Shown: positions 1 through 64,000 of the stretch, piece after piece
Layout of the letters: every line of letters starts with the position of its first letter
How positions within the stretch are numbered: position 1 is the stretch's first letter
Assembly (NCBI RefSeq): GCF_028416635.1
Contig: NZ_CP114013.1
Coordinates: 4,216,001 to 4,280,000 of the forward strand
Direction: 5' to 3'
Source: Baekduia alba
GTDB taxonomy: Bacteria > Actinomycetota > Thermoleophilia > Solirubrobacterales > Solirubrobacteraceae
DNA: 64,000 nt
Translations under genes and position numbers: made by a program
Notes under the pieces: model-generated
Told to the model about the DNA's origin: nothing
The model's input: the letters and a program-made list of their open reading frames with translations, nothing else
The model's database searches: none

Positions 1-185
1 ATCTTGCTGCGGCTCCCGACCGTCCTGGCGACCAAGCGGTCGACAGGATCGCCCGCCGCCCGCTCGTCCCACCGCCCCACGCAGCCGGCCGTGAGCAACC
101 AGCCGGCGGCCCGCTTCTGGAGTGGACCCGGTTTGACGGACATCTGATGGCTTGCGCGGCTTGGCCGCGAAAGGTGTGTCTGTCG

Positions 186-479
186 ATGCCGAGAACCCGC
201 CCTGCCTACCCGCCGGATTTCCGTCGTGAGGCCGTCGAGTTGCTGCGTGCCGGCCGGACGCCGAGAGAGCTCGCGCAGAGCCTCGGGGTGTCGGAGCAGA
301 CGCTGCGCAACTGGCGCCGTCAGGACCAGATCGATCGCCATGAGCACGACGACGGCCCGACGAGCGACGAGCGCGACGAGCTGACCCGGCTGCGTCGCGA
401 GAACGAGCGGCTGTGCCAGGAGCGCGATCTGCTCAAGCGAGCCGCGGCCTTCTTCGCAACGGAGAACGGGACCCGGTGA
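186..479 (+). CDS. IS3-family transposase OrfA
   Basis: This is a 97-residue protein with the N-terminal helix-turn-helix of IS3 OrfA (YPPDFRREAVELLRAG, then SLGVSEQTLRNWRRQ) and a C-terminal leucine-rich coiled coil (LTRLRRENERLCQERDLLKR). OrfA binds the terminal repeats and partners OrfB. I chose the ATG at 186 because family members start a few residues before the YPPDF motif; an in-frame ATG at 147 would add 13 residues. The stop overlaps the orfB start, so OrfB may be made by coupling, by -1 frameshifting, or both; I see no strong slippery A-tract. Confidence 0.85.
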   Translation: MPRTRPAYPPDFRREAVELLRAGRTPRELAQSLGVSEQTLRNWRRQDQIDRHEHDDGPTSDERDELTRLRRENERLCQERDLLKRAAAFFATENGTR

Positions 480-1363
480 TGATGTACCGGTTGATCTCGG
501 CGGAGAAGGCCCGAACCCCGATCTCCGTCGCTTGCAAGCTGCTGGGCGTCTCGAGGTCGGACTACTACGCCTGGACGACCCGCGCGCCGTCTGACCGCAC
601 GCTGTCGGACGCGTGGCTGATCGAGAAGATAAAGGGCATCCACAACAACAACCGCCAGGTCTATGGATCGCGGCGGGTGACCGCCGAGCTGCGGCTCGGC
701 CACGGCATCACGGTCTCGCGCAAGCGGATCCAGCGCCTGATGCGCGCCGCCGAAATTTCCGGGCTGGTCGCGCGAAAGCGCGGCCGCACGACGATCCGCG
801 TCCCCGGCGTCAGGGTCGCCGACGACCTCGTCCGCCGCCAGTTCCGCCCCGGCGCCGCCGACGTGCTGTGGGTCGCCGACATCACCTACCTGCGCACCTG
901 GGAGGGCTCGCTCTACCTCGCCGCCGTCCAAGACGCCTACAGCCGCAGGATCGTCGGCTGGAGCATGGCCGATCACATGCGCGCCGAGCTCGTCGTCGAC
1001 GCGCTCCAGATGGGCCTTCACCGCAGGCGACCCGGCCCGGGCCTGGTTCATCACTCCGACCAGGGCAGCCAGTTCGTCTCGCTGGCCTTCGGCCAGAAAG
1101 CCCGCGACGCCGGCATCGCCGTCTCGATGGGTTCCCGAGGCGACTGCTATGACAACGCCGTGGCCGAGAGCTTCTTCGCGACCCTGAAGAAAGAGCTCGT
1201 CCACCGTCGCTCCTGGCCCACGCGCCGCGAGCTGAACTCCGAAGTCTTTGAACACGTCGAAGCCTTCTACAACACGACCCAACGACACTCGACCCTGGGC
1301 TACCTCTCACCCGCCCAGTTCGAGACAGAGTCAATCACCAACAACCCCAAGATCAACGGCTAG
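479..1363 (+). CDS. IS3-family transposase OrfB (DDE integrase)
   Basis: This 294-residue protein shows the three parts of an IS3 OrfB: an HTH_21-like region (SRRVTAELRLGHGITVSRKR), a retroviral-type integrase core, and a C-terminal segment (FYNTTQRHSTLGYLSPAQF). The catalytic triad is visible as D in WVADITY, D in HHSDQGSQF and E in NAVAESFFATLK. The start is GTG 476 or ATG 479, with GGAG about 12 bases upstream and overlapping the orfA stop. It looks intact. Its TAG stop (1361-1363) overlaps, in a CTAG palindrome, the stop of the gene on the opposite strand. Confidence 0.88.
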   Translation: MMYRLISAEKARTPISVACKLLGVSRSDYYAWTTRAPSDRTLSDAWLIEKIKGIHNNNRQVYGSRRVTAELRLGHGITVSRKRIQRLMRAAEISGLVARKRGRTTIRVPGVRVADDLVRRQFRPGAADVLWVADITYLRTWEGSLYLAAVQDAYSRRIVGWSMADHMRAELVVDALQMGLHRRRPGPGLVHHSDQGSQFVSLAFGQKARDAGIAVSMGSRGDCYDNAVAESFFATLKKELVHRRSWPTRRELNSEVFEHVEAFYNTTQRHSTLGYLSPAQFETESITNNPKING

Positions 1364-2394
1364 GCCCGCAAGCCCAGGACTGTCCGAAGAACCGGGTCCA
1401 CTCCAAGCGGCTGACCGCCAGCTGACGGTGCAAGGACGGGGTCGCGTGCGGACTGCTCAAAGAGTGCGGCTCTGAACTGGGCGGCGGCTGCGAGCTTCTC
1501 GTCCACGTCGGCCGTGTGGGTCATCGGGCCGTCGCGGCGACCTTCGCAGTTGCGGGCCACCGTGTCTTCCGGGTCATGCCAGACGATGTCGTAGCCGCCG
1601 CCGCACTCGACGGTGTCGGCCGCGCCGTCGCCGCTGACGTCGATCGCGTCGTTGCCGGCGCCGCCCGCCACGCCGTCGCGCCCAGGACCGCCGAGCATGG
1701 TGTCGTCACCGGGACCGCCCTCTAGCGTCGACACCGAGTCTCCTGGGTGGGCGGTGCCATCGTCGAGGACCGCTATGAGGTCATAGCCATCGCCGCCGGT
1801 CAACGTTGCCCGCCCCGAGTGCCGGCCGACATAGGCCGTGACCGTGTCAAAGCCGTCGTTTCCCGAGACGACGCTTTCGGTCTCCCCCTCCGCGACTGCG
1901 AGATCGTCGCCATCGCCTCCGGCGAGAGTGATCGCGGAGCCGCGGCCGTAGAGGGAGTCGTTGCCGTCGTTTCCGTAGCCCGACCCGCTGCCGTTGGCAC
2001 TTAGCCTGAGGCTGTCATCGCCCGGGCCGCCATAAACCACCGTCGTCTGTCCGCCGGCGAGGATCATGTCGTTGCCCTCACCGCCACGGACCAACTGGGA
2101 GAAGAACCCCAACACGGACGATCGATCGTCGCCCGGGCCAAGCGCCACATCGACGTCCAGGCCTGGGCAAGCGACCGGCGGGCCAACTCTGCATCCCGTC
2201 CCAGCTCTCAGGGGGCTGGCGGTGTCGACGACGGCGTACGCCCACTGCGGCACGACGGTCATGACCAGGTCGCTGCGGTCCGCCCCCGAGCGGAACGTGA
2301 CCGTCGAGCCGTCGGAGCTGACCGTCGACGCCGCAACCGCCGCCGGGAGCACGCACAGCACGACGACACCCAGCAGCACGAAGCGGATCGGCAT
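1360..2394 (-). CDS. Secreted Ca-binding-repeat (RTX-like) protein, 3' end replaced by IS
   Basis: The protein starts with a clear signal peptide (MPIRFVLLGVVVLCVLP) and contains several glycine/aspartate nonapeptides typical of hemolysin-type calcium-binding repeats (GGEGNDMI, GGPGDDSL, GGDGDDLA, GGPGDDTM, GGAGNDAI). It is presumably exported and calcium-stabilised; no enzymatic domain is visible. The last 14 or so codons (from GVDP onward) lie inside the right end of the IS3 element, and the stop at 1362-1360 belongs to the IS, so the native C-terminus is lost. Reading on beyond the left IS end gives no recognisable continuation. It may still be expressed as a truncated protein. Confidence 0.75.
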   Translation of the reverse strand: MPIRFVLLGVVVLCVLPAAVAASTVSSDGSTVTFRSGADRSDLVMTVVPQWAYAVVDTASPLRAGTGCRVGPPVACPGLDVDVALGPGDDRSSVLGFFSQLVRGGEGNDMILAGGQTTVVYGGPGDDSLRLSANGSGSGYGNDGNDSLYGRGSAITLAGGDGDDLAVAEGETESVVSGNDGFDTVTAYVGRHSGRATLTGGDGYDLIAVLDDGTAHPGDSVSTLEGGPGDDTMLGGPGRDGVAGGAGNDAIDVSGDGAADTVECGGGYDIVWHDPEDTVARNCEGRRDGPMTHTADVDEKLAAAAQFRAALFEQSARDPVLAPSAGGQPLGVDPVLRTVLGLRA

Positions 2395-2609
2395 CCCGCG
2401 AGGTTAGGTCACGCCGGGCCGACAACGAAACTCGACTTTCGATCAGTCTGGAATTCCCTCCGGTGCGACGGACATCCGATGGCTGGTCGACCGACCCCGG
2501 CACGCGCGCGGCACGGCGCCTTCCACCGCAGCGCCATACGGGCCTACTTCGACGCACAGCGAGGTCTCGACCTAGACGATCGCGCGAAGTTCCTGCGCCA
2601 CGGTTGTGA
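2395..2609. other. Intergenic stretch with an IS-end-like segment
   Basis: I see no convincing gene here. At 2469-2486 there is an 18-base segment (GACGGACATCCGATGGCT) that matches, with one mismatch, bases 135-152 just inside the left end of the nearby IS3 element. This suggests the scar of a related insertion. A short open frame from 2479 on the + strand has no recognisable product. Confidence 0.35.
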
Positions 2610-3161
2610 GCGCGCCGCCCTAGGGATATCGACACCTTCCGTCTCTTTGCTCGCATCGCGCTCGGCGCCACCGTCGTCGCGGCGGCAGGCTGCGGTCAGC
2701 TGACCAACCCCTACGACAAGCCCGCGCCGGCGTCGACGACCACTACGGCTGCCTCGACGCTGGCCACCCCACGGTCTGACACGCAGCTCCCGCGGCCGGT
2801 CGCCAGTCCCGACACGGCGATCCTCCGCTTCGCCTCCGCCTTCATCAACTGGCGCTTCGCTCAGCTGCCCGAGGTCAAAAGCGCGTTGGCCGGCCAAGCC
2901 TCCGGTCCGCTGGCCGCGCAGCTGCGCAAGGACGCCGACCAGGCGCTGACCGAGGTCAGCCGCCGCGTCTCCAACCAGTCCAACCAGGGCACCGTCGAGG
3001 TCGTCAACGACCCCAAGGGCAACGGGCGCTACTTCGTCGTCACCCACGAGACCGCCAAGCTCGGCGACAGCGCCGCCCAGGCCGGCTACTTCGTCTACCG
3101 CGCCACCGCCGCTCGTGTCGGCGACAATTACAAGTTGACGTCCTTCGTCGCTGTCAGCTGA
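2610..3161 (+). CDS. Lipoprotein-like secreted protein of the island, 5' end unresolved
   Basis: The frame is open from just after a TGA at 2607. It encodes a hydrophobic stretch followed by AAAGCGQ, then a Thr/Ala/Pro-rich linker and a mixed alpha/beta domain of about 115 residues ending VGDNYKLTSFVAVS. That resembles a short lipoprotein or type II-anchored protein. No ATG/GTG/TTG exists in frame before TTG 2886, which would remove the leader and part of the domain. Either a non-standard start is used or the 5' end has been disrupted, consistent with the IS-like scar upstream. It ends four bases before the ATPase gene. I do not recognise the domain; a transfer-system accessory role is a guess from context. 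Confidence 0.5.
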   Translation, partial: ARRPRDIDTFRLFARIALGATVVAAAGCGQLTNPYDKPAPASTTTTAASTLATPRSDTQLPRPVASPDTAILRFASAFINWRFAQLPEVKSALAGQASGPLAAQLRKDADQALTEVSRRVSNQSNQGTVEVVNDPKGNGRYFVVTHETAKLGDSAAQAGYFVYRATAARVGDNYKLTSFVAVS

Positions 3162-3165
3162 GCTG

Positions 3166-3837
3166 ATGATCGTCGCCGTCTGCGGACTGCACGGCGGAGC
3201 CGGCACCACCACTATCGCGGTCCTGCTCGCCCAGGCCGCCGCGCGTCAGCGGCCCCATCGCGTGCTGCTCTGCGACGCCGCACCCGGCGCCGGCGATCTC
3301 GCCTACACCTACGGGTCGGCCAGCGCCAGCGACCTCAACGCCCTGGCCATCATCGGCGCCGAGGGCCGCACCCCGTCGGAGACCCCGTGGCTCGACCTCG
3401 TCGACGGCGTGCGCCTGCTGGCTCGCGCGGCCGCGCCGCGCCCCGCCGCCAGCGCTGCGGTGATCGCCACCGCACTGCTCGACGCCGGCACCGTGCACGA
3501 GCTCGTCGTCATCGACGCCGGATCGCTGACCTCGCCCGCCGCGGCCGCGGCCCTCCCCATCGCCGACCTGGTCATTTGGACGCTGGACGCCGGCGCATTG
3601 CTGCAGCGCTGCGCGCACCTGCTCGCTGGCCCGCACAGCACCACGGCGCGCCACGCCCCGTGGCTCCTGGCCATCTCGGCCATCGGACGCCAGGCTCACC
3701 CGACCGTCGCCGCCCCGCTGGCCGACATCGTGCCGTCCGCTGCCCGCCAGGTCCTGCTGCCCCACCTCGCCGAGCTCGGCGCCCAAGACCTCGCCCACCA
3801 GCTTGCCGGCGAGCAGCTCCTCGGCGCGCTGACCTAG
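3166..3837 (+). CDS. TadZ/CpaE/MinD-like P-loop ATPase
   Basis: This 223-residue protein begins with a deviant Walker A motif, LHGGAGTTTIAVLLA. The lysine that normally precedes the Thr is replaced by Thr, as in many TadZ/CpaE members of the ParA/MinD superfamily. A second strand (VLLCDAAPGAGDLA) corresponds to switch I, and VVIDAGSLT to the Walker B region. Such proteins localise secretion or conjugation machineries, or act as regulatory pseudo-ATPases. The gene follows the lipoprotein-like gene by four bases, so they may form a remnant of a transfer operon. No partner ATPase or relaxase is visible, and the exact role is unknown. Confidence 0.6.
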   Translation: MIVAVCGLHGGAGTTTIAVLLAQAAARQRPHRVLLCDAAPGAGDLAYTYGSASASDLNALAIIGAEGRTPSETPWLDLVDGVRLLARAAAPRPAASAAVIATALLDAGTVHELVVIDAGSLTSPAAAAALPIADLVIWTLDAGALLQRCAHLLAGPHSTTARHAPWLLAISAIGRQAHPTVAAPLADIVPSAARQVLLPHLAELGAQDLAHQLAGEQLLGALT

Positions 3838-4313
3838 GCAACCCCGCGCCACCTGGATCGGCGTCGCTCTGGGAATATGACCCCACGCCGCCTGAGTCGC
3901 GCACCTGCGCGCTCATCCTCGCGTTGGCTCGACGTCCCCCTCTGGCGCTCGAACTCCCCGAGCGCCGGGCCCCTCGCCTGCCCGTCCGGGCCCGCCACCT
4001 CACCCCAGCGCCGCGCGCGGGTGCGCGACTCTCGCACGCCGGCCGGGATCGGCCCTCGGTCGGGCACGTGCCGATCATGCCCCTCGACTCGAAACCTGCT
4101 TCGGGTCGCCAGGACACGGCGCGGCGTTTGCCCGACAGCCGGCTCACATCCGTTTGGCAACCGATGTTTGTGCAGACGAGAACACCGTGTCCTTTCGATC
4201 AATGACAATCGCCACACTTTGTTTCCCACATCGCTTGCGAGTTCTGTGTGTATGATGCCGCCGCGCGCTGTGCCGTGGGGGCCTTCGCGTCTGCTTTCGA
4301 TACGGAGATCAAG
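3838..4313. other. Non-coding stretch upstream of the toxin gene
   Basis: No frame here looks coding. The last 110 bases are less GC-rich than their surroundings and include TATGAT at 4251-4256, a possible -10 box about 60 bases before the toxin start; no convincing -35 sits at the usual distance. The promoter call is tentative. Confidence 0.3.
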
Positions 4314-7300
4314 ATGAGCATCAAGCTGTTCGGCCGTTGCTGGGCGTTGGCGGTGTCGGCGGTCGTGGTCGGACTGATCGCCGCTGCCTCGTCGGGCGCG
4401 TCGTCGGTTTCGGGGTCGCCGTGGGATGTGCCGGCACCGCCGACGCCTGATCCATCGACGTGGGTGCATGATCCGGTGTGGCAGCGAGCCCAGGCGGAGA
4501 TGGAGGCGCAGCGAGCAGCCCAAGCCCAGGACGTGGTGTCGTCGGCGACCAGCGGTGCTGATGCGCAGTCAGCTTCGGCTTTTGGTGATCTGTCGCGACC
4601 GGAGTCCCAGGATCTGGCCCAGCAGTCGTTTCCCGATCTGATGCTGGCGTCGGCGGATGCGTTGGGCTTGCCGGCGGGTGCCCGTGTGACGTCGTTCGTT
4701 AGTCCGACCGAGGCGCGCGTCGAAGACGAGCACGGCAAGGGCCTGCTGTTGCAGAGCACCGAGCCGTTTGCGACCAAGGACGACTCGGGCGCGCTGACGA
4801 AGGTGGATCTGTCCTTGGCACCCCAAAATGGTGCGCTGGTGCCCGACAACCCGGTCGTTGACGTCACGCTGCCCGATAGCGCGACCGATCCGTTGACGCT
4901 GCCCGACACCGGTCTGTCAATCGCGTTGGCCGGTGGATCGAACGTGACGGGTGACGTTGAGCACGATCGTGTCTTCTACGGCGACGTTTCGACCGATACC
5001 GATTACATCACCACACCCACGCGTCAGGGCGCGCAGCTGATGTGGCAGTTGCGTTCCGCGCTGGCGACCGAGACACCCAGCCTCGATCTCGACCTGCCGG
5101 CGGGTCACCACGCGCGGTTGACGTCGGTGCTGACGGGGGCGCTGTCGGCGCAGGAGAACCCGTCGGTGGAGATCGTCGATGACACCGGCACGGTGGTGAA
5201 CACCATCCAGGCGCCGGTCGCGATGGACGCCGACCAGCAGCCGGTGCCTGCGCGGTACCGGCTGGACGGTGATCGGCTTTCTGTCGAGGTGCCCCACCGC
5301 GAGCAGCAGGTCAAGTACCCCGTGTTGGTCGATCCGGAGGTCCGCAACGTCTGGGGCGGTGCGGACTGGGACAACTTCGGCACCGGCCCCAGCCAGAACC
5401 AGGCGGGCATGTGGTCGCTGGACAGGACCGGGGGCAACTTCGGCGTCGGCTACCAGTGGCAGCCTTACAACGCGACCTATGCCGGGCGCGGTCTGTTTAT
5501 GGAGACGATGCCCGGGTTCACCTACTGGGCGGGCGCGGCGGCCTGGTTCAAGTGGGCCGTGCCGGGCTACGTGAACATCTCAAGCGTCTGGTTCGACGGC
5601 CTCTATCACCAAAACGGCGGCGCCGACCATCTGTTTGCCGGCATCACGGGCCCCTATGGCTGGGAGACCGTCTACAACATCTGGGGCGACACCAACTACG
5701 ACCAGAGCACCCAGAATCCCAATCCGGCCTGGGAGCTGGCCACCGCGGTCATCGGCGTGTGGGTCGACTCGAACGCCTACCACTCCCTACCGGGCTGGTC
5801 GGGTGTGCGGGGCGTGAGCATCCTGCTCGGCGACACCCGCCCACCCGAAGCCAACCTCGTCAACTACATCGTCAACGGCCAACCCCAAGGCGGCACGTCG
5901 ACGGTCCACAACCCTGCTCAGACGCCTGACGGGCGAGCGTGGTACGACTTCCCGTGGCGACGCAGCGACGACTCGGTCACCGCGACCGCCTGGGACAGCG
6001 ATCCCGGCCTAGGCACGACCAAGCTCGGCATCTTCGACCAGGACAACAACTGGGTCGGCACCCCCTGGCAGTCCTCCTGCATCGGCCACCGCTCATCCCC
6101 CTGCCCCGGAGCCGTGCAGAAGGACATCCCCTTCGCCATGGGCACCAACCAGCTACGCGGCATCCACAACCTGCGCACCACGGCCTTCGACGCCGTCGGC
6201 AACATCGGCTACGGCGCCACCTTCACCATGCGCGTCGACGCCGACAACCCCTATGTCGAGGTGAGCGGGGACCTTCCCAGCCACTCCACGGACGGCACCC
6301 TGGGCTACGAGCCAACCCTGAACGTCTACGCCGAGGACGACGCCATGTCGAGCATCGGCGGCCACTACCACCAAAGCGGCGTCAAGAAGGTCGACGTGTA
6401 CTACACCGACCCATCCGGCGGTGTGCATCACCCGATGACGCTCTCTGCACCGGGCGGGTGCGCCGACGACTGCGACGTCTCGTTTCCCAACGTCAAGCTG
6501 CCGATCACGACCCCCGGCCACTACGGGCTTAACGTCGTCGCGACCGACAACACCAACCACTCGGGAAGTCGCACGCTCGCCTTCGACGTCCGCTACGACA
6601 CGAGTTGGGCCTACGGTCACGAGAATCACGCCATCGACACCCTCGACGAGATGGACGCCGTCGGACAGGCGCTGGCAACCAGCAGCAACTACCAGACCAT
6701 CTGGAACGGCCTCGCGACCAGCGACAAGAACGTGATGATGGGCGGAAGCGACGCCTCCTTCGCCTCTTGGGTAGGCCGGATCGACACCACGGCACCCTCG
6801 GCGCCGTACGACCTCGACGTGCAGGACTACGACGCATCGACGCACACGGCCTCGATCACTTGGACCGAAGGCGAGGACTCTGATCTGTCTTCGACGTTGA
6901 GCGGATCGACGACAGAGGAGGGCAAGGCTTCGTATCGCTTCAAGCGCGCGGGCGGCGACTGGTCCTCATGGCGCTCGACCACCGATGCGAGCTTCGAACT
7001 CGGATCGCTGAACCCGACCGACAACCTCAGCGTCCAGGTCACCGACTACGACCGCGCCGGAAACCAATCCGCGAGCCTGTCGGACGCCGTCACAATCCCG
7101 ACAGGACCGAAGGCCAGCGCCTCGATCGCCTTCGCGATCCCGATTCTTGCCTGCGTCGAATGGTGCCCAGCGATCGTTGCCGGCGTCGGCGCGATCACGG
7201 CCAGCACCGTCTGGACGGTCAACCATCAAGACTTCGGCGCCAAGCACTGGCCCTCGAGCCGCGACATCGCCATCACCCGAATGGACGACAACGACCAGTC

Positions 7301-7703
7301 GTTCGAGGATTGGGAAGCAGAAAAGCTGCAGCACCGTGACCGACTTGGCCGCCAGGGCGAGCTCGACGAAGAGCCTGATGAACGATCCGAGGTGAGTCCG
7401 CACCACGTCGTCGCAGTAGGGGCGAAGGCTGCCTCATACGCACGCTACATCATGTGGAAGTGCGGACTCGATCCCAACAATTGGTTCGACAACGGCGTGT
7501 GGTTGCCGCGCAACATCCACAAGAAGATGCACACAAAGGCCTACTACCAAGACATCAACGACATGCTGAAGAAGTACCATCCGACGTTCGGCTCGGATCC
7601 CTGCGGGCTGAATTCAGGTGGCATCGACCTCTCGTCGAACGGGTTGCGCGCGGCGATGCGAGACATCAAGCGGTATCTCAAGGACAACTACACCCCGCGG
7701 TAG
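4314..7703 (+). CDS. Secreted polymorphic toxin-like protein with C-terminal AHH nuclease
   Basis: The 1129-residue protein begins at ATG 4314, preceded by GGAG, with a signal peptide (residues 1-30). A long extracellular region follows, containing a YPVLVDPEV motif (around residue 340) common in actinobacterial wall-associated/RHS-like proteins, then Ig-like modules and a fibronectin-like segment. A hydrophobic stretch at about 935-965 precedes the C-terminal domain. That domain matches the AHH branch of HNH/Endo VII nucleases: HH at 1030-1031, NGVWLPRNIH with H1069, and MHTKAYYQDI with H1073. The architecture (leader, long passenger, nuclease tip) is that of polymorphic toxins used against competitors. 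The gene directly downstream is the expected place for immunity. Nuclease assignment is by motif; delivery route is unknown. Confidence 0.72.
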   Translation: MSIKLFGRCWALAVSAVVVGLIAAASSGASSVSGSPWDVPAPPTPDPSTWVHDPVWQRAQAEMEAQRAAQAQDVVSSATSGADAQSASAFGDLSRPESQDLAQQSFPDLMLASADALGLPAGARVTSFVSPTEARVEDEHGKGLLLQSTEPFATKDDSGALTKVDLSLAPQNGALVPDNPVVDVTLPDSATDPLTLPDTGLSIALAGGSNVTGDVEHDRVFYGDVSTDTDYITTPTRQGAQLMWQLRSALATETPSLDLDLPAGHHARLTSVLTGALSAQENPSVEIVDDTGTVVNTIQAPVAMDADQQPVPARYRLDGDRLSVEVPHREQQVKYPVLVDPEVRNVWGGADWDNFGTGPSQNQAGMWSLDRTGGNFGVGYQWQPYNATYAGRGLFMETMPGFTYWAGAAAWFKWAVPGYVNISSVWFDGLYHQNGGADHLFAGITGPYGWETVYNIWGDTNYDQSTQNPNPAWELATAVIGVWVDSNAYHSLPGWSGVRGVSILLGDTRPPEANLVNYIVNGQPQGGTSTVHNPAQTPDGRAWYDFPWRRSDDSVTATAWDSDPGLGTTKLGIFDQDNNWVGTPWQSSCIGHRSSPCPGAVQKDIPFAMGTNQLRGIHNLRTTAFDAVGNIGYGATFTMRVDADNPYVEVSGDLPSHSTDGTLGYEPTLNVYAEDDAMSSIGGHYHQSGVKKVDVYYTDPSGGVHHPMTLSAPGGCADDCDVSFPNVKLPITTPGHYGLNVVATDNTNHSGSRTLAFDVRYDTSWAYGHENHAIDTLDEMDAVGQALATSSNYQTIWNGLATSDKNVMMGGSDASFASWVGRIDTTAPSAPYDLDVQDYDASTHTASITWTEGEDSDLSSTLSGSTTEEGKASYRFKRAGGDWSSWRSTTDASFELGSLNPTDNLSVQVTDYDRAGNQSASLSDAVTIPTGPKASASIAFAIPILACVEWCPAIVAGVGAITASTVWTVNHQDFGAKHWPSSRDIAITRMDDNDQSFEDWEAEKLQHRDRLGRQGELDEEPDERSEVSPHHVVAVGAKAASYARYIMWKCGLDPNNWFDNGVWLPRNIHKKMHTKAYYQDINDMLKKYHPTFGSDPCGLNSGGIDLSSNGLRAAMRDIKRYLKDNYTPR

Positions 7704-7712
7704 GCCTCGACT

Positions 7713-8930
7713 ATGGCTGTATCAACTCCAGATTGGGAGGACCTCGATCGCCGCGTCGATGCCTTGGTCGCCGCGGCGGAAGGGGCGGTCGTGCGCTGGG
7801 TGTGGGCGCGTGACCGCGCGGATTGGGAGACGCCGTTCGAGCTGTGGGAGCAGCGCTGTGGACGCAACCCGGTCACAAGCGCATCCAAGGGAACCCCTGA
7901 CCCTGTGGCGTCGGTCCGTTACGGCTATGACGAGGACGACCGGATCGTTCTCGCTCGGCGCTTCACGCGCGAACGCAAGGACCCGGTGCCGCGCAGCGAG
8001 ATGGTGTGGATCGCCGAGGCTGACGGTGCTCCGGCGCTGCTCGAGATCGAGCATCGATGGAGACCATATCCTCAGCATTTGGCGTTCGTGCGCCTCGTTA
8101 TCGTCCCCGAGCCCCCGGACCGTGACAGAGCTCCGGATGCGGTGACGACGTTCTGGCGGCCGGGCCGCGGGATCGTCTGGAAGCGAGAGCGCTATGACCG
8201 CGGCGAGGGTGGACGGGTCGAGCGCATCACGAGCACAAGCAGATACGACGAAAGCGATCTGTCGGGTGCGCACGAGCGCGAGCTGGAGTACCTCGTGACC
8301 TACGACGAGCTCGGGGCCATGGAGCACATCACGAGCCGGCTTGTGGCCGACACCTCGAGCGACCGAGGCCCGACCCAGGCGTCGGTTCAGTGGGTGCGGT
8401 CCACGGCGGCGGCCGTCCGCGACGCGGAGGCGTTCCTGGCTCGCGAGCTTCCGGTCCGGGTCATCGACTGGGTGCGCCGGAACGATCCGAAGCTCCCCGT
8501 CTACGCCCTCGCCCTGCTCTACGACGCCGAGGACGTCGCGATCTGGACGCCTTCGCTGGCGCTGGCGACCGTCCAACACCTCCAGCAGATCGACACCCAG
8601 AACGACGCTGCGCGCGTCGACCTGGTCTGGAACCCCGCGACGTTCCCCGTCTTCGAGGCCGAGCCGGCGGAGCTCGCCTCACCCGAGTTGCTCGCCGCCT
8701 TCCGAATCACCGGACAGGCGTGGGGCGATCGCTCCACGAAGAAGATCACCGCCTTGCTCAAGAAGGTGGCCACGGACATCCGTGAGCCTGTCCGTGAGGT
8801 TCTGGTCGAACCGATGGACGGCTTCGCCGTCTACGCGGCCGAGCTCGAGGATGACTTTGAGAAAGTGACCAAGTCGGCCTTCGGCGCCAAGGCACAACGC
8901 GCGATCATGAATCGGTGCCGGCGCTCTTAG
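7713..8930 (+). CDS. Candidate immunity protein for the AHH toxin
   Basis: This 405-residue cytosolic protein has no signal peptide or membrane segment. It starts at ATG 7713, nine bases after the toxin stop, so the two are almost certainly co-transcribed. It is rich in Trp, Arg and acidic residues (AEGAVVRWVWARDRADWE near the N-terminus) with a C-terminal helical region (GDRSTKKITALLKKVATDI). I recognise no domain. The immunity role is inferred only from position behind the nuclease-tipped protein; it is longer than most immunity proteins, so it could be a two-domain or unrelated partner. Confidence 0.45.
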   Translation: MAVSTPDWEDLDRRVDALVAAAEGAVVRWVWARDRADWETPFELWEQRCGRNPVTSASKGTPDPVASVRYGYDEDDRIVLARRFTRERKDPVPRSEMVWIAEADGAPALLEIEHRWRPYPQHLAFVRLVIVPEPPDRDRAPDAVTTFWRPGRGIVWKRERYDRGEGGRVERITSTSRYDESDLSGAHERELEYLVTYDELGAMEHITSRLVADTSSDRGPTQASVQWVRSTAAAVRDAEAFLARELPVRVIDWVRRNDPKLPVYALALLYDAEDVAIWTPSLALATVQHLQQIDTQNDAARVDLVWNPATFPVFEAEPAELASPELLAAFRITGQAWGDRSTKKITALLKKVATDIREPVREVLVEPMDGFAVYAAELEDDFEKVTKSAFGAKAQRAIMNRCRRS

Positions 8931-9261
8931 CCCCGGACTGAAGATCCGCTGATCCCCACCACGTTTCTAGACGAGCCCGCACTTTTTCGTGGGTCCTATC
9001 GGTTGTCGCAGCCGGAGTGTCCGCGACGCTGGGCTGTCGCGTTCACGCGAACGCAGAAGTCGCTCCTAGGGCGTCCAGACGGTGAAGCCGGGGATCGGCG
9101 TGCTAGAGATGACGGCGACGCTAGCCCGCGCACGGTTGTCGCGACGTACAGCAGGCAGGCTGTCTTCGTTGCGAGCGCGGTCTGCTTGATGAGGAACTTG
9201 CTCATCGCGCCGGCCGGCCATAGGAGGACGTGATCGGCCTCCTGGAGTTCCCCGTTGGCGG
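8931..9261. other. Non-coding stretch after the toxin operon
   Basis: I found no supportable gene, strong hairpin or repeat here. Short open frames exist on both strands but none has recognisable motifs or a convincing ribosome binding site. Confidence 0.4.
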
Positions 9262-9365
9262 GCATCTGGATCTACCCTGATTTCTTGGAGTCGGGATTCT
9301 GAGGTCAGGCGGCTTTGTTGTTGGTGATGTAGATGTTCTCGTATTCGGTGGGGGTGAGCATCCCT
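9262..9365 (-). mobile_element. Fragment of another IS3-type element (OrfB C-terminus)
   Basis: On the minus strand, 9362-9305 encodes MLTPTEYENIYITNNKAA followed by a stop. This is the characteristic C-terminal tail of IS3-family OrfB proteins, which end in ...TPxEYE...N..AA. The about 40 bases after the stop would be the outer end of that element. Everything upstream of this tail is missing; the degenerate IS described next begins immediately to its right. This is therefore a nested or recombined IS junction. Confidence 0.6.
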
Positions 9366-9480
9366 GGCGTGGACTGTTTGCGTAGACAGTTCCTGTTCTC
9401 TGTTTTGAGCGCGTGAGTGTTCTGACTCGCGTCCGGTGCAGAGTCCAGGATCGGCCGCTCAACATCAACGGAGCATCGAG

Positions 9481-9780
9481 TTGAGCGAGACGAGGAAGTA
9501 CCGGAAGTTCAGCGCCCAGCAGAAGACCGAGATCGTGCTGGCGTCGTTGCGCGGCCCCAAGACGATGGCCGAGCTCTGCCGCGAGCACGACATCGCCGAC
9601 AGCCTGCTCAGGAAGTGGCGCGAGCAGTTCCTCGCGGCCGGCGCTGAGCGGTTGCAGGGCAAGGCCGAACGGACCGAGGCCGACGAGCTCAGGCGTCAGA
9701 TCAGCCGCTTTGAGCGGGCGTTGGGGCGCAAGACGATGGAGGTCGAGATCGCGGGGGAACTCTTGCGGGGCTGGGAGTGA
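9481..9780 (+). CDS. Transposase OrfA (HTH_8 type) of the degenerate IS
   Basis: This 99-residue protein carries the HTH_8/transposase_8 fold: YRKFSAQQKTEIVLASLRG, then MAELCREHDIADSLLRKWRE, and a C-terminal coiled coil (TEADELRRQISRFERALG). I chose TTG 9481, preceded by CGGAGC, because family members begin just before the RKYRKFS motif; the upstream in-frame alternative at 9436 lacks a convincing ribosome site. The stop overlaps the orfB start (GTGAGACAG) in the usual IS3 manner. The gene itself looks intact, unlike its partner. Confidence 0.75.
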   Translation: MSETRKYRKFSAQQKTEIVLASLRGPKTMAELCREHDIADSLLRKWREQFLAAGAERLQGKAERTEADELRRQISRFERALGRKTMEVEIAGELLRGWE

Positions 9781-10404
9781 GACAGCGCGTCGCCCGGTCT
9801 CGCGATCTGGTCGCGCAAGGACGTCCTGCGGCGGTCGTCGCGCGGGTCGCTGGGATCAGTCGCCAGGCGATCTACCGACGCCCTGCCCGGACGCCGGCCG
9901 GGCAGCGCCGGCCACTTGATGATGTTGACCTTGCGGTTCTGCAGGTCGCCCGCGAGAACCCGACCGACGGCAGTCGGATGGTCGCCGCGATCGCCGCGAT
10001 CTGCGGCTGGGCGATCGACGTTCGCTGCCGCGCCAGCGAGGCGTTGGCCGTCGTCGATGCCGCGGTCGCCGAGCGCGGGATCAGTCCAGGCACGCTGACG
10101 TTGGGGACCGACAACGACACCGCCTACACCTCCAGGCCGTTCCGGGCGCGGCTCTCAGAGCTTGGGATCGCCCATCGTCGCGCCGGCGAATCCCAGGCCT
10201 TCATCGAAGTCCTGGTTTTCCAAGCTCAAGCAGCGCTGCGTCTGGCGCGAAGAGTTCGAGACCCTCGACGAGGCCCGCACCAAGATCAACACCTACATCA
10301 ACGACTACCACGACCGACCCCACTCAGGCCTCGGCTACAAGACCCCGGCGGCCGTCGCCGCCACCTGGCAGGATCCCATCGACCAGTCAATCCCAGCGGC
10401 CTAA
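9777..10404 (+). pseudogene. Transposase OrfB, internally deleted and frameshifted
   Basis: The N-terminus (RVAGISRQAIYRR) and the segment LTLGTDNDTAYTSRPF, which holds the second catalytic Asp, are in one frame. The C-terminal tail (SWFSKLKQRCVWREEFET to the stop at 10404) is in another, so there is a frameshift near 10210. In addition, the text passes from ARENPTDGSRMVAA directly to ICGWAIDVRCRASEA. The normal intervening block, with the rest of HTH_21 and the first catalytic Asp, is missing: roughly 70-100 residues. The protein cannot be an active transposase. Confidence 0.75.
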
Positions 10405-10426
10405 CCGACAACGCCGACGGGGTCCA

Positions 10427-10906
10427 CGCCACGATGCGCTCCGCGGTGACGCGCCGCAGCCGCGTGCCAGCCTTGAACTCGGGCAGCAGGTGGGTGCGCG
10501 CGATGCCGCGGTAGCTGCGCAGCGTCGACGGCGCGAGCTGTTTCTCATCGGCGACGTAGGCCAGCCATGCCTCAACGGCGTCGGCAAACGTCTTCGAGCC
10601 GGCAGTCACCTTGACCGGCACGTCAGGCAGTCCTGCCACCACGGCACGCTGCTCGGCCAGCAGCACCTCCAACTCGGCTTGGGCCTCGCGCGGCGTGAGA
10701 TGACCGTCAGGCTTGGGACCCGCCGGCGTGCGCCAGATGACCGCGCCCCGGGCAGTCTTGCGGCCGCTGTCCTTGGCCCACGCCGAGCCGAGGACCTTGC
10801 GGGTCCGGCCCCCGCCGGCCAGCCGGTACTCGGCCACCCAGACGCGGCCGAGGTGGCGAGACTCGACCGAGACGCGGCCAGTGATCGTCGTGCTGAGCTG
10901 CGCCAT
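10427..10906 (-). pseudogene. Tyrosine integrase of the tRNA-Arg island, N-terminal part only
   Basis: The start is ATG 10906 (GGAG nine bases upstream), giving MAQLSTTITGRVSVE, an arm-type-binding-like N-terminus. A SAM-like core-binding domain follows (KTFADAVEAWLAYVADEK, STLRSYRGIARTHLL). The frame breaks at the IS3-type insertion at 10426, and the catalytic domain with its Arg/His/Arg/Tyr residues is absent on both sides of that IS. It lies about 170 bases from the tRNA-Arg 3' end in the orientation of a tRNA-targeted integrase. It marks the former att end of the island, which can no longer be excised by its own enzyme. Confidence 0.75.
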
Positions 10907-11049
10907 GAGCTTCAGCTCCCAGGGCGGCACGAACGCCGCGATGGCGCAGCTTCCTCGACGCCCTGCGACGCCCGAGCGGGACACACGGCCGGCCCACTGG
11001 AACACAGGAATGAAACACAAGAACGAACGATGACGTTCACTTCAACTCC

Positions 11050-11075
11050 GGATTTGGCTGTGGAAAGCCAAATCC
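11050..11075. terminator. Hairpin downstream of tRNA-Arg
   Basis: A perfect 9-bp stem (GGATTTGGC / GCCAAATCC) with an 8-base loop lies six bases past the tRNA 3' end. It is AT-richer than its surroundings and has no T-tract. It may terminate tRNA transcription or be an integrase/excisionase arm site left at the att end. Confidence 0.45.
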
Positions 11076-11080
11076 GAAAG

Positions 11081-11154
11081 CACCCCCGGTTGGATTCGAA
11101 CCAACGACCTGCGGATTAGAAGTCCGCTGCTCTATCCAGCTGAGCTACGGGGGC
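11081..11154 (-). tRNA. tRNA-Arg (anticodon TCT)
   Basis: This is a full cloverleaf on the minus strand: acceptor GCCCCCG pairing with CGGGGGT, D-arm GCTCAGCTGGATAGAGC, anticodon loop CTTCTAA (anticodon at 11120-11118), and T-arm GTTGGTTCGAATCCAAC. It reads AGA codons. The first acceptor pair is G-U rather than G-C, which could reflect replacement of the 3' end by the island att sequence. CCA is not encoded. The integrase remnant next to it shows this tRNA was an integration target. Confidence 0.93.
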
Positions 11155-11203
11155 GGGTGCTCGAGAGAGCGTGAGGAGATCCTCGCAGGTAGCGTGGCGA
11201 AGG

Positions 11204-11878
11204 ATGGAGGATCCGTATCGGATGTACCTCGTCGTGCGGCGGGGTGCGTTCGAGGAGCTGGAGACCGGGTGTGTGCTCGCCGGAGCGGCGGCGGTGGCGG
11301 CCGTCCGGCGGTTCGCGGACCACCCGGATTACGCCGAGGCGGTGGCGGCGTGGAAGGAGCGGCCGGGGAAGGTCGCGCTGCGCGCGAGGGGTGGGCAGTG
11401 GGATGACGTCCTCGGCGACGAACCGCACGCGCAGGCCGGCGATCTCGACGGCGCCGCCGTGCTGGCGCTCCCGCCGATGCGGCGCTCCGAGCGCAGCGAG
11501 CTGATCGCCAGGAAGCTCCAGGCCTTCGCCTCGACGCTCGCCGACCTCCCCGAGGTGGACGAGATCGACGCCGACGACACGCTCCTCACCTACGTCGTCA
11601 ACCCGTCGATCACGATGTCGACCGGCAAGACCATGGCCCAGGTCGCGCACGCCGCGACCATGTCCTCCTACACGGGCGACGTGGAGCCCTGGATCCAGGC
11701 CGGCTGCCCCGCCCGCGCGGTCAAGCCGAAGGCCAAGGCCCTCTTCGACGCGCTGTGCGCCGACACCGACGCGACGCGCCTCTCCGCCAAGGTCGAGGAC
11801 GCCGGCCTGACCGAGGTCCCGCCCGGCACGATCACGGTCCTGGCGATCCCACCCGCGCGGCCCACGCCGCCCGCGTAG
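11204..11878 (+). CDS. Peptidyl-tRNA hydrolase 2-like protein
   Basis: This is a 224-residue protein. Residues around 135-160 contain MSTGKTMAQVAHAATMS, the signature of the Pth2 fold (GKxxAQxxHA), and the end (VPPGTITVLAIPP) fits the last strand of that fold. Pth2 proteins release peptides from stalled peptidyl-tRNA; actinobacterial homologues of this length are common but little studied. The N-terminal about 110 residues are an extra alpha/beta region. I chose ATG 11204 (MEDPYRMYLVV); AGGA lies directly before it, and ATG 11222 is the alternative. It is the first gene past the island boundary and reads away from the tRNA. Confidence 0.6.
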   Translation: MEDPYRMYLVVRRGAFEELETGCVLAGAAAVAAVRRFADHPDYAEAVAAWKERPGKVALRARGGQWDDVLGDEPHAQAGDLDGAAVLALPPMRRSERSELIARKLQAFASTLADLPEVDEIDADDTLLTYVVNPSITMSTGKTMAQVAHAATMSSYTGDVEPWIQAGCPARAVKPKAKALFDALCADTDATRLSAKVEDAGLTEVPPGTITVLAIPPARPTPPA

Positions 11879-11888
11879 GCTCCGCGCC

Positions 11889-12260
11889 ATGCCTCCCGTC
11901 GACCCCACCGGCCACGACCTCAAGCGGTTCCTCGCCGAGGACGACGGCGGCCCCGTCACGATGCTGAACCTCCTCAAGTTCACGCCGGACGGCGGGCGCG
12001 ACTCCTACAACAAGTACGCCACGGCGATCCTCCCGTTCCTCGAGAAGGTCGGCGGCACCGTCGTCCACTTCGGCGAGACCGCCACGCCGCTCGTCGCGCC
12101 GCCCACCGACACGCCGTGGGACGCCGTGCTGCTCGTCCGCTACCCCTCGCGCCAGGCCTTCTCCGCCATGGTCGCCGACCCCGAGTACCAGCACATCACG
12201 CACCTGCGCACCGAGGCGCTCGACGCGGCGGTCCTGCAGCCGACGGTCACGCCCGGCTGA
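11889..12260 (+). CDS. DUF1330-family protein
   Basis: This 123-residue protein shows the ferredoxin-like alpha/beta pattern of DUF1330: PVTMLNLLKFTP early, GGTVVHFGETATPLV in the middle and AVLLVRYPSRQAFSAMVADP, the conserved RYPSxxAFxxM block. Members are related to dimeric alpha/beta-barrel proteins; no reaction is established. The start ATG 11889 lies 10 bases after the Pth2-like gene, so the two are probably co-transcribed. The 3' end overlaps the convergent gtrA-like gene by 14 bases. Confidence 0.7.
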   Translation: MPPVDPTGHDLKRFLAEDDGGPVTMLNLLKFTPDGGRDSYNKYATAILPFLEKVGGTVVHFGETATPLVAPPTDTPWDAVLLVRYPSRQAFSAMVADPEYQHITHLRTEALDAAVLQPTVTPG

Positions 12261-12627
12261 ACACCCAGCGCCGGCCGATCACGTACGTGACGACCGGCGT
12301 CACCGGCAGCAGCACGGCCTGCGCGAGGATCGAGCCGACGCCGAACCCGTCGACCAGGACCGCGAGCAGCGCCAGGTTCAACCCCGTCGCCCCGCCCTGC
12401 GCCGCCAGCCACGACAGCCAGCCGCGCACGGTCGGCGACGCGCCCTTGAACGTCCAGTGCTCGTGCAGCCAGTAGCCGATCGACGCGCTCACCAGGAACG
12501 CCACGACCGCCGCCACCAGGTACGGCACGCCGAGGAGCACCAGCGCGGTGTAGCCGCCGAAGTACGTGGCGGCGTTGAAGCCACCGACCAGCCCGAAGCG
12601 CAAGAGCTCGCGAAAGCGTCCGTCCAC
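12247..12627 (-). CDS. GtrA-like membrane protein
   Basis: This 126-residue protein contains four predicted membrane helices and the GtrA signatures FGLVGGFNAATYFGGY near the N-terminus, W-containing HEHWTFKG in the middle and YVIGRRWVF at the end. GtrA proteins are thought to help move lipid-linked sugars across the membrane for cell-surface glycosylation. No glycosyltransferase partner is adjacent, so the substrate is unknown. It converges on and overlaps the DUF1330 gene. Confidence 0.8.
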   Translation of the reverse strand: MDGRFRELLRFGLVGGFNAATYFGGYTALVLLGVPYLVAAVVAFLVSASIGYWLHEHWTFKGASPTVRGWLSWLAAQGGATGLNLALLAVLVDGFGVGSILAQAVLLPVTPVVTYVIGRRWVFSRA

Positions 12628-12684
12628 GGCCCAAGGTGTATCGGTTCGCGACGCGCGACCGCCCGCTCACTAGATTGTCGGGAG

Positions 12685-13668
12685 ATGGACCCCCTCCAGC
12701 CCGACGGCCACGTGGTGCTCGAGCAGGCGGCGCCCGCCGACGCGCTGGCGGACTACCCGGCGCAGCGCGCGGCCGCGCTGGACGGCCTGCTGGCCCGCCG
12801 GCCGCACGCCGAGCACGTCGAGCTCGCCACGCAGCTGGCCCCCGACGAGCCCGCCGCCGCGGCCGACCCCTACGCCATCGTCGACGCCGCCCGCGCGCTG
12901 CTGCTCTCGCCGCCGCTCGTCGCGCTCCTGACCGCGCGCTTCGACGGCGACCCGCCGCTGCTCTTCGACGCCGCCGAGACCGCGGCCGGCGCGCCCGACG
13001 ACGGCCCCTACCGCGACGCCACGTTCACCGCCCTCGCCGATCGCCCGGAGACGCTCGTCACGATCGCCGTCGCGCTCGGCCCGGACGACGCGACCTTCAC
13101 CTTCCACCCCGGCTCGCAGGCGATCGCGACCACCGCGTTCTCCGGCCGCCACCGCGCGTTCAACCCCGAGCGCGACGGCGACGCCGCCCTCCAGCGCCAC
13201 CGCGACCAGCTCGCCGCCGCTCTCGGCGACGACGCGCCGACCGACACCATCACCTTGCATCCGGGCGACGTCGTCGCCTGGTCGGCCGACCTCGTCCACC
13301 TCCCCGTCGCGGGCGCCGCGCTCGTCGCGCACCTCTGCCCCACCACGGTCCAGCCCGCGTGGTTCGCCTACCGCCCGGAGCGCGCCCTCCACGCCGTGAT
13401 CGCCGACGGCGCCGCCTGGCTGACGTCCCAGCACTACGACCTGGTCGACGCCGTCGCGCCCGAGCCCGACGCCGAGCCCACCGACGTCGAGGACGCCGAG
13501 CAGATCGAGCGCGTCGGCGAGGCCCTGCGCGAGCACGACGAGGACCTCGCGATCGAGCCCGGCCCCATCCCGGAGCCGACACCGCCCTCCCCCGCAGCCG
13601 CCCGCCGCCCGGGCGGCCTCGTCGACTCCGTTCGCGGCCTGCTCAGCCGCCGCGGTCGCGGCCGCTAG
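12685..13668 (+). CDS. Uncharacterised protein, possibly 2OG-oxygenase-like
   Basis: The protein has 327 residues, beginning at ATG 12685 behind GGGAG. The middle (residues 110-230) has a strand pattern with HPGSQAI, FSGRHRAFNPER, LHPGDVVAWSADLVHLP and HLCPTT. This is similar in style to double-stranded beta-helix oxygenases such as the phytanoyl-CoA family (HPGDVVAW...LVH), but the iron-binding HxD is not clear. The C-terminal about 70 residues are acidic, then Pro/Arg-rich and probably disordered. The assignment is tentative. Confidence 0.5.
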   Translation: MDPLQPDGHVVLEQAAPADALADYPAQRAAALDGLLARRPHAEHVELATQLAPDEPAAAADPYAIVDAARALLLSPPLVALLTARFDGDPPLLFDAAETAAGAPDDGPYRDATFTALADRPETLVTIAVALGPDDATFTFHPGSQAIATTAFSGRHRAFNPERDGDAALQRHRDQLAAALGDDAPTDTITLHPGDVVAWSADLVHLPVAGAALVAHLCPTTVQPAWFAYRPERALHAVIADGAAWLTSQHYDLVDAVAPEPDAEPTDVEDAEQIERVGEALREHDEDLAIEPGPIPEPTPPSPAAARRPGGLVDSVRGLLSRRGRGR

Positions 13669-13805
13669 AGCGCCTCGGTCAGGTCCGCCGCCCGCACCGT
13701 CCCCGGCCGGGCCTGCAGCTCCCGCGCGCCCGCGGCCAGCCGCACATCCCCTATGACAACGCCGACGACGACCTCGTCGCGACCCTGGTCGACGTGACCG
13801 ATGCC
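13669..13805. other. Gene debris between two genes
   Basis: There is no complete gene. On the minus strand, in frame with and just past the HxlR stop, a coding-like tail reads RLAAGARELQARPGTVRAAD and ends at a TAG overlapping the end of the upstream gene. On the plus strand, PHIPYDNADDDLVATLVD resembles a class-V aminotransferase C-terminus. Only one can be real and both lack starts. Confidence 0.25.
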
Positions 13806-14273
13806 CTAGCCCGCTCCCGCGCGCACGCGCGCGTCGATGTCGCGACCCGTCAGCGGCTCATGGCAGTGCGAGCACGCGAGGTAGGGATCGGCCGGCGCGC
13901 CGCAGGACCGGTGGACGAGCTCGAGGGCGAGCACGTCCTCCTGGTCGGCCCGCAGGTGCTGGTCGGCCCACCGCATCAGGCCGATGATCACCGGATAGAG
14001 GTCCAGCGCGCGATCGGTCAGCCGGTACTCGTACCAGTCGGGATCGGTGCGGTAGCGGACGCGCTCGAACATCCCGTCGGCCACGAGCTGGCGCAGGCGG
14101 TCGGCCAGGACGTTGCGGGCGATGCCGAGGTTGCGCTGCATCTGTCCGTAGCGGCGGACGCCGAAGAACGCCTCGCGCAGGATCAGGAACGTCCAGCGGT
14201 CGCTCAGGACGTCCATGGCGAGCTCGACCGCGTCGCGCGGCGGCTGGGTCGGCGTGTGGTTCCCCTTGGGCAA
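13806..14273 (-). CDS. HxlR-family transcriptional regulator
   Basis: This 155-residue protein contains the HxlR winged helix: AMDVLSDRWTFLILREAFFG, RRYGQMQRNLGIARNVLADRL and DGMFERVRYRTDPDWYEYRL. It ends with a CxxC-containing tail (CSHCHEPLTGRDI), perhaps redox- or metal-sensing. I chose TTG 14273 (LPKGNHTPTQPPRD) because the first in-frame ATG, at 14381, lies inside the divergent hydrolase gene. HxlR proteins often control the divergent neighbour, here the alpha/beta hydrolase 62 bases away, probably through the direct repeat in the gap. Confidence 0.8.
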   Translation of the reverse strand: MPKGNHTPTQPPRDAVELAMDVLSDRWTFLILREAFFGVRRYGQMQRNLGIARNVLADRLRQLVADGMFERVRYRTDPDWYEYRLTDRALDLYPVIIGLMRWADQHLRADQEDVLALELVHRSCGAPADPYLACSHCHEPLTGRDIDARVRAGAG

Positions 14274-14313
14274 CTGGTTCGTGACCTCGCGTGGATCGTG
14301 GGGACAACTGGTT
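14271..14313. promoter_or_regulatory. Direct repeat in the HxlR/hydrolase divergent promoter
   Basis: CAACTGGTT occurs twice on the + strand (14271-14279 and 14305-14313), 34 bases apart, between the divergently transcribed regulator and hydrolase. This is a plausible HxlR operator pair, and the left copy overlaps the proposed regulator start. Confidence 0.45.
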
Positions 14314-14334
14314 TTCCTGCGCAACCATACGCCG

Positions 14335-15267
14335 ATGGACCCCACCCAGCGACAGAAGCTCCGCTTCCCCAGCGGCGACACGACCTGCGCCGCCTGGCAC
14401 TACGCCGGCACCAACGGCGCCTGCGTCGTCATGGCGGGCGGCACCGGCGTGACCAAGGAGCCGGGCACCGACCGGTTCGCCCAGCGCTTCCACGAGGCCG
14501 GCTTCAGCGTGCTGGCCATCGACTTCCGCCGTCTCGGCGAGAGCGGCGGCACGCCGCGCCAGGTCGTCCGCATCGGCGAGCAGCTCGCCGACCTCCAGGC
14601 GGCGATCGCCCACGCCCGGACGCTGCCCGAGGTGGATCCCGCGCGCGTCGCGCTCTGGGGCTTCTCGCTCGCGGGCGGCCACGTGTTCCGCGCCGCGGCC
14701 GCGGATCCCGACCTGGCGGCTGCCATCGCCCAGGCGCCGCTGGCCGACGGCCAGGCCGCCGCGCCCAACGCCCTGCGCCACATGACGCCCGGCGCGGCCC
14801 TGCGCCTCCACTACCTCGCCGTGCGCGACGTCGTCGGCCGCCGCCTCGGCCGCGCGCCCGTCCTGATCCCGCTCGCCGGCCCGCGCGGGACGGTCGCGTC
14901 GCTCACCACGCCCGACGGCGCCAAGGGCGCGGCGGCGCTCAACCCGGACAACCAGTACCCGGCGTGGGAGCAGACCGTCGCGGCCGGCTCGGCACTGCGC
15001 ATGGCCTTCTACCGGCCGGGCCGCGCCGCGGCGCGCGTCCGCTGCCCACTGCTGGTCCTCGCCTACGAGGACGACCAGAGCGCGCTGCCCGGCCCGGCGG
15101 TCCGCGCGGGCGAGCGCGCGCCTCGGGGCGAGGTCCGGCGCCTGCCCGGCGACCACTACGCGCCGTTCATGGAGGGCTACGAGCAGGCCGTCGAGCTGCA
15201 ACTGGCGTTCCTGCGTCGCCAGCTCGTCGCCGCCGCGCCCGCGCCCCCGATCACGGCGGTGGCGTGA
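14335..15267 (+). CDS. Alpha/beta hydrolase
   Basis: This 310-residue protein has the alpha/beta-hydrolase landmarks: an oxyanion-region loop after VVMAGGTGVTKE, the nucleophile elbow GFSLAGG (Ser near residue 115), an acid candidate in the strand LLVLAYEDDQSA, and the catalytic His in PGDHYAPFMEGYE. The overall layout resembles the dienelactone-hydrolase/XylO-type acyl hydrolases with a central cap; the substrate is unknown. It is divergent from the HxlR regulator and probably controlled by it. Its 3' end overlaps an M24-peptidase remnant on the other strand. Confidence 0.82.
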   Translation: MDPTQRQKLRFPSGDTTCAAWHYAGTNGACVVMAGGTGVTKEPGTDRFAQRFHEAGFSVLAIDFRRLGESGGTPRQVVRIGEQLADLQAAIAHARTLPEVDPARVALWGFSLAGGHVFRAAAADPDLAAAIAQAPLADGQAAAPNALRHMTPGAALRLHYLAVRDVVGRRLGRAPVLIPLAGPRGTVASLTTPDGAKGAAALNPDNQYPAWEQTVAAGSALRMAFYRPGRAAARVRCPLLVLAYEDDQSALPGPAVRAGERAPRGEVRRLPGDHYAPFMEGYEQAVELQLAFLRRQLVAAAPAPPITAVA

Positions 15268-15362
15268 CGCGCGGCGCGCCGAGCACCTCGCAGCCCGTCT
15301 CGGTGATCGCGACCGTCGCCTCGAGGCGCACGCCACCGACCTCGGGGACGTAGCTGCCGCGC
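15251..15362 (-). pseudogene. C-terminal remnant of an M24 (Xaa-Pro) peptidase
   Basis: On the minus strand the segment reads RGSYVPEVGGVRLEATVAIT then ETGCEVLGAP before a TGA. This is the hallmark C-terminal block of aminopeptidase P/prolidase proteins (P...GGVRxEDxVxVTExGxExL), containing one of their metal-binding Glu positions. Nothing upstream on this strand continues the protein, so only about 35 codons survive. It lies antisense to the end of the hydrolase gene and marks a rearrangement junction. Confidence 0.55.
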
Positions 15363-15528
15363 TGTCGGGCAGGAGCGACCGGCGCTTGCTTCCCGGCGGC
15401 TGCCTCTGGTCGGCGAACCTCGCCGCGTTCGACAGCCGGACGCGGTCGCCGGGCTGGTGGCCGCGCCCCGTTGTCTCCGCGCTGACGACGTCACGGTTCT
15501 CTCACGATTCGCGCCTAGGTTCGCCGTC

Positions 15529-16002
15529 GTGAGCCATGCACCGACAGCGCACCTGGACGTCGACGAGCTCTGCGAGCTGCGGCCGACCGCGCAGATCCTC
15601 GAGCGTCTCGCGCTGCAGGACGGCGCGGACCTCGACGCCGCCGCGATCGACCGCCTGCGGACCGCGAACCGCCGGCTGGGCCAGGCGGCCGGGGACCCGG
15701 ACGAGGCCGTCATCGCCGACCACCGCGTGCGCTCCCTGCTGACCGAGCGCTGCCCCGACCGCCGGCTGCTGACGCTGCTGGCCGAGGTGCGCGTCGCGCT
15801 GCTGCCGTACCGGCGCGCGGGGTTGGCGCCGGCCGCGCGCGTCCTGGCCCGCTGCGCCGAGCACCACGGGATCATCGACGCCGTCGAGCGGGGCGAGCAC
15901 CGCCGCGCCGGCCGGCTGCTGGCCGAGTCCACGGCCCGCGAGCTGGGCGGGCTGGCCGAGGCGCTCGCCGCCGGGCGCCCGCCGGCCTTCGCGCCGTCGT
16001 GA
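15529..16002 (+). CDS. FCD-domain protein lacking its DNA-binding domain
   Basis: This 157-residue protein corresponds to the ligand-binding FCD domain of GntR/FadR regulators: ELRPTAQILERLALQ, then helices with DEAVIADHRVRSLL (FCD metal-binding position), and EHHGIIDAVERGEHRRAGRL (the HxxIxxAxxxGDxxxA motif). The N-terminal winged helix that should precede it is absent. The first usable start is GTG 15529, directly after a non-coding stretch. It may be a regulator truncated in the same event that left the M24 fragment, or a free ligand-binding protein. It ends 14 bases before the two-component operon. Confidence 0.6.
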   Translation: MSHAPTAHLDVDELCELRPTAQILERLALQDGADLDAAAIDRLRTANRRLGQAAGDPDEAVIADHRVRSLLTERCPDRRLLTLLAEVRVALLPYRRAGLAPAARVLARCAEHHGIIDAVERGEHRRAGRLLAESTARELGGLAEALAAGRPPAFAPS

Positions 16003-16016
16003 ACAATGGAGGCCAG

Positions 16017-16685
16017 ATGCACGGTCCTTCCGTCCTCCTGGTCGACGACGACGCGTCGATCCGCCGCATGCTCGAGCGGACGCTCGTGGCCGACGGGTAC
16101 GCGGTCGTCGCCGTCGCCGACGGCGGCGCGGCGCTCGCCGCCGTCGAGCGCTCGCTGCCCGACGTCGTCGTGCTCGACGTCGCGATGCCCGGCCTGGACG
16201 GGCTCGCCGTCACCCGGCGCCTGCGCGCCAAGGCGCTGACCGTCCCGATCCTCTTGCTGACCGCGCGCGACGCGCTGGAGGATCGCGTCGCGGGGCTGGA
16301 CGCCGGTGCCGACGACTACCTCGTCAAGCCCTTCGAGGCCGAGGAGCTGACGGCGCGCCTGCGCGCGCTGCTGCGGCGCAACCGGCCGCCGGGCGAGGCC
16401 CTGGCCTTCGCCGACCTGCGGCTGGATCCCGAGACGGCCGTCGCGCATCGCGGCACCGGCGAGGTCGCGCTCACCCGCCGCGAGGCCGAGCTCCTGGCGC
16501 TGCTCATGCGCAACAGCCGCACGGTCGTCACGCGGCAGACGGCGCTCGAGCACGTGTGGGGCGGAGAGGACGAGGCGACGCCCAACGTCGTCGACCGCTA
16601 CGTCGCCTACCTGCGCCGCAAGCTCGGGGACCCGCCGCTGATCCACACGGTGCGCGGCCTCGGCTTCCGGCTCGACGTGCCGTGA
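16017..16685 (+). CDS. OmpR/PhoB-type response regulator
   Basis: This 222-residue protein has an N-terminal receiver domain (acidic pair DDD near residue 11, phospho-acceptor D54 in VVLDVAMPG, conserved T and the K of DDYLVKPFEAEEL). A C-terminal winged helix follows (LTRREAELLALLMRN, VDRYVAYLRRKLGD, IHTVRGLGFRL). ATG 16017 is preceded by GGAGG at six bases. Its stop overlaps the histidine kinase GTG, so the pair is translationally coupled. The closest family style is MprA/TcrA of Actinobacteria. The target signal is unknown, but the third gene of the operon encodes an exported protein. Confidence 0.9.
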   Translation: MHGPSVLLVDDDASIRRMLERTLVADGYAVVAVADGGAALAAVERSLPDVVVLDVAMPGLDGLAVTRRLRAKALTVPILLLTARDALEDRVAGLDAGADDYLVKPFEAEELTARLRALLRRNRPPGEALAFADLRLDPETAVAHRGTGEVALTRREAELLALLMRNSRTVVTRQTALEHVWGGEDEATPNVVDRYVAYLRRKLGDPPLIHTVRGLGFRLDVP

Positions 16686-18052
16686 GGCCGATCGCCCTGC
16701 GCGCGCGTGTCGCGGCGGCCGCCGCCGCCGCGATCGTCCTGGCCGTCGCGCTGCTGGGCGTCCTGGTCGTCGCGCGGCTGGACCGGCAGCTCGATCGCGC
16801 GATGGACCGCGGGCTGCGGGCGCGCGCGGTCGACGTCGCGCGGCTGTCAGCGTCGACGCCGAAGCTGCTGACGATGCCCGGCGCGCTGGAAGGGCGGCTC
16901 TCCGGCAGCACGTTGTACGTGCAGGTCGTCGACCGGCGCGGGCGCCTGGTGTCACGCTCGGGCGCGCTGGGCTCACGGGTCCTGCCGCAGGCGCCCGCGG
17001 TCCGGCGGGCGCTCGTCGGGCGGACGGCGAGCTACGGCGACGCGGTCCTGGGCAGCGAGCCGGTCCGCCTGTACGCGGCGCCGCTCGGCGCGACGGGCGG
17101 CGGCGCGGCCGCGGGCGGCGTGGTGATCGTCGCGGGGACCACGGCCGAGAACGCGGACACGCTGCGCGGCACGCGGCGGATCGTGCTGCTCGGCGGCGCC
17201 GCCGCGGCGCTGCTCGCCGCGGCGCTCGGGACGCTGCTGACCGGCCGCGCGCTGCGACCGCTGCGCCGCCTGTCGGCCGACGCGCGCGACGTGGAGCGGA
17301 CCGGCGACGTGGCGCGGCGCCTGACGACGCCCGACACCGCCGACGAGGTCGGCGACCTCGCACGCACGCTCAACGCGATGCTCGCGTCGCTGGAACGCGC
17401 GCGCGAGGCGGAGCGGCGCTTCGTCGGCGACGCCTCGCACGAGCTGCGCACGCCGATGACCGCGCTGCGCGGCAACGCCGCCTACGTCGCACGCCACGGC
17501 CCCGAGCCCGAGGCCATGGCCGACATCGAGCGCGACGTCGCGCGGCTCGGCGCGCTCCTCGACGACCTGCTGGCGCTCGCCCGCGAGGACGCGGCGGCGC
17601 CCGCGATCGGCGAGCCCGTCGACCTGCTGGCCGTCGCCCGCGTTGCGGTCGCCGCCGACCCCGAGGGCCGCGCCACCGTGGTGGCCGCCGGCGACGGGCC
17701 GGTCCTCGTCGCGGCCGAGGGCCACGCCCTGGAGCGCGCCGCGATCAACCTGGTGCACAACGCCCGCAAGCACGGACCGGCCGGCGGGGCGATCACCGTG
17801 GAGGTCGGTGCCGCCAACGGCCACGCGCGCCTGTCGGTCGCCGACGAGGGCCCCGGCCTCGGTCCCGGCGACGCCGACCACGCCTTCGACCGCTTCTGGC
17901 GCGGGCCGGGGGCCGGCGGCGACGGCTCCGGTCTGGGGCTGGCGATCGTGCGCGTGATCGCCGAGCGCCACGGAGGCCGCGTGCGGGTCGACGGGCCGCG
18001 GTTCACGATCGAGCTGCCGACGTCTCACGGAACCCTCAAGGATCGTCCGTAG
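16682..18052 (+). CDS. Sensor histidine kinase
   Basis: This 456-residue kinase starts at GTG 16682, overlapping the regulator stop. It has two membrane helices (about 8-30 and 163-185) enclosing an extracytoplasmic sensor of some 130 residues, then HAMP (LTGRALRPLRRLSADAR). The HisKA box follows with H253 in GDASHELRTPMTALRG. The catalytic domain shows N (LVHNARKHG), G1 (VADEGPGLG) and G2 (GDGSGLGLAIV) boxes. It should phosphorylate the upstream regulator. The sensor sequence offers no clue to its ligand. Confidence 0.9.
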   Translation: MRPIALRARVAAAAAAAIVLAVALLGVLVVARLDRQLDRAMDRGLRARAVDVARLSASTPKLLTMPGALEGRLSGSTLYVQVVDRRGRLVSRSGALGSRVLPQAPAVRRALVGRTASYGDAVLGSEPVRLYAAPLGATGGGAAAGGVVIVAGTTAENADTLRGTRRIVLLGGAAAALLAAALGTLLTGRALRPLRRLSADARDVERTGDVARRLTTPDTADEVGDLARTLNAMLASLERAREAERRFVGDASHELRTPMTALRGNAAYVARHGPEPEAMADIERDVARLGALLDDLLALAREDAAAPAIGEPVDLLAVARVAVAADPEGRATVVAAGDGPVLVAAEGHALERAAINLVHNARKHGPAGGAITVEVGAANGHARLSVADEGPGLGPGDADHAFDRFWRGPGAGGDGSGLGLAIVRVIAERHGGRVRVDGPRFTIELPTSHGTLKDRP

Positions 18053-18062
18053 AACACCGTCC

Positions 18063-19256
18063 ATGACCCCGCTCTCCCCCCTCCTCCGCGCACGCAAGAC
18101 CTACGCCGTGATCGGCGCGGTCGGCGTGCTGGCCGTGACCGCCGGCATCGCGCAGGCGACGCGCGACGACGGCGGCCCCAAGCCCCCGGAGCGCCCGCTG
18201 GCGCTCGCCGTCGTGGACGCCGCCGCGCACGCGCCGAAGATCAAAGGCGTCAGCGCCCGGATCCACTTCACCAACAACCTGATCCCGCCGGGGTCGCTGC
18301 CCGCGGGCGGGAAGTCGCCGCTGGCCGCCGGCGCCGACGGGAAGCTGTGGCTCGCCCACGACGGCCGCTTCAAGGTCGACCTCACCAGCGCCGACGGCGA
18401 CGCGCAGATCACCTCCGACGGGCACCGGATGACGATCTACGACAGCACGTCCAACACGCGGTACGCGTTCCCGACGCCGGCCGGCATCACCGGCGGCGCG
18501 GGTGCGGGCGCAGGGGTCGCGGGGGCCGCGCCCACGGCTGGGATGCTGGCGAAGCTCGGCCCGCTCCTGGAGCAGGTCAACGTCTCGGAGGCCAAGCCGG
18601 GCACGACCGCGGGCCGGCCGAGCTACACGGTGCGCGTCTCGCCGAAGGACGACGGCGGCCTGCTCGGGGCCGGCGAGCTGACGTGGGACGCCGAGCAGGG
18701 CATGCCGCTGCGGGCGGCGGTCTACGCCCAGGGCAAGGACGACCCGGTGCTCGAGCTCGCCGTGACCGAGGTCGCCTACGGGCCGGTCGACGACGCGCAG
18801 CTCGCCGCCACCCCGCACCCGGACGCCAAGGCGGTCGACCTCGACCAGGCGGCCGCCGACGACGGCGCGCAGACCTCCGGCCACGGCCGGCTCGGCGCCG
18901 CGGCCGACACCGCCGACGTCCAGTCCCACCTGCGCTTCCCCCTCGCCGCGCCGGCCGAGCTGGCCGGCCTGCCGCGCGCCTCGGTGCGCCTGGCCGACGA
19001 CGGCGCGCACAGCGGCGCCGTCCTCACCTACGGCAAGGGCCTCGGCGCGATCGTCGTGTTCGAGCAGCCCAAGCCCCAGAACGCGCCGCTGGACGGACTG
19101 CCGCTGCCCGAGGTCAACATCGACGGCGCCACGGGCAAGGAGCTGCCCACGGCGCTCGGCACCGTGGTCACCTTCGAGCGCGACGGCGTGTCCTACCTCA
19201 TCGCCGGCCTCGTCCCACCGGTCGCGGCCGAGAACGCGGCCCGCGAGCTGCGCTGA
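18063..19256 (+). CDS. Exported LolA/RseB-like protein in the two-component operon
   Basis: The 397-residue protein starts 10 bases after the kinase. It has one N-terminal hydrophobic segment (KTYAVIGAVGVLAVTAG) and an extracytoplasmic domain whose strands (LWLAHDGRFKVDLTS, HRMTIYDSTSNTRYAF, PSYTVRVSP) follow the half-barrel pattern of LolA/MucB/RseB-type proteins. A Gly/Ala-rich linker divides it. Such domains bind lipids or misfolded proteins and can feed sensor kinases; here co-transcription suggests an accessory sensor or a regulated target. Domain assignment is by pattern only. Confidence 0.55.
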   Translation: MTPLSPLLRARKTYAVIGAVGVLAVTAGIAQATRDDGGPKPPERPLALAVVDAAAHAPKIKGVSARIHFTNNLIPPGSLPAGGKSPLAAGADGKLWLAHDGRFKVDLTSADGDAQITSDGHRMTIYDSTSNTRYAFPTPAGITGGAGAGAGVAGAAPTAGMLAKLGPLLEQVNVSEAKPGTTAGRPSYTVRVSPKDDGGLLGAGELTWDAEQGMPLRAAVYAQGKDDPVLELAVTEVAYGPVDDAQLAATPHPDAKAVDLDQAAADDGAQTSGHGRLGAAADTADVQSHLRFPLAAPAELAGLPRASVRLADDGAHSGAVLTYGKGLGAIVVFEQPKPQNAPLDGLPLPEVNIDGATGKELPTALGTVVTFERDGVSYLIAGLVPPVAAENAARELR

Positions 19257-19273
19257 GCGCGGAAGGGCCTCGA

Positions 19274-19317
19274 TCGGGACGGCCGGATTCGAACCGGCGA
19301 CCCCCTGCTCCCAAAGC
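19274..19317. repeat. Left attachment site (44-bp direct repeat)
   Basis: These 44 bases are identical to 37715-37758. They contain the 3' 44 bases of a tRNA-Pro gene, from the discriminator base through the T-arm to the anticodon loop, but not its 5' half, so this copy is not a functional tRNA. It marks the far end of the integrated element. Confidence 0.93.
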
Positions 19318-19484
19318 GAGCCGCCGCGCGCGGGAATGGGTCGGATCTTCCGGTGAACACGGGAGATTCGACCCGTTCACGACGCCGCTCGATGTGCCCG
19401 GATGACGTTCGATTCCCGTGGATACGGCCACCGATCGGGCACTCGTCGCGTGACCTCAGCCCGAGCGCTAGTCCGTCCTAACGA

Positions 19485-20111
19485 TTATGCGGTGACGACG
19501 GGCGTCCCGTCGAAGCGGTGGCCGCAGTAGCGGCACACGCGCGCGGCGCCCTGCACGGTCTCGACGCAGTCCGGGCACCGCTTCGTCGCCTCATCGTCGG
19601 CGACGTCCTGATCGGCGATGTCGATCGCCGTGCTCCCGCGGCGCATGATCCACCCGCCGATGAGTGTGAGGATCCCGCCGGCGCCGGCGACGTAGAGCGC
19701 GATCGCGGCATCTGCTCTGATCGATGCGGTCGAGTAGTCGGTCGCTCCGGTGGTCGGGTCGACGCTGACGAGCGTGAAGAGGCTGTCGTTCTGGCCATGC
19801 ACGATCGCCGCAGCGAGGATCAGGCCGCCGAGGACGAAGACGCCCCACCTCGCGCGGTGCGACGAGTGGTAGCGGTACGTCGCGGCGAGCACGCCGATCG
19901 CGAGCGCGACGTACACGAACGCGGCGCCGCTGTTGCCCTGCGCGAGCGTGTTGCCCTTCACGCCCGCCGGGAATGCAGAAGTGTCGGCGAGAGGCAGGAA
20001 GATCGCGACGATGGCCATCGCGGCGCCGAGGAGCGCGAGACCGATCCCGACGGGGTTGACGGCGACAAGCGCGGGCGCCGAGTCCTTGGCGGTGCGTGAC
20101 ATGGCGCGCAT
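19485..20111 (-). CDS. Four-helix membrane protein with C-terminal zinc ribbon
   Basis: This 208-residue protein has four hydrophobic segments (near residues 15-40, 63-80, 90-108 and 137-156). A cytosolic tail of about 45 residues ends in KRCPDCVETV and RVCRYCGHRFD, a CxxC...CxxC zinc ribbon of the UPF0547 style. It is transcribed leftward, opposite to its neighbours, at the left end of the element. That position is typical for cargo such as superinfection exclusion, but I recognise no such family. A possible promoter lies near 20315 on the minus strand. Confidence 0.6.
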   Translation of the reverse strand: MRAMSRTAKDSAPALVAVNPVGIGLALLGAAMAIVAIFLPLADTSAFPAGVKGNTLAQGNSGAAFVYVALAIGVLAATYRYHSSHRARWGVFVLGGLILAAAIVHGQNDSLFTLVSVDPTTGATDYSTASIRADAAIALYVAGAGGILTLIGGWIMRRGSTAIDIADQDVADDEATKRCPDCVETVQGAARVCRYCGHRFDGTPVVTA

Positions 20112-20309
20112 CTTGAACGCGCAACGCTCCGACGTCTAGAGCGATCGTTCAGTCTTGACCGCCTCGGTGTCCGCTGACCGCTGCCCGTGACGGACGCGTG
20201 AAGCTGTGGCGCTTTGTGTACGCGGCACATCACGATGTCGTGCCTGTGTTACCGATGGTCACGTCCGCGACAGGTGCCGTCTCCTAACTCTGAGACGGCC
20301 CGTTGTTGA

Positions 20310-20360
20310 TGTTATACCCTCGGAAACGCCTGTGGCACAAAGGCTTACGCGTCGATGTAC
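20310..20360. promoter_or_regulatory. Operator-like motif C at the element's left end
   Basis: On the minus strand this stretch reads GCGTAAGCCT followed by CCTTTGTGCCACAGGC, closely matching the AAGCCT and CCTTG...CAAGG dyads before the two recombinases (30707 and 32057). The sequence TATAAC (minus strand, 20316-20311) just beyond could be a leftward -10 box. The full spacing seen at the other copies is not preserved. Confidence 0.4.
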
Positions 20361-20391
20361 CTTCAGAATTTCCGTCTGAGACCTTGGATGA

Positions 20392-20940
20392 GTGACACCG
20401 AATGTCCGAGATCGCCCGAGACCCCTCACCAGCCGCGAGCGCGCGGCGCGTGACACCGAGATCTTCGCGGCGTGCGCCCGAGGTCGGCCGCGGGCCGAGG
20501 TCGCAGCGCAGCACGGCCTGACGGTCCGCCAGGTCCAGCGCATCCTCGCCGGGTGCCGGCGCGATGGTCTCGGCGCCGAGTGGGTGGACCCGGTCGAAGA
20601 GGTGCGGGCCGTCCTCGAGCTTCACGCTCAGGCCGTCGCCGACCTCGCGAAGATCGAGGAGAACCCGGACAACAACGCGGCACACATCGGCGCCACGCGC
20701 CTCAAGCTCGAGAGCGCCGTGCGTCGCCTCGAGCTGATGCGTGACCTCGGCTTGCTGCCGAACCACCTGCGGACCCTGCGGGCGGGCGATGAGATGTCGA
20801 TGCTGTTCCAGCACTTCGCCGACGTGCTGATCAGGCACAAGGCCAGCGACGAGATGCTCAAGGAACTCGAGGGCCTCGCGAGCCGGGCCGCCGCCGTCAG
20901 CGCACCCATCGCGCTCGTGCGTCGCATGGAGGCGGCGTGA
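20392..20940 (+). CDS. HTH protein, possibly small-terminase-like
   Basis: This 182-residue protein starts at GTG 20392. Residues 15-60 form a helix-turn-helix (RERAARDTEIFAACARGRPR, EVAAQHGLTVRQVQRILAG). The rest is helical, with a long charged segment (EEVRAVLELHAQAVADLAKI) and a C-terminal helical bundle. First position before the structural-type genes and HTH plus coiled-coil layout fit a phage small terminase subunit, but no large subunit follows. It is coupled to the next gene by overlapping stop and start. Confidence 0.4.
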   Translation: MTPNVRDRPRPLTSRERAARDTEIFAACARGRPRAEVAAQHGLTVRQVQRILAGCRRDGLGAEWVDPVEEVRAVLELHAQAVADLAKIEENPDNNAAHIGATRLKLESAVRRLELMRDLGLLPNHLRTLRAGDEMSMLFQHFADVLIRHKASDEMLKELEGLASRAAAVSAPIALVRRMEAA

Positions 20941-21146
20941 TGCGGTCGCGTGAGGGCGATCTCGCCGACGACCTGGCCGACTTGCTGCTGCGGATCTTCC
21001 GTGAGCAAGGGCCGGCCTCGGCGGCCTCGACGATGGACGACATCGCCGGCGTGCTCGCCGAGCACGGTGCGTCCTCGGACCTGACCGAGAAGGTCCGCCG
21101 ACTCGGCGGTCGCGTGGCGGCCGTCGCCGTGCAGGGTGGGGCGTGA
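20937..21146 (+). CDS. Small protein, unknown function
   Basis: This 69-residue acidic helical protein starts GTG 20937 or ATG 20940, overlapping the previous stop. The sequence ADDLADLLLRIFREQG followed by VLAEHGASSDLTEKVRRLGG suggests two amphipathic helices. There is no recognisable family. Its start context GCGTGATGCGGTC is repeated exactly at the next gene's start, pointing to duplicated translational-coupling junctions. Confidence 0.5.
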   Translation: MMRSREGDLADDLADLLLRIFREQGPASAASTMDDIAGVLAEHGASSDLTEKVRRLGGRVAAVAVQGGA

Positions 21147-21463
21147 TGCGGTCAGGCGGCGCCGCGGCGGCGAAGCTCGGCGACCGCGAACCGGTCGCCG
21201 GCGGCCGCGCGCTCGCGGAGCTGCTCGGCCGAGTAGGTCTCCGCCGCCCGGGCGCGCAGATCGATGCTGCCGGGTTCGCTGAGGCTGCCCTCGAGCTCGT
21301 CGCCCGGGACTCGCTCGAAGCACGCGTCAGCGAAGCGCTCGCGGCGCCACTGCGCCTGCTGCTCCGGGCTGGCGGGCTCCTCGGCGAGGTCGTCGGGCTC
21401 GGGCGTACGTCAACGCTACGGCGGCGCGCGGGCGCTGTCCAAGGGAGAAGTGAGCACCGATGA
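21143..21463 (+). CDS. Possible small protein (alternative: antisense frame)
   Basis: The + strand frame gives 106 residues, coupled to both neighbours by GTGATG and ATGA overlaps, which favours it. The sequence is Ala/Leu/Gly/Arg-rich and has no motifs. However, the minus strand over 21409-21152 is open, with more strictly G/C third positions and a more protein-like composition (PEQQAQWRRERFADACFERV, ETYSAEQLRERAAAG), though it lacks a start codon. I cannot decide between them. Confidence 0.35.
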   Translation: MMRSGGAAAAKLGDREPVAGGRALAELLGRVGLRRPGAQIDAAGFAEAALELVARDSLEARVSEALAAPLRLLLRAGGLLGEVVGLGRTSTLRRRAGAVQGRSEHR

Positions 21464-22443
21464 AGCACCGCAGTTTCGACCCCCTCGACCAGTTCCCTTC
21501 GAGCTGGCCGAACGCGATCCAGGAGTTCGTGTCCGGTCTCGGCGCCTTCCAGGTCCGGATCAAGCCCGGCGCCCCGGGCACGCTCCAGGTGCCAGCGGGC
21601 GCCGGTAACGATCAGGTCGCGATCCCGATCGAGGGCCGCTGGCGATACGTGACCGCCAACGTCGAGCGCGCCGGGAGCGGCGCGGCACGCGATGTCGACG
21701 TGTACGTGACGGCGACCGACAACGTGTTCACGGCGGGCTTCCCGGGTGAGGTCGACAGCACGGACTACTCGTTCGTGCTGGCGGTCGTGGACGCGGCGAC
21801 CGTGCCGTCGGGTGTCGCGATCAAGCGCCGGGTCGCTCAGGCGCAGTGGAACGGGTCGGCGTTCACCGACGTCGCTCCGATCGTCGGGGGCCAGCTCACC
21901 GTGCCTGGCTCGTCAGGCGACATGAAGGTCACGGCGCGCGCGACGGCACCGCTTGGGTGGCTGATCGCCAACGGTGCGGCGGTGAGCCGGTCGACGTACT
22001 CGTCGCTGTTCGCGGCGATCGGCACTGCCTTCGGCGCCGGTGACGGCGCGACGACGTTCAACCTGCCCGACCTGCGCGGCCGCGTGCCGATGGGTGCCGG
22101 GACCGCGGCGGGCGCACACGGTGCGACGGCTCACGCCGTCGGCGTCGTCCTCGGCGAGGAGACGCACAGAATTACGTCCGCGGAGTCCGGTGTGAACGGC
22201 AACGGCACCACGGGCGATGACGCGCCTGACCATGTCCACGGGCTCGGCGGCACCGCGCTCCGAGACAGCGGCACGTTCCAGAACTGGCAGCTTCCTGCAG
22301 GCGCAGGACGCGAGATCGAGCAGTTCAGCTCGACTGGCGGCGCCTCGGCTCGCCATCGTCATCCGTTTGTCGCGCGCGACGCGGACGCCGACCACAACAA
22401 CTTGCAGCCGTCCACGGTCGTGACGTGGCTGGTGAAGACGTGA
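21460..22443 (+). CDS. Phage tail-collar-domain protein
   Basis: This is a 327-residue protein. The N-terminal half is a beta-rich region of unknown type. Residues 160-215 contain the tail-collar signature: PLGWLIANGAAVSRSTYSSL, AIGTAFGAGDGATTF, NLPDLRGRVPMGAG. The C-terminus ends HNNLQPSTVVTWLVKT, the standard end of collar/short-tail-fibre proteins. It contains several His residues (DHVHGLG, ARHRHPF) as in metal-stabilised fibre tips. This is a particle-tip protein, normally a receptor-binding or baseplate component. The ATG overlaps the preceding stop and follows GGGAGAAG. Confidence 0.85.
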   Translation: MKHRSFDPLDQFPSSWPNAIQEFVSGLGAFQVRIKPGAPGTLQVPAGAGNDQVAIPIEGRWRYVTANVERAGSGAARDVDVYVTATDNVFTAGFPGEVDSTDYSFVLAVVDAATVPSGVAIKRRVAQAQWNGSAFTDVAPIVGGQLTVPGSSGDMKVTARATAPLGWLIANGAAVSRSTYSSLFAAIGTAFGAGDGATTFNLPDLRGRVPMGAGTAAGAHGATAHAVGVVLGEETHRITSAESGVNGNGTTGDDAPDHVHGLGGTALRDSGTFQNWQLPAGAGREIEQFSSTGGASARHRHPFVARDADADHNNLQPSTVVTWLVKT

Positions 22444-22474
22444 GCTACGTGTGCACAGGAAGAGGTGAGCGCCG

Positions 22475-22948
22475 ATGAGCGACGAGGAGGGACGCGACGA
22501 CCGCGCCATGCTCGACGACCGCCGCGATCGCCGAACGGCTGGCGTGCGCGAAGCACTCGTGCCCGAGGGCTGGCGGAGCGACTACGTCGAGGTGATCGCG
22601 GCCCTGAAGGCCGCCGGCGGCGCCATCCCCTGGTCTCCGCACATAGGAAGTGCTGAGAACCTCGAGCAGCTCGAGATGCGGCTCGGGATCGACCAGCCGC
22701 TCGGCGCGCTGCGGTTCTTGTTGGCGTCGCAGCTCGCCGCCCGCGTCGTAGTCGACGGTCAGGAGTTGCTCGCCTTGACCGCCGAACCGTTCACGATCGT
22801 GGAGGCCCCCCTGCCACGCAAGGATGAGCAAGACGGTGCGTACGCTGAGCACCTCGCGTCGTTCGCGCGCCCGCGTCGCGCCACGCGTGACTCTGCCCCG
22901 GGGCGCGTCGTCGGCGCAGGCCAAGCCACAGCGGAAGATCGAGCGTGA
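22475..22948 (+). CDS. Element protein, unknown function
   Basis: This 157-residue soluble protein starts at ATG 22475 (GAGG nine bases before). It has a charged N-terminus (DEEGRDDRAMLDDRRDRR), a helical middle (GWRSDYVEVIAALKAAGG, ENLEQLEMRLGIDQPLG) and an Arg/Ala-rich tail. No family is recognised. Position right after the collar gene and overlap with the next start place it in the structural-type operon. Confidence 0.5.
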   Translation: MSDEEGRDDRAMLDDRRDRRTAGVREALVPEGWRSDYVEVIAALKAAGGAIPWSPHIGSAENLEQLEMRLGIDQPLGALRFLLASQLAARVVVDGQELLALTAEPFTIVEAPLPRKDEQDGAYAEHLASFARPRRATRDSAPGRVVGAGQATAEDRA

Positions 22949-23298
22949 GCGGCGTGTCCCCCACGCCCGCGGTGACCGGCGGCGTGACGCTGCTGCGCTC
23001 GCTGAACGGGCGTACGGCCCGCGTGCAGCGCTTGGACGGCACCGCAGGACGCCAGGCGGCGCGAGGCACGTTGTGGGTCTCGGAGGACAGCCATGCGCGC
23101 ACTCACACCGGCGAGACGAAGTGGACCGTCACCCTGCGCCAGCCGCGGCGCGCGCTGCTCGGAGCGCCGGCGATCTCGTTCGGTGAGTCAGAGCTGATCG
23201 GGTGCGGTGCCGTACCAACGGCTGATGGGCTGGTCGTTGGGATCCAGACGTCGACCGGCGGACACCTGCGTGTCGTCGTTGGTGAGGCGATCGCATGA
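22945..23298 (+). CDS. Element protein, predicted beta-rich, unknown
   Basis: This 117-residue protein, GTG start overlapping the previous TGA, is predicted almost entirely beta (VTGGVTLLRSLNGRTARVQR, GETKWTVTLRQPRR, VGIQTSTGGHLRVVV). That is consistent with a small tail or adaptor protein, but I see no diagnostic motif. It overlaps the next gene by four bases. Confidence 0.5.
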   Translation: MSGVSPTPAVTGGVTLLRSLNGRTARVQRLDGTAGRQAARGTLWVSEDSHARTHTGETKWTVTLRQPRRALLGAPAISFGESELIGCGAVPTADGLVVGIQTSTGGHLRVVVGEAIA

Positions 23299-24014
23299 CG
23301 CTCGGCGCGGGCGTGACGCTTGTCCTCGCGCGGCCGACCCCGACGCTGCCGGCCACTGTGCTGCAGCGCGACGCCGGCGCGTTCGCCGGGTGGCCGCTGT
23401 TCGAGCCGGAGACCGAGGCGCGGGCGGCTGCTCGACGGGGCATCCCGCGGCCGCCGAGCGACTTGCGCGGCGCCGTGCTCGAGTCCTGGTGGGACGGGGA
23501 GCGTGAGGCGGTGCTCGGCCGCGTCGCGGTGGTCGACGGCCTCGCGTCGCTGCTGGGTCGGCTGAAGACCGCGATCCGGCTGGAGCCGCATCTGTCGGCT
23601 GGTTCGCGGCGGGTCCTGAAGGGTGGGCGCAGGTTGGTGGAGTCCATCGCGCCGGATCCGGAGTCGGGCTGGCTGGCGGTCGTGACCGGGACGGGCGGCA
23701 GCGGATCGGCGCACCTCGCGCTGGTCGAGTGCTACACGGACAACAACGGAGAGAAGAGCGATATGTCGAAGATGACCTTGGCGGAAGCGTTGAGGCGTCC
23801 CGAGGTGGTCGACCATCTACGCGTCGAGCTCGGGCTGGCCGAGCCACGCACGGCGCCGGCTGCGCGGGAGCCGGAGCGCACCACTTCGGCGCGGCTGCTC
23901 GAGTCGATGATGCGGCCGGTCGAGGCGCCGCCGACGGAGAGCCCGTTCGTGGCGATGTGCAAGCGCCGCGGCCTGAACCCGGCGCACTTCGGCATGGGGG
24001 GTGGTGCTGCGTGA
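23295..24014 (+). CDS. Element protein, possibly two fused small proteins
   Basis: The frame is 239 residues from ATG 23295. The first about 155 residues are a mixed alpha/beta domain (ESWWDGEREAVLGRVAVVDG, SGWLAVVTGTGGSGSAHLAL). After a hydrophilic linker (YTDNNGEKSD) an internal ATG at 23763, preceded by GGAGAGAAG, opens an 83-residue helical tail (MSKMTLAEALRRPEVVDHL). Either this is one two-domain protein or the tail is also made separately. Function is unknown. Confidence 0.5.
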   Translation: MTLGAGVTLVLARPTPTLPATVLQRDAGAFAGWPLFEPETEARAAARRGIPRPPSDLRGAVLESWWDGEREAVLGRVAVVDGLASLLGRLKTAIRLEPHLSAGSRRVLKGGRRLVESIAPDPESGWLAVVTGTGGSGSAHLALVECYTDNNGEKSDMSKMTLAEALRRPEVVDHLRVELGLAEPRTAPAAREPERTTSARLLESMMRPVEAPPTESPFVAMCKRRGLNPAHFGMGGGAA

Positions 24015-24514
24015 GCGTGCTGAAGCCGCTCGTGGATCGGCTCTACCCGGAGCGCGAGGAGTGGGGTCCGCTCGACGAGGCGCACGGGCGGAAGCTGTCG
24101 CCGGAGGAGCACGCCTCGCTGATCGCGGGCCGCGGGCTGCCGAAGCCACGCAGGCAGAGCCTCCGGATCACCGACATGTCGGGCGTCGTCGCCGGCCGAG
24201 AGGGCGTCTCCGACGAGGCCGTCGAGCTGTTCGGTCTGGCTCAGCGGCAGGGCGGCATGCTGCGCCTGACCGAGGACATCCGGTTCGCGGGCACGCGGAC
24301 CCGGATGGACGACCTGCAGCGGCTGGTCGATGAGCTCGTGCACTTCCGACTCGTCGAGCGCGTCGAGGTCGAGCCAGCTGATCCTCGGGCTCTTCCGTCG
24401 CGTGACGGGATCCGTGTAGCAGAGTCGGTCGCGAACGTCGTGTTGTGGGCGAACGGCTGGAGCCGTTGGTCGGGTGCGAACGTCGGCGCGGTGCGGCGGC
24501 CGTCGAGCCGGTGA
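24011..24514 (+). CDS. Element protein, winged-helix-like, unknown
   Basis: This is a 167-residue protein starting at GTG 24011, overlapping the previous stop. The middle part (SDEAVELFGLAQRQGGMLRL, TRMDDLQRLVDELVHFRLVE) looks like a small winged-helix/MarR-like helical unit. The N-terminus is basic and Pro-containing. I recognise no family. It is coupled to the next gene through GTGA. Confidence 0.45.
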   Translation: MSVLKPLVDRLYPEREEWGPLDEAHGRKLSPEEHASLIAGRGLPKPRRQSLRITDMSGVVAGREGVSDEAVELFGLAQRQGGMLRLTEDIRFAGTRTRMDDLQRLVDELVHFRLVERVEVEPADPRALPSRDGIRVAESVANVVLWANGWSRWSGANVGAVRRPSSR

Positions 24515-24891
24515 CCGGAACGTCCGTCACGCCTGAGGGAGCCACGGAGGCCACCCTCCGCAGCCTCGCTGCTCTCCACGCACGACACGAGGCCGACGTC
24601 GCCAACCAGATGGTCGAGGGCCTGCGGATCGCCTGCCCCGACGAAGACGAGGACCGCATCAACGAGGCGTGCGACTGGCTGGCCGCGACCGACGTCCGGG
24701 CACAGAACTCGGCGGCGCGCCTGCGTCTACGCGAGCCGTTGTTGGAGGCCTTCTCGCAGCCGAACCCGAACCGGCGGCGACGCGACATCAACCGCCTGAT
24801 CACGGAGGAGCGAGCGCGGCTTGACGCGCGCGCTGGCGTGGTGCTGCTCGAGCCAGCGCTGCAGATCCTCGAGGCCGCGCGGAGAGCTTGA
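24511..24891 (+). CDS. Helical element protein, unknown
   Basis: This 126-residue, almost wholly helical protein is rich in Arg and acidic residues (SLAALHARHEADVANQMVEG, RRRRDINRLITEERARLDAR). It starts GTG 24511 in a GTGA overlap. It is similar in style to head-tail connector or tape-measure-chaperone proteins, but no motif supports a call. Confidence 0.45.
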   Translation: MTGTSVTPEGATEATLRSLAALHARHEADVANQMVEGLRIACPDEDEDRINEACDWLAATDVRAQNSAARLRLREPLLEAFSQPNPNRRRRDINRLITEERARLDARAGVVLLEPALQILEAARRA

Positions 24892-24894
24892 CCG

Positions 24895-25281
24895 ATGCCG
24901 GCGCATCGCAGACGCCCACCGGTGCCGGAGCAGGTCTTCGCGGGCCTGCGCCGGTGCCGCGGTGAAGGTATGAGCTTCGCGGAGGCGTGGGCGGCCGTCG
25001 TCGAGACGGCCACCACGACCGATCGCCATCCGGTGCGTCTCCCCCACGCGACCGAGGAACGGCGCGGCTGGATCGAAGCGTTGAGCGCGACGCGCGCGGA
25101 GTGGGAGGCGTGCTGGCACGGCGAGCCAACAGCGGTGAGCCGGATGCTCGACGCGTTCGCCGATCTCGACGACCGCTCGACCCGGGCGATCCCGCGTGCT
25201 GACACTCCTGTCCGGCTTCACGTCGTGCTGCCGCCGGCCTCGATCAGCCGGGCGCTCCCGGCGGAGCGCCGCGCGGCGTGA
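24895..25281 (+). CDS. Element protein, unknown
   Basis: This is a 128-residue protein, ATG 24895, three bases after the previous gene. It has a helical Trp-containing core (GMSFAEAWAAVVETATTT, RGWIEALSATRAEWEACWHG) and an Arg/Pro C-terminus. No recognisable domain is present. Placement four genes before the tape measure would fit a tail assembly factor, but this is context only. Confidence 0.45.
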   Translation: MPAHRRRPPVPEQVFAGLRRCRGEGMSFAEAWAAVVETATTTDRHPVRLPHATEERRGWIEALSATRAEWEACWHGEPTAVSRMLDAFADLDDRSTRAIPRADTPVRLHVVLPPASISRALPAERRAA

Positions 25282-25694
25282 CCGGTCGAGCGATGCCCGA
25301 TCGTCGAGCGGTCGTCCTCTCGGCGACGGCCAAGCGCCGCTACGCCGAGCGCGTCCGGCCGGACCTGTCGTTCGAGGAGGCGGCCGAGGATCTGCGCCGG
25401 CGTGCCCGTAGGGGCCGCATGTGGCGTCGCCGCCCAACGTGGCTGAAGTCGTTGGAGCGTCCGGACAACGGGGCCGGGTTCCTCCTGCTGGCCGACGAGC
25501 CGCAGGCCGTGTTGCCACTCGTGCGCAACGAGTCCGGCGACGTCGTCGCGACCACGGCGAAGCCGCGCCGGCCGCGGCCGGATCTGAACGGCCTCCGGTG
25601 CCCTGAACCTGAGGCGTCAGCGCTCGTGCGCGGCGCCGTGGCGGGGCGCCCCGCGAGTGGCGCGCTCGCAGATGATCGGAGCGGTGACACATGA
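25278..25694 (+). CDS. Element protein, basic, unknown
   Basis: This is a 138-residue, strongly basic protein. It starts GTG 25278 (overlapping the previous TGA) or ATG 25293. It contains SATAKRRYAERVRPDLSFEE and a beta-hairpin-like middle (AGFLLLADEPQAVLPLVRNE), then a disordered Arg/Pro tail. I recognise no family. The end overlaps the next start. Confidence 0.45.
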   Translation: MTGRAMPDRRAVVLSATAKRRYAERVRPDLSFEEAAEDLRRRARRGRMWRRRPTWLKSLERPDNGAGFLLLADEPQAVLPLVRNESGDVVATTAKPRRPRPDLNGLRCPEPEASALVRGAVAGRPASGALADDRSGDT

Positions 25695-25972
25695 CGACGC
25701 TGAACGACACCGAAGCGGTGGCGGCGCTGATGGGGCTGCTGTCGCGGCGGGTGAACGTCAACGTCGGCGGTCCAGGCGACGAGGCGATGGTGCTGGGCTT
25801 CACCGGCACGCTCGGCGTGCTGGCGTCCGGGGACGATCAGCTCGTGCTCGGGCTCGACGCCGCTACAGGCGTCGTCGTGGTCCCGACGAGCGCCGCGGCG
25901 GTCGTCGGCGACGGCGAGATCGTGTTCGCGTTCAGCGGAGTGCGCGTCCGGATCTCCGAGCGGGAGGACTGA
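25691..25972 (+). CDS. Small beta-rich element protein
   Basis: This 93-residue acidic protein, ATG 25691 overlapping the previous stop, is predicted to be beta-sandwich-like (MVLGFTGTLGVLASGDDQLV, VVVVPTSAAAVVGDGEIVFA). It lies three bases before the tape-measure-like gene. No motif identifies it; a tail-tube or adaptor role is only a positional guess. Confidence 0.5.
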   Translation: MTTLNDTEAVAALMGLLSRRVNVNVGGPGDEAMVLGFTGTLGVLASGDDQLVLGLDAATGVVVVPTSAAAVVGDGEIVFAFSGVRVRISERED

Positions 25973-25975
25973 GCG

Positions 25976-28900
25976 ATGCCCGCGACGATCGAGTCGAGCT
26001 TCGTCCTCCTCGACAGAGCATCGGGGCCCATCAAGCGCATCCGGCGCGAGCTCGTCGGGATGGAACGTGACGCGCGGAACGCGGGCACTGCGATGGACAA
26101 CATCGCCGGCCCGAAGGCCGCCCGCGACCTCGAGGCTCTGGCACGCGAGACGCGCGGCGTCGACGGCGCCATCAAGGACCTGCGCCGTGACCTCGGCGTG
26201 GCCGGCAAGACGCTGTCGGTGTACGAGGGCCGCGTGAGCGGCGCCCGTCGCGAGACCGACCGGATGCGCGCGTCGACCGATCGGCTCGTGAAGAGCATGC
26301 GGACGCTTGGCACGATCGACGCTCGACCGCACGTCGAAGTTGATGGACTTGCTAGGGCCCGTGCAGATCTGGCCGCGTTCCGGCGCGAGCTCAACGCGAT
26401 GAACCGGCTCGACGTCGGCCCGGGCCCCGGGTTCGGCGGCCGCGGCGGCTTCGGCAGTCGCGCCGGCGTCGGCCTGTCGGGAGGCAGCGGCGGCGCGTCG
26501 GCCTACGCGTCGGCGTCCGTGTTCGGTGGTGGCGCGGCGCGCGCGCTGGGCTTGGCGGCGGTCGCGGCGCTGCCGGCGGTGCAGTCCCTCGGCGGCGCGA
26601 CGACGGCGCTGGGCGCCTCGCTGGCCGGCGCGGGCCTCGGCGCCGGCGCTGGCGCTCTCGCCGGCGGCGGAGCGCTCGCCGCCGGGGTCGGCGCACTCGC
26701 CGCGGTGGCGGCACCGGTGAAGAAGAACCTCGAGGCCGCGACGAAGGCCCAGCAGCAGTACACGACTGCGGTGCAGGACTTCGGCCGGAAGTCCAAGCAG
26801 GCGATCCGCGCGAAGCGGGACCTTGACCGCGTCATGGCCGGCGCGGCGCCGGGCACCGCGGGCTTCCTTACGCAGCGCTCGGGGTTCGGTCGCGACTGGA
26901 ATCGGGCGTCGCGCGGTGCGCAGACCGATCTTCTCGGGCTCGGCACCGGGGCGATGCGCCGCGTCCGTCAGCGCGCGCTGCCGGGCCTTGGCGCGGACGC
27001 GGGGCTTGTGGCGTCGGCGGCGCGCACGCAGGGGCTCGCGCTGACCGACACGCTGACCGGGCCGGCGAGCCTCGGGATCATCAACTTGCTGTCGAAGTCG
27101 TTCGCGGGCAACCTCGACGAGGCCGGGCACACGGTCGAGAACATCGCGTTGACCTTGGGGCGGCTGGCGGTCGACGCTCAGCCGTTCTTCTCCGAGGGCA
27201 TGGGCTGGGCAGAGGCGACGACCCGCGGGTGGCGCGAGAGCTCCAAGGACATCGGTCATGTCCGGCACGAGATGGCCGGCTACGTCGACGATCTCCGCGC
27301 GTGGGGCCACCTGACGGAGTCGGCGTTCGAGCTCGTGCGCGACATTGCCGCGCCCGGCCGACGGCCGGGTACGAGCATGGTCGGCGACCTCACCGAGCAG
27401 CTCGACCACTGGGACGACTGGGCGCAGCGCAACCCCGTGAGGATCGAGAGGTTCTTCGACGACTCGGTGAAGTCGACCGAGGACCTCGCCGGCGCGCTGG
27501 GCGAGGTCGCGAAGGACCTGCACGAGGTCGCCGACGTGTTGACGCCGGTGCTGTCGCGCTTCGCGGCGCTGGCCCAGATCGGCGGCGGGCTGGGCTTGCT
27601 GGCGCCGACGGCGATCCGCGTCGGGCTGGGCCGGCTCGCGGGCGGCGGAGGAGCGGGCGGCGCGGGTGCCGCGGCGTCCCGTGCGGCCGGAGGTGCTGCG
27701 GGTAGCGAGCTCGTCGCGGGCGCCGGCGCCGGCTACCTCGCGGCGCGCGGCGCGGGCGCGCTGTCGTGGAACCGAGCGGTCGCCACGCCCGAAGTCTTCG
27801 CAGCGCGGTACGGCAGCGTGCCCGGAGCGCGCTACGGGATGCCCGCGTCGTCGCTGGGCGCGCGGTCATCCGCGCTGTCACGGCTGCGAGGCCCCGCGGC
27901 GTCGGCGGGCCGGTTCGTCGCTCCGATCGTGGCTATCCAGGCGGCGTTGGGCGCGGCGCAGGATCCGGGCGGCGCGGGTCTTCTAGGCCGGTGGCGGGAC
28001 ATCACGTCGTCGATGTCGCTCGGCCTAGTCCCGAGCCAGGGCAAGCTCAACGACCGGTCCAACCGGCAGAACTTGGGCGCCCTGCAGGGCTACGTCGACG
28101 GCCTGCCGGACAACGAGAACACCTACGGCGGCGCCCGCCGCCAGATCGCGTCGCTGCGCGGCCTGCGCGGTCGCGTGCAGGCCGGTGGCGGCTCGGCTGA
28201 CGTCCGCAACACGGTGACGCGTGCGATCGACGCCGAGATCGAGGCGCGGAAGGAGCTGCTGCCGTCGCTGCGCGCAGAGCGCGACGCACGCAGCCGCGAT
28301 CGGGGCGCTTCGCAGGGCCAGAGCGTGGCCACGGCGTTCCGGTCTGACCTGCGTCACCTGGGGCCGGATAAGGCGTTCGGTCAGCTGCGGTCGAGCCTCC
28401 TGGGCGCCGGTGGGGTCGCCGACCGCAACTTCCCGGGCGGCCGGCAGCTTGCGCAGTCCGGGCTCGAGGCGGCGAGGGCCGCCGCCCAGGGCAACCCGGC
28501 GCTGCAGAAGGAGTACGACAAGCTCGCCAAGGGCGTCAGCGACCGCTTCGCCGACATGGGTCACAACGTCGTGCTCGCCAACGGGCACATCCTGTCGGCG
28601 ACGCAGAAGGACTGGCCGCGGATCCGCGACGCGCTCGCCAAGCCCGCCGAGCAGGCGCGGCAGCGCGTAAGCGACGCGTTCAGCGCGATCCAGCTGCAGG
28701 CGATCGGCGCGCTGACCGACATGGGGTACTCGCCGTCGCAGGCTCGAAGCCTCGTGCGCGGCGCTGCGGGCAACGGCACCGCCAGCATCAGCCACGCCGT
28801 CTCGAACGCGAAGGCGACGAAGGCCTACAACACGTCGGCGGCATCGCCGGCGGCGCAGGCGTTCGGCCCCTCGCCCGGCAACCCGGCGAAGATCGGCGAT

Positions 28901-30019
28901 GGTGTCGGCAGCGACCGGCCGACGCTGGCGAACACGACGGGCGGCGCCGGCCTGATGGGTGCCAACCCGAACCTCGGCGTCTACGCCGCGCTGGGCGCGA
29001 AGTACGGCGACCACGTGACCTCGGGGGCGCGCCCGGGCTCGAAGACGCTGAGCGGCAACGTCTCGTTCCACGACTCCGGTCACGCGATCGACATGGCTGG
29101 TGGCGATCTCCGCGGGCTGGCACGCGACCTGTACACCAACCACGGCTCCGGACTCGAGGAGCTCATCAGTCCGTTCCCGGAGTACAACCTCAAGAACGGC
29201 AAGCCGTTCAAGTACCCGTCGGCGATCGAGGCGCAGCACAGCGGCTCGAACGCTCATGTCCACGTCGCCGATGTCGACCCGGGCGGCGCCGGCGGGTTGT
29301 CGGCGTCGCTGAGCCTGGACACGACCGGGCCTGGGCTGATGACCGTCGCGCTGAAGGGGACGAAGTCCGGGATCGGCGGCGTGGCCGGCGCGCTGGCCGA
29401 CGCCGCCTCGGGCGCCTACGCCGCGGGGCTGACGCAGAAGCTCAACGGCTCGCTCGGCGGCGGCGGCGGTGGCGCGGCGCTCGGCGGCGATCTGCCGTCG
29501 ATGATCGCCGCCGCTGGCCTGCCGGCGATCTTCAACGCGATCGTGGGCGCGGAGTCCGGCGGCAACCCGCGCGCGCACAACGCGTCGGGGGCCGACGGCC
29601 TGACGCAGCTGCTCGGGCATCAGGATCTCGTCGAGCGTGCCGCGCTGATGCTCGGCCGCCCGGCCGACGTCTACGACCCGCTGGTCAACCTCGCCGCCGC
29701 GAAGCTCCTCTACGACCAGAACGGGCTCGCGCCGTGGACCGCCTCGCGGCCGGTGTGGGGCAAGGCGATGGGCGATGGCACGGGCATCGCGCGGCCACGG
29801 TTCACCGGCTCGTCGATCCCGGCTGGTCGCTTGCCGTCGGTGCGGCGCAAGGGCCACAACGCCGGCCCGCTGGTCGCGCCGGGCGCGGTCGTCATCCACG
29901 CCCACGGCGCCAACGCGGAGGAGATCGCCACGATGGTCGGTGCACACCTCAACGCCTTCGCCGATCTCGTTATGGACGAGATCCAGTTGGGCCACGAGGA
30001 AACCGAGGCGACGGCCTAG
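25976..30019 (+). CDS. Tape-measure-like protein with M15 peptidase and lytic transglycosylase domains
   Basis: The 1347-residue protein is the longest in the element. Residues 1-150 are charged coiled coil (RIRRELVGMERDARNAG). About 180-250 are Ala/Gly-rich hydrophobic helices, and the middle is Ala-rich helical, the typical tape-measure composition. Residues about 1005-1105 form an M15-type metallopeptidase domain: SFHDSGHAIDM with H1032 and D1039, then AHVHV with H1094/H1096 (SxHxxGxAxD and HxH). Residues about 1175-1290 are an SLT domain with catalytic E1193 in GAESGGNPRAHNASGADGL. Both domains would open cell-wall peptidoglycan during DNA or effector entry. Its TAG stop is nested in CTAG with the stop of the convergent gene. 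Confidence 0.85.
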   Translation: MPATIESSFVLLDRASGPIKRIRRELVGMERDARNAGTAMDNIAGPKAARDLEALARETRGVDGAIKDLRRDLGVAGKTLSVYEGRVSGARRETDRMRASTDRLVKSMRTLGTIDARPHVEVDGLARARADLAAFRRELNAMNRLDVGPGPGFGGRGGFGSRAGVGLSGGSGGASAYASASVFGGGAARALGLAAVAALPAVQSLGGATTALGASLAGAGLGAGAGALAGGGALAAGVGALAAVAAPVKKNLEAATKAQQQYTTAVQDFGRKSKQAIRAKRDLDRVMAGAAPGTAGFLTQRSGFGRDWNRASRGAQTDLLGLGTGAMRRVRQRALPGLGADAGLVASAARTQGLALTDTLTGPASLGIINLLSKSFAGNLDEAGHTVENIALTLGRLAVDAQPFFSEGMGWAEATTRGWRESSKDIGHVRHEMAGYVDDLRAWGHLTESAFELVRDIAAPGRRPGTSMVGDLTEQLDHWDDWAQRNPVRIERFFDDSVKSTEDLAGALGEVAKDLHEVADVLTPVLSRFAALAQIGGGLGLLAPTAIRVGLGRLAGGGGAGGAGAAASRAAGGAAGSELVAGAGAGYLAARGAGALSWNRAVATPEVFAARYGSVPGARYGMPASSLGARSSALSRLRGPAASAGRFVAPIVAIQAALGAAQDPGGAGLLGRWRDITSSMSLGLVPSQGKLNDRSNRQNLGALQGYVDGLPDNENTYGGARRQIASLRGLRGRVQAGGGSADVRNTVTRAIDAEIEARKELLPSLRAERDARSRDRGASQGQSVATAFRSDLRHLGPDKAFGQLRSSLLGAGGVADRNFPGGRQLAQSGLEAARAAAQGNPALQKEYDKLAKGVSDRFADMGHNVVLANGHILSATQKDWPRIRDALAKPAEQARQRVSDAFSAIQLQAIGALTDMGYSPSQARSLVRGAAGNGTASISHAVSNAKATKAYNTSAASPAAQAFGPSPGNPAKIGDGVGSDRPTLANTTGGAGLMGANPNLGVYAALGAKYGDHVTSGARPGSKTLSGNVSFHDSGHAIDMAGGDLRGLARDLYTNHGSGLEELISPFPEYNLKNGKPFKYPSAIEAQHSGSNAHVHVADVDPGGAGGLSASLSLDTTGPGLMTVALKGTKSGIGGVAGALADAASGAYAAGLTQKLNGSLGGGGGGAALGGDLPSMIAAAGLPAIFNAIVGAESGGNPRAHNASGADGLTQLLGHQDLVERAALMLGRPADVYDPLVNLAAAKLLYDQNGLAPWTASRPVWGKAMGDGTGIARPRFTGSSIPAGRLPSVRRKGHNAGPLVAPGAVVIHAHGANAEEIATMVGAHLNAFADLVMDEIQLGHEETEATA

Positions 30020-30183
30020 CGATTCGGAGCCCAGCCGAACGCGACGTCGGCGGTGTGCCCGTCCGGGATGGGCAGCTCGTCGTCGCGCAAGTACAGGCCG
30101 TTGCGTGCCGCAAGACACGTCGTGGCGGGATGGACGGCGGCGGTGGTACCCGAGAGCGGGCCGGCAAGGAAGACGACAGTCAT
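30016..30183 (-). CDS. Small leftward protein, unknown
   Basis: This is a 55-residue protein starting ATG 30183 (MTVVFLAGPLSGTTAAVHPA) with a hydrophobic N-terminus and an acidic end (LRDDELPIPDGHTADVAFGW). The frame is also open further upstream to 30264. It converges on the tape-measure gene, and their stops interlock in CTAG. It lies 40 bases downstream of another leftward gene. No family is recognised. Confidence 0.4.
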   Translation of the reverse strand: MTVVFLAGPLSGTTAAVHPATTCLAARNGLYLRDDELPIPDGHTADVAFGWAPNR

Positions 30184-30223
30184 AACCGAGAGGTTCACGC
30201 TGCCGTCGATCGAGCCGAGCGAC

Positions 30224-30691
30224 CTACTCCCACCACCGGTGACCGAGCTTCGGCTCACGGCCAACGTCAGCGGCGACTTCGTCGAGAAGTCGTTGTCCGC
30301 GCCGGAGATCGTCGACGGGCATGCCGGTCTCTCTGGCCAGCCGCTCGTCGGTCCACGGCGCAGGCGGAAACGCGTTGGCCATGTGCCGGATGACCAAGAT
30401 CCCGAGCACGCCGAGATCGATCGTGTCGCCGCCGTCGCCGAGATTGGCGCGCTGATGCCGGTCCTCAGGCTGCTTGAACCCGCCAGCGGTCAAAGCCTCG
30501 TGGAGCCACACGCGGCCGTTGGTCGGCGCTGAGCCCTCCTTCGGCGCCGGCGCCGGGATGCGCTCGGCCAGACTTTCGCTCATCGCAGCGACGAGCTCGT
30601 CGTCGGTCATGGTGTCGACGGGGTGCGTGTCGCGAAGGATGGCGCGGACTACTTCGAGGTCTTCCGGCGTCGGGTCGTCGAGGTTGTGCAT
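30224..30691 (-). CDS. Acidic leftward protein, unknown
   Basis: This 155-residue protein starts at ATG 30691 (MHNLDDPTPEDLEVVRAILR). It is helical and acidic, with a Pro-rich linker and a C-terminal part (WTDERLARETGMPVDDLRRG) resembling a small DNA-binding helical bundle. It is divergent from recombinase 1, with operator-like module A between them. It is therefore a natural candidate for the repressor or antagonist of that module, but no HTH is certain. Confidence 0.5.
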   Translation of the reverse strand: MHNLDDPTPEDLEVVRAILRDTHPVDTMTDDELVAAMSESLAERIPAPAPKEGSAPTNGRVWLHEALTAGGFKQPEDRHQRANLGDGGDTIDLGVLGILVIRHMANAFPPAPWTDERLARETGMPVDDLRRGQRLLDEVAADVGREPKLGHRWWE

Positions 30692-30706
30692 CTCTCAATT
30701 TCTAGT

Positions 30707-30803
30707 GTTACCACCGGTCGCACAAGCCTGTGGCTTCTCGGGAGCCCTTGCGCCACAAGGCCTTCCGTCGACCAGTGACAGCGCGCTGACCGCGTGGTAC
30801 CGT
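30707..30803 (+). promoter_or_regulatory. Operator-promoter module A (recombinase 1)
   Basis: The elements in order are GTTACC (30707), 17 bases later the dyad AAGCCTGTGGCTT (30724-30736), a second dyad CCTTGCGCCACAAGG (30746-30760) and an extended -10-like TGGTACCGT (30795-30803). The first two are spaced exactly as in modules B (32057) and D (34451). It lies between the leftward acidic protein and recombinase 1. Confidence 0.6.
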
Positions 30804-30816
30804 CGCCGCGACAACC

Positions 30817-30852
30817 AAAAAGCGCCCCCGCGACGCGCCAACGTCCGGGGGC
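30817..30852 (-). terminator. Hairpin with A-tract in the recombinase 1 leader
   Basis: GCCCCCG (30824-30830) plus GACG pair with CGTC plus CGGGGGC (30842-30852) around a 6-base loop with one bulge. AAAAA at 30817-30821 becomes a T-tract after the stem on the minus strand. It is thus a textbook intrinsic terminator for leftward transcription, and a stable 5' leader hairpin in the rightward mRNA. Confidence 0.6.
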
Positions 30853-30876
30853 ATGGCCCAAGGAGTGTCTACCTCC

Positions 30877-32043
30877 ATGAGCACGACGAAGCCTACGCGC
30901 GCCCGAAGCGCGACCGGCATCTACGTGAAGCATCGCGACGCCTGCGCGTCGCACCACGGCGGCGCCTGCACCTGCCGCCCGGCCTATCAGGCCGCTGTCT
31001 GGTCCGCGCGCGAGCGCCGCCGGATCCGCAGGCACTTCGACTCGTTCGGCGACGCCAAGGCCTGGCGCGCTGAGCAGCTCGTCGGGCTGAGGAAGGGGAC
31101 CGTGAAGGCCCCGACTCGCACGACGCTGGCCGAGGCGGCGGCCGAGTGGCTGGCCGGCGCCGACGCGGGGACGATCCTCGCCCGCAACCGCCAGCCGTAC
31201 AAGCCGAGCGCGCTGCGCGGGTACCGGCGTGCGCTCGAGCAGCGCGTCGTGCCCGAGTTGGGGCACTACAAGTTGTCGGCGATCGACCACGTGATGTTGC
31301 AGGACTTCGCCGACCGGCTCGCGCGGACGCTCGACGCGTCGACTGTGCGGAACACCCTGAGCCCGGTCCAGGCGATCATGCGCCGCGCGGTGAAGCGCGG
31401 CGTGATCGCGATCAACCCGGCGGTCGGGCTCGAGCTCCAGGCGCCGCAGGGCCGCCGCGACCGCGTCGCCTCCCCCGCCGAGGCTGCCGCGCTCCTGTCC
31501 GCGCTGGCCGAGGGCGACCGCGCGCTGTGGGCGACGGCGCTGTACGCCGGGCTGCGACGCGGTGAGCTCCGTGCGCTGCGTTGGGACGACGTCGACCTCG
31601 AGGCGAACGTCATCCGTGTCGCGCGGTCGTGGGACGACGTCGCCGGCCCGATCGAGCCGAAGTCGCGCGCCGGCGTGCGCACCGTGCCGATCGCGTCGGC
31701 GCTGCGCGCGCTGCTTGTCGAGCATCGGCTGCGCCGCGGCGGCCACGGTGAGGATCTCGTCTTCGGCCACGTCGACGAGCGCTCGTTCGAGCCAAGCAGC
31801 GTGCGCCGGCGTGCGCTGACCGCATGGAAGCGCGCCAAGCTCCTGTCGATCGGCCTGCACGAGTGCCGCCACACGTTCGCGTCGCTGATGATCGCCGCGG
31901 GCGTCAACGCCAAGGCGTTGTCGACCTACATGGGGCACTCGAGCGTGACGATCACGTTCGACCGCTATGGCCACCTCATGCCGGGCAACGAGGAGCAGGC
32001 CGCCGGGCTGCTCGACGACTACCTAGCCGCCGCCAGCGGCTGA
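30877..32043 (+). CDS. Tyrosine recombinase 1
   Basis: This 388-residue recombinase starts at ATG 30877; AAGGAG lies 11 bases upstream, and ATG 30853 is an in-frame alternative. An N-terminal segment with Cys/His (HRDACASHHGGACTCRPAYQ) precedes the SAM-like core-binding domain (SALRGYRRALEQRVVPELGH). The catalytic domain carries R in AGLRRGELRALRW, HECRHTFAS (H-x-x-R), GHSSV and the nucleophile Y364 in FDRYGHLMPG. It should cut and rejoin DNA. It is not next to either att site and is similar to recombinase 2, so its substrate may be internal or a second target. It is expressed from module A. Confidence 0.88.
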   Translation: MSTTKPTRARSATGIYVKHRDACASHHGGACTCRPAYQAAVWSARERRRIRRHFDSFGDAKAWRAEQLVGLRKGTVKAPTRTTLAEAAAEWLAGADAGTILARNRQPYKPSALRGYRRALEQRVVPELGHYKLSAIDHVMLQDFADRLARTLDASTVRNTLSPVQAIMRRAVKRGVIAINPAVGLELQAPQGRRDRVASPAEAAALLSALAEGDRALWATALYAGLRRGELRALRWDDVDLEANVIRVARSWDDVAGPIEPKSRAGVRTVPIASALRALLVEHRLRRGGHGEDLVFGHVDERSFEPSSVRRRALTAWKRAKLLSIGLHECRHTFASLMIAAGVNAKALSTYMGHSSVTITFDRYGHLMPGNEEQAAGLLDDYLAAASG

Positions 32044-32056
32044 CGGTTCGCGCTGC

Positions 32057-32141
32057 GTTACCGCCGGTAGCGTAAGCCTATGACTTGACCGGATCCCTTG
32101 TGGGATAAGGGCTAGCGCGCGACCGCTCGGGATGCTACGGT
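32057..32141 (+). promoter_or_regulatory. Operator-promoter module B (recombinase 2 operon)
   Basis: GTTACC (32057), the dyad AAGCCTATGACTT (32074-32086) at the same 17-base offset as in module A, a second dyad CCCTT...AAGGG (32095-32111), and an extended -10-like TGCTACGGT (32133-32141). It starts 14 bases after the recombinase 1 stop. Confidence 0.6.
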
Positions 32142-32157
32142 CGCGTTGTTCCTCAAC

Positions 32158-32198
32158 AAAAAGCGGCCCCGACGGTGCTGGTAACACCGGCCGGGGCC
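32158..32198 (-). terminator. Hairpin with A-tract in the recombinase 2 operon leader
   Basis: GGCCCCG and CGGTG (32165-32177) pair with CACCG and CGGGGCC (32185-32198). AAAAA at 32158-32162 gives a T-tract after the stem on the minus strand. The layout is the same as the hairpin before recombinase 1, again between promoter and ribosome site. Confidence 0.6.
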
Positions 32199-32221
32199 TG
32201 CCAACCAGGAAGGTGATTTCC

Positions 32222-32527
32222 ATGGCCAGCATGTGGAAGCGTACGCGCGAAGACGTCGCGCAGCAGTACGGCCCGCCCCCCATCGGGTTCGACCCGGGCA
32301 CGGCGGACCTCCCCCAGCGCCACCGAGACTTGACCGTCGAAGGTCTCGAGGCGGCGGCACGCATCGTCGCGGCGATCGCGCTGCAGGCCACGCCCGAGGA
32401 CGTCGCGCGCGGCGACTTCGAGACCGAGGTTCGAGACCTGTGGATGGACCGCCTGCAGCGCGATGAGGCGATGGCGCACGTGGACCTCCTCGTCGCGGCG
32501 CTCGCGCCGCTCGGAGCTGCGGCATGA
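32222..32527 (+). CDS. Small protein preceding recombinase 2
   Basis: This is a 101-residue protein with ATG 32222 behind AGGAAGG. It is mainly helical (SMWKRTREDVAQQYGPPPIG at the N-terminus; EGLEAAARIVAAIALQATPE; DLWMDRLQRDEAMAHVDLLV). There is no known family. The stop overlaps the recombinase 2 start (ATGAGC), so the two are translated together; it may be an accessory or directionality factor. Confidence 0.6.
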   Translation: MASMWKRTREDVAQQYGPPPIGFDPGTADLPQRHRDLTVEGLEAAARIVAAIALQATPEDVARGDFETEVRDLWMDRLQRDEAMAHVDLLVAALAPLGAAA

Positions 32528-33717
32528 GCGGGCGCCGCGGCGGCCTTCCGACCGGGGTGCAGCGCAAGCACTCGCGCGCGTGCCCGGCGTTCAACGACAA
32601 GGACGCGCGCTGCCGGAGCAAGGGCTGTACCTACCAGGTCCAGGCGGGGCCGCGCGGCGACCGCCGGACGAAGACGTTCCCGACCGTCAGCGCCGCGGTC
32701 GCGTGGAAGCGCGACATGGAGTCGGCACGCGCCCGGGGCAAGGTCGCGCCCGGCCGCGCGCCTACTCTTCGCGAGGCGGCGAACGAATGGGTGGCGGACG
32801 CGCGCGCCGGCGTCGCCATGGGCCGTGGCCGGACGCCGCTGAAGCCGAGCACGCTGCACAGCTACGTGCGCTCGCTCAGGAACGACTGGATCCCGCGGTA
32901 CGGCGATGTGCGCCTCGACGACCTCGGCGACCGTCTCAACGAGGCCGTGGCGAACCTCCAGCGCCGCGGTCTGAAGCCGTCGACGGTCCGCAACGCGGTG
33001 ATGCCCGTCCGGGCGATCTACCGCTACGCCGTGCGGATGGGGTGGGTGGCGCACAACCCGACTGAGCGCCTCGAGCTGCCGGCGGGCTCAGGCCGCCGCG
33101 AGCGGACGGTGGCGATCGCCGACATCCCGCGGTATCTGGAGGCGCTGTCCGCGGGCGACCGCGGCCTGTGGGCGACTGCCTTCTACGCGGGCCTTCGTTG
33201 CGGCGAACTGCAGGCGCTCCGGCGGAGCCACGTCCACCTCGACGCGGGCTTCATCGAGGTGGTCGCATCGTACGACGCGCGCACCGGTACTTGGAGCGCT
33301 CCGAAGTCAGCCGCCGGGCACCGCCGCGTGCCGTTGGGTGCGGTGGCACGATGGCTGGTGATCGACGAGGACCTGCCGCCCGACGCGCTCGTGTTCGCAC
33401 GGGGACGGCTCGCCGGGACGGCGAGAGGTCCCGGGGATGAGCCGTTCAACGACAGCTCGGTGTGGCAGCGGGCGAACATCGCGTGGCGCCGTGCTGAGCT
33501 GACGCAGGTGTCCTTGCACGACGCGCGCCACACCTGCGCCTCGGTGGCCATCGCGGCGATGGCCGCGCGCGGCGTGTTCAACCCCAAGATGCTGCAGGCG
33601 ATGATGGGCCACGCGTCGATGCAGATGACCTACGACCGGTATGGCCACCTCTTCCCGGGGCAGGAGGCCGAGCTCGGCGACATGCTGCGGGACCTCGTGA
33701 CCGGAGCGGAAGGATGA
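32524..33717 (+). CDS. Tyrosine recombinase 2
   Basis: This 397-residue recombinase starts at ATG 32524 inside the preceding stop. Its N-terminus has a Cys cluster (HSRACPAFNDKDARCRSKGC) in the same place as recombinase 1, followed by a core-binding domain (STLHSYVRSLRNDWIPRYGD). The catalytic motifs are AGLRCGELQALRR (Arg), HDARHTCAS (His-x-x-Arg), GHASM and YDRYGHLFPG (Tyr). It is clearly paralogous to recombinase 1. It lies in a three-gene operon with a small upstream protein and a downstream coiled-coil/HTH protein. Confidence 0.88.
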   Translation: MSGRRGGLPTGVQRKHSRACPAFNDKDARCRSKGCTYQVQAGPRGDRRTKTFPTVSAAVAWKRDMESARARGKVAPGRAPTLREAANEWVADARAGVAMGRGRTPLKPSTLHSYVRSLRNDWIPRYGDVRLDDLGDRLNEAVANLQRRGLKPSTVRNAVMPVRAIYRYAVRMGWVAHNPTERLELPAGSGRRERTVAIADIPRYLEALSAGDRGLWATAFYAGLRCGELQALRRSHVHLDAGFIEVVASYDARTGTWSAPKSAAGHRRVPLGAVARWLVIDEDLPPDALVFARGRLAGTARGPGDEPFNDSSVWQRANIAWRRAELTQVSLHDARHTCASVAIAAMAARGVFNPKMLQAMMGHASMQMTYDRYGHLFPGQEAELGDMLRDLVTGAEG

Positions 33718-34163
33718 TGTCGCCGTACGACGCGCGCGTCGATCAGCTGACCGCCGAGATCGCCGACCTCGAGCGCCACTTGGCCTACGTCGATCAGCGG
33801 GCGGTCGCGCTGCGGCTCGACCGCGACCACACCGCCGCCCGCCTGCAGGACGCGAAGACGGCCCGCGACCGCGCCTGCAAGGTCCGGGACGCAGCTGGCC
33901 GAGTCAGGGAGGGCGTATCGGCCGACGAGCCGCCCCCACGGCGGAGACCGACGCCGATCGCGATCAACGCTAGCGACGCGGCGGCCATGCTGGGTGTCGG
34001 CCCAGACTTCTTCCGCGAGCACATCGTGGCCGAGGTCCCGTGTATCCGCCGCGGGCGACTCCGGCTGTTCCGCGTCGCGGACCTGGAGCAGTGGGCGGCG
34101 AGCGCCGCGGAGGCGCCGGCCGGGCGCGGACGCGACTTCGGCGTCGGCGAGTTCTCCTCCTAG
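33714..34163 (+). CDS. Coiled-coil protein with excisionase-like HTH
   Basis: This 149-residue protein starts at ATG 33714, overlapping the recombinase 2 stop. The N-terminal 65 residues are a coiled coil (RVDQLTAEIADLERHLAYVD). After a Pro/Arg linker comes a MerR/excisionase-type helix-turn-helix: INASDAAAMLGVGPDFFREH, then IRRGRLRLFRVADLEQW. It could be the directionality factor for recombinase 2 or a regulator of the shared operators. Confidence 0.65.
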   Translation: MMSPYDARVDQLTAEIADLERHLAYVDQRAVALRLDRDHTAARLQDAKTARDRACKVRDAAGRVREGVSADEPPPRRRPTPIAINASDAAAMLGVGPDFFREHIVAEVPCIRRGRLRLFRVADLEQWAASAAEAPAGRGRDFGVGEFSS

Positions 34164-34169
34164 CGGCGC

Positions 34170-34197
34170 GAGGCCCGTCCGCCGCGCGGCGGGCCTC
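34170..34197 (+). terminator. Hairpin after the recombinase 2 operon
   Basis: GAGGCCCG (34170-34177) pairs with CGGGCCTC (34190-34197), starting seven bases after the stop codon. There is no T-tract, as is common in high-GC actinobacterial terminators. Confidence 0.55.
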
Positions 34198-34450
34198 CCG
34201 TGTCACCGCGCGTTGTCATCGGCGAGCGCGTCGGTCCCGGCCATGTCCGCGTGGCGCGGCGCGCACCGCCAACTGCCACGCGGCTCAGACACCGAGAGCA
34301 TCGTGCAACCCAACGGTTCAGGAGCGACTTGCGCTGAGTTCCGACCGCGCGTTCTCGTAGCCTCAGCGATGTCGCCTTCTGCTTGCGACATCTTCAAGAG
34401 GGCCGCCCCGCAATGGGCGGCCCTCGTCCGTTCCAAGCCTCCATCGCTAA
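34198..34450. other. Non-coding stretch with a strong dyad
   Basis: I see no gene. At 34398-34425 there is a perfect 11-bp stem (GAGGGCCGCCC / GGGCGGCCCTC, 6-base loop CGCAAT), a probable terminator insulating module D, which starts 26 bases later, from upstream transcription. Confidence 0.5.
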
Positions 34451-34534
34451 GTTACCTTTGGTCACATAGGCCATCAACTTGGTTCCGTCCGCTCGGCTGT
34501 GCAACCTACGTGCTGCGTCGTTCCTAAACGACGC
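34451..34534 (+). promoter_or_regulatory. Operator-like module D (initiator operon)
   Basis: GTTACC at 34451 and AGGCCATCAACTT at 34468-34480 keep the exact 17-base offset of modules A and B. A leader hairpin GCGTCGTT/AACGACGC (34515-34534) follows, as at A and B but without the A-tract. The second dyad is not clear and the -10 is uncertain (TGCAACCT around 34500). Confidence 0.5.
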
Positions 34535-34565
34535 CGGACCCGAAGATGCCGAGCAGGAGCAACAC

Positions 34566-34943
34566 ATGCAGGAGTCTGGTCGCCGCCTAGCGCGTCGAGC
34601 CTCGCAGCGTCAGCGCGGCGAAGCGTTCGCGGCTTTGTGCGCCGGCGCCGCGCGCCGCACCCTCGCCGCCCGCGGCGAAGACCCCAACCGAGGACTGCGC
34701 TTTGAGGATCTCGCGTTGGTCAGCGCACGCCAGCGGCGACGCATCACCGCCAGCTTGACGCACCGACCAGCTCGCGCTGCCGCACCGACCCGGCGCGGCA
34801 GCAGCCGACAGCCGCACGCGCGCCGCACCGCCCGTGTGACTAGCCCGCCGGGATCGGGCGACGGCCCACCAGGTGATCCAGACCCGGCGGACGGCCTACG
34901 CCTCCGACGCCGCCGGGAAGAGCCCATCGGAGGCGCCGCATGA
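34566..34943 (+). CDS. Basic small protein, first gene of the initiator operon
   Basis: This is a 125-residue protein starting ATG 34566, with AGGAG at 34553. The N-terminal about 65 residues form helices (ARRASQRQRGEAFAALCAG, RFEDLALVSARQRRRITASL), and the remainder is Arg/Pro/Gly-rich and probably disordered. No family is recognised. It overlaps the initiator-like gene start by four bases. Confidence 0.5.
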   Translation: MQESGRRLARRASQRQRGEAFAALCAGAARRTLAARGEDPNRGLRFEDLALVSARQRRRITASLTHRPARAAAPTRRGSSRQPHARRTARVTSPPGSGDGPPGDPDPADGLRLRRRREEPIGGAA

Positions 34944-35821
34944 GCGGCCTTGTGACGTTCCGCCACGACCTGGGGGACGACGTGACGCGCGTGAAGCACG
35001 CGCGGTGCGGCGCGGTCTTCACGATCGCCGAGGTCGACGACGACATTTCTCCGGCCCAAGACGGCAGCGGCAAGCTGCTCTGCGAGCGCTGCGAGAGCGA
35101 GCGCGCTGGCGCCGGCTACGGCTTCATGCCCGTTCGCCGGCGCTCGGCGCTCGAGCGCGCTGGCGGTAAGCCGTACGGACCGCTCCCGTGGTGGTTCGCG
35201 CGCGGTGAAGGCCTACACCTGTCGCCCACGGAGTTCCGGCTGGTGGTGGCGTTGTGGGGCTTCCAGGGCGAGCATGAGGAGGCCCGGCCGACGCTGGCCA
35301 CGCTGGCGGCGCTCTGCGAGCGCGGCGAACGTCACGTCGGACGCGTGCTGGACAGCCTCGTCGAGCGTGGTCTCATCCTTCGATGGCGGCGGTCGCGTCG
35401 CCAGGCCTACCGCTACGACGTCGGGCCGCTCGTCCGGGGCGAAGTCGTCGCTGGCCGTCAGCCGAGTGCGGATACCGATGTACGGACTCGCGACGCGCCG
35501 AGTGCGGACACCGACGTACGGTCTGACGAGATCGGCCACGACGCAAGCGAGGTCGAAAACGTCGCGCCGGGCACGCGAGTCCGGACATCTACGTCCAGTC
35601 AGACCGGACATCAGCGTCCACACTCAGTACGGACGTCCACGTCCGGTGAAGAAGAACTAGCGGAAGAAGAACTACAAGAAGAAGATCCGACTTCGTCGGG
35701 TCGCGCGGGGCGCGACTTCGATGATGAGGACGCAGCCGCGTTCCAGAGCCTTCCGGCGAAGTGGCGGGCTATAGGTGAGCGCTGGGCTGCAGACGGCGAC
35801 GGCGAGTCGGTGGTCGCATGA
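34940..35821 (+). CDS. Replication-initiator-like winged-helix protein with internal iterons
   Basis: This is a 293-residue protein, ATG 34940 overlapping the previous stop. An N-terminal segment with CGAVF and CERCESE could bind metal. Residues about 80-155 are a winged helix (LSPTEFRLVVALWGFQGEHE, RPTLATLAALCERGERHVGR, SLVERGLILRWRRSR) of the type found in phage/plasmid initiators such as lambda O and HTH_36 proteins. Residues 175-236 are encoded by five iteron-like repeats, giving repeated SADTDVR and VRTSTS motifs. An acidic EEELAEEELQEED stretch follows. An N-terminal DNA-binding domain, ori inside the gene and a C-terminal partner-recruiting tail is the lambda O plan. I infer that this protein starts replication of the excised element; no helicase gene is visible. 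Confidence 0.6.
   Translation: MSGLVTFRHDLGDDVTRVKHARCGAVFTIAEVDDDISPAQDGSGKLLCERCESERAGAGYGFMPVRRRSALERAGGKPYGPLPWWFARGEGLHLSPTEFRLVVALWGFQGEHEEARPTLATLAALCERGERHVGRVLDSLVERGLILRWRRSRRQAYRYDVGPLVRGEVVAGRQPSADTDVRTRDAPSADTDVRSDEIGHDASEVENVAPGTRVRTSTSSQTGHQRPHSVRTSTSGEEELAEEELQEEDPTSSGRAGRDFDDEDAAAFQSLPAKWRAIGERWAADGDGESVVA
35466..35647. repeat. Five iteron-like repeats, candidate origin
   Basis: Five 21-23-bp units start at 35466, 35502, 35579, 35602 and 35627. All carry the core GGA(C/T)-N6-GT(C/A)C, an interrupted dyad best seen as GGACATCTACGTCC (unit 3) and GGACACCGACGTAC (unit 2). Units 3-5 are spaced 23 and 25 bases apart; units 1-2 are 36 bases apart. They lie inside the initiator-like gene. 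Confidence 0.65.
35648..35686. other. Purine-rich direct repeat next to the iterons, candidate unwinding region
   Basis: GAAGAAGAACTA occurs at 35648-35659 and 35663-35674, followed by AAGAAGAAGATC. The strand is almost all purine and is the lowest-GC stretch of the neighbourhood. Its place directly after the iterons matches the easily melted tract of lambda-type origins. Confidence 0.5.
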
Positions 35822-36234
35822 TCGGCGGCTTCGACGGAAACGCGCATGAACCCGGTCGCCTGCATCCCGATGACCTTGAGGACTTGGCCGACCTCGTCGC
35901 GGAACGTCTTGCGGCCCGCCTCGCCAGCACCGTTGCCCCGTCCCTGCTGGCGGGCGAACTGGTTGACGCGGCCGCGGTCGCGTCGCGCCTGGGCGTCGCC
36001 CCAGCGTGGGTTCGCGAGCATGCCGACGAGCTGGGCGCGATACGGATGGGAGCTGGTCCACGGCCGCGGTTGAGATTCGACATCGACGCGGCTGCGAGCG
36101 CGTATGCAACGCGGTCCAGTGCGCCGAGCCCAGGCCCTGCTGAAGAGCCGCAGCGACCGGCGCGGCGCAGGCGCGCGTCGGGGAGGCGCCCGACTGCCTC
36201 ATCACGACTCGCCGTTCCGGCGTGGGAGGAGTAG
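35818..36234 (+). CDS. Excisionase-like HTH protein
   Basis: This 138-residue protein starts at ATG 35818, overlapping the initiator stop. Residues 48-95 form a MerR/excisionase-type HTH (LVDAAAVASRLGVAPAWVRE, GAIRMGAGPRPRLRFDIDA), similar in plan to the HTH of the recombinase 2 operon. The C-terminal about 35 residues are Arg/Pro-rich. Position just before the tRNA-proximal integrase makes it the best candidate for that integrase's directionality factor. Confidence 0.6.
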   Translation: MIGGFDGNAHEPGRLHPDDLEDLADLVAERLAARLASTVAPSLLAGELVDAAAVASRLGVAPAWVREHADELGAIRMGAGPRPRLRFDIDAAASAYATRSSAPSPGPAEEPQRPARRRRASGRRPTASSRLAVPAWEE

Positions 36235-36385
36235 CGTGCGCGGCGACATGGAAGTGGCCGGGCGGCGCGCTAACGCCCCCGGCCGTGGCGCAGCGGGAAT
36301 GAGCCGCGGCGCGCGTGCATCGTTGCAGGTGACGGTCCACCTCCGGCTCAGCGCCCGCGGCACCTCCCACCCGAGAGGAGCGGTG

Positions 36386-36430
36386 ATGGCAAGGCATAGG
36401 TGTTGCTCAGCACGGCCCGAGGCGGCGTGA
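36386..36430 (+). CDS. 14-residue leader peptide coupled to the integrase
   Basis: ATG 36386 follows AGAGGAG by five bases, one of the best ribosome sites in the element. The frame reads MARHRCCSARPEAA and stops at 36428-36430, sharing its last base with the integrase ATG (TGATG). The integrase itself has no good ribosome site, so its translation probably depends on this leader. The tandem Cys and rare-looking context could make it a sensing peptide. Confidence 0.55.
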   Translation: MARHRCCSARPEAA

Positions 36431-37698
36431 TGCCGCGGCCGGCGACAGGCAGCGTGGTGACGAAGGCCACTGCAGCCGATGACGTGTCGTTCGCGCTGCG
36501 GTTCCGGGCGCTCGGGCGGCGGCAGTTCGTGCACCTCGGCTACGCGTCGGAGGGCTGGACGGAGAGCAAGGCGCGGGACGAGCTGACGTTGACGATGGCG
36601 GCGGTGCGTCGCGGGGCGTGGCAGCCGGTTGAGTCGGTGGTCATGGGGCCGCCGGCGGAGATCCCTCGAATCGAGGACTTCGCGAACGTGTGGCTTGACG
36701 CTGAGCGTGATCGTGGTCTCGGAGCGCGCACGATCGAGGACCTCGAGTGGCGGCTGGGGCACCTGCTGTCGTGGTTCGTGCACAAGGCCGGTGACCCCCG
36801 CGTGAGCGAGATCAGCGTGCAGATGGTCGACGAGTACCGCGCGGCGAAGAAGCGTCAGGGGAAGCTCTCCGCCGGGTCGATCAACCGGACGATCGACACG
36901 CTCTCTGCGGTCCTGGACTTGGCGGTCGAGTACGAGCACATCGAGAAGAACGTCGCACGCGGCAAGCGCCGCAAGCTCGCGACGAAGAAGAAGCGGCCCG
37001 TGTACCTGGACGGCGTCGATCAGATCGCGGCGGTGCTCGACGCCGCGCGTGAGCTCGACGACGCGAGGGAGTCGCGGACCGCGGATCGGTACCCGCTGGT
37101 CGCGACGCTGCTGTTCGCCGGGCCACGGGTCGAGGAGGCCGGCGAGGCGCTCGTTCGGGACCTTGACCTAGCGCGCGGGTTCCTCGAGGTCGGGCGGTCC
37201 AAGACGGCAGCCGGGATGCGGAAGATCGACCTGCTGCCGGTCCTGCGCGATGTGCTGGCGGCCTACAAAGCCGGCCACCGCGGCGGAGTAGACGACCTCC
37301 TGTTCTCGACGCGGGAGGGCACCGCACGCGACCGCCACAACATCGCTCGGCGCGTGCTGGCGCCCGTGGTGGCGCGTGCCCACAAGTTGCTCGAGGAGCG
37401 AGGCCAGCAGCCGATGCCGCAGGGTGTGACGCCCCACAAGCTGCGCCACACCTACACGTCGATCCTGTTCGCGATTGGCCGCGATGCGCCCTACGTTATG
37501 GGCCAACTCGGCCACACCGATCCCGCGTTCACGCTCCGGGTGTACGCCCACGTCATGCGCTTCTCAGCGGATGAACGTGCTCGGCTGAAGGCCCTCGTGG
37601 ACGGTGTCGAGTGGGCACCAATGGGCACTCAGGGCGTCGGGACAGCCGCGTCGCCCGTCTCCCCTGACCCCGGCGGACTCCCCGAAACTACGTCCTAG
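36430..37698 (+). CDS. Tyrosine integrase of the tRNA-Pro element
   Basis: This 422-residue integrase starts at ATG 36430. An N-terminal beta-rich arm-binding region (SFALRFRALGRRQFVHLGY) leads to a core-binding domain (ARTIEDLEWRLGHLLSWFVH) and the catalytic domain, with R in LLFAGPRVEEAGEAL, HKLRHTYTS, GHTDPAF and Tyr in LRVYAHVM. It reads toward tRNA-Pro and ends 17 bases before the att repeat, so it is the enzyme that integrated the element there. It differs from recombinases 1 and 2 and lacks their Cys-rich N-terminus. Confidence 0.92.
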   Translation: MPRPATGSVVTKATAADDVSFALRFRALGRRQFVHLGYASEGWTESKARDELTLTMAAVRRGAWQPVESVVMGPPAEIPRIEDFANVWLDAERDRGLGARTIEDLEWRLGHLLSWFVHKAGDPRVSEISVQMVDEYRAAKKRQGKLSAGSINRTIDTLSAVLDLAVEYEHIEKNVARGKRRKLATKKKRPVYLDGVDQIAAVLDAARELDDARESRTADRYPLVATLLFAGPRVEEAGEALVRDLDLARGFLEVGRSKTAAGMRKIDLLPVLRDVLAAYKAGHRGGVDDLLFSTREGTARDRHNIARRVLAPVVARAHKLLEERGQQPMPQGVTPHKLRHTYTSILFAIGRDAPYVMGQLGHTDPAFTLRVYAHVMRFSADERARLKALVDGVEWAPMGTQGVGTAASPVSPDPGGLPETTS

Positions 37699-37714
37699 CA
37701 GGGGTTTCGGGGAG

Positions 37715-37758
37715 TCGGGACGGCCGGATTCGAACCGGCGACCCCCTGCTCCCAAAGC
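37715..37758. repeat. Right attachment site (44-bp direct repeat)
   Basis: This is identical to 19274-19317 and forms the 3' 44 bases of the intact tRNA-Pro, starting at its discriminator base. The identity stops at the anticodon loop/stem, and the sequences diverge immediately outside on both sides. Confidence 0.93.
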
Positions 37759-37788
37759 AGGTGCGCTACCAGGCTGCGCCACGTCCCG
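37715..37788 (-). tRNA. tRNA-Pro (anticodon TGG)
   Basis: This is a complete 74-base cloverleaf on the minus strand: acceptor CGGGACG / CGTCCCG with discriminator A, D-arm GCGCAGCCTGGTAGCGC, anticodon loop with TGG (37754-37752) and T-arm CCGGTTCGAATCCGG. It reads CCA-type proline codons. The element integrates into its 3' half and restores it, leaving the fragment at 19274. Confidence 0.95.
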
Positions 37789-38029
37789 AGGTCGCCGAGT
37801 CTATCCAGCGCCTGAAACGGCTCGACGTAGCGCAACCCTTCCCCAACCGCGGGAACCTGGACGCGCTTTCGGGTCTGACCCCCGACGCTGAGTAGAACAG
37901 ACGTCCAAAATCGGCCCGGAAGGCCGAATGCAGGCCGTGCAGCGGCCGAAGAACGGAGGGAGGCCGCGGCGCTTGTTCCCGCTCTCGCCCGCCTCCCTCC
38001 CTCCTTCGACCCTTCGCCTGAGCCGTCTA

Positions 38030-38596
38030 ATGCGCCGACTCCGCTTCCTGCTGCCCGCGATCGCCACCGCCTGCGTCCTGGCGATCGCGCCCGCCGCCGC
38101 CAACGCCTCCGCCTCCGCGACGACCGCCGGGGCCCGCGCCTGCCCGGGCGCGAACCTCGCGCCGTCGCTCGCCCACGCCGCCCAGGCGCGCCGCGCGACG
38201 CTCTGCCTGCTCAACCGCCAGCGCGTCCGCCACGGCCTGCGCCACCTGCGCCTGCACCGCTCCCTGAGCAACGCCGCGACGCGGTACGCGCGGCTGATGG
38301 TGACCAAGCACTTCTTCAACCACGTCTCGCCCGCCGGCTCGACGTTGGCCCAGCGCGTCAAGCGCACCAACTACCTCCGCCACACTCGCGGCTGGGCGCT
38401 GGGCGAGAACCTCGCCTGGGGCTCGGGCACGCTCGCGACGCCCACCCGGATCGTCAACGCCTGGATGCACTCGCCCGGCCACCGCCGCAACATCCTCGAC
38501 GGCTCGTTCCGCGAGATCGGGATCGGCATCGCCCTCGGTGCCCCGTCCGGCGGCTCCGGCGCGACGTACGTGAACGAGTTCGGGGCGCGCGCGTAG
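38030..38596 (+). CDS. Secreted CAP (SCP/PR1)-domain protein
   Basis: This 188-residue protein starts ATG 38030 with a signal peptide (RLRFLLPAIATACVLAIAPA). The CAP domain shows LCLLNRQRVRHGL, a helix ending in ARLMVTKHFFNHVSPAGSTL, GENLAWGSG, and WMHSPGHRRNILDGSFREIG. It includes the His and Glu positions of the CAP cavity. Bacterial CAP proteins are extracellular; some bind lipids or act on the wall, but none of these activities can be read from the sequence. It is the first chromosomal gene right of the element. Confidence 0.88.
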   Translation: MRRLRFLLPAIATACVLAIAPAAANASASATTAGARACPGANLAPSLAHAAQARRATLCLLNRQRVRHGLRHLRLHRSLSNAATRYARLMVTKHFFNHVSPAGSTLAQRVKRTNYLRHTRGWALGENLAWGSGTLATPTRIVNAWMHSPGHRRNILDGSFREIGIGIALGAPSGGSGATYVNEFGARA

Positions 38597-38612
38597 GTAG
38601 CTTGTCGGCCCT

Positions 38613-39890
38613 ATGGCCGACGTCCAAGCCTTCCGCGCCCTCCACTACGACCTCGGCGTCGTCGGCTCGCTGCAGTCGGTGATCGCCCCGCCGTACGACG
38701 TCATCGACCCACAGCAGCGGGCGGCGCTCGCCGCGCGCTCCGCGCACAACGTCGTCAACATCGACCTGCCGGAGGCGCCGCTCGGCGGCGACGCCTACGA
38801 GGAGGCCGCGCGCCTGCTCGACCTCTGGAAGCGCCAGGGCGCCGTCGTCCGCGACGACCAGCCCGCGCTGTGGGCGCTCCAGCAGGACTACGTCGGCCCC
38901 GACGGGCGCCCGCTGACGCGTCGCGGGATCTTCGCGCGCGTGCGCGTGGAGGAGTACGGGCCCGGCAAGATCCGCCCGCACGAGCGCACGCATCCCGGGC
39001 CCAAGGAGGATCGCCTCCGCCTGACGCGCGCCACGCAGGCGAACCTCTCGCCGATCTTCAGCCTCTACGACGACCCGCAGAGCGCCGCCTGGAGCGCGGT
39101 CGCGGCGGAGATCGACCCCGACAACCCGTGGGGCCAGGCGACCGACGCCGACGGCACGCTCAACAAGCTCTGGCGCATCTCCGACGGCGCCGCGATCGCG
39201 CGCGTGAAGATGACGCTCGGCGACACCGAGCTGCTGATCGCCGACGGCCACCACCGCTACGAGACCGCGCGCGTCTACGCCGAGGAGATCGGCGGCGAGG
39301 GCGACCACCGCTACGTCCTGATGTGCCTCGTCGCGCTGCAGGACCCGGGGCTGACGATCTTCCCGACGCACCGGCTCCTGAACAAGGTCAAGGAGCCCGA
39401 GGTCCAGCAGAAGCTCGGCCAGTACCTGCGCGAGGCCTTCGCGGTCACGCCGATCGAGAAGGCGCAGCTGCGCCCGCCGGATGACACGCACCCGCCCACC
39501 CCGTTGACCATGGGCTACATCGACGCCTTCCACCAGCAGCCCTACCGCCTGGTGCTCAAGGACCAGGCGCTGGCCGACGCGGCGCTGGCCGATTACCCCG
39601 AGCCCTACCGCCACCTCGACACCGCCGTCCTCGAGGCACTGGTCTTCAAGGGCGTCCTCGGGATGACCGAGGACGACATCGCCCACCTCGACGGCCTCGG
39701 CTACTCGCGCACCGATGACGAGGCGCTCGAGCTCGTCGAGTCCAAGGCGTTCGACTGCGCGTTCTTCCTGCGCGGCAGCCCCGTCCGCCAGGTCCAGGAG
39801 ATCGCCGCCGCCGGCGTCAACATGCCGCCGAAGTCGACGTTCTTCTACCCGAAGGTGCCAACTGGACTGATGCTCAACCCGCTGTCGTAA
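38613..39890 (+). CDS. DUF1015-family protein
   Basis: This 425-residue protein has DUF1015 hallmarks: IAPPYDVIDPQQRAALAARS with NVVNIDLPE early, RGIFARVRVEEYGPGKIRPH with ERTHPGPKEDRLRL, and LLIADGHHRYETA in the middle. The family (about 400-430 residues) is widespread and uncharacterised, sometimes found near serine metabolism genes and suggested to be a kinase-like enzyme. It starts ATG 38613, 16 bases after the CAP gene, and is complete. Confidence 0.9.
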   Translation: MADVQAFRALHYDLGVVGSLQSVIAPPYDVIDPQQRAALAARSAHNVVNIDLPEAPLGGDAYEEAARLLDLWKRQGAVVRDDQPALWALQQDYVGPDGRPLTRRGIFARVRVEEYGPGKIRPHERTHPGPKEDRLRLTRATQANLSPIFSLYDDPQSAAWSAVAAEIDPDNPWGQATDADGTLNKLWRISDGAAIARVKMTLGDTELLIADGHHRYETARVYAEEIGGEGDHRYVLMCLVALQDPGLTIFPTHRLLNKVKEPEVQQKLGQYLREAFAVTPIEKAQLRPPDDTHPPTPLTMGYIDAFHQQPYRLVLKDQALADAALADYPEPYRHLDTAVLEALVFKGVLGMTEDDIAHLDGLGYSRTDDEALELVESKAFDCAFFLRGSPVRQVQEIAAAGVNMPPKSTFFYPKVPTGLMLNPLS

Positions 39891-39912
39891 GACGGTTTGC
39901 CATCATCGAGGC

Positions 39913-40317
39913 ATGAAGGCCACCGCCATCCGATCCGGCAGCCTGCGCCAGGCCATCCGGATCCGCGACTTCAACCTCACGATCGACGAGCCCGCGGACA
40001 AGGGCGGCGAGGACTCCGGCCCCAGCCCGCAGGAGATGCTCGCGGCGTCGCTGGCCGCGTGCACGGCGATCACGATGGAGATGTACGCCAAGCGCAAGCA
40101 CTGGGACGTCGGCGACGTCGAGGTGGCCTGCGACTACACGCCCGCCGAGCGCGGCTGTCCGACGCGCTTCAACCTCGTGATGCGCTTCCCGGACTCGCTG
40201 TCCGACGAGCAGGTCGAGCGCCTGCGCGTGATCGCGGCCAAGTGCCCCGTCCACCGCACGCTCGAGGGCGAGGTCATGTTCGACGAGCGTGTCGAGCGCG
40301 TCTCCCTCGCGCGCTGA
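39913..40317 (+). CDS. OsmC-family peroxidase-like protein
   Basis: This 134-residue protein belongs to the OsmC/Ohr fold. C50 (SLAACTAITMEMYAKRK) and C111 (AAKCPVHRTL) are the two redox cysteines. Sequence style (GPSPQEMLAASLAACTA, KRKHWDVGDVEVACDYT) is closer to the YhfA/OsmC branch than to Ohr. Such proteins reduce organic peroxides with thiols. The 3' end overlaps the Nudix gene by 29 bases. Confidence 0.88.
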   Translation: MKATAIRSGSLRQAIRIRDFNLTIDEPADKGGEDSGPSPQEMLAASLAACTAITMEMYAKRKHWDVGDVEVACDYTPAERGCPTRFNLVMRFPDSLSDEQVERLRVIAAKCPVHRTLEGEVMFDERVERVSLAR

Positions 40318-40891
40318 TCTGCGCGCATTGCTCGACGGCGTCCTCCTCGACCCGAGCGAGGCGGCCGCCCTCGACGTCCACGGCCGCACCGACGCGGCCG
40401 TGCTCGTCCCGTTGTTCCTGGACGACGCCGGCGCGCCGTCGGTCGTCCTGACCCGCCGCCGCGACGACCTGCGCCGCCACCCCGGCGAGATCTCGTTCCC
40501 CGGCGGCCGCCAGGACCCCGAGGACGCCGACCTGTGCGCGACCGCGCTGCGCGAGGCCGACGAGGAGATCGGCCTGGACCCCAATGGGGTCGAGCTGATC
40601 GGCGCGCTGCAGCCGACGCCGACCATCGCCACCAACTACGCCGTCTACCCCTTCGTCGGCCTGATCGAGCCGGGCAGCGACTGGCGGCCGCAGGAGGCCG
40701 AGGTCGCCGCGGTCCTCGAGGTGCGCCTCGCCGACCTGCGCGCCGGCTACGGGCGCCGCCGGCTCATGCGCCGCGGCGTGCCGTTCCGGACCGACACCTA
40801 CGTCGTCGGCGACGACCTCGTCTGGGGCGCGACGGCGCGGATGCTGGCCGACCTGTTCGAGCGGCTCGACCGGGCCGCCGGCACGTTGTAG
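40289..40891 (+). CDS. Nudix hydrolase, CoA pyrophosphatase-like (NudL type)
   Basis: This 200-residue protein has the Nudix box GGRQDPEDADLCATALREAD followed by EEIGL, with the preceding VVLTRRRDDLRRHPGEISFP, which is the CoA-hydrolase (UPF0035) signature of NudL proteins. The expected reaction is cleavage of CoA or acyl-CoA to phosphopantetheine derivatives and 3',5'-ADP. GTG 40289 is used and overlaps the osmC-like gene by 29 bases; no better start lies downstream before the fold begins. Confidence 0.85.
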   Translation: MSSASPSRADLRALLDGVLLDPSEAAALDVHGRTDAAVLVPLFLDDAGAPSVVLTRRRDDLRRHPGEISFPGGRQDPEDADLCATALREADEEIGLDPNGVELIGALQPTPTIATNYAVYPFVGLIEPGSDWRPQEAEVAAVLEVRLADLRAGYGRRRLMRRGVPFRTDTYVVGDDLVWGATARMLADLFERLDRAAGTL

Positions 40892-40904
40892 TAGAACCCG
40901 GGCC

Positions 40905-41843
40905 GTGCCCACGCCCATCATCCTCGACTGCGATCCCGGCCACGACGACATGGTCGCGATCCTCCTGGCGGCCGCGAACCCGGCGATCGACCTGCGCGCG
41001 ATCACGACGGTCTCCGGCAACGGCTCGCTCGACGCCGTCACGCGCAACGCGCTGCTGACGTGCACGCACGCGGGGATCCGCGACGTGCCGGTCGCGGCCG
41101 GGTGCGGCGGGCCGCTGCTCGGGCTGGCGCGGGTCGCCGACGACGTGCACGGCGCGTCGGCGATGGACGGCGCGGACCTCGGCGAGCCCGACGTCGCGCT
41201 GGACCCGCGCCACGCGGTCGCGCTGATGGCCGACGTGCTGCGCGATGCCGCTACGCCGGTGACGCTCGTCCCCACCGGTCCGCTGACGAACGTCGCGCTG
41301 CTGCTGCGCCGCCACCCCGAGTTGTATGACAAGATCGCCGCCGTCGTGCTGATGGGCGGCGCGGTCCAGGGCGGCAACCGCCGGCCGCTGGCCGAGTTCA
41401 ACGTCTGGGCCGATCCCGAGGCCGCCGACATCGTCTTCACCAGCGGCCTGGACGTCACGATGTGCCCGCTGGACGTCACGCACCAGGCGCTGGCGACCGA
41501 GGACGTCCTGGCGGAGCTCCGCGCCATCGGGACGCCCCTGGCCACCATGGTGGTGGACCTGCTCGGGTTCTTCGCCGACCGTTACAACCAGCTCTGGGGC
41601 TTCCCGGCGGCGCCGGTCCACGACCCGGTCGCGGTCGCCCGCCTGATCGACCCGGCGCTGGTCGGCGTCGTCGAGGCCAACGTCGTGATCGAGCTGGCCG
41701 GGACCTACACGCGCGGCGCGACCGTGGTCGACCGCTTCGGCAACACCGGCCGCGCGCCCAACGCCCGGGTCGCGCTGCAGCTCGACCACGCCGGCTTCTG
41801 GGCGCTGATCGTCGACGCGGTCCGGACGCTCGGCCGGCGCTGA
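40905..41843 (+). CDS. Inosine-uridine-type nucleoside hydrolase
   Basis: This 312-residue protein is of normal family length. DCDPGHDDMVAILLA (residues 8-22) supplies the calcium-binding Asp cluster. VPTGPLTNVALLLRRHP, VVLMGGAVQGGNRRPLAEFN and VHDPVAVARLIDP (catalytic His-Asp) complete the pattern. It hydrolyses N-ribosidic bonds for nucleoside salvage; base specificity cannot be told. GTG 40905 starts 13 bases after the Nudix gene. Confidence 0.9.
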   Translation: MPTPIILDCDPGHDDMVAILLAAANPAIDLRAITTVSGNGSLDAVTRNALLTCTHAGIRDVPVAAGCGGPLLGLARVADDVHGASAMDGADLGEPDVALDPRHAVALMADVLRDAATPVTLVPTGPLTNVALLLRRHPELYDKIAAVVLMGGAVQGGNRRPLAEFNVWADPEAADIVFTSGLDVTMCPLDVTHQALATEDVLAELRAIGTPLATMVVDLLGFFADRYNQLWGFPAAPVHDPVAVARLIDPALVGVVEANVVIELAGTYTRGATVVDRFGNTGRAPNARVALQLDHAGFWALIVDAVRTLGRR

Positions 41844-41866
41844 CCCGCGCGGCGCGGCGCGGGCGA

Positions 41867-42705
41867 TCAGCCCTTCTCGATCGGCACGCCGACCAGGTTC
41901 CCCCACTCGGTCCACGACCCGTCGTAGTTCTTGACGTCGTCGCGGCCGAGCAGCTCGTGCAGGACGAACCACGTGTGCGCCGAGCGCTCGCCGATGCGGC
42001 AGTAGGAGATGATCGACGGGCCGTCCAGGACGCCCTTGCCGCCGTAGAGCTCCCGGAGCTCCTCGGCCGACTTGAACGTGCCGTCCTCCCGAACCGCCTG
42101 CGCCCACGGGATCGACTGCGCGCCCGGGATGTGGCCGCCACGCTGCGCGCCCTCCTGCTCGTAGCCGGCCATCGCGATCAGCTCGCCGCTGAACTCCTGC
42201 GGCGACCGGACGTCGAGAGCTTGCGCCCGTCGTCCAGCGCGGCCAGCACCTCGTCGCGCTTGGCGCGGATCGCCTCGTCGCCGGGCCGCGCGGTGAACGT
42301 CGTGCGCTCGTGCGCGGGGACCGCGGCGGTCGTCGGGCGGTCCTCGGAGATCCACTTCTCCCGCGGGCCGTTGACCAGGAGCGCCTTGTCGTGGCCGTAG
42401 TACTTCAAGTACCAGTAGGTGTAGGCCGCGAACCAGTTGTTGCGGTCGCCGTAGAGAACGACCGTGTGGTCGTTGGAGATCCCGCTGGCGCCGAACAGCC
42501 GCCCGAAGTCCTCCGGTCTCAGGAAGTCGCGCCGGACCTGGTCCTGGAGGTCCTGCTTTCAGTCGAAGCCGATCGCGCCCGGGATGTGCGCGTCGGCGTA
42601 CAGCGCGGGGTTCTCGTCGACCTCGACGATGCGGATCGACGGATCGTCGAGGTGCTCCTCGACCCAGCTGGTCTCGACGAAGACGTCCTTCGCGTAGTCG
42701 GCCAT
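41867..42705 (-). pseudogene. Thiosulfate sulfurtransferase (rhodanese), two disabling lesions
   Basis: The two-domain rhodanese can be read in three pieces. From ATG 42705 the N-terminus runs [20 protein letters not shown] to HIPGAIGFD. There a TGA (42561-42559) replaces the Trp expected in GFDWK. The frame continues [12 protein letters not shown] to [10 protein letters not shown], where a one-base deletion near 42224 shifts it. The C-terminal part ([13 protein letters not shown], the active-site loop SYCRIGERS with its Cys, and [11 protein letters not shown]) is in another frame to the stop at 41867. Everything else is well conserved, so the lesions are recent or are sequencing errors. Confidence 0.85.
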
Positions 42706-42734
42706 CACGAGGTGTGTACCCCGCCCGCGCGGGG

Positions 42735-44084
42735 TCACCCGTGCAGGATCGGCCCGGTGACCACCGCCTCCAGCTGGGAGGCCGGGATGGCCTTGAGCTG
42801 GTCGAGGTCGTCGTCGTCCCACGCCGGGTCCGGCGTGCCCGAGATGTACACCTTGCTGCCGCCGGAGTTGTCGGCGACCAGCGCGCCGTAGGTCTGCAGC
42901 GCCCGCGCGATCACGCGCGCCTGGCCGTGGAGGTTGTTGGTGTTGTAGCTCGCCTTGAGGCGCAGGCGCAGGCCCATCGGCGGCAGCGACGGGTCGTCGG
43001 AGGCCGACGCCGCGTGCGTGGCGGGATGGATGAACGCGTCCTGGGTGTGGGGGACGGTGATGCGCAGCGCGTGGCGGATGGCGCCGCCGGCGACCTCGTC
43101 GGCGCGGGCCAGGCCGGGCAGGATCGGCAGGCCGGCGGCGTCGGCGGAGGTGTGCGTGTCGGGGCGCAAGGCGTTGGACTTCAGGTCGAACGTCGCGGCC
43201 GAGTAGGCGCTCCAGCCGGCGCCCTGCTTCGTCGCGTCGTAGAGCTCGAAGAGCTTGCAGTCGCCGCGGCGCACGACGAGGACGTGGTGGTCGGCGCCCG
43301 GCTCGGCCGCGGCCTCGACGCGCGCGTCGGGCGGGATCGGGTAGGGCCCGGGGTCGCTCTCGTCGGCCACGTCGTCCTCGGTGAACGCGATCGGGACGAG
43401 CGGCTCGTCGAAGGGGACCGAGGTGTAGGGGATGCCGTAGTCGCCGTAGCGACCGGAGCCGAAGTCGGGCCAGAGCGTCATCGCGCCGAGCGCGTTGATG
43501 TAGGCGTCGGACTGCGCCTTGTCGACCGTCGCGTGCGAGACGTCGGCGTTCCACGGGTTGTCGGCCGGGAAGACGGGGCAGCCGGCGATCGTCGGGCTGC
43601 CGGCGAAGGGATCGACGGCGGACGGCGTGCCGTCGATGATCTGCGTCGCGGGCGCTCCGCCGGGAGCGGCGCCGGCGTTGTTGGGGCCCTTGCCGGTCGC
43701 CGGCGCTGAGGCCGACGACGGCACGCGCACCTTCAGGCGCGCGGTCGCCGCGCAGCGGTGGCGCCGGCACGGGCGCACGAGGTAGGTGTAGGTCCTGCCG
43801 GCGGCGACGGTGCGGTCGGTCGTCGACGTGCTCTGGGCGCGCAGGATCTTGGCGCGGGCGCGGGCGCTGCCGCGGCGGACCTCCCAGCGCGTCTCGCCGC
43901 GGGCGCGGTCGCGCCAGCGCAGCGTGACGGCCTTCGGGGTGGCGGTGGCCGCGCGCAGGGATGCGGCCGCGCGCAGGCGCGGCGCGGGCGTCCGCGTCCT
44001 GGCCTGCGCGGCCGGACCGGCCGCGACCAGGGCGGTCGCGGCGGCGGCGAGCGTGGCGACGACGACGAGGCGGACCGAGCGCAT
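42735..44084 (-). CDS. Large secreted protein with N-terminal FnIII-like module
   Basis: This 449-residue protein starts ATG 44084 with a signal peptide ([20 protein letters not shown]). A fibronectin type III-like module follows ([30 protein letters not shown]), then a linker and a roughly 300-residue domain. That domain contains [15 protein letters not shown], an [20 protein letters not shown] block, and the end [20 protein letters not shown]. This conserved domain occurs in actinobacterial secreted proteins, but I know of no assigned function. Its end lies 30 bases from the sulfurtransferase start. Confidence 0.6.
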
Positions 44085-44092
44085 GCGCGGAG

Positions 44093-44560
44093 TCAGGAGG
44101 CGGCGCCGCGCGGCGCCGCCAGGACGCCGTCGATCGCCTCGAGCACGGCCGCGACCCACGCGGCCTCGTCCTCGCGCGGCGTGGTCAGGACCGCGTGCGG
44201 GATCTCGTTGTAGTCGGCCATCCGCGCGACCTCGGCGGCGCCCGCCGCGGTGCCCTCGTAGACCATGCCGCGCACGGTCGTGTCGATCGTGCGCTCCATC
44301 ATCATCGTCAGGCGCGAGCCGTGGAGGTCGCCGTCGGGCGCCCGGCCGAGCAACCACAACAACACGGTCACGTTGTCCAGGGCGTAGCGCAACGACCCGA
44401 TGCGGTCGGGGTCGCCGATGTAGGTCTCTCCGCCCGCGGCCTCGATCTCCGGTCCGAACGCCGCGTGGCGCGTGACGAACCGGACGGCGTGGCCGTCGGC
44501 GGTCAGCGCGCGCGTGAGCGCCAGCCCGGGCCGCCCGCCGCCGACCAGCAGCGCTCTCAC
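44093..44560 (-). CDS. Rossmann-fold NAD(P)-binding protein
   Basis: This 155-residue protein begins MRALLVGGGRPGLALTRALT, a Rossmann nucleotide-binding motif, with VRFVTRHAA and GDPDRIGSLRYALDNVTVLL following the pattern of atypical short-chain/epimerase proteins. It is only about half the usual epimerase length and lacks a YxxxK catalytic pair, so it may be a regulatory or incomplete member. GTG 44560 overlaps the upstream stop in GTGA. It lies eight bases from the secreted protein start. Confidence 0.6.
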   Translation of the reverse strand: MRALLVGGGRPGLALTRALTADGHAVRFVTRHAAFGPEIEAAGGETYIGDPDRIGSLRYALDNVTVLLWLLGRAPDGDLHGSRLTMMMERTIDTTVRGMVYEGTAAGAAEVARMADYNEIPHAVLTTPREDEAAWVAAVLEAIDGVLAAPRGAAS

Positions 44561-44991
44561 GCGCCGTCTCCGCGCGGCTCGGAGCGGCCCGGCCGCTCGC
44601 CCAGGATCTTCGCCCGGTACTCCTCGACGCTGATCTCCGGCAACCCCTTGGCGCGGCGGCGCGCGTTCTTGGCGTCCAGCATCTGGACGACCTCCAGTTC
44701 TGCGAGGTGCTCCTCGCGACGCTTGATGGTGTCGGCCAGGTCGGCGCCGACGCTCGCGCGGATCCCCTGCTCGGTCAGCTCGGGCTCGCCCCGCCGGCGG
44801 CGGCGCGCGTTGGCGGCCTCCAGCATCTGGTCGAGGTCGTCGATCTCGTTCTGGATCTCGAGCTCGGCCGAGCGGGTCGGCTTCCAGTCGAGGGTGTCGG
44901 CGCCGGTCCGCGGGTGGAAGAGGCCGAGCAGGACGAGGCCGACGAGCATCCCGCCGACGATGCCGAGGATGATCACGGCGAAGGGGTCCAC
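44557..44991 (-). CDS. Single-pass membrane protein with coiled coil
   Basis: This 144-residue protein starts GTG 44991. One N-terminal helix (FAVIILGIVGGMLVGLVLLG) anchors a cytosolic charged region. In that region two similar segments repeat: MLEAANARRRRRGEPELTEQ and MLDAKNARRRAKGLPEISVE. The repeat suggests internal duplication. No family is recognised. It is divergent from the acyl-CoA dehydrogenase, the two starts being 33 bases apart, so both promoters share that gap. Confidence 0.6.
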   Translation of the reverse strand: MDPFAVIILGIVGGMLVGLVLLGLFHPRTGADTLDWKPTRSAELEIQNEIDDLDQMLEAANARRRRRGEPELTEQGIRASVGADLADTIKRREEHLAELEVVQMLDAKNARRRAKGLPEISVEEYRAKILGERPGRSEPRGDGA

Positions 44992-45024
44992 GGGCGGCGA
45001 GTCTACGCGGGTACGGTCCCCGCC

Positions 45025-46185
45025 ATGGACTTCAGCCTCACCGACGAGCAGGAGCTGATCCGGCGCACCGCGCGGGAGTTCACCGACCGCGAGATCGTGC
45101 CGACGGCCCGCGACCGGTCCCGCGACCACGTCTTCGACCTCGAGCTCGTGGCCAAGCTCGCAGCGCAGGGCTACCTCGGCGCGATCGTCCCGCGCGAGTA
45201 CGGCGGCGCCGGCCTGGACTACCGGACCTACGGGCTGGTCGTCGAGGAGGTCGGGCGCGGCGACTCGTCGATCCGGACCGTGGTCTCGGTGCAGACGTCG
45301 CTGGTCTGCTCGGTGATCCTGAAGTTCGGGACCGAGGAGCAGAAGCGCCGGTACCTGCCGCGGCTGTGCAGCGGCGAGCTGCTCGGGTGCTTCGGCCTGA
45401 CCGAGCCCGACACCGGCTCCGACGCGGCCAACCAGAAGACGCGCGCGACGAAGGTCGACGGCGGCTGGCGGATCAACGGCGCCAAGATGTGGATCTCGCT
45501 CGGCAGCCACGCCGGGCTCGCGCTGGTGTTCGCGCAGACCGATCCGTCGCTGGGCCATCGCGGGACGGCGTGCTTCCTGGTCGACACCGACCAGGAGGGC
45601 TTCCGGCCGACGCCGCTGGCGCACAAGATGGGGCTGAACGCGGTGGACACCTCGGAGATCGCCTTGGACGACGTGTGGGCCGCGGACGACGCCGTGCTCG
45701 GCACGGTCGGCCAGGGGTTCAAGGTCGCGATGACGGCGCTGGACTCCGGGCGCTTCAGCGTCGCCGCGGGGTGCGTGGGCGTGTGTCAGGCGGTGTTGGA
45801 GGAGTCGGTCGCCTACGCCAAGGCGCGCGTGCAGTTCGACCGGCCGATCGCGTCGTTCCAGCTGGTCCAGGCGATGATCGCCGAGATGCGGATGCGGACG
45901 GATGCCGCGCGCCTGCTGGTCTGGCGTGCCGGCTGGATGAAGGACCAGGGGTTGCCCAACACCACCGAGACGTCGATCGCGAAGTTGTACGCCTCGGAGT
46001 CCGCGGTGTGGTGCGCGAACGAGGCGATCCAGGTCCACGGCGGCGCGGGCTACGCCGACGACCACCCGGTCGAGCGCCACTTCCGCGACGTGCGCGTCAC
46101 GACGCTCTACGAGGGCACGTCGCAGATCCAGAAGCTCATCATCGGGCGGGCCGAGACGGGGATCAACGCGCTGGTGCCGTCGTGA
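45025..46185 (+). CDS. Acyl-CoA dehydrogenase
   Basis: This 386-residue flavoprotein is typical of the family. It starts MDFSLTDEQELIRRTAREFT. FAD/substrate motifs are CFGLTEPDTGSDAAN and WRINGAKMWISLGSHAG, with the C-terminal helical domain (VQFDRPIASFQLVQAMIAEM) and QVHGGAGYADDHPVERHFRD. The catalytic base is E363 in TTLYEGTSQIQ. It oxidises acyl-CoA to enoyl-CoA. It is followed 16 bases later by a 3-hydroxyacyl-CoA dehydrogenase, so the pair covers two steps of a beta-oxidation-like route; the substrate is not determined. Confidence 0.92.
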   Translation: MDFSLTDEQELIRRTAREFTDREIVPTARDRSRDHVFDLELVAKLAAQGYLGAIVPREYGGAGLDYRTYGLVVEEVGRGDSSIRTVVSVQTSLVCSVILKFGTEEQKRRYLPRLCSGELLGCFGLTEPDTGSDAANQKTRATKVDGGWRINGAKMWISLGSHAGLALVFAQTDPSLGHRGTACFLVDTDQEGFRPTPLAHKMGLNAVDTSEIALDDVWAADDAVLGTVGQGFKVAMTALDSGRFSVAAGCVGVCQAVLEESVAYAKARVQFDRPIASFQLVQAMIAEMRMRTDAARLLVWRAGWMKDQGLPNTTETSIAKLYASESAVWCANEAIQVHGGAGYADDHPVERHFRDVRVTTLYEGTSQIQKLIIGRAETGINALVPS

Positions 46186-46201
46186 TTGAGAAGCTGGGGG
46201 C

Positions 46202-47767
46202 ATGAGCGCAGCACCGCAGGTGATCGGCGTCGTCGGCGCCGGGACGATGGGATCGGGGATCGCGCAGCTGGCCGCCCAGAGCGGCGCGCGGACCGTCGTG
46301 TACGACCCGGTCGAGGGCGCCGCCGCGGCCGCGGTCGAGCGCGCGCGGGCCGGGATCGTCAAGTTGGTGGACAAAGGCCGGCTGCCGGGCGACGCGGCGG
46401 AGCTCGGCGCGCGGCTGGAGGTGGCGTCGGGGCTGGAGGCGCTGAGCCTGTGCGAGCTGGTGATCGAGGCCGCGCCGGAGCGGCTGGAGCTCAAGCACGA
46501 GCTGTTCGCGGCGCTGTCGGAGGTCGCGCCGCGCGCGGTGCTGGCGTCCAACACCTCGTCGATCCCGATCACGGCGATCGCGCGCGGCGCGGCGGATCCG
46601 TCCAAGGTCGTGGGGCTGCACTTCTTCAACCCCGCGCCGCTGATGCAGCTGGTCGAGGTGATCGCGGGGCTGCAGTCCTCGGAGGCGTCGCTGGGCGTGG
46701 CGCGCGCCGCCGGCGAGGCGATGGGCCGGCGCGTGATCGACGCGACCGACGGGCCCGGGTTCCTGGTCAACCGCTGCAACCGGCCGTTCGGGCTGGAGGC
46801 GCTGCGGCTGGTGCAGGAGCGGATCGCCGGCGTCGAGGCGATCGACGCGATCGTGCGCGCCGCGGGGTTCCGGATGGGGCCGTTCGAGCTGCAGGACCTG
46901 GTCGGGATCGACGTGGGCTTCGAGGTCTCCCAGTCGTTCTACGAGCTGAGCTTCGGCGAGCCGCGCTGGCGGCCGTCGCCGCTGAGCGCGCAGAAGGTGG
47001 CCGCCGGGCAGTTGGGGCGCAAGACGGGCCAGGGGTGGTACGCGTACGCGGACGGGACGCCGCACCGCGCGTCCGATCCGGAGGCGCCGGAGCCGGGCGT
47101 GCCCGACGGAGTCGACGGGCCGGTCGTGATCAGCGGCTTCCTGCCGGTCGCCGACGAGCTGCGGGCGCTGGCCGACGAGGCCGGCTTCGACGTCCGCGAC
47201 GAGGCCGACGGCGCGGTGCCGTGGCTGATCGTCGAGTGCGGGCCACCGGACGACGACGCGCCGCCGCTGCAGGGCGCGCCGCGGCTGATCCTGTGCGCCG
47301 AGGGCGCGCTGCAGGCGCTGGACCAGGGCGGCGCCGCCGCCGGGTTCCACGCGCTCCCGCCGATCGGGCTGGTGGAGCTGACGCGCACGCCGGCGACGGC
47401 CGGCGTGGCCGCCACGCGCGCCGAGGCCTTCTTCGGCGGGCTGGGCCTCCCGACCGCCTGGGTCGCCGACGCGCCCGGCCTCGTGCTCGGTCGCATCGTC
47501 GCCCAGGTCGTCAACGAGTGCGCGTTCGCGGTCGGCGAAGGCGTCGGGACCGCCGCCGACGTCGACGCCGGGATGAAGTTGGGGTTGAACTACCCGACCG
47601 GCCCGCTCGCCTGGGCCGACGAGATCGGCCTCGACCACATCGTGATGATCCTCGACGGCCTCCGCGAGGAGTACTCCGAAGAGCGCTACCGCACCGCTCC
47701 CCTCCTCCGCCGCATCACCGAGTTCCACGAGCACGAGCACTTCGAGCACGACCACGGCGAGCCGTAG
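46202..47767 (+). CDS. 3-Hydroxyacyl-CoA dehydrogenase, two C-terminal modules
   Basis: This is a 521-residue protein. The NAD domain (GVVGAGTMGSGIAQLAAQSG) is followed by ASNTSSIPITAIA and LHFFNPAPLMQLVEVI. The first C-terminal 3HCDH module holds DATDGPGFLVNRCNRPFGLE. A second module near the end (RIVAQVVNECAFAVGEGVGT, MKLGLNYPTGPLAWADEIGL) gives the longer form known from phenylacetate-type PaaC/PaaH enzymes and some degradation pathways. It oxidises 3-hydroxyacyl-CoA. The His-rich C-terminus (HEHEHFEHDHGE) is unusual and could bind metal. Confidence 0.9.
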   Translation: MSAAPQVIGVVGAGTMGSGIAQLAAQSGARTVVYDPVEGAAAAAVERARAGIVKLVDKGRLPGDAAELGARLEVASGLEALSLCELVIEAAPERLELKHELFAALSEVAPRAVLASNTSSIPITAIARGAADPSKVVGLHFFNPAPLMQLVEVIAGLQSSEASLGVARAAGEAMGRRVIDATDGPGFLVNRCNRPFGLEALRLVQERIAGVEAIDAIVRAAGFRMGPFELQDLVGIDVGFEVSQSFYELSFGEPRWRPSPLSAQKVAAGQLGRKTGQGWYAYADGTPHRASDPEAPEPGVPDGVDGPVVISGFLPVADELRALADEAGFDVRDEADGAVPWLIVECGPPDDDAPPLQGAPRLILCAEGALQALDQGGAAAGFHALPPIGLVELTRTPATAGVAATRAEAFFGGLGLPTAWVADAPGLVLGRIVAQVVNECAFAVGEGVGTAADVDAGMKLGLNYPTGPLAWADEIGLDHIVMILDGLREEYSEERYRTAPLLRRITEFHEHEHFEHDHGEP

Positions 47768-47862
47768 GCCGCGCCGTTCGTCGCCGCGGTACGTCGACGT
47801 CGTTGCGAGATCGCGGATTCTGCGGCCGAGACGCCGAGAGGAGGCCATGATCCGGATCCTCC

Positions 47863-48399
47863 GTGGCCGAGCTCGAACGCATCGCCTATGACAACGCGCT
47901 CCGCGCGCTCGACAGGCAGGAGCGCCTGCTGGAGGAGCTCCGGGCGCGGACGGGCGTGCTGATCGCCGCCTCGTCGCTCGCGGCAACGCTGCTGGGCGGG
48001 CGGAGCGTCGAGAACATCGCCTCGTCACCGCTCCTCGCGCTGGCGCTCGTCGCCTTCGTCGTCTCCCTCGGCGCGAGCCTCCGTGCGCTACGCCCCAGCG
48101 ACGACCTCGTCTTCGCGTTGCGGCCGGATGTGATCTACCACCGTCTCTTCGCCTTCCGCCACGACGTCGCACAGATCCACGTGCACCTGGCGAACGAGCT
48201 TCAGCGCTACTGGGACGCGAACGAGCGGCACGTCGACACCATCCGGCGAGCACTCCAGATCGCGACCTGGAGCCTCGCCGTCGAAGTGCTCGCGCTGATG
48301 TCCTGCTCAGCGATACGCTCTCATGACCGTGACCGACGACGAGCAACCGCTGCCTCCGTTGCCGCACATCCCGGGCATCGGCCTTCCGGAGACACGTAG
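47863..48399 (+). CDS. Small membrane protein with N-terminal coiled coil
   Basis: This 178-residue protein starts GTG 47863. An amphipathic helix (NALRALDRQERLLEELRART) leads into two close membrane helices (GVLIAASSLAATLLGG, LLALALVAFVVSLGASLRAL), a cytosolic segment and a third hydrophobic helix (IATWSLAVEVLALMSCSA). The layout resembles the small two-TM proteins common in Actinobacteria and, loosely, SLATT/effector-associated TM modules, but nothing proves a defence role. The 3' end overlaps a 49-residue gene in another frame. Confidence 0.55.
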   Translation: MAELERIAYDNALRALDRQERLLEELRARTGVLIAASSLAATLLGGRSVENIASSPLLALALVAFVVSLGASLRALRPSDDLVFALRPDVIYHRLFAFRHDVAQIHVHLANELQRYWDANERHVDTIRRALQIATWSLAVEVLALMSCSAIRSHDRDRRRATAASVAAHPGHRPSGDT

Positions 48400-48472
48400 C
48401 AAGCCAGGCCCGCTCACGCGGCTCTTCGACCGTCTGCTCGGGAAGAAGCCCATCCCGGACGACGAGCGCTAG
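48323..48472 (+). CDS. 49-residue proline-rich partner protein
   Basis: The frame from ATG 48323 reads MTVTDDEQPLPPLPHIPGIG and ends LFDRLLGKKPIPDDER. It is acidic at both ends and Pro-rich, with a short amphipathic helix. It overlaps the end of the membrane-protein gene by 77 bases in another frame. Coding character is good, and such small genes commonly follow this type of membrane protein in Actinobacteria. Function is unknown. Confidence 0.5.
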   Translation: MTVTDDEQPLPPLPHIPGIGLPETRSKPGPLTRLFDRLLGKKPIPDDER

Positions 48473-48515
48473 GCGCTGACCTCACGCCGCGCCTCCGCGT
48501 ACCGTTGTACCTGCA

Positions 48516-48980
48516 GTGATCCCGTTTCAGCGCTTCTTCGACGAGCATCGGGAGCCGGTGTTCCGGTTCCTCGTCGCGTCGGTGGGGAGGGATGCGGCGG
48601 ATGACTGCTTCCAGGAGACGTTCCTGTCGGCGATGAAGGCGTATCCGAAGCTGCGGGCCAACTCGAACCCGCGGGCGTGGGTGATGACGATCGCCCATCG
48701 CAAGGCGCTCGACCATCACCGGGCCCGGGGGCGCAACGCGATCCCGGTCGAGCACGTGCCGGAGGTCGCGACCTACGACGCGGCGCCGCGCGACGACGAC
48801 ACGTGGGCGCGGGTGCACGACCTCCCGCCCAAGCAGCGGGCGGCGGTGCTGCTGCGCTACGCCGGCGACCTCACGCACGCCGAGGTCGCGGTCGCGCTCG
48901 ACTGCTCCGAGGAGGCCGCGCGACGGTCCGCCCACGAGGGCCTGAAGAAGCTCCGCCAAGAGATGAGCCCGACGTCATGA
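48516..48980 (+). CDS. ECF-type sigma factor (sigma-70 family)
   Basis: This is a 154-residue protein with both ECF domains: sigma-2 (FFDEHREPVFRFLVASVGRD, DDCFQETFLSAMKAYPKL, WVMTIAHRKALDHHRA) and sigma-4 (LPPKQRAAVLLRYAGDLTHA, VALDCSEEAARRSAHEGLKK). It starts GTG 48516. The stop overlaps the methyltransferase ATG. No anti-sigma gene is adjacent, so control may rest on the partner enzyme or another signal; a role in an alkylation response is inferred from the pairing. Confidence 0.85.
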   Translation: MIPFQRFFDEHREPVFRFLVASVGRDAADDCFQETFLSAMKAYPKLRANSNPRAWVMTIAHRKALDHHRARGRNAIPVEHVPEVATYDAAPRDDDTWARVHDLPPKQRAAVLLRYAGDLTHAEVAVALDCSEEAARRSAHEGLKKLRQEMSPTS

Positions 48981-49564
48981 GCGACCTCACCCCGCCCACG
49001 ATCGACCACGCCGCGCTGGATGCCGCCACCGCGCGGTTCGCCGCCGCCGCGCAGCCGGACGTGGCCTACACGGTGATCGACTCGCCGATCGGCGCGCTCG
49101 TCGCCGCCGCGACGCCGACCGGGCTGGTCCGCCTCGCCTACGAGGACTTCAACGGCGGCCTGGACGCCGTGCTCGACTCGCTCGCCGGTCGCGTGAGCCC
49201 GCGCATCCTCGAGCAGCCCGCCAAGCTCGACGCGGTCCGGCGCGAGCTCGACGAGTACTTCGACAACCAGCGCACGACGTTCGACGTCCCGATCGACTGG
49301 ACGCTCTACTCGGACTTCGGCCGTCGCGTCCTGCAGGCGACCGCGGAGGTCCCGTTCGGCCGCACGGCCACCTACGGCGCGGTCGCCGCGGCCGCCGGCA
49401 ACGCGAAGGCGTCGCGCGCCGCGGGTCGGGCGCTCGGCGCGAACGCCATCCCGATCATCGTCCCCTGCCACCGGATCATCGGCACCAGCGGCAAGCTCAC
49501 CGGCTACACCGGCGGGATGCACCGCAAGGAGGCGCTCCTGCGCCTCGAGGGGATCGCGTTCTAG
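48977..49564 (+). CDS. ogt: Methylated-DNA-protein cysteine methyltransferase
   Basis: This 195-residue protein has the C-terminal MGMT domain: FGRRVLQATAEVPFGRTATY, then IPIIVPCHRIIGTSGKLTGY with the acceptor C164. It repairs O6-methylguanine and O4-methylthymine by suicide transfer. The N-terminal about 100 residues form the variable ribonuclease-like half, preceded by an extra 28-residue extension that resembles the linker of sigma-factor-associated versions. ATG 48977 overlaps the sigma-factor stop, so the two are co-translated. Confidence 0.9.
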   Translation: MSDLTPPTIDHAALDAATARFAAAAQPDVAYTVIDSPIGALVAAATPTGLVRLAYEDFNGGLDAVLDSLAGRVSPRILEQPAKLDAVRRELDEYFDNQRTTFDVPIDWTLYSDFGRRVLQATAEVPFGRTATYGAVAAAAGNAKASRAAGRALGANAIPIIVPCHRIIGTSGKLTGYTGGMHRKEALLRLEGIAF

Positions 49565-49580
49565 CGCGCGCTGACGGCGC

Positions 49581-49709
49581 CTACCGCTGCGGCCGCTGCG
49601 GCGTCGCCGCGCCGGTCTGCGGACCGGCGGGCGGCTTGGTGCCACCGGCGCCCTGCGGCGCGACGGGGGTGACCTTGGGGTACTGGAAGGTGTGGGAAGC
49701 GGGGTGCAT
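49581..49709 (-). CDS. Small Pro/Gly-rich protein
   Basis: ATG 49709 opens a 42-residue frame, MHPASHTFQYPKVTPVAPQG to the end PQRPQR, with no membrane segment. It is likely disordered. The coding pattern (G/C third positions) is good and it fills the gap between the methyltransferase and the next minus-strand gene. Function is unknown; it could also be spurious. Confidence 0.35.
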   Translation of the reverse strand: MHPASHTFQYPKVTPVAPQGAGGTKPPAGPQTGAATPQRPQR

Positions 49710-49812
49710 GTCTACTCGTCCTCTACGCGTGGGCGACCGCCGAGTTGCGGTCCGCCCGCGTTAAGCCATGTTGTTCGTCGTGGGGCGCAGGATCCCTTGC
49801 GCGCCTTGACGA

Positions 49813-50547
49813 TCAGCGGTTCGTGGCCTTGAGCAGGCAGTTGATGCTCGCCGCCGAGGTCCCGCTCGACCCGTCCGCGTAGGTGAACGTCCCGAGGAAC
49901 GGCCAGCCCGGCTTCGCGCACGACGTCGGCGCCTCGATGAACGGCACGCCCTTCCGGCCGATGCCCCCGACGGTGACCTCGAAGTCGAGGATCGCCGCGT
50001 CGTTGTCGCCCACCGTCCGGATCCGCCCGACCGGGAGGTCCAGCTTGTACCCGTACTTGCCCGGCGTCTTGGTGAGCGTGCCCTCCAGCGGGATGACGAC
50101 CGTGCTCAGCGCCCGCGCGTAGATCAGGAGCTTGTGCCCGTTGCCGACCTGGGGCCCGTTGAAGACGTCGATCGTCGCCGGGAAGTTCTGCTGCAGAGCG
50201 TTGGCCGTCGCCTTGCCGCTGCCCAGCCGCGAGCTCTTCGGGCAGCCCGGCGCGCCCTTCTGCTCGAGGATCTGCAGCGTGCAGGTCCCGAACGCCTCCG
50301 GATGGACCCGCGCGCCCCTGGTGAACCGGAAGACCATGTGGTTGACCGGCGACGGCACCACGCCGTCGGTCGATCCCAGCGTCGCGCCCAGCGACAGGTT
50401 CACGATCCACGGCTTGCCGCCGGCCTGCTGGCGGACGAGCTCGGTGCCGACGTTGAGCTGCTGCGTGTGGTCGGCGAGCGCGGCGGCCGGCACGCCGAGG
50501 AGGCTGAGGGCAGCGACGACACCAACAAGCGTGCGGCGGACGTTCAT
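49813..50547 (-). CDS. Secreted protein coupled to the MCE gene
   Basis: This 244-residue protein starts ATG 50547 behind GGAGGAA with a signal peptide (LVGVVAALSLLGVPAAALAD). The mature part is beta-rich with Cys pairs (FGTCTLQILEQKGAPGCPKS) and ends SGTSAASINCLLKATNR. It resembles a family of secreted actinobacterial proteins that follow MCE-type genes or occur in tandem in Solirubrobacter-like genomes. Its ATG overlaps the MCE stop, so the two are co-translated and may act together in lipid trafficking. Confidence 0.6.
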   Translation of the reverse strand: MNVRRTLVGVVAALSLLGVPAAALADHTQQLNVGTELVRQQAGGKPWIVNLSLGATLGSTDGVVPSPVNHMVFRFTRGARVHPEAFGTCTLQILEQKGAPGCPKSSRLGSGKATANALQQNFPATIDVFNGPQVGNGHKLLIYARALSTVVIPLEGTLTKTPGKYGYKLDLPVGRIRTVGDNDAAILDFEVTVGGIGRKGVPFIEAPTSCAKPGWPFLGTFTYADGSSGTSAASINCLLKATNR

Positions 50548-52106
50548 GGGGTGGTTCCTCCTGGGTGAGACAGCGGTCGGATCTGCGGGAAGCTCGCGGT
50601 GCCCTGCGGCAGGCGCTGCAGCGCGCACGGTGGCGCGGCGGCGCGGTCGTCATGCAACACGAAGTGCTCGATGCGCCCGAGCATCTCGGTGGAGAAGCCG
50701 CCGGCCCGGTCGGTGCTCGCCAGCCGCGGGAACGCGAGCGCCCGCGCGCAGCTGCGGTCGTCGAAGACGCCGAGCGCGCGGGCGCGGCCGAACACCGCCG
50801 ACGACCCGTCCGGATACGGGTTGACGCGCGACCACGACTGCTTGGCCGGGTACTGCGCGAGGCTGCCGGGGTTGAGCGCCATCCCGACGCGCGCGTAGTG
50901 CACGCCCGCGCCCGCCGAGCCGTAGCCGGCGGCGGTCGCGTTGGTCGCCGCGGTCACGTTGGCCACCAGCGTGCTCAGCGTGCCGGCCCGCGTCGAGATG
51001 TAGGTCAACACCGGCTGCAGCTGGTCCAGGAACGGCGCGAACTGGGCGACGAACGGCCGGGCGGCGTCGAAGAACCGCCGCGCGGCCGGCAGCCCGCGCC
51101 GGGCCGCGCCGTTCAGCGGACCGACCTGCTCGAGCAGCCCGCGCAGCTCCCGCGCGGTCGCCGGCACCGCTGCGGCCGTCTGGCTGAACGCGCGGAACCC
51201 GGGCTGCAACGACGTGATCACCGGGTCCGCATCCTGCCGGAACCGCTGCGCCCGATGTAGCAGTCGCCGCGACTGCGCCTCGAAGGTCGGCAGCGCCCGG
51301 AACGCGTCGGCCAGCTCGGCGGACCCGCGCGCGAGCGCGTCGGTCGCCCGCGAGCCGTTGACGATCGCGCCATGCAGCGCCGCGCGCCGCTCGCTCAGCG
51401 CGTCGAAGACCACGCCGGTGTTGGCGACCGCCGCGCGGACCGCGCCCTGCTGGCGGTTGAGCACCTCCAGCACCTGCGTCAGGTCCTGCTCGAAGCCCGG
51501 CAGCGACCCGAGCGCGTCGTTGAGCGACGCGCCCTCGGTGCCCAGCGCCTGCGCCTGGGTCTGGATCCAGGTCGCCAGCGCCCGCCGCGTCGGCGCGTCG
51601 AAGGTCCGCAGGACCTCGTCGACCTCCACGCTCGGCGCCACGTTCGCGCTCGCCAGCCGTCCGCCGTCGGGCACCGCCGCGGTGCGCGCGCCGCCGGGCG
51701 TCAGCTCGAGGTACTCCTCCCCCGCCAGCGACTTGCGCCGGATCGTCGCCCGCACGTCGCTGCGCAGCGGCGCGTAGCGCGCGTCGATCTCGAGCTCCGC
51801 GTCCTTGCGGTCGCCCACCGCGCGGGCGGTCCTGACGACGCGCCCGACGCTCACGCCCGAGATCCGGACGTCGGCCTCCTGGGCCAGCAGGTCGGCCTCG
51901 GGCAGCGCGACGACGACGCGATAGCCCTTGGCCTTCATGGGCACGCTCCCGCCGAACGCGTTCCACAGGTACAACATCAACCCGAAGCACGTCAGCGCGA
52001 ACGCCGCGACCACCAGGATGCGGCCAGTGGTCAGGGACTCGGTCCTCAAGGGCGGCGACTGTAACCACGGATTGCCCTGGATTTCCAGGGCGTTCACGCG
52101 GTCCAT
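50544..52106 (-). CDS. MCE/MlaD-domain protein
   Basis: This 520-residue protein has one N-terminal membrane helix (GRILVVAAFALTCFGLMLYL). The MlaD/MCE domain (YRVVVALPEADLLAQEADVR, ISGVSVGRVVRT, RKSLAGEEYLELTPGG) is followed by a long helical region typical of actinobacterial Mce proteins (residues about 165-380) and a Pro-rich C-terminus. MCE proteins form hydrophobic tunnels for lipid transport across the envelope. Here a single gene stands alone without YrbE permease or other mce genes. It may share permeases encoded elsewhere. Confidence 0.85.
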   Translation of the reverse strand: MDRVNALEIQGNPWLQSPPLRTESLTTGRILVVAAFALTCFGLMLYLWNAFGGSVPMKAKGYRVVVALPEADLLAQEADVRISGVSVGRVVRTARAVGDRKDAELEIDARYAPLRSDVRATIRRKSLAGEEYLELTPGGARTAAVPDGGRLASANVAPSVEVDEVLRTFDAPTRRALATWIQTQAQALGTEGASLNDALGSLPGFEQDLTQVLEVLNRQQGAVRAAVANTGVVFDALSERRAALHGAIVNGSRATDALARGSAELADAFRALPTFEAQSRRLLHRAQRFRQDADPVITSLQPGFRAFSQTAAAVPATARELRGLLEQVGPLNGAARRGLPAARRFFDAARPFVAQFAPFLDQLQPVLTYISTRAGTLSTLVANVTAATNATAAGYGSAGAGVHYARVGMALNPGSLAQYPAKQSWSRVNPYPDGSSAVFGRARALGVFDDRSCARALAFPRLASTDRAGGFSTEMLGRIEHFVLHDDRAAAPPCALQRLPQGTASFPQIRPLSHPGGTTP

Positions 52107-52299
52107 GGCCAGGATCCTGCGCTTCTGAACCCGATTTCACCCTTTGGGATGACGAAGATCAGCCTTCGGGTGGATGCCCCGGGTGACGGGCCCGCTCTAC
52201 GGTCGCATCCTCGTGCTGCGGGAGCTCGCGGTCCAAGGAGGAAGCGGGAAGCGGCGCGAGGTCAGCAGGGGAAGGTCAAACCATCAAGGAGGAGGACTG

Positions 52300-53913
52300 G
52301 TGTCCCTCAGAAGTAGCCTTTGGCGCTACCTCGGGCTCCTCGCGGTTGCCGCTCTGGCGGTCGGCGTTCTTGCCGGCCCGGCGTCCGCGAAGAAGATGTC
52401 CGCGAAGCAGCGTGCCGCTGTCCGCACGCAGCTCAAGAAGGAGATCAAGAAGAACCCGAAGGCGATCAACCGGAAGTCGTTCGTCAAGCGCGCGTCGCTG
52501 GTGAACTTCAAGCTGCCGGTCACGATCGCCCTGCGCGGCGGGTCCACCGCCGCGAACCCCAACAAGGCCACCGTCGACCTGGGCGCTTCGCTCGGTCAGC
52601 GCGAGGTCGACCTGGGTGGCTCGCTGTCGGCGGAGCTCACGTTCCACGACTCGTACGACGGTGGCGCGCTGGGCAACGTGGATCTCTCGATCCTCCCGTC
52701 CGCGAACCACAGCCTGACCTCGACGTCGATCCCGCTCCTGTGGAACACGCAGGTGTCGGACCCGGCGACGCGGTACGACGCCAACTCGTTGGGCCTGCCG
52801 ACCGCTCTGTCGGGCTGCGGCAACTTCGTCGGGTCGAGCGCCCTGTCGTTCGGTGGCGCGCTCGCAGCATCCGGCGTCGTCGGCGGCATCCCGCAGCCGG
52901 GCGGCCTTCCGGGCTACCCGTTCGTGGATCCGTCGGTGAGCCTCACGACGCCCGCGGGCTTCCTGCCCGTCACGCCTGGTGTCGACTCGATCGACGCCGT
53001 CACCGCCGGCAAGGCCGCCGGTGACAACAACCAGGTCGGCGGCAACCCGCAGCCGTTCCCGTACTCGGCGCAGTCCACGCCGGGTGGCTTCACGCAGCCG
53101 CCGAGCCCGAAGGACACGGTGCTGCGCACCAACGCGCTGAACCTGGGCATCGCCCCGGCCGGCACCGAGGTCAAGCAGGACAACAACGCCAACGGCGTCA
53201 CCGGTTCGCAGAACATCGTCGTCGGCAAGTCCGGCGGCCAGGCGAACCTGTTCGGGAACATCCCGGGCAAGGCCTACGGCATCGACGTGACCGTCTCCCT
53301 GAAGACCCGGATCAACTCGATCCTCCGTGTGGTCGATCAGGACTCGTTCGGCACGCCGCTGATCACCGGGAACAACTACCCGGCCGGCATCTTCAACTGC
53401 CGTCAGATCTGGACCGGCGGGATCGACAACTACATCCCGTCTGTCCGGCTTGCCGGCAACCTGAAGATCGCCCCGGGCATCACCGCCGGTGGCAAGCTCC
53501 GCATCGCGAAGGCGACGGTCTCGTCGCTGCCCGGCTCGGAGGCCCGCTTCGCGGTCGCCGCCTGCCTGGCTCCGTATGCGGGTTACGACAAGGAGCAGTT
53601 GAGCTCCGACACGGTCGCGCCGACCATCCCCGCGGGCTCCGCGGCGACGGGTCCGGGCGGCACGGTGCCGAACGCCGGCCTGCCGGCCGACACCAGCGCA
53701 GCACGCACGCCGATGCCGGCGGCCAACTGCAACGACGCCCCGACGAGCCTGGTCGCTTCGAGCGCCCTCGCCCCGTCGAGCGTCTCGTCGCTCGCCCCGG
53801 CAGTCCCGGCCGACGGCTACACGACGACCAGCAGCGGCTCGTCCGTCTCGGTCGGCGCTGACCTGAACGTCTCGAACATCTCGCTCGACATCCTCGTCGG
53901 CGACGTGAACTAG
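52300..53913 (+). CDS. Abundant-type secreted protein, unknown
   Basis: This 537-residue protein starts GTG 52300 behind a very strong AAGGAGGAGG. Signal peptide (LLAVAALAVGVLAGPASA) is followed by a basic helical start (KMSAKQRAAVRTQLKKEIKK). A long beta-rich, Gly/Ser/Asn-rich exported region follows, with DLGASLGQREVDLGGSLSAE and LKTRINSILRVVDQDS. The strong ribosome site and biased codons suggest high expression, perhaps a surface-layer or sheath component. I recognise no domain. Confidence 0.6.
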   Translation: MSLRSSLWRYLGLLAVAALAVGVLAGPASAKKMSAKQRAAVRTQLKKEIKKNPKAINRKSFVKRASLVNFKLPVTIALRGGSTAANPNKATVDLGASLGQREVDLGGSLSAELTFHDSYDGGALGNVDLSILPSANHSLTSTSIPLLWNTQVSDPATRYDANSLGLPTALSGCGNFVGSSALSFGGALAASGVVGGIPQPGGLPGYPFVDPSVSLTTPAGFLPVTPGVDSIDAVTAGKAAGDNNQVGGNPQPFPYSAQSTPGGFTQPPSPKDTVLRTNALNLGIAPAGTEVKQDNNANGVTGSQNIVVGKSGGQANLFGNIPGKAYGIDVTVSLKTRINSILRVVDQDSFGTPLITGNNYPAGIFNCRQIWTGGIDNYIPSVRLAGNLKIAPGITAGGKLRIAKATVSSLPGSEARFAVAACLAPYAGYDKEQLSSDTVAPTIPAGSAATGPGGTVPNAGLPADTSAARTPMPAANCNDAPTSLVASSALAPSSVSSLAPAVPADGYTTTSSGSSVSVGADLNVSNISLDILVGDVN

Positions 53914-53953
53914 GCGCCTCGGTCACACCAGCAGTGGCAGTGCACGGATGGAT

Positions 53954-53981
53954 GGAGCCTCGGCCGCAAGGCCGGGGCTCC
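53954..53981 (+). terminator. Hairpin after the abundant secreted protein gene
   Basis: GGAGCC and GGCC (53954-53965) pair with GGCC and GGCTCC (to 53981) around a GCAA loop, 40 bases after the stop codon. The GNRA tetraloop and GC stem fit an intrinsic terminator without T-tract. Confidence 0.6.
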
Positions 53982-54026
53982 GTCCGCCGGCAGGGTAGAA
54001 CTTCTCCGGGAGAGAGATCCATACCG

Positions 54027-55196
54027 ATGCATCGGCATCACCCCGACATGAAGTCCTCGTACCGCCACGGCTGGCGGTTCTTCTCGCGACTGGCCTGCGT
54101 CGTCGCCGTCGCCTTCGCGCTCGTCGCCGCCTGCGTCGGCGTCGCGCCCGCCGCGCTCACGACCAGCGCGCCCAGCGCCACCGCGGCCGCGGACACCTGC
54201 CCCGCGCAGATCCTCAAGAGCGGCAAGCTCGTTCCGGTGTACGAGAAGTACTACAAGTACACCTACAAGAAGATCAAGGGCACCAAGAAGTATCGCAAGG
54301 TCATCGTCTCGGCCAAGCGCAAGCTCCAGGTCAGCTGCACCCGCGCGTGCGTGCGGACCAAGAGCAAGAAGACCAAGAAGTACAAGTACAAGACGGTGGT
54401 CCGCAAGGGCAAGAAGGTGCGCGTCCGCACCGGCAAGCCCAAGACCGTCACCGTGCAGGTCCCGATCTACAAGACGGTCAAGAAGACCGTCAAGGTCAAG
54501 AAGGGCAACAGGATCGTCAAGGTCAAGAAGAAGGTGCGCGTCTACACGTTCGAGAAGTGCAAGTCCACCGGGAACAGCAGCGACGCCGGCACGCCGGTGA
54601 AGGTCCAGGTGCTGGCGGGCTCGGTCGCGAACCTGGACTTCGGCGCCTTCCAGCGCCAGGCCCCGATCACGGGCGCGCTGACCGGCTTCATCCCCGGCGG
54701 CTACAGGCTCAACCAGGACAACCAGATCAACCTGACGCGCGGCAACCTCGCGCTGGGCACGACCAACGTGTTCATCGACGACGACTGCCACGGCGGCCAG
54801 GTCTCGGCGGCGATCCGGACGGGCAACCCCACCAACGTCAACCTCGACCCGACCAAGCAGAGCATCAGCACGCTCACCTCGGCGGGCGGGATCACGGCGA
54901 CGGCGTACACCAAGATCCAGCTGCCACTGGAGCTGCGCAACGACGACGACGGATGCGACCAGCCCTACATCACCACGGGCTACACCGAGTTCACCCAGAC
55001 GTTCTTCCTGAAGGGGAAGATCCAGAAGGGCCTCGGCCTGGCGAAGGTCACCCTGACCTCGCCGCCGGATCCGCTGGACGTGCAGGCCTGCCTGTCGCCC
55101 GGCTCGCCGACGTCGCCGTGCAACAACACGGCGTTGATCATCCCGCTGCCGATCATCGTCAGCACCAACCTGCTGGTGAGCATCAAGGTGGGCTGA
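54027..55196 (+). CDS. Secreted protein with lysine/tyrosine-rich repeats
   Basis: This is a 389-residue protein, ATG 54027 with GGGAGAGAGA upstream. It has a signal peptide (LACVVAVAFALVAACVGVAP). Residues about 60-175 are extremely basic, with KYYKYTYKKIKGTKKYRKV and YKTVKKTVKVKKGNRIVKVK. Such tracts occur in secreted proteins of Solirubrobacter relatives and could bind teichoic acid, DNA or polysaccharide. The C-terminal about 210 residues are beta-rich, similar in style to the preceding protein (ALTGFIPGGYRLNQDNQINL). Unknown function; likely the same surface system as its neighbour. Confidence 0.6.
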   Translation: MHRHHPDMKSSYRHGWRFFSRLACVVAVAFALVAACVGVAPAALTTSAPSATAAADTCPAQILKSGKLVPVYEKYYKYTYKKIKGTKKYRKVIVSAKRKLQVSCTRACVRTKSKKTKKYKYKTVVRKGKKVRVRTGKPKTVTVQVPIYKTVKKTVKVKKGNRIVKVKKKVRVYTFEKCKSTGNSSDAGTPVKVQVLAGSVANLDFGAFQRQAPITGALTGFIPGGYRLNQDNQINLTRGNLALGTTNVFIDDDCHGGQVSAAIRTGNPTNVNLDPTKQSISTLTSAGGITATAYTKIQLPLELRNDDDGCDQPYITTGYTEFTQTFFLKGKIQKGLGLAKVTLTSPPDPLDVQACLSPGSPTSPCNNTALIIPLPIIVSTNLLVSIKVG

Positions 55197-55203
55197 TCGG
55201 CCG

Positions 55204-56688
55204 GTGCGACGTCCGGTCGCGATCGCGCTGACGGTCGCGACCGTCGGCGCCGGGGTCACCTCCGCGGGCGTGCGGTCCCCGCTCGCGGAGGAGGCCGCCG
55301 GCGCCTGGTCGCCGGCGCTGCCGGCCGCGGGCTACTGCGTGCCGGCGCCCGACGACGGGCTGCTCGTGCCGCGCGCCGTGGGCGCGCTGGCGGCGCCGAG
55401 CGGGCCGACCAGGCCGATCGCGATCCTCGACACGGGGGTCGATCCCGGCGTCGGCCAGCTCGCGGGACGCGTCCTGCAGGGCTGGGACGCGCTGACCGGC
55501 GCGCCCGTCAGCGGGGATGGCGACGGGCACGGGACGGAGGCCGCGGGACTGGCGGCCTCCGCCGGGCCGGGGATGCTGGGCGTCGCGCCGGCGAGCCCGA
55601 TCCTGCCGATCCGGATCTACGATCCCGCGACCCGGACGGCGTCGCCGGCGGCGATCGCCAAGGGCATCGCGCTCGCGGTGGCCAAGGGCGCGGGCGTGGT
55701 CGTCGTCGAAGGCTCCGCGCCGCGCGGCGGCGTGGGCGACGACGACGTGCGGATGCTGTCCTCGGCGGTCGACGCGGCGTTCGTCCGGGGCGTGCTGACC
55801 GTCGCGGGCGCGGGCGACGACACGGCCGACGGGACCGCGCCGGCGCTGCCCGCGTCGCTGCCTCACGTGCTGGTCGCGGGGTCGGCGACCCCGTCGGGCG
55901 GTGCGCGGTCGGCGCCGACGAACACCGGGCCGTGGCTGGATCTGCTCGTGCCGGGCGAGGGCGTGACGGCGCCGCTGCCGGGCGCGCTGTGCGCGAACGG
56001 CTACGGGTTCTCGGGCGGGACGTCCTTCGCGGCGCCGTCGCTGGGCGCGGCGGTCGCGGTGGTCCAGGCGGCGCGGCCCGGGCTCACGACACAGCAGCTG
56101 TTCGAGGTCATGCGGCGCGCCGGGACGGATCTGGGGGTCGGCGGGCGCGACGACGACAGCGGGTTCGGGCTGTTGAGCATGGCCTTGGCCTTGAGCGCGG
56201 CGCCGCTGGCGAAGGAGACGTCGGCCGAGATCGACGACGATCCCTTCTGGGTCCGCGGGTCGCCGTACGCGAAGGCCCACCCGGCGCTGCTGACCAGGAC
56301 CAAGCTGCGGTTCAAGGCCAAGGGCACCGTGAGCCCGGCGAAGGACCCGGCCGACGTGTACCGCGTGTCCTTGAGCAAGCGCGAGCGGATGGTCGTGAGC
56401 GTCGGCGCCGCGAGCCCGAACGCGCTGCTCGAGCTGTCCGTGTTGGACCCGCGGGTCGGCGACTTCGACGTGACCGACGACGTCTCCGACTACGCCCTGG
56501 TCGCCACCGGCGGCTTCTCGAACGACCCCCAGGTCGAGTGGACCGCCACACGGAGCGGGATCTACTCCATCGCCGTCCAGGCGGCAGACCCGGTCGACCC
56601 CAACGACCCGGGCGCGTCGGTGCCGGACCTGGAGCCCTACACGCTGAGCGCGTACAAGCAGCGGAGGGATACGCGGGCGAAGCGCTGA
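55204..56688 (+). CDS. Subtilisin-type serine protease (S8), secreted
   Basis: This 494-residue protein starts GTG 55204, seven bases after the lysine-rich protein gene, with a leader (AIALTVATVGAGVTSAG). The catalytic triad is D76 in AILDTGVDPG, H109 in GDGHGTEAAGL and S274 in FSGGTSFAAPS, in correct order and spacing. There is no obvious long propeptide. A C-terminal about 150-residue beta domain (GTVSPAKDPADVYRVSLSKR, RSGIYSIAVQAADP) resembles a pre-peptidase/PPC module. It may process the neighbouring secreted proteins, as the genes look co-transcribed. Confidence 0.88.
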   Translation: MRRPVAIALTVATVGAGVTSAGVRSPLAEEAAGAWSPALPAAGYCVPAPDDGLLVPRAVGALAAPSGPTRPIAILDTGVDPGVGQLAGRVLQGWDALTGAPVSGDGDGHGTEAAGLAASAGPGMLGVAPASPILPIRIYDPATRTASPAAIAKGIALAVAKGAGVVVVEGSAPRGGVGDDDVRMLSSAVDAAFVRGVLTVAGAGDDTADGTAPALPASLPHVLVAGSATPSGGARSAPTNTGPWLDLLVPGEGVTAPLPGALCANGYGFSGGTSFAAPSLGAAVAVVQAARPGLTTQQLFEVMRRAGTDLGVGGRDDDSGFGLLSMALALSAAPLAKETSAEIDDDPFWVRGSPYAKAHPALLTRTKLRFKAKGTVSPAKDPADVYRVSLSKRERMVVSVGAASPNALLELSVLDPRVGDFDVTDDVSDYALVATGGFSNDPQVEWTATRSGIYSIAVQAADPVDPNDPGASVPDLEPYTLSAYKQRRDTRAKR

Positions 56689-57037
56689 GGTGAGCTGCGC
56701 AGCGCTGTTGGCGCCCAGCGCGCGGCGCCGGTGGTCCTGCGCGGCGCGGTCGGTCGGGCATCCAGGGCGTGAGACGGTGCGGGCGGCGCCACCTCACTGG
56801 CGTGCCTCGTCCTTTCGTGCTCAGAGCGGGAGTCAACCCGGCAGTTCGACCCCAAACGCGGCGCCGGCCACCGCGACGACGTCGGCGGTGTTCCGGTGTC
56901 CGTATGAGACACCGCGTCACCGGTGACACCGCCGAGACGACGGGGCACAACCCCACGGCGCCCTCGACCGAGCGCCGCCGCGGCCCTCAGCAGTGGAAAC
57001 GCCGCGACGTGAAGACGCGTGAACCGAAGGCCGGCGA
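56689..57037. other. Intergenic stretch with two dyads
   Basis: I see no gene. At 56895-56913 GGTGTC and GACACC flank a 7-base loop. At 56916-56927 GTCACCGGTGAC is a perfect 12-base palindrome. The two are back to back between the convergent protease and LuxR genes, so they may be a terminator and/or a protein-binding site. Confidence 0.4.
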
Positions 57038-57910
57038 CTACGCCGACGCCGACGCCGGCCGGCGTGCGCCGGTCGCCAGGAAGAGGCTGACCGCCTCGGT
57101 CCGGTTCGCTGCCCCGAGCTTGCGGAGGATGTGGCGGACGTGGGACTTGACGGTGGCCTGGGAGATCACGAGCGAGGAGCCGATGGCCGCGTTGGAGGCG
57201 CCTTCGGACATGAGGTGGAGGACCTCGAGCTCGCGGGCGGTCAGGGTCGTGAGGCGGCCGGGCGCGCCGGAGAGCTCGCCGTCGAGCTCGCTCGCGCCGA
57301 TGCGGGTGGCCGTCGGGAGCGGCTCGTCGCCGTCGCCGGCCTCGCGGGCGCGGCGGAGGCCGCGGCCGGCGATGTCGTCCATGGCCCAGCCGATGCCGGT
57401 CGCGAACGTCCACAGCAGCTCGCGGTCGAGCTCGTCGAGCTCCCGCCCGGTGCCGAAGTGGTCGGCGTGCAGCAGGCCGACGGTATGGCCGTCCCGCACG
57501 ATCGGCGCGACGACGTACGCGGAGGTCCGCGCGACGTGGGTCAGCGGCCGGAAGAGCCCGGTCGCGGTCTGCGCGTCGCGCACCAGCACCGGCATCTGGC
57601 GGACGACCGCCTCGTGCTCGGGCGCGCAGCGGTCCAGCCGGGGCCGGACGGCGCGGGCCAGGCGGGCGAAGTCCGCCGCCATGATCGGGTCCGCCTCGAA
57701 GCTGACGCTCGCGAAGCTGACGCGGTCGCCGCGGATGTGGGACAGCATCGCGCGCTCGAAGCCGACGGCACGGCACGCCTCACGCGGCGCGGCGGAAACG
57801 AGCCGTGCGACCGAGTCCAAGCTCGACAGCCGCGTCATCGCGCGTTGGACCCCGCGCAGACGACGAGCAGCTTCAGCGACAGGACCCAGCGGACGGGTGA
57901 GCACATCCAT
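57038..57910 (-). CDS. LuxR-type regulator with GAF-like sensor
   Basis: This is a 290-residue protein. Residues about 25-185 form a GAF-like sensor domain (FERAMLSHIRGDRVSFASVS, TSAYVVAPIVRDGHTVGLLH). The C-terminus is a LuxR helix-turn-helix: LTTLTARELEVLHLMSEGAS, NAAIGSSLVISQATVKSHVR, HILRKLGAANRTEAV. The GAF domain may sense a small ligand or redox state. I chose ATG 57910; TTG 57919 would add three residues. It is divergent from the next gene across about 220 bases. Confidence 0.85.
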   Translation of the reverse strand: MDVLTRPLGPVAEAARRLRGVQRAMTRLSSLDSVARLVSAAPREACRAVGFERAMLSHIRGDRVSFASVSFEADPIMAADFARLARAVRPRLDRCAPEHEAVVRQMPVLVRDAQTATGLFRPLTHVARTSAYVVAPIVRDGHTVGLLHADHFGTGRELDELDRELLWTFATGIGWAMDDIAGRGLRRAREAGDGDEPLPTATRIGASELDGELSGAPGRLTTLTARELEVLHLMSEGASNAAIGSSLVISQATVKSHVRHILRKLGAANRTEAVSLFLATGARRPASASA

Positions 57911-58131
57911 GGCTGACAAGTGACCCCCAACTCCTCCCTAAGAAGGAGGCGATCGTACCCCCGGTTTGGGTGGAAGGCAAGACCCCAGATCTCAGAGTGT
58001 CGAATGTCTTTTGCCGGACTCATGCTCCGAAATGCCGCTGGACGAACGTCCGGTCCCAACACCGGCGCAAATGTGGCCAAACCGGCACGTCGACACTCAG
58101 CCAAAGGGCTGATCGACCCGATCTCACCCCC

Positions 58132-58623
58132 GTGGGCACGGACGCCCGCGACCCCGCGCCATGGACGGCCGGCGCCGCGCACTGGGGCATGGCGCCGTGC
58201 GGCGGCCGCGTCGCGATCACCTGGGCCCACCTCGACGCCGGGATCAACGCGCGGTCCACATGGGCCAACGACGTCGACCCCTACCTCCAGCCCTCCCGCA
58301 ACACCGAGTGCGCGATCGCCCTGGCGACCGGCGCCGACTGGGACTGGGTCAAGCTCTGCTCGGTCGTCGTCCGCGAGGTCGGCCACCTCACCGGCCACGA
58401 GCACCTGGACGACCCGACCGACATCATGTACTACGCGTACGTGCAGCCGGCGCCGGAGTGCGCCGCGACGCCGGAGCCCGCAGAGGCAGGCCCGTCTCCT
58501 CCGGCGCGGCCCGCGCCGGCCAAGCGGGCCTCGGCCACCCCCAGGCACGCCCCGCCGGCGCCGAAGCGCAAGGCCGCCAAGCCCAAGCCCCGCAAGGCCT
58601 CCGGGGCCCGCGCCCACCGCTGA
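58132..58623 (+). CDS. Matrixin-like metalloprotease remnant or pseudo-enzyme
   Basis: The frame from GTG 58132 gives 163 residues (it is open to about 57970, but the extra part does not look coding). Residues 81-91 read REVGHLTGHEH and are followed by DDPTDIMYY. This is the zinc-binding HExGHxxGxxH plus Met-turn of matrixin-type proteases, except that the first His is Arg. H85 and H91 remain. Without the third ligand catalysis is doubtful. There is no signal peptide, and the C-terminal 60 residues are Pro/Ala/Lys-rich. It could have lost its 5' exported part. Confidence 0.5.
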   Translation: MGTDARDPAPWTAGAAHWGMAPCGGRVAITWAHLDAGINARSTWANDVDPYLQPSRNTECAIALATGADWDWVKLCSVVVREVGHLTGHEHLDDPTDIMYYAYVQPAPECAATPEPAEAGPSPPARPAPAKRASATPRHAPPAPKRKAAKPKPRKASGARAHR

Positions 58624-58725
58624 GCCGGCCCATCCTTCCGACGGGTGGCATCGCGCCCCCCGACCGGGTTAGGATCGCGCCGTCGTTCGGAGAGTCGCCT
58701 TGTCCCGAGGCGACCAGGGGAGAAC

Positions 58726-60108
58726 ATGGGTCATCACGCAAGGACGCTCACGGCGGTCGTCGCCGTCCTGTCCGCGACGACGCTCGTCGCGGCCTCGACC
58801 GCTGCCGCCCAGCCGGCGATCGTGCGCGCCGAGACGCGCGACATGAACGCGATCGCCACGGGCGCGTTCATCAACCGCACGGCGGTCTCGACGGCCGCCG
58901 TCACCGTCCAGGACCTGGCCGGCGCCCAGCCGGACCAGACCTGCGCGGACACGAGCCCGGTCGCCGCGCTCGCCGCGGCCGTCGGCGCCACCCAGGTCAA
59001 GACCCAGTACGACGCGACGACCCACCACTGGCTGTTGAGCACGCTCAAGGGCCTCGGCCCGCAGGGCGGCCTCGCCCCGCCGACCCAGCCGAAGTGGAGC
59101 TGGCGGATCTACGTCGACCAGGCGCCGATCGACGGCGGCGGCGGATGGGAGGCCGGCGACGTCTGCGCGGCGACCGTCCCCACCGGATCCGAGGTGCTCG
59201 CCTACCAGTCCTGCGGCAGCCAGACCTTCGGCTGCTACTCCGGCACGCCCTTGTACACGCGCATCCGCGACGGCGGCCCCTACGACATCGCGCCGCAGAC
59301 CGTCCCCGGCCGCGGCGCGCCGGTCGCCATCAAGATCTTCGGCGACCCGCCGATCGGGACGCCCGCCGCCGCGCTGTTCGGCACCGACGAGCCGGGGTTC
59401 ACGCCGACGCAGTCGCTGGCCACCGGCCCACTGCAGGGGCAGGCCCAGGTGTCGTTCACCGAGCCCGGGCCGCACCAGATCATCGGCGTGGCGAGCAACG
59501 GCACCCGCCCGCCCGCGCGCCTCGCGGTCTGCGTCTCGGAGGGCAACGACGGCTACTGCGGCTCGACGCGGTACCAGCCGCCGCCCGAGGTCCCCTACGT
59601 CACGCCGTCGCCGTGCGCGACCAACGGCCACGACGGCTTCTGCGGCACGACCGACACGTCGGGCCCGGTCACGCACGTGACCAACATCCCCAACAAGCGC
59701 GTCTTCAAGGCCAACAAGGGCCCGGGCCAGGTCAAGGGCACGATCGACCTCGACCCCAACGGCGTCGGCGCCGTGCAGCTGCGCCTGACCCGCGTGACCA
59801 CCGCCAAGGTGCTGGTCAAGCCCAAGAAGAGCAAGGCCAAGAAGAAGGCCAAGAAGCGCTACAAGACGGTCAAGCGCTGCACCGCCTGGAGCGACGACAA
59901 GGCCCTCCTGGTCACCGCCCAGTGCGGGACCAAGAACGCCAAGTGGTTCAAGGCCGAGCTCAGCGACCTCCGCAACGAGTTCACCTACGGCTTCGCCCTC
60001 ACCCTGCCCAAGGGCACCTACACGCTCGAGGTCAGCGCGACCGACGAGGACGGCCACAAGGACGCCCCGGCCCACGGCCGCAACGTCATCACGTTCGCCG
60101 TGAAGTAG
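58726..60108 (+). CDS. Secreted protein, DUF4430-like segment
   Basis: This 460-residue protein starts ATG 58726 behind GGGGAGA with a signal peptide (LTAVVAVLSATTLVAASTAA). Residues about 50-170 (AAVTVQDLAGAQPDQTCADT, WSWRIYVDQAPIDGGGGW, EAGDVCAATVPTGSEVLAYQ) have the pattern of a DUF4430/transcobalamin-C-type ligand domain, a guess from the repeated strand-loop layout. A second beta region follows (GAPVAIKIFGDPPIGTPAAA), then a short lysine-rich run (KPKKSKAKKKAKKRYKTV) like that of the 54027 protein. It is probably surface exposed. Confidence 0.5.
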   Translation: MGHHARTLTAVVAVLSATTLVAASTAAAQPAIVRAETRDMNAIATGAFINRTAVSTAAVTVQDLAGAQPDQTCADTSPVAALAAAVGATQVKTQYDATTHHWLLSTLKGLGPQGGLAPPTQPKWSWRIYVDQAPIDGGGGWEAGDVCAATVPTGSEVLAYQSCGSQTFGCYSGTPLYTRIRDGGPYDIAPQTVPGRGAPVAIKIFGDPPIGTPAAALFGTDEPGFTPTQSLATGPLQGQAQVSFTEPGPHQIIGVASNGTRPPARLAVCVSEGNDGYCGSTRYQPPPEVPYVTPSPCATNGHDGFCGTTDTSGPVTHVTNIPNKRVFKANKGPGQVKGTIDLDPNGVGAVQLRLTRVTTAKVLVKPKKSKAKKKAKKRYKTVKRCTAWSDDKALLVTAQCGTKNAKWFKAELSDLRNEFTYGFALTLPKGTYTLEVSATDEDGHKDAPAHGRNVITFAVK

Positions 60109-60130
60109 GTCGCTGCGGCCCGCCTGTCGT

Positions 60131-60176
60131 GCCTGACGTCGCTGGCGCAGCGCCAGCGCGTCAGCGACCGTCAGGC
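60131..60176. terminator. Bidirectional hairpin between convergent genes
   Basis: The outer stem GCCTGACG/CGTCAGGC (60131-60176) encloses an inner 9-bp dyad CGCTGGCGC/GCGCCAGCG (60140-60158). It lies between the secreted protein gene and trxB, which converge, and fits a shared terminator. Confidence 0.6.
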
Positions 60177-60199
60177 GCGGGCGGGCGGCACGCGGTGGC

Positions 60200-61210
60200 C
60201 TACTTCGCCGGGGCCCATTGGGCCTCGGCGAGGTCGCCCTCGGCCAGCGAGGGCGGCGTCTCGATCTGGGGCGTGTCGCGCAGGTACCACTCGGCGTCCA
60301 GCGCGGCCTGACAGCCGGAGCCGGCGGCCGTGATCGCCTGGCGGTAGGTGTGGTCGACCAGGTCGCCCGCGGCGAAGACGCCCGGCACGTTGGTCCGGGT
60401 CGAGCGGCCCTCGACCTTGACGTAGCCCTCGGCGTCGGTCTCGATCACGCCATCGACGATCTCGGACTGCGGCTCGTGGCCGATGGCGATGAACGCGCCC
60501 CCGATCTCGACGTCCTCGATCTCGTCGCTGCCCGTCTTCTTCAGGCGCGCGATGCGCTTGAACGGGCCGTCGCCGGCGTGGAACTCCTCGACGACGTACG
60601 GCGTCTTGAACTCGATGTTGTCCATCGCACGGGCGCGCGACTCCATGATCTTCGACGCGCGGAACTCGTCGCGGCGGTGGACCAGCAGGACCTTGCGGCC
60701 GAACTTGGCCAGGAACATCGCCTCTTCCAGCGCGCTGTCGCCGCCGCCGACGACCATGATCACCTGGTCCTTGAAGAAGGCGGCGTCGCAGGTCGCGCAG
60801 TAAGAGATGCCGGCGCCGGCCAGCTCGGCCTCGCCCGGCACGCCGAGCTTCTTGTGCTCTGCGCCCATCGAGAGGAGCACCGTGCGCGTCTTGTAGACGT
60901 CCTTGCCGACGTGGACCTCGTGGATGCCGCCCGGCTCGGACGCGAGCTTGACGGACGTGGCCTGGTCGGTGAGGAAGCGGGTGCCGAAGTCCTCGGCCTG
61001 GTCGCGGAGCTTCTGCATGAGCTCGGGACCGGCGATGCCGCCACCCGGGAAGCCCGGGTAGTTCTCGACCTCGGTGGTCTGCTGGAGCAGCCCGCCCCAC
61101 ATGAAGCCCTCGATGACGAGCGGGTTCAAGTTGGCGCGGGACGTGTACAGCGCGGCCGTGTAGCCCGCTGGGCCACTTCCGATGATGATCACGTTCTCGA
61201 CGTCGGCCAT
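60200..61210 (-). CDS. trxB: Thioredoxin reductase
   Basis: This is a 336-residue protein. IIIGSGPAGYTAALYTSRAN binds FAD, C138-ATC-141 (GISYCATCDAAFF) is the redox disulfide, VVGGGDSALEEAMFLAKFG binds NADPH and VFAAGDLVDHTYRQAITAAG completes the FAD site. It reduces thioredoxin with NADPH. I chose ATG 61210 (MADVENVIIIG); an upstream in-frame start at 61243 would overlap the flippase-like gene. No thioredoxin gene is adjacent; it is the last gene of a three-gene leftward operon. Confidence 0.95.
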   Translation of the reverse strand: MADVENVIIIGSGPAGYTAALYTSRANLNPLVIEGFMWGGLLQQTTEVENYPGFPGGGIAGPELMQKLRDQAEDFGTRFLTDQATSVKLASEPGGIHEVHVGKDVYKTRTVLLSMGAEHKKLGVPGEAELAGAGISYCATCDAAFFKDQVIMVVGGGDSALEEAMFLAKFGRKVLLVHRRDEFRASKIMESRARAMDNIEFKTPYVVEEFHAGDGPFKRIARLKKTGSDEIEDVEIGGAFIAIGHEPQSEIVDGVIETDAEGYVKVEGRSTRTNVPGVFAAGDLVDHTYRQAITAAGSGCQAALDAEWYLRDTPQIETPPSLAEGDLAEAQWAPAK

Positions 61211-61229
61211 GCAGTGGGTCCTTCCCGGT

Positions 61230-62366
61230 TCAGTGCGCTTCACTTTGTATAGTACCGACTGGCGGACGCGCGTTACGCCGGGCCCGTCCCTCGTCCTTCC
61301 ACCGCGCCACCGTGCGCCGCAGCTGGAAGTACGCCACCGCGCCCGGGATCGTCGGCAGGTAGAACGCGAACAGCCGGTAGGTCAGGACCGCCACGACGAT
61401 CGTGTCCTTCGACTCGCCGCCGAATGCGACGAACGCGCCGATCATGCCGCCGTCGACCCCGCCGACGCCGCCCGGCAGCGGCAGCAGGTTGGCGAGCATC
61501 CCGACGAAGTAGCCCATCACGATCACGGCCCAGGGCGGCGCCTCGCCGAACGCCTTGAACGACGCCCAGAGGATCGCGATGTTGAAGCCCCAGTAGGCGA
61601 TCGAGCCGACCAGGGCCAGGTCCCCGCTGCGCACGAGCTGCACCGAGATCCGGATCCCGGACGAGATCGCCGCCGGCAGGTTCGCGGCCTTCTGGGCCAG
61701 CCGCCCGATGTGCCCGTGTCGCTGCGCGTAGCCGTCCAGCCGCTTCTGCAGGTCGGTCGGGGTCAGCGACGCCAGCAGCGCGATCCCGAACGCGATCAGC
61801 CCGATGATCGCCGGCAGCAGCGTGATCGCCCAGTCGTCGGGGCCGTCGAGGATCCCGAAGTACAGGCCGAAGCCGCCCAGGACGACCGCCGCCATGTACA
61901 CGCCGTAGGTCAGGACCAGGAACGCGAGCGTCTGGTCGGCCACCGCGCGCTTGGGCATCCCGGCCCGCCGCAGCGCCCACGCCGTCAGCGCGATCCCGCC
62001 CGCGCCGCCCGCGGCGAACACGCGCGTCGCGGCCAGGCCGGCCATGGTGATCTGGTAGCTCTCGACCGCAGTGAGCTTGAAGCCGTCGCGCACGTAGACG
62101 CCCTGGAACAGCAGCACGTAGCCGGCGAACGACAGCGCCGTGAACGCGCCCGCGACGATCAGCCACAGGGGGTCGCCGTCCTTCACCTCCTTCCAGGTGT
62201 CGCCGAGGCCGGCGAGCTGGGGCAGCACCGCGGTCAGGAAGACGATGCACAGGACGACGAAGAGGCCACCGAAGAGCAGGGTGCGCTTGGTCACCCGGAT
62301 CAGCGGCATCTCCTCGTCGTCGTCGACCTCCTCGACCTCGTCGACCGCGCCGACGTCGGTGGTCAT
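61230..62366 (-). CDS. Flippase-like / LPG-synthase-TM (UPF0104) membrane protein
   Basis: This is a 378-residue protein. An acidic cytosolic N-terminus (DEVEEVDDDEEMP) precedes about eight membrane helices with family landmarks: TRVFAAGGAGGIALTAWALR, LANLLPLPGGVGGVDGGMIG and VVAVLTYRLFAFYLPTIPGA. The YbhN/AglD family moves or modifies lipids such as lipid-linked sugars. The start overlaps the PAP2 stop (ATGA) and the stop lies 20 bases before trxB, so all three are likely one transcript. Confidence 0.88.
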   Translation of the reverse strand: MTTDVGAVDEVEEVDDDEEMPLIRVTKRTLLFGGLFVVLCIVFLTAVLPQLAGLGDTWKEVKDGDPLWLIVAGAFTALSFAGYVLLFQGVYVRDGFKLTAVESYQITMAGLAATRVFAAGGAGGIALTAWALRRAGMPKRAVADQTLAFLVLTYGVYMAAVVLGGFGLYFGILDGPDDWAITLLPAIIGLIAFGIALLASLTPTDLQKRLDGYAQRHGHIGRLAQKAANLPAAISSGIRISVQLVRSGDLALVGSIAYWGFNIAILWASFKAFGEAPPWAVIVMGYFVGMLANLLPLPGGVGGVDGGMIGAFVAFGGESKDTIVVAVLTYRLFAFYLPTIPGAVAYFQLRRTVARWKDEGRARRNARPPVGTIQSEAH

Positions 62367-63295
62367 GCGTGGGCCCGCCGCTCAAGCGCCTGCAACGCGT
62401 GCGCGACGCGGCCGAGCGGCCTGCCGGCGACCGGCGCCACGGCGCGCACGCTCTCGGTCAGCGTCGCGCCGACCAGCAGGTCGACGAGGTAGTGCTCGCC
62501 GAGGTAGACGAGCGCGAAGCCGAGCGTCAGCGCGTAGGTCCACCCCACCGCCCCTTCGACCGGTCCGGCCTCGGTGAGGAGGTGTGCGGCCATCAGCGAG
62601 GTTGCGAAGTGCAACGAGGGCATGGCGGCGAGAGGGTTTCCTCCCAGGACACTGTAAAGGGGCTCCCAGCTGTCCTTCCAGAACGCCTCGCCGTGCTCGA
62701 CCATCATGCGGCGGATCGCGACGTCGCCCTGCTCGCCGAGGCGGCCATGCAGCGACGCGTACCAGGGCGGCGCGGTCGGGACGGCCCAGTAGCCGACGAG
62801 GCCGAGGTCGAAGACCGCGTAGGTCAACGCCGCCGTCCGCGGGAAGCGATCCGGGTGGCGCCACAGGATGTAGGCCACGGTCCCGTGCGGGAACAGGAAC
62901 CAGAGCCAGTGCGACCACACCAGCACCTGGTCGCGCTTGCGGATCCGGCCCGGCACCGAGAACCAGCGCTGCAGCCGGACGTTGGGCATCTCGCCCAGGC
63001 CCAGGATCCGGTCCACCCGCGCGGGGTAGTCGAGGTGGACCCTGCGCTCCAGGGCCTCCGGATCGTCGTTGGGCATCTGGTAGGTGACGGTGTAGGCGTA
63101 CATCTGCAGCACGCACAGCACGACGTCACGCTTCTTGGACCGGGGAAGGGCGATGCTGAGGGCGAGGGGCGCCGCGGCGGCGGAGGCGGTGACGACCGGC
63201 GGTGGGATCCGCGCACGCCGGCGAACGAGCGGGACCGTCACACCGACCGCGACAACACCCCACGCAGCGACGCGAAGGGCTGAGGACAGGCGCAC
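62363..63295 (-). CDS. PAP2-superfamily phosphatase-like membrane protein
   Basis: This 310-residue membrane protein has phosphatase motifs visible as NPLAAMPSLHFATSLMAAHL (PSxH) and YLGEHYLVDLLVGATLT (second His and Asp), with PHGTVAYILWRHP before. The architecture is close to inositol-phosphorylceramide synthase/aureobasidin-resistance-type PAP2 proteins that transfer or remove lipid phosphate. With the coupled flippase-like protein this suggests a lipid-remodelling unit. ATG 63295 is the first gene of the operon. Confidence 0.85.
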   Translation of the reverse strand: MRLSSALRVAAWGVVAVGVTVPLVRRRARIPPPVVTASAAAAPLALSIALPRSKKRDVVLCVLQMYAYTVTYQMPNDDPEALERRVHLDYPARVDRILGLGEMPNVRLQRWFSVPGRIRKRDQVLVWSHWLWFLFPHGTVAYILWRHPDRFPRTAALTYAVFDLGLVGYWAVPTAPPWYASLHGRLGEQGDVAIRRMMVEHGEAFWKDSWEPLYSVLGGNPLAAMPSLHFATSLMAAHLLTEAGPVEGAVGWTYALTLGFALVYLGEHYLVDLLVGATLTESVRAVAPVAGRPLGRVAHALQALERRAHA

Positions 63296-63360
63296 GAGGC
63301 GGGCCAGTCTAGTGACCGCCCCGGACCTTCCGCCGGGAGGAATCGCTACCGTCGCGTGCC

Positions 63361-64000
63361 GTGAGCGGACTCGACACCGAGCTGCAGCCCGGAGACGAGC
63401 TCGCCGGCTACCGCGTGACCGGCATCGCCGGGCGCGGCGGCATGGGCGTGGTGTACCGCGCCGAGCAGCTCGATCTCCAGCGCCCGGTGGCGCTCAAGCT
63501 GATCGCGACGCCGCTGGCGCGCGACGAGGCGTTCCGCGAGCGCTTCGTCCGCGAGTCGCGGGCCGCGGCGGCGATCGACCACCCCAACGTGATCCCGGTC
63601 TACAGCGCCGGCGAGGACGACGGGCGCCTGTACCTGGCGATGCGGTTCGTCGACGGCGAGGACCTGCGCACCGTCGTCCAGCGCGAGGGCCCGCTGGACC
63701 CGACGCGGGCCGCGACGATCATCGCGCAGGTCGCCAACGCGCTCGACGCCGCGCATGCGCGCGGGCTCGTGCACCGCGACATCAAGCCGGCCAACGTCCT
63801 GCTGGACCACGACCACGCCTACCTCACCGACTTCGGCCTGACCAAGCGGCTGACCGGCGAGACGACGATGACCGGCTCGGGCCGCTGGGTCGGCACGCTG
63901 GGCTACATCGCGCCGGAGCAGATCCGCGGCGCCGGCGTCGACGCGCGTGCCGACGTCTACGCGCTCGGCTGCCTGTTGTTCTACATCCTGACCGGCGTCG
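63361..64000 (+). CDS. Ser/Thr protein kinase, 3' end beyond window
   Basis: The frame from GTG 63361 is open to the window edge. It shows a complete kinase start: glycine loop GIAGRGGMGVVYRA, VALK with K46, HRDIKPANVLL with catalytic D140, DFG at D157 and GTLGYIAPEQIRG. It is a PknB-type Hanks kinase. The remainder, usually a juxtamembrane region, TM helix and sensor, lies outside. It is divergent from the PAP2 operon, with 65 bases between starts. Confidence 0.9.
   Translation, partial: MSGLDTELQPGDELAGYRVTGIAGRGGMGVVYRAEQLDLQRPVALKLIATPLARDEAFRERFVRESRAAAAIDHPNVIPVYSAGEDDGRLYLAMRFVDGEDLRTVVQREGPLDPTRAATIIAQVANALDAAHARGLVHRDIKPANVLLDHDHAYLTDFGLTKRLTGETTMTGSGRWVGTLGYIAPEQIRGAGVDARADVYALGCLLFYILTGV

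What the first reader, a model, noticed from the sequence alone, without database searches (positions are those of the whole stretch)
30707..34534. A shared operator-promoter module repeated before three transcription units of one element
GTTACC and, exactly 17 bases later, an AAGCC(T)...(G/A)(A/G)CTT dyad occur at 30707, 32057 and 34451, each ahead of a rightward unit (recombinase 1; recombinase 2 operon; initiator operon). Two also share a second dyad CCTT...AAGG and an extended -10-like TGGTACCGT or TGCTACGGT. A related motif in reverse orientation is at 20310-20360. One regulator probably coordinates recombination and replication; candidates are the leftward 155-residue protein and the two HTH proteins.
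Basis: seen in the sequence. Interest (0 to 1): 0.75.

Follow-up and report, generated by a model that had tools for sequence, protein, structure and literature searches.

The report
Shared control site in mobile element
An 18.4-kb phage-like element in an actinobacterial genome carries the same short DNA control site in front of all four of its main gene blocks, a distant relative of the element keeps that site at the matching places, and its recombinase genes also carry a structured RNA leader that occurs in front of mobile-DNA genes in many related genomes.

Summary
The motif is real. GTTACC at 30707, 32057 and 34451 is the left half of a 15-bp dyad (site A, GTTACC-N3-GGTNRC). All four lie in promoter regions of one 18.4-kb element (19274-37758, bounded by a 44-bp tRNA-Pro repeat). 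The dyad occurs seven times in the 5.86-Mb genome, four of them here. A related element in another genus, proteins about 40% identical, keeps A at the two matching promoters (15/15 and 14/15 bases). Relatives of recombinase 1 and the initiator elsewhere lack A: it follows the element, not the gene. Best reading: A is the operator of an element-encoded regulator of the tail, recombinase and replication units. This is a known kind of system; binding was not tested. Dyads B and C were not found in the relative. Also: both recombinase units carry a two-hairpin RNA leader that buries the ribosome site, has no match in Rfam 15, and occurs in 101 of 232 genomes of the order.

The parts
19274..37758 (+). 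Integrated element, about 18.4 kb, between two perfect 44-bp copies of the tRNA-Pro 3' part (19274-19317 and 37715-37758)
   Evidence: direct repeat D10; tRNA-Pro 37714-37788
20248..20262 (+).
   Evidence: identical 15/15 in L105
30707..30721 (+). Site A, copy 1 (GTTACCACCGGTCGC), between the leftward 155-aa gene and recombinase 1
32057..32071 (+). Site A, copy 2 (GTTACCGCCGGTAGC), before the small gene plus recombinase 2 unit
   Evidence: 14/15 in L105
34451..34465 (+). Site A, copy 3 (GTTACCTTTGGTCAC), before the initiator operon
30724..30736 (+). Dyad B (AAGCC-TGT-GGCTT)
   Evidence: not found in L105
32074..32086 (+). Dyad B, one mismatch (AAGCC-TAT-GACTT)
34468..34480 (+). Dyad B, degenerate (AGGCC-ATC-AACTT)
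   Evidence: sequence
30746..30760 (+). Dyad C (CCTTG-N5-CAAGG)
32096..32110 (+). Dyad C (CCTTGTGGGATAAGG)
20329..20343 (+). Loose dyad C-like sequence (CCTGTGGCACAAAGG)
   Evidence: sequence; weak
30795..30803 (+). Extended -10-like TGGTACCGT, with GTGACA 17 bp upstream as a -35-like hexamer
   Evidence: prediction only
32133..32141 (+). Extended -10-like TGCTACGGT; no good -35
   Evidence: prediction only
30813..30879 (+). Two-hairpin RNA leader of recombinase 1; the second hairpin pairs GGAG with CTCC before ATG
32155..32224 (+). Two-hairpin RNA leader of the recombinase 2 unit
20392..20940 (+). HTH protein heading the tail operon; preferred candidate binder of site A
   Evidence: weak late-activator and Mor matches; homologue in L105; model HTH plus long helices
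30224..30691 (-). Leftward 155-aa protein, unknown family; disfavoured as the A binder
30853..32043 (+). Recombinase 1 (tyrosine integrase family); the ATG after the leader is 30877
   Evidence: PF00589
32222..32527 (+). Small protein, first gene of the recombinase 2 unit
32524..33717 (+). Recombinase 2 (tyrosine integrase family), 42% identical to recombinase 1
33714..34163 (+). HTH_17 excisionase-like protein; second candidate binder of A
34940..35821 (+). Replication-initiator-like protein
   Evidence: phrog_391 and phrog_270
35818..36234 (+). Small protein with a weak small-terminase/HTH match; disfavoured as the A binder

Best explanation
Site A (GTTACC-N3-GGTNRC) is the DNA-binding site of a regulator encoded by the element itself. 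It lies upstream of the predicted promoters of the four main rightward units (tail operon, recombinase 1, recombinase 2 operon, initiator operon), so one protein can switch virion, recombination and replication genes together. Where a -10 can be recognised, the centre of A is 61-84 bp upstream of it, which suits an upstream activator site. A also lies 16-30 bp from the start codon of the leftward 155-aa gene and could repress that gene. The most likely binder is the 20392 HTH protein, acting on its own promoter too; the 33714 excisionase-like protein is second. Shown: the site, its confinement to the element, its conservation in a diverged element. Inferred: that a protein binds it, which protein, and whether it activates or represses. 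After the promoter, both recombinase messages carry a two-hairpin RNA leader that would limit translation.
For: Four copies, all in intergenic DNA and all with the perfect half-site away from the gene, in an 18.5-kb element; 0.007 expected in shuffles. Seven matches in the whole genome, four of them here. Related element L105, proteins 39-42% identical, has 15/15 and 14/15 identical sites upstream of the matching genes, in upstream DNA that has otherwise largely diverged. A is absent upstream of about 30 recombinase 1 relatives and of the G144 initiator homologue, so it goes with the element and not with the gene. 20392 and 33714 are in both elements; the 155-aa protein was not found in G127 and the 35818 protein not in L105. 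20392 weakly matches late-activator families.
Against: Only two elements are known to carry A, so the conservation rests on two pairs of sites. No binding or expression data. No recognisable -10 at the initiator unit or at the L105 tail unit. B and C were not found in L105. The similarity of the recombinase 1 and 2 upstream regions could partly come from an old duplication. The 20392 fold searches gave no family.
Confidence: 0.7

Rival explanations
1. A is read by a host regulator (stress or growth signal) that the element has hooked onto, not by an element protein.
For: The same site is kept in elements of two host genera, and no binder has been proven.
Against: Outside the element only 3 matches occur in the other 5.84 Mb, against 2 for the reversed-pattern control, and they look incidental, one of them at the start of a coding gene. 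A host regulator would be expected to have host sites.
Confidence: 0.1
2. The sites are leftover homology from duplicated upstream regions with no present function.
For: Recombinases 1 and 2 are 42% identical and their upstream regions share the order A-B-C-promoter-leader.
Against: A is also before the tail and initiator units, which are not duplicates of the recombinases. It is kept in L105 while neighbouring bases diverged.
Confidence: 0.1
3. A (with B and C) are binding sites of the element's tyrosine recombinases, for example arm-type sites, and not operators.
For: Two of four copies lie just upstream of recombinase genes; recombinase 2 is present in both elements.
Against: The element ends are at the tRNA-Pro repeat, 3.3 kb or more from the nearest A except for the 20248 copy, which is about 0.9 kb inside. 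Copies are 1.3-10 kb apart, whereas arm sites normally cluster within a few hundred bp of the crossover (established knowledge of lambda-type systems). Many relatives of recombinase 1 lack A.
Confidence: 0.08

Closest known systems
P2 late promoters and the Ogr activator (described in PMC3931495)
   Same: One dyad repeated upstream of several operons of one phage, read by one element-encoded activator.
   Different: P2 consensus is TGT-N12-ACA and Ogr is a zinc finger; no Ogr-type finger was found in six frames of the element, and the TGT-N12-ACA matches do not lie at the four promoters. Here recombinase and replication units share the site as well.
Stoperators of Cluster A mycobacteriophages (PMC6550527)
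   Same: One repressor, many short sites through an actinophage genome, mostly in one orientation relative to transcription.
   Different: Stoperators are 13-bp, asymmetric and scattered also outside promoters; A is a 15-bp dyad found only before transcription units. The consensus GATGAGTGTCAAG (recalled from memory) has one match with up to 2 mismatches, not at a promoter.
SAS/ESAS repeats of Cluster K mycobacteriophages (PMC3203893)
   Same: Repeated sequence with inverted repeats ahead of a subset of genes in an actinophage; conserved with the gene family across relatives.
   Different: SAS (GGGATAGGAGCCC) sits at the translation start; it is absent from the element with up to 2 mismatches. 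A sits upstream of the promoter.
Mor/late-activator family (Pfam PF08765, PHROG 836)
   Same: The 20392 HTH region weakly matches these models.
   Different: The match covers about 43 residues and the Pfam Mor score is below the curated cut-off.

Membership tests
Element-wide operator set under one phage-type regulator (kind of system) | Same short site in front of several transcription units of one element and rare elsewhere in the genome | tested here: met
Element-wide operator set under one phage-type regulator (kind of system) | Site conserved at matching promoters of a diverged relative | tested here: met
   one relative only
Element-wide operator set under one phage-type regulator (kind of system) | An element-encoded protein binds the site | not testable with these tools
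   needs a binding assay
P2 Ogr late-promoter system | TGT-N12-ACA at the promoters | tested here: not met
P2 Ogr late-promoter system | Zinc-finger activator CX2CX22CX4C | tested here: not met
   no match in six frames of the element
Cluster A stoperator system | 13-bp asymmetric sites at many places in the genome | tested here: not met
   A is a 15-bp dyad with 4 copies; one weak match to the recalled consensus
Cluster K SAS/ESAS | GGGATAGGAGCCC at translation starts | tested here: not met
Mor/late activator (for the 20392 protein) | Match above the family's gathering score | tested here: not met
   PF08765 16.5 bits against a cut-off of 24.9
Mor/late activator (for the 20392 protein) | Same fold as solved relatives | tested here: inconclusive
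Any Rfam 15 family (for the leader RNA) | Match at or above the gathering score | tested here: not met
   the one strong hit, DUF3800-VI in L174, lies on the other strand outside the leader

The most novel reading that the evidence does not exclude
The two-hairpin leader is an undescribed class of cis-acting RNA used by many kinds of mobile DNA across this bacterial order: it keeps the ribosome site of recombinase and transposase messages closed until some signal or factor opens it. Here it is combined with an element-wide operator, giving the recombinases two layers of control.
Probability: 0.45. Interest if true: 0.7.

Novelty: new member of a known kind. Interest (0 to 1): 0.5.

Why it matters
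A defined operator set with two leading candidate regulators makes the coordination of recombination, replication and virion genes in this element directly testable, in a lineage for which our literature search found no study of such elements. The leader RNA gives a sequence handle on mobile genes in about 40% of the genomes searched in the order and may be a new class of regulatory RNA.

Tried and rejected
B and C dyads as the conserved signal: not found at the matching promoters of L105. The 155-aa protein as the A binder: not found in G127; its model is of low confidence. A third A-like match in L105 (rc 14156, GTGACCGACGGTAGC) lies in a hairpin just after a tail gene, probably a terminator; not counted. 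A helical-phasing argument from the A to -10 distances (61, 72, 84) was dropped: too few points. IMG/VR searches with the initiator, 20392, tape measure and recombinase 2 found no relatives; that with recombinase 1 found only distant integrases, as did the scan of genome contigs. Fold searches of 20392 gave no decisive match; rows covering residues 10-65 include LuxR-type HTH domains at Z about 5.5-5.8, too low to rely on. RNA model R1 had hairpin 2 one column off and was replaced by R2.

Full report
What is there. The window lies in a 5.86-Mb single-contig genome; the window is 71% G+C. A perfect 44-bp direct repeat at 19274-19317 and 37715-37758, part of a tRNA-Pro gene, bounds an integrated element of 18.4 kb. 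Rightward it carries an HTH gene (20392) and a tail-gene operon ending in a tape-measure-like gene (25976-30019), recombinase 1, a small gene plus recombinase 2 plus an excisionase-like gene, an initiator operon, and a third recombinase next to the tRNA; leftward a membrane-type protein (19485) and the 155-aa protein (30224).

The observation. The three reported copies exist as described. GTTACC is the left half of a 15-bp dyad, here called site A: GTTACC-N3-GGTNRC. A fourth copy, GTTACCGATGGTCAC, is at 20248 before the HTH/tail operon. All four are on the + strand, in intergenic DNA, with the perfect half away from the gene. Shuffles of the element give 0.007 expected. The whole genome has 7 matches to the dyad, 4 of them here; the other three look incidental. 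The long A+B motif without mismatch has 3 matches in the genome and, allowing 1 mismatch, none in 200 other genomes of the order.

Conservation. A search of the order with the 20392 protein led to a related element, L105 (G127, another genus of the family), with homologues of 20392 (39%), the tape measure (40%), the small gene, recombinase 2 (42%) and the excisionase-like protein. Upstream of its 20392 homologue is GTTACCGATGGTCAC, identical to the window; upstream of its recombinase 2 unit is GATACCGCCGGTAGC, 14/15. The upstream DNA has otherwise largely diverged. Dyads B and C were not found there. A was not found upstream of about 30 recombinase 1 relatives, at the initiator homologue in G144, or at distant 20392 homologues. 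So A goes with the element and stands in front of modules whose relatives lack it.

Which regulator. The 155-aa protein has no match in G127, the initiator none outside G000 and G144, and the 35818 protein was not found in L105. They are unlikely to read A. The 20392 HTH protein and the 33714 excisionase-like protein are in both elements. 20392 is favoured because it follows an A site in both elements and weakly resembles late activators; its model is an HTH plus long helices at moderate confidence, and fold searches did not decide its family. This is inference until binding is tested.

Promoters and leader. Extended -10-like TGGTACCGT and TGCTACGGT are present, and L105 has TGCTAGCGT; A is centred 61-84 bp upstream of them. 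After the promoter both recombinase units have a two-hairpin leader; hairpin 2 pairs the ribosome-binding GGAG with CTCC just before ATG (in the recombinase 2 unit the pairing is GGAAG with UUUCC). A covariance model finds this leader in 101 of 232 genomes of the order, with 13 copies in this genome. Of 30 loci examined, 8 precede a tyrosine integrase, 2 a serine recombinase, 2 a DDE transposase and 2 an HTH_17 protein; the rest precede small or unassigned proteins (L148 and L156 by their recombinase 1 homology). Paired changes support both hairpins in 33 distinct sequences, although that alignment was fitted to the model; the six seed sequences support them too. Rfam 15 has no match to it, and literature searches by word and by sequence string found no description. 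Most subscription papers are not held, so it may be described elsewhere. An Arthrobacter phage has hairpin 1 alone before an HNH gene.

Judgement. The shared module is real and most likely an element-wide operator set, a known kind of system (compare PMC3931495, PMC6550527, PMC3203893) whose tested sequence hallmarks this site does not share. The operator reading is held at 0.7; 20392 as the binder at about 0.4. The leader RNA is the more novel part.

Noticed in passing
window 30813-30879, 32155-32224, 36245-36301; L148-L177: Two-hairpin 5' leader RNA with the ribosome-binding site in hairpin 2, before recombinase, transposase and other genes in 101 of 232 genomes of the order; no Rfam 15 match. 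The 36245 copy before recombinase 3 is weak (31 bits).
   Followed up: partly
L105:3148-4536 (minus strand): The L105 recombinase 2 holds an insertion of about 65 residues inside its catalytic part that resembles the N-terminal domain of recombinase 1 (by eye): a possible two-armed integrase.
   Followed up: no
window 30853-37698: One element carries three tyrosine recombinases; recombinases 1 and 2 are 42% identical, the third stands next to the tRNA-Pro end. Which one does the integration is unknown.
   Followed up: no
window 20392-30019; L105: Tail genes (collar-like protein, tape measure) were found but no capsid or large terminase gene in the proteins scanned; the element could be a satellite, a tail-like particle or a remnant.
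   Followed up: no
L107 (G144), 5612-12681: A same-genus genome has relatives of the collar protein, initiator, 35818 protein and recombinase 3 in one stretch, without site A; the window element looks like a mosaic of an L105-like and an L107-like part.
   Followed up: partly
L174:1693-1746: Rfam DUF3800-VI RNA (49.6 bits) lies on the opposite strand close to a two-hairpin leader of a transposase gene.
   Followed up: no

Follow-up and report, generated by a model that had tools for sequence, protein, structure and literature searches.

The gene at 34940–35821 of the window (the whole 64-kb stretch of DNA analysed here, bases 4216001–4280000 of the single-contig, 5.86-Mb genome of Baekduia alba) is very probably, at roughly 85%, a lambda O-type initiator gene of an integrated mobile element, with the replication origin located inside the gene itself. 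Its parts, their order and spacing, a constraint acting at the DNA level and a homology to O-like proteins are all directly observed, and the same layout is found in relatives and in lambda O; the gene is a distant new example of the known lambda design, not a new kind of system. In lambda, the middle of the O gene contains four iterons together with an AT-rich tract needed for unwinding, and the dyad iterons of lambda and Stx-phage O genes are about 20–25 bp apart, with extra iterons adding residues to the protein (PMC7466680). The features of the gene and its surroundings are as follows.

19274–19317, no strand: distal att repeat, 44 bp, perfect direct repeat
34566–34943, plus strand: small ORF 5′ of the initiator, overlapping the initiator start (ATGA), from the ORF list
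34940–35821, plus strand: O-like replication initiator gene, 293 aa (Pfam HTH_36, PHROG 391 / 270)
34997–35092, plus strand: possible zinc-binding N-terminal segment, H20-x2-C23 ... C48-x2-C51, conserved in L002
35216–35377, plus strand: winged-helix DNA-binding domain, aa 93–146 (HTH_36, AlphaFold2 model, PDB fold matches)
35469–35483, plus strand: iteron 1, CGGATACCGATGTAC, right half degenerate
35505–35519, plus strand: iteron 2, CGGACACCGACGTAC, right half degenerate
35582–35596, plus strand: iteron 3, CGGACATCTACGTCC
35605–35619, plus strand: iteron 4, CGGACATCAGCGTCC
35630–35644, plus strand: iteron 5, CGGACGTCCACGTCC
35648–35687, plus strand: purine-rich, easily melted tract, candidate DNA unwinding element (tandem repeat, stability scan)
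35818–36234, plus strand: excisionase-like HTH gene, overlapping the initiator stop (ATGA), from homology and a weak PHROG match
36430–37698, plus strand: tyrosine integrase (Phage_integrase, E 4e-12)
37714–37788, minus strand: tRNA-Pro(TGG), integration site (ARAGORN)
37715–37758, no strand: att repeat at the tRNA end, 44 bp, perfect direct repeat

The initiator gene lies in an 18.4-kb chromosomal element whose edges are a perfect 44-bp direct repeat at the tRNA-Pro(TGG) gene, the repeat overlapping the 3′ end of the tRNA. Near this tRNA end the gene order is small ORF, initiator, excisionase-like gene and tyrosine integrase (rep-xis-int). The small ORF has no match in Pfam or PHROG, while the excisionase-like ORF matches PHROG 66 (excisionase) weakly (E 0.017). 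The ATGA overlaps linking the small ORF, the initiator and the xis-like gene suggest translational coupling between the three. Elsewhere in the element are a tail collar gene (21460–22443), a tape-measure-like gene encoding an SLT domain (25976–30019) and, counting the one next to the tRNA, three tyrosine integrases (at 30853, 32524 and 36430); a second HTH_17/excisionase-like ORF (33714–34163) overlaps the end of the integrase at 32524–33717, making a separate int-xis pair. The element may be a mosaic, or a set of nested elements.

In its rep-xis-int order, its tyrosine integrase and its site in a tRNA 3′ end, the element resembles the AICEs, in which, as in pSAM2, rep, xis and int lie at one end and integration occurs in a tRNA 3′ end (PMC3218068). 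AICE initiators, however, are RepSA, RepAM or Prim-pol, whereas in the window initiator only HTH_36 is above the Pfam cut-off, and the FtsK-like transfer gene that AICEs carry was not found among the larger ORFs scanned in the window element.

The composition of the element also bears on a variant of our reading, compatible with it, in which the lambda O-type module is a decayed origin, carried by a defective prophage remnant that has lost the ability to replicate. Tail genes and several integrases are present in the 18.4-kb element (19274–37758), neither a capsid nor a terminase gene was recognised there, and two of the iterons are degenerate; against this, rep, xis and int all have intact ORFs and the two att copies agree at every one of their 44 bp, and we regard such decay as rather unlikely, though a possibility of some weight.

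The winged-helix ORF described in the initial annotation is present as described (293 aa), with a match to Pfam HTH_36 at aa 93–146 that exceeds the curated cut-off (E 7.7e-7). The protein also matches PHROG 391, “replication initiation O-like” (E 5.3e-8), and PHROG 270, “replication initiation protein” (E 2e-7), so the earlier statement that it has no sequence relationship to known O proteins was wrong; judged by these profile matches, the initiator is related to known O-like initiators, though divergent from them. It shares with that family sequence similarity, a winged helix placed before a linker, intragenic iterons and an adjoining, easily melted tract. Modelled with eleven O-like sequences in AlphaFold2, the domain is predicted with confidence (mean pLDDT 84) as an ordinary winged helix, with MarR-type winged-helix matches in the PDB; the full-length model is poor (mean pLDDT 46), and fold matches obtained from it were set aside. 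The linker encoded by the repeats has low model confidence and is probably disordered. Preceding the winged helix is an N-terminal extension of about 90 aa, in which His20, Cys23, Cys48 and Cys51 are conserved in the sole close homologue, and this conservation suggests that the segment could bind zinc. The initiator has no DnaA_N domain, nor any known helicase-binding domain at its C-terminus.

Within the gene, five repeats with the consensus CGGAYRYCNNYGTMC occur in 176 bp, at uneven spacings of 36, 77, 23 and 25. The initial annotation had given all five the core GGAC-N6-GTCC; the number stands, but the core is exact in only three (35583, 35606 and 35631), the degenerate repeats 1 and 2 reading GGATACCGATGTAC and GGACACCGACGTAC. 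Neither the count of exact GGAC-N6-GTCC cores in the window (3 against 3.5 expected) nor similarity scores that are blind to base composition, by which the five repeats are not extreme in such G+C-rich DNA, is significant, and both were dropped as evidence. The composition-weighted score of the five-copy family is higher than in 500/500 protein-preserving shuffles and 500/500 dinucleotide shuffles, and at the level of the whole gene the family exceeds 100/100 shuffles. Perfect matches to CGGAYRYCNNYGTMC number 34 in the 5.86-Mb genome, five of them in this 176 bp; since the pattern was derived from these five sites, the count demonstrates that the cluster is unique but cannot serve as an independent p-value. 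Outside the cluster, distinct sites are always at least 8 kb apart.

The iterons stand in codon phases 1, 1, 0, 2 and 0, so that a single motif is read twice as SADTDVR, twice as VRTSTS and, in the third codon phase, as TGHQRP. Because all three phases are used, it is the DNA that is conserved and not the peptide, which is direct evidence that selection acts on the DNA of the iterons. The initial view that DNA function constrains the protein is thereby upheld, all the more as the closest homologue has the same layout with another repeat sequence.

The purine-rich direct repeat that had been placed right after the iterons is also there. A 15-bp repeat, GAAGAAGAACTANNN, is present in 2.5 copies, with the GAAGAAGAACTA repeat at 35648–35685, and 35648–35687 ranks second among the least stable 40-bp sites of the 64 kb (z = 4.1); the least stable of the whole window is at 54239–54295. 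Taken together, the lambda O-style plan put forward initially is borne out, with an O-like initiator, dyad iterons in the DNA of its linker and a least stable 40-mer of the gene that starts 6 nt past the last iteron (5 nt in lambda O). The likeness to lambda and Stx-phage O extends to the N-terminal DNA-binding domain, the mid-gene iterons and the melted tract that follows them. In contrast to lambda O, the window iterons are unrelated in sequence and irregularly spaced, the melted tract is purine-rich and only moderately rich in A+T, and the initiator has the N-terminal extension with its conserved Cys/His residues; and, unlike the lambda O-P pair, the initiator is linked to xis-int, with no P gene adjoining and a xis-like gene next.

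We compared eleven O-like genes by the same test, with lambda O and its annotated iterons as the positive control; five HTH_36 loci with unconvincing ORFs (L054, L059, L060, L065 and L067) were excluded, and weak class-level matches (E 1e-3 to 1e-2) were not counted as homologues. The control behaves as expected, with its least stable 40-mer 5 nt past the last repeat. The closest homologue found is the initiator L002 of the same-genus genome G005, 37% identical over the matched stretch. Three CGGTCANAGNGACCG dyad repeats, at a pitch of 23 bp and in three codon phases, occupy the same place after its winged helix, followed by a weak tract with a 15-bp repeat, a xis-like gene (44% identity to the window ORF at 35818–36234) and an integrase (39% identity to that at 36430–37698). 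At gene level these repeats are marginal against protein-preserving shuffles (1/100 reaches them). The L002 element thus has in common with ours an O-like protein, a xis-like gene, an integrase, a tRNA-associated att site and intragenic dyad repeats followed by a weak tract, and differs in its iteron, in having three clear copies and in being integrated at tRNA-Met: it ends in a tRNA-Met gene, with the distal att copy about 9.8 kb off. This G005 element (L069:10947-10997, L070:2737-2788; about 9.8 kb, with a rep-xis-int end) also encodes a tail collar protein (55% identical across 77 aa), and it and the window element may belong to one family of small elements, phage-derived or satellite-like. 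No close relative beyond L002 was found in viral contigs, genome contigs, phages, plasmids or 397 genomes of the phylum; conservation therefore rests on one close homologue.

More widely, the intragenic-repeat layout is shared, wholly or partly, by about eight O-like genes of the host's class. Unrelated dyad repeats occur in the linker DNA of L022, L026, L027, L052, L058 and L064, and in lambda O, the window gene, L002, L022, L026 and L058 the least stable 40-mer lies 4–6 nt past the last repeat. By inspection, that of L064 abuts the last true repeat, while in L027 and L052 the repeats are present and the least stable 40-mer does not follow them. Three of the eleven (L028, L053 and L055) have no significant repeats in this test; the case named at the outset as counting against the proposal, a winged helix lacking repeats, was found only among these more distant relatives. 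The intragenic-origin layout among O-like genes is common, not universal.

The O-like gene of Arthrobacter phage KellEzio (gp40, annotated “replication initiation O-like”) likewise combines an O-like winged helix with significant intragenic repeats adjoining its least stable tract, though it lies in a phage genome and no direct similarity between its product and the window protein could be detected. In gp17 of Arthrobacter phage Whytu (L081:2122-2236), CCGGACA-N4-GTCC dyads, having the GGAC half-site in common with the window iterons, adjoin the least stable tract of the O-like gene; this repeat family taken alone is not significant (38/100 shuffles). In two of the class-level genes (L026:1375-2565 and L028:1501-2919), the O-like winged-helix initiator carries at its C-terminus a fused DnaA_N domain (PF11638; E 2.9e-7 and 1.5e-8, respectively), which may stand in for a separate helicase loader, and L022:1498-2559 has a weak DnaA_N match (0.065).

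These comparisons also weigh on whether the protein could instead be a transcription regulator, with a winged helix of MarR/GntR type and operators inside its own gene, the weak tract being incidental. The best PDB matches of the winged-helix model are indeed MarR-type, and most fold matches are regulators. Family searches, however, favour replication initiation, a promoter role is not apparent for sites 500 bp into the gene, the distance from the last repeat to the weak tract is 4–6 nt in six genes tested, lambda O included, and the gene order is rep-xis-int; a regulator is accordingly improbable. Still further from the evidence are repeats of the linker at the protein level (SADTDVR, VRTSTS) with no role for the DNA, which we reject as a sole explanation because the window gene, like L002, L022, L026 and L064, has its copies spread over every codon phase and protein-preserving shuffles never reach the observed score, even though the linker is repetitive as a peptide and has the low model confidence of disordered segments.

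For the lambda O-type initiator, the analogy with lambda suggests the following course of events. Once the element has excised, the winged helix of the initiator, probably dimeric, would bind the five dyad iterons in the stretch that encodes the protein's flexible linker; the complex so formed would melt the adjoining purine-rich tract at 35648–35687, and the host replicative helicase would then be recruited and loaded at the melted tract. On this view the element would still be able to replicate. Translation-coupled rep and xis beside int would tie excision to replication. No P/DnaC-like helicase loader was recognised among the element genes scanned, which leaves the initial description of the origin as “self-contained” unproven. 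A broader and more speculative proposal, which we put forward tentatively, is that small tRNA-integrated elements with tail genes (18.4 kb here, about 9.8 kb for L002) replicate from lambda-type intragenic origins without a loader of their own, that the initiator-iteron specificity is switched between close relatives at a fixed layout, and that such elements are possibly phage satellites.

The lambda layout, with initiator, its own iterons and a melted tract combined in a single gene, turns up again among prophages and integrated elements in a G+C-rich bacterial class, for which, going by the literature searched, it had apparently not been described before. The repeat sequence varies while position and spacing do not. 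The layout is therefore a simple signature for finding the origins of uncharacterised elements, and related initiator-iteron sets are natural pairs for testing how initiators change their DNA specificity.
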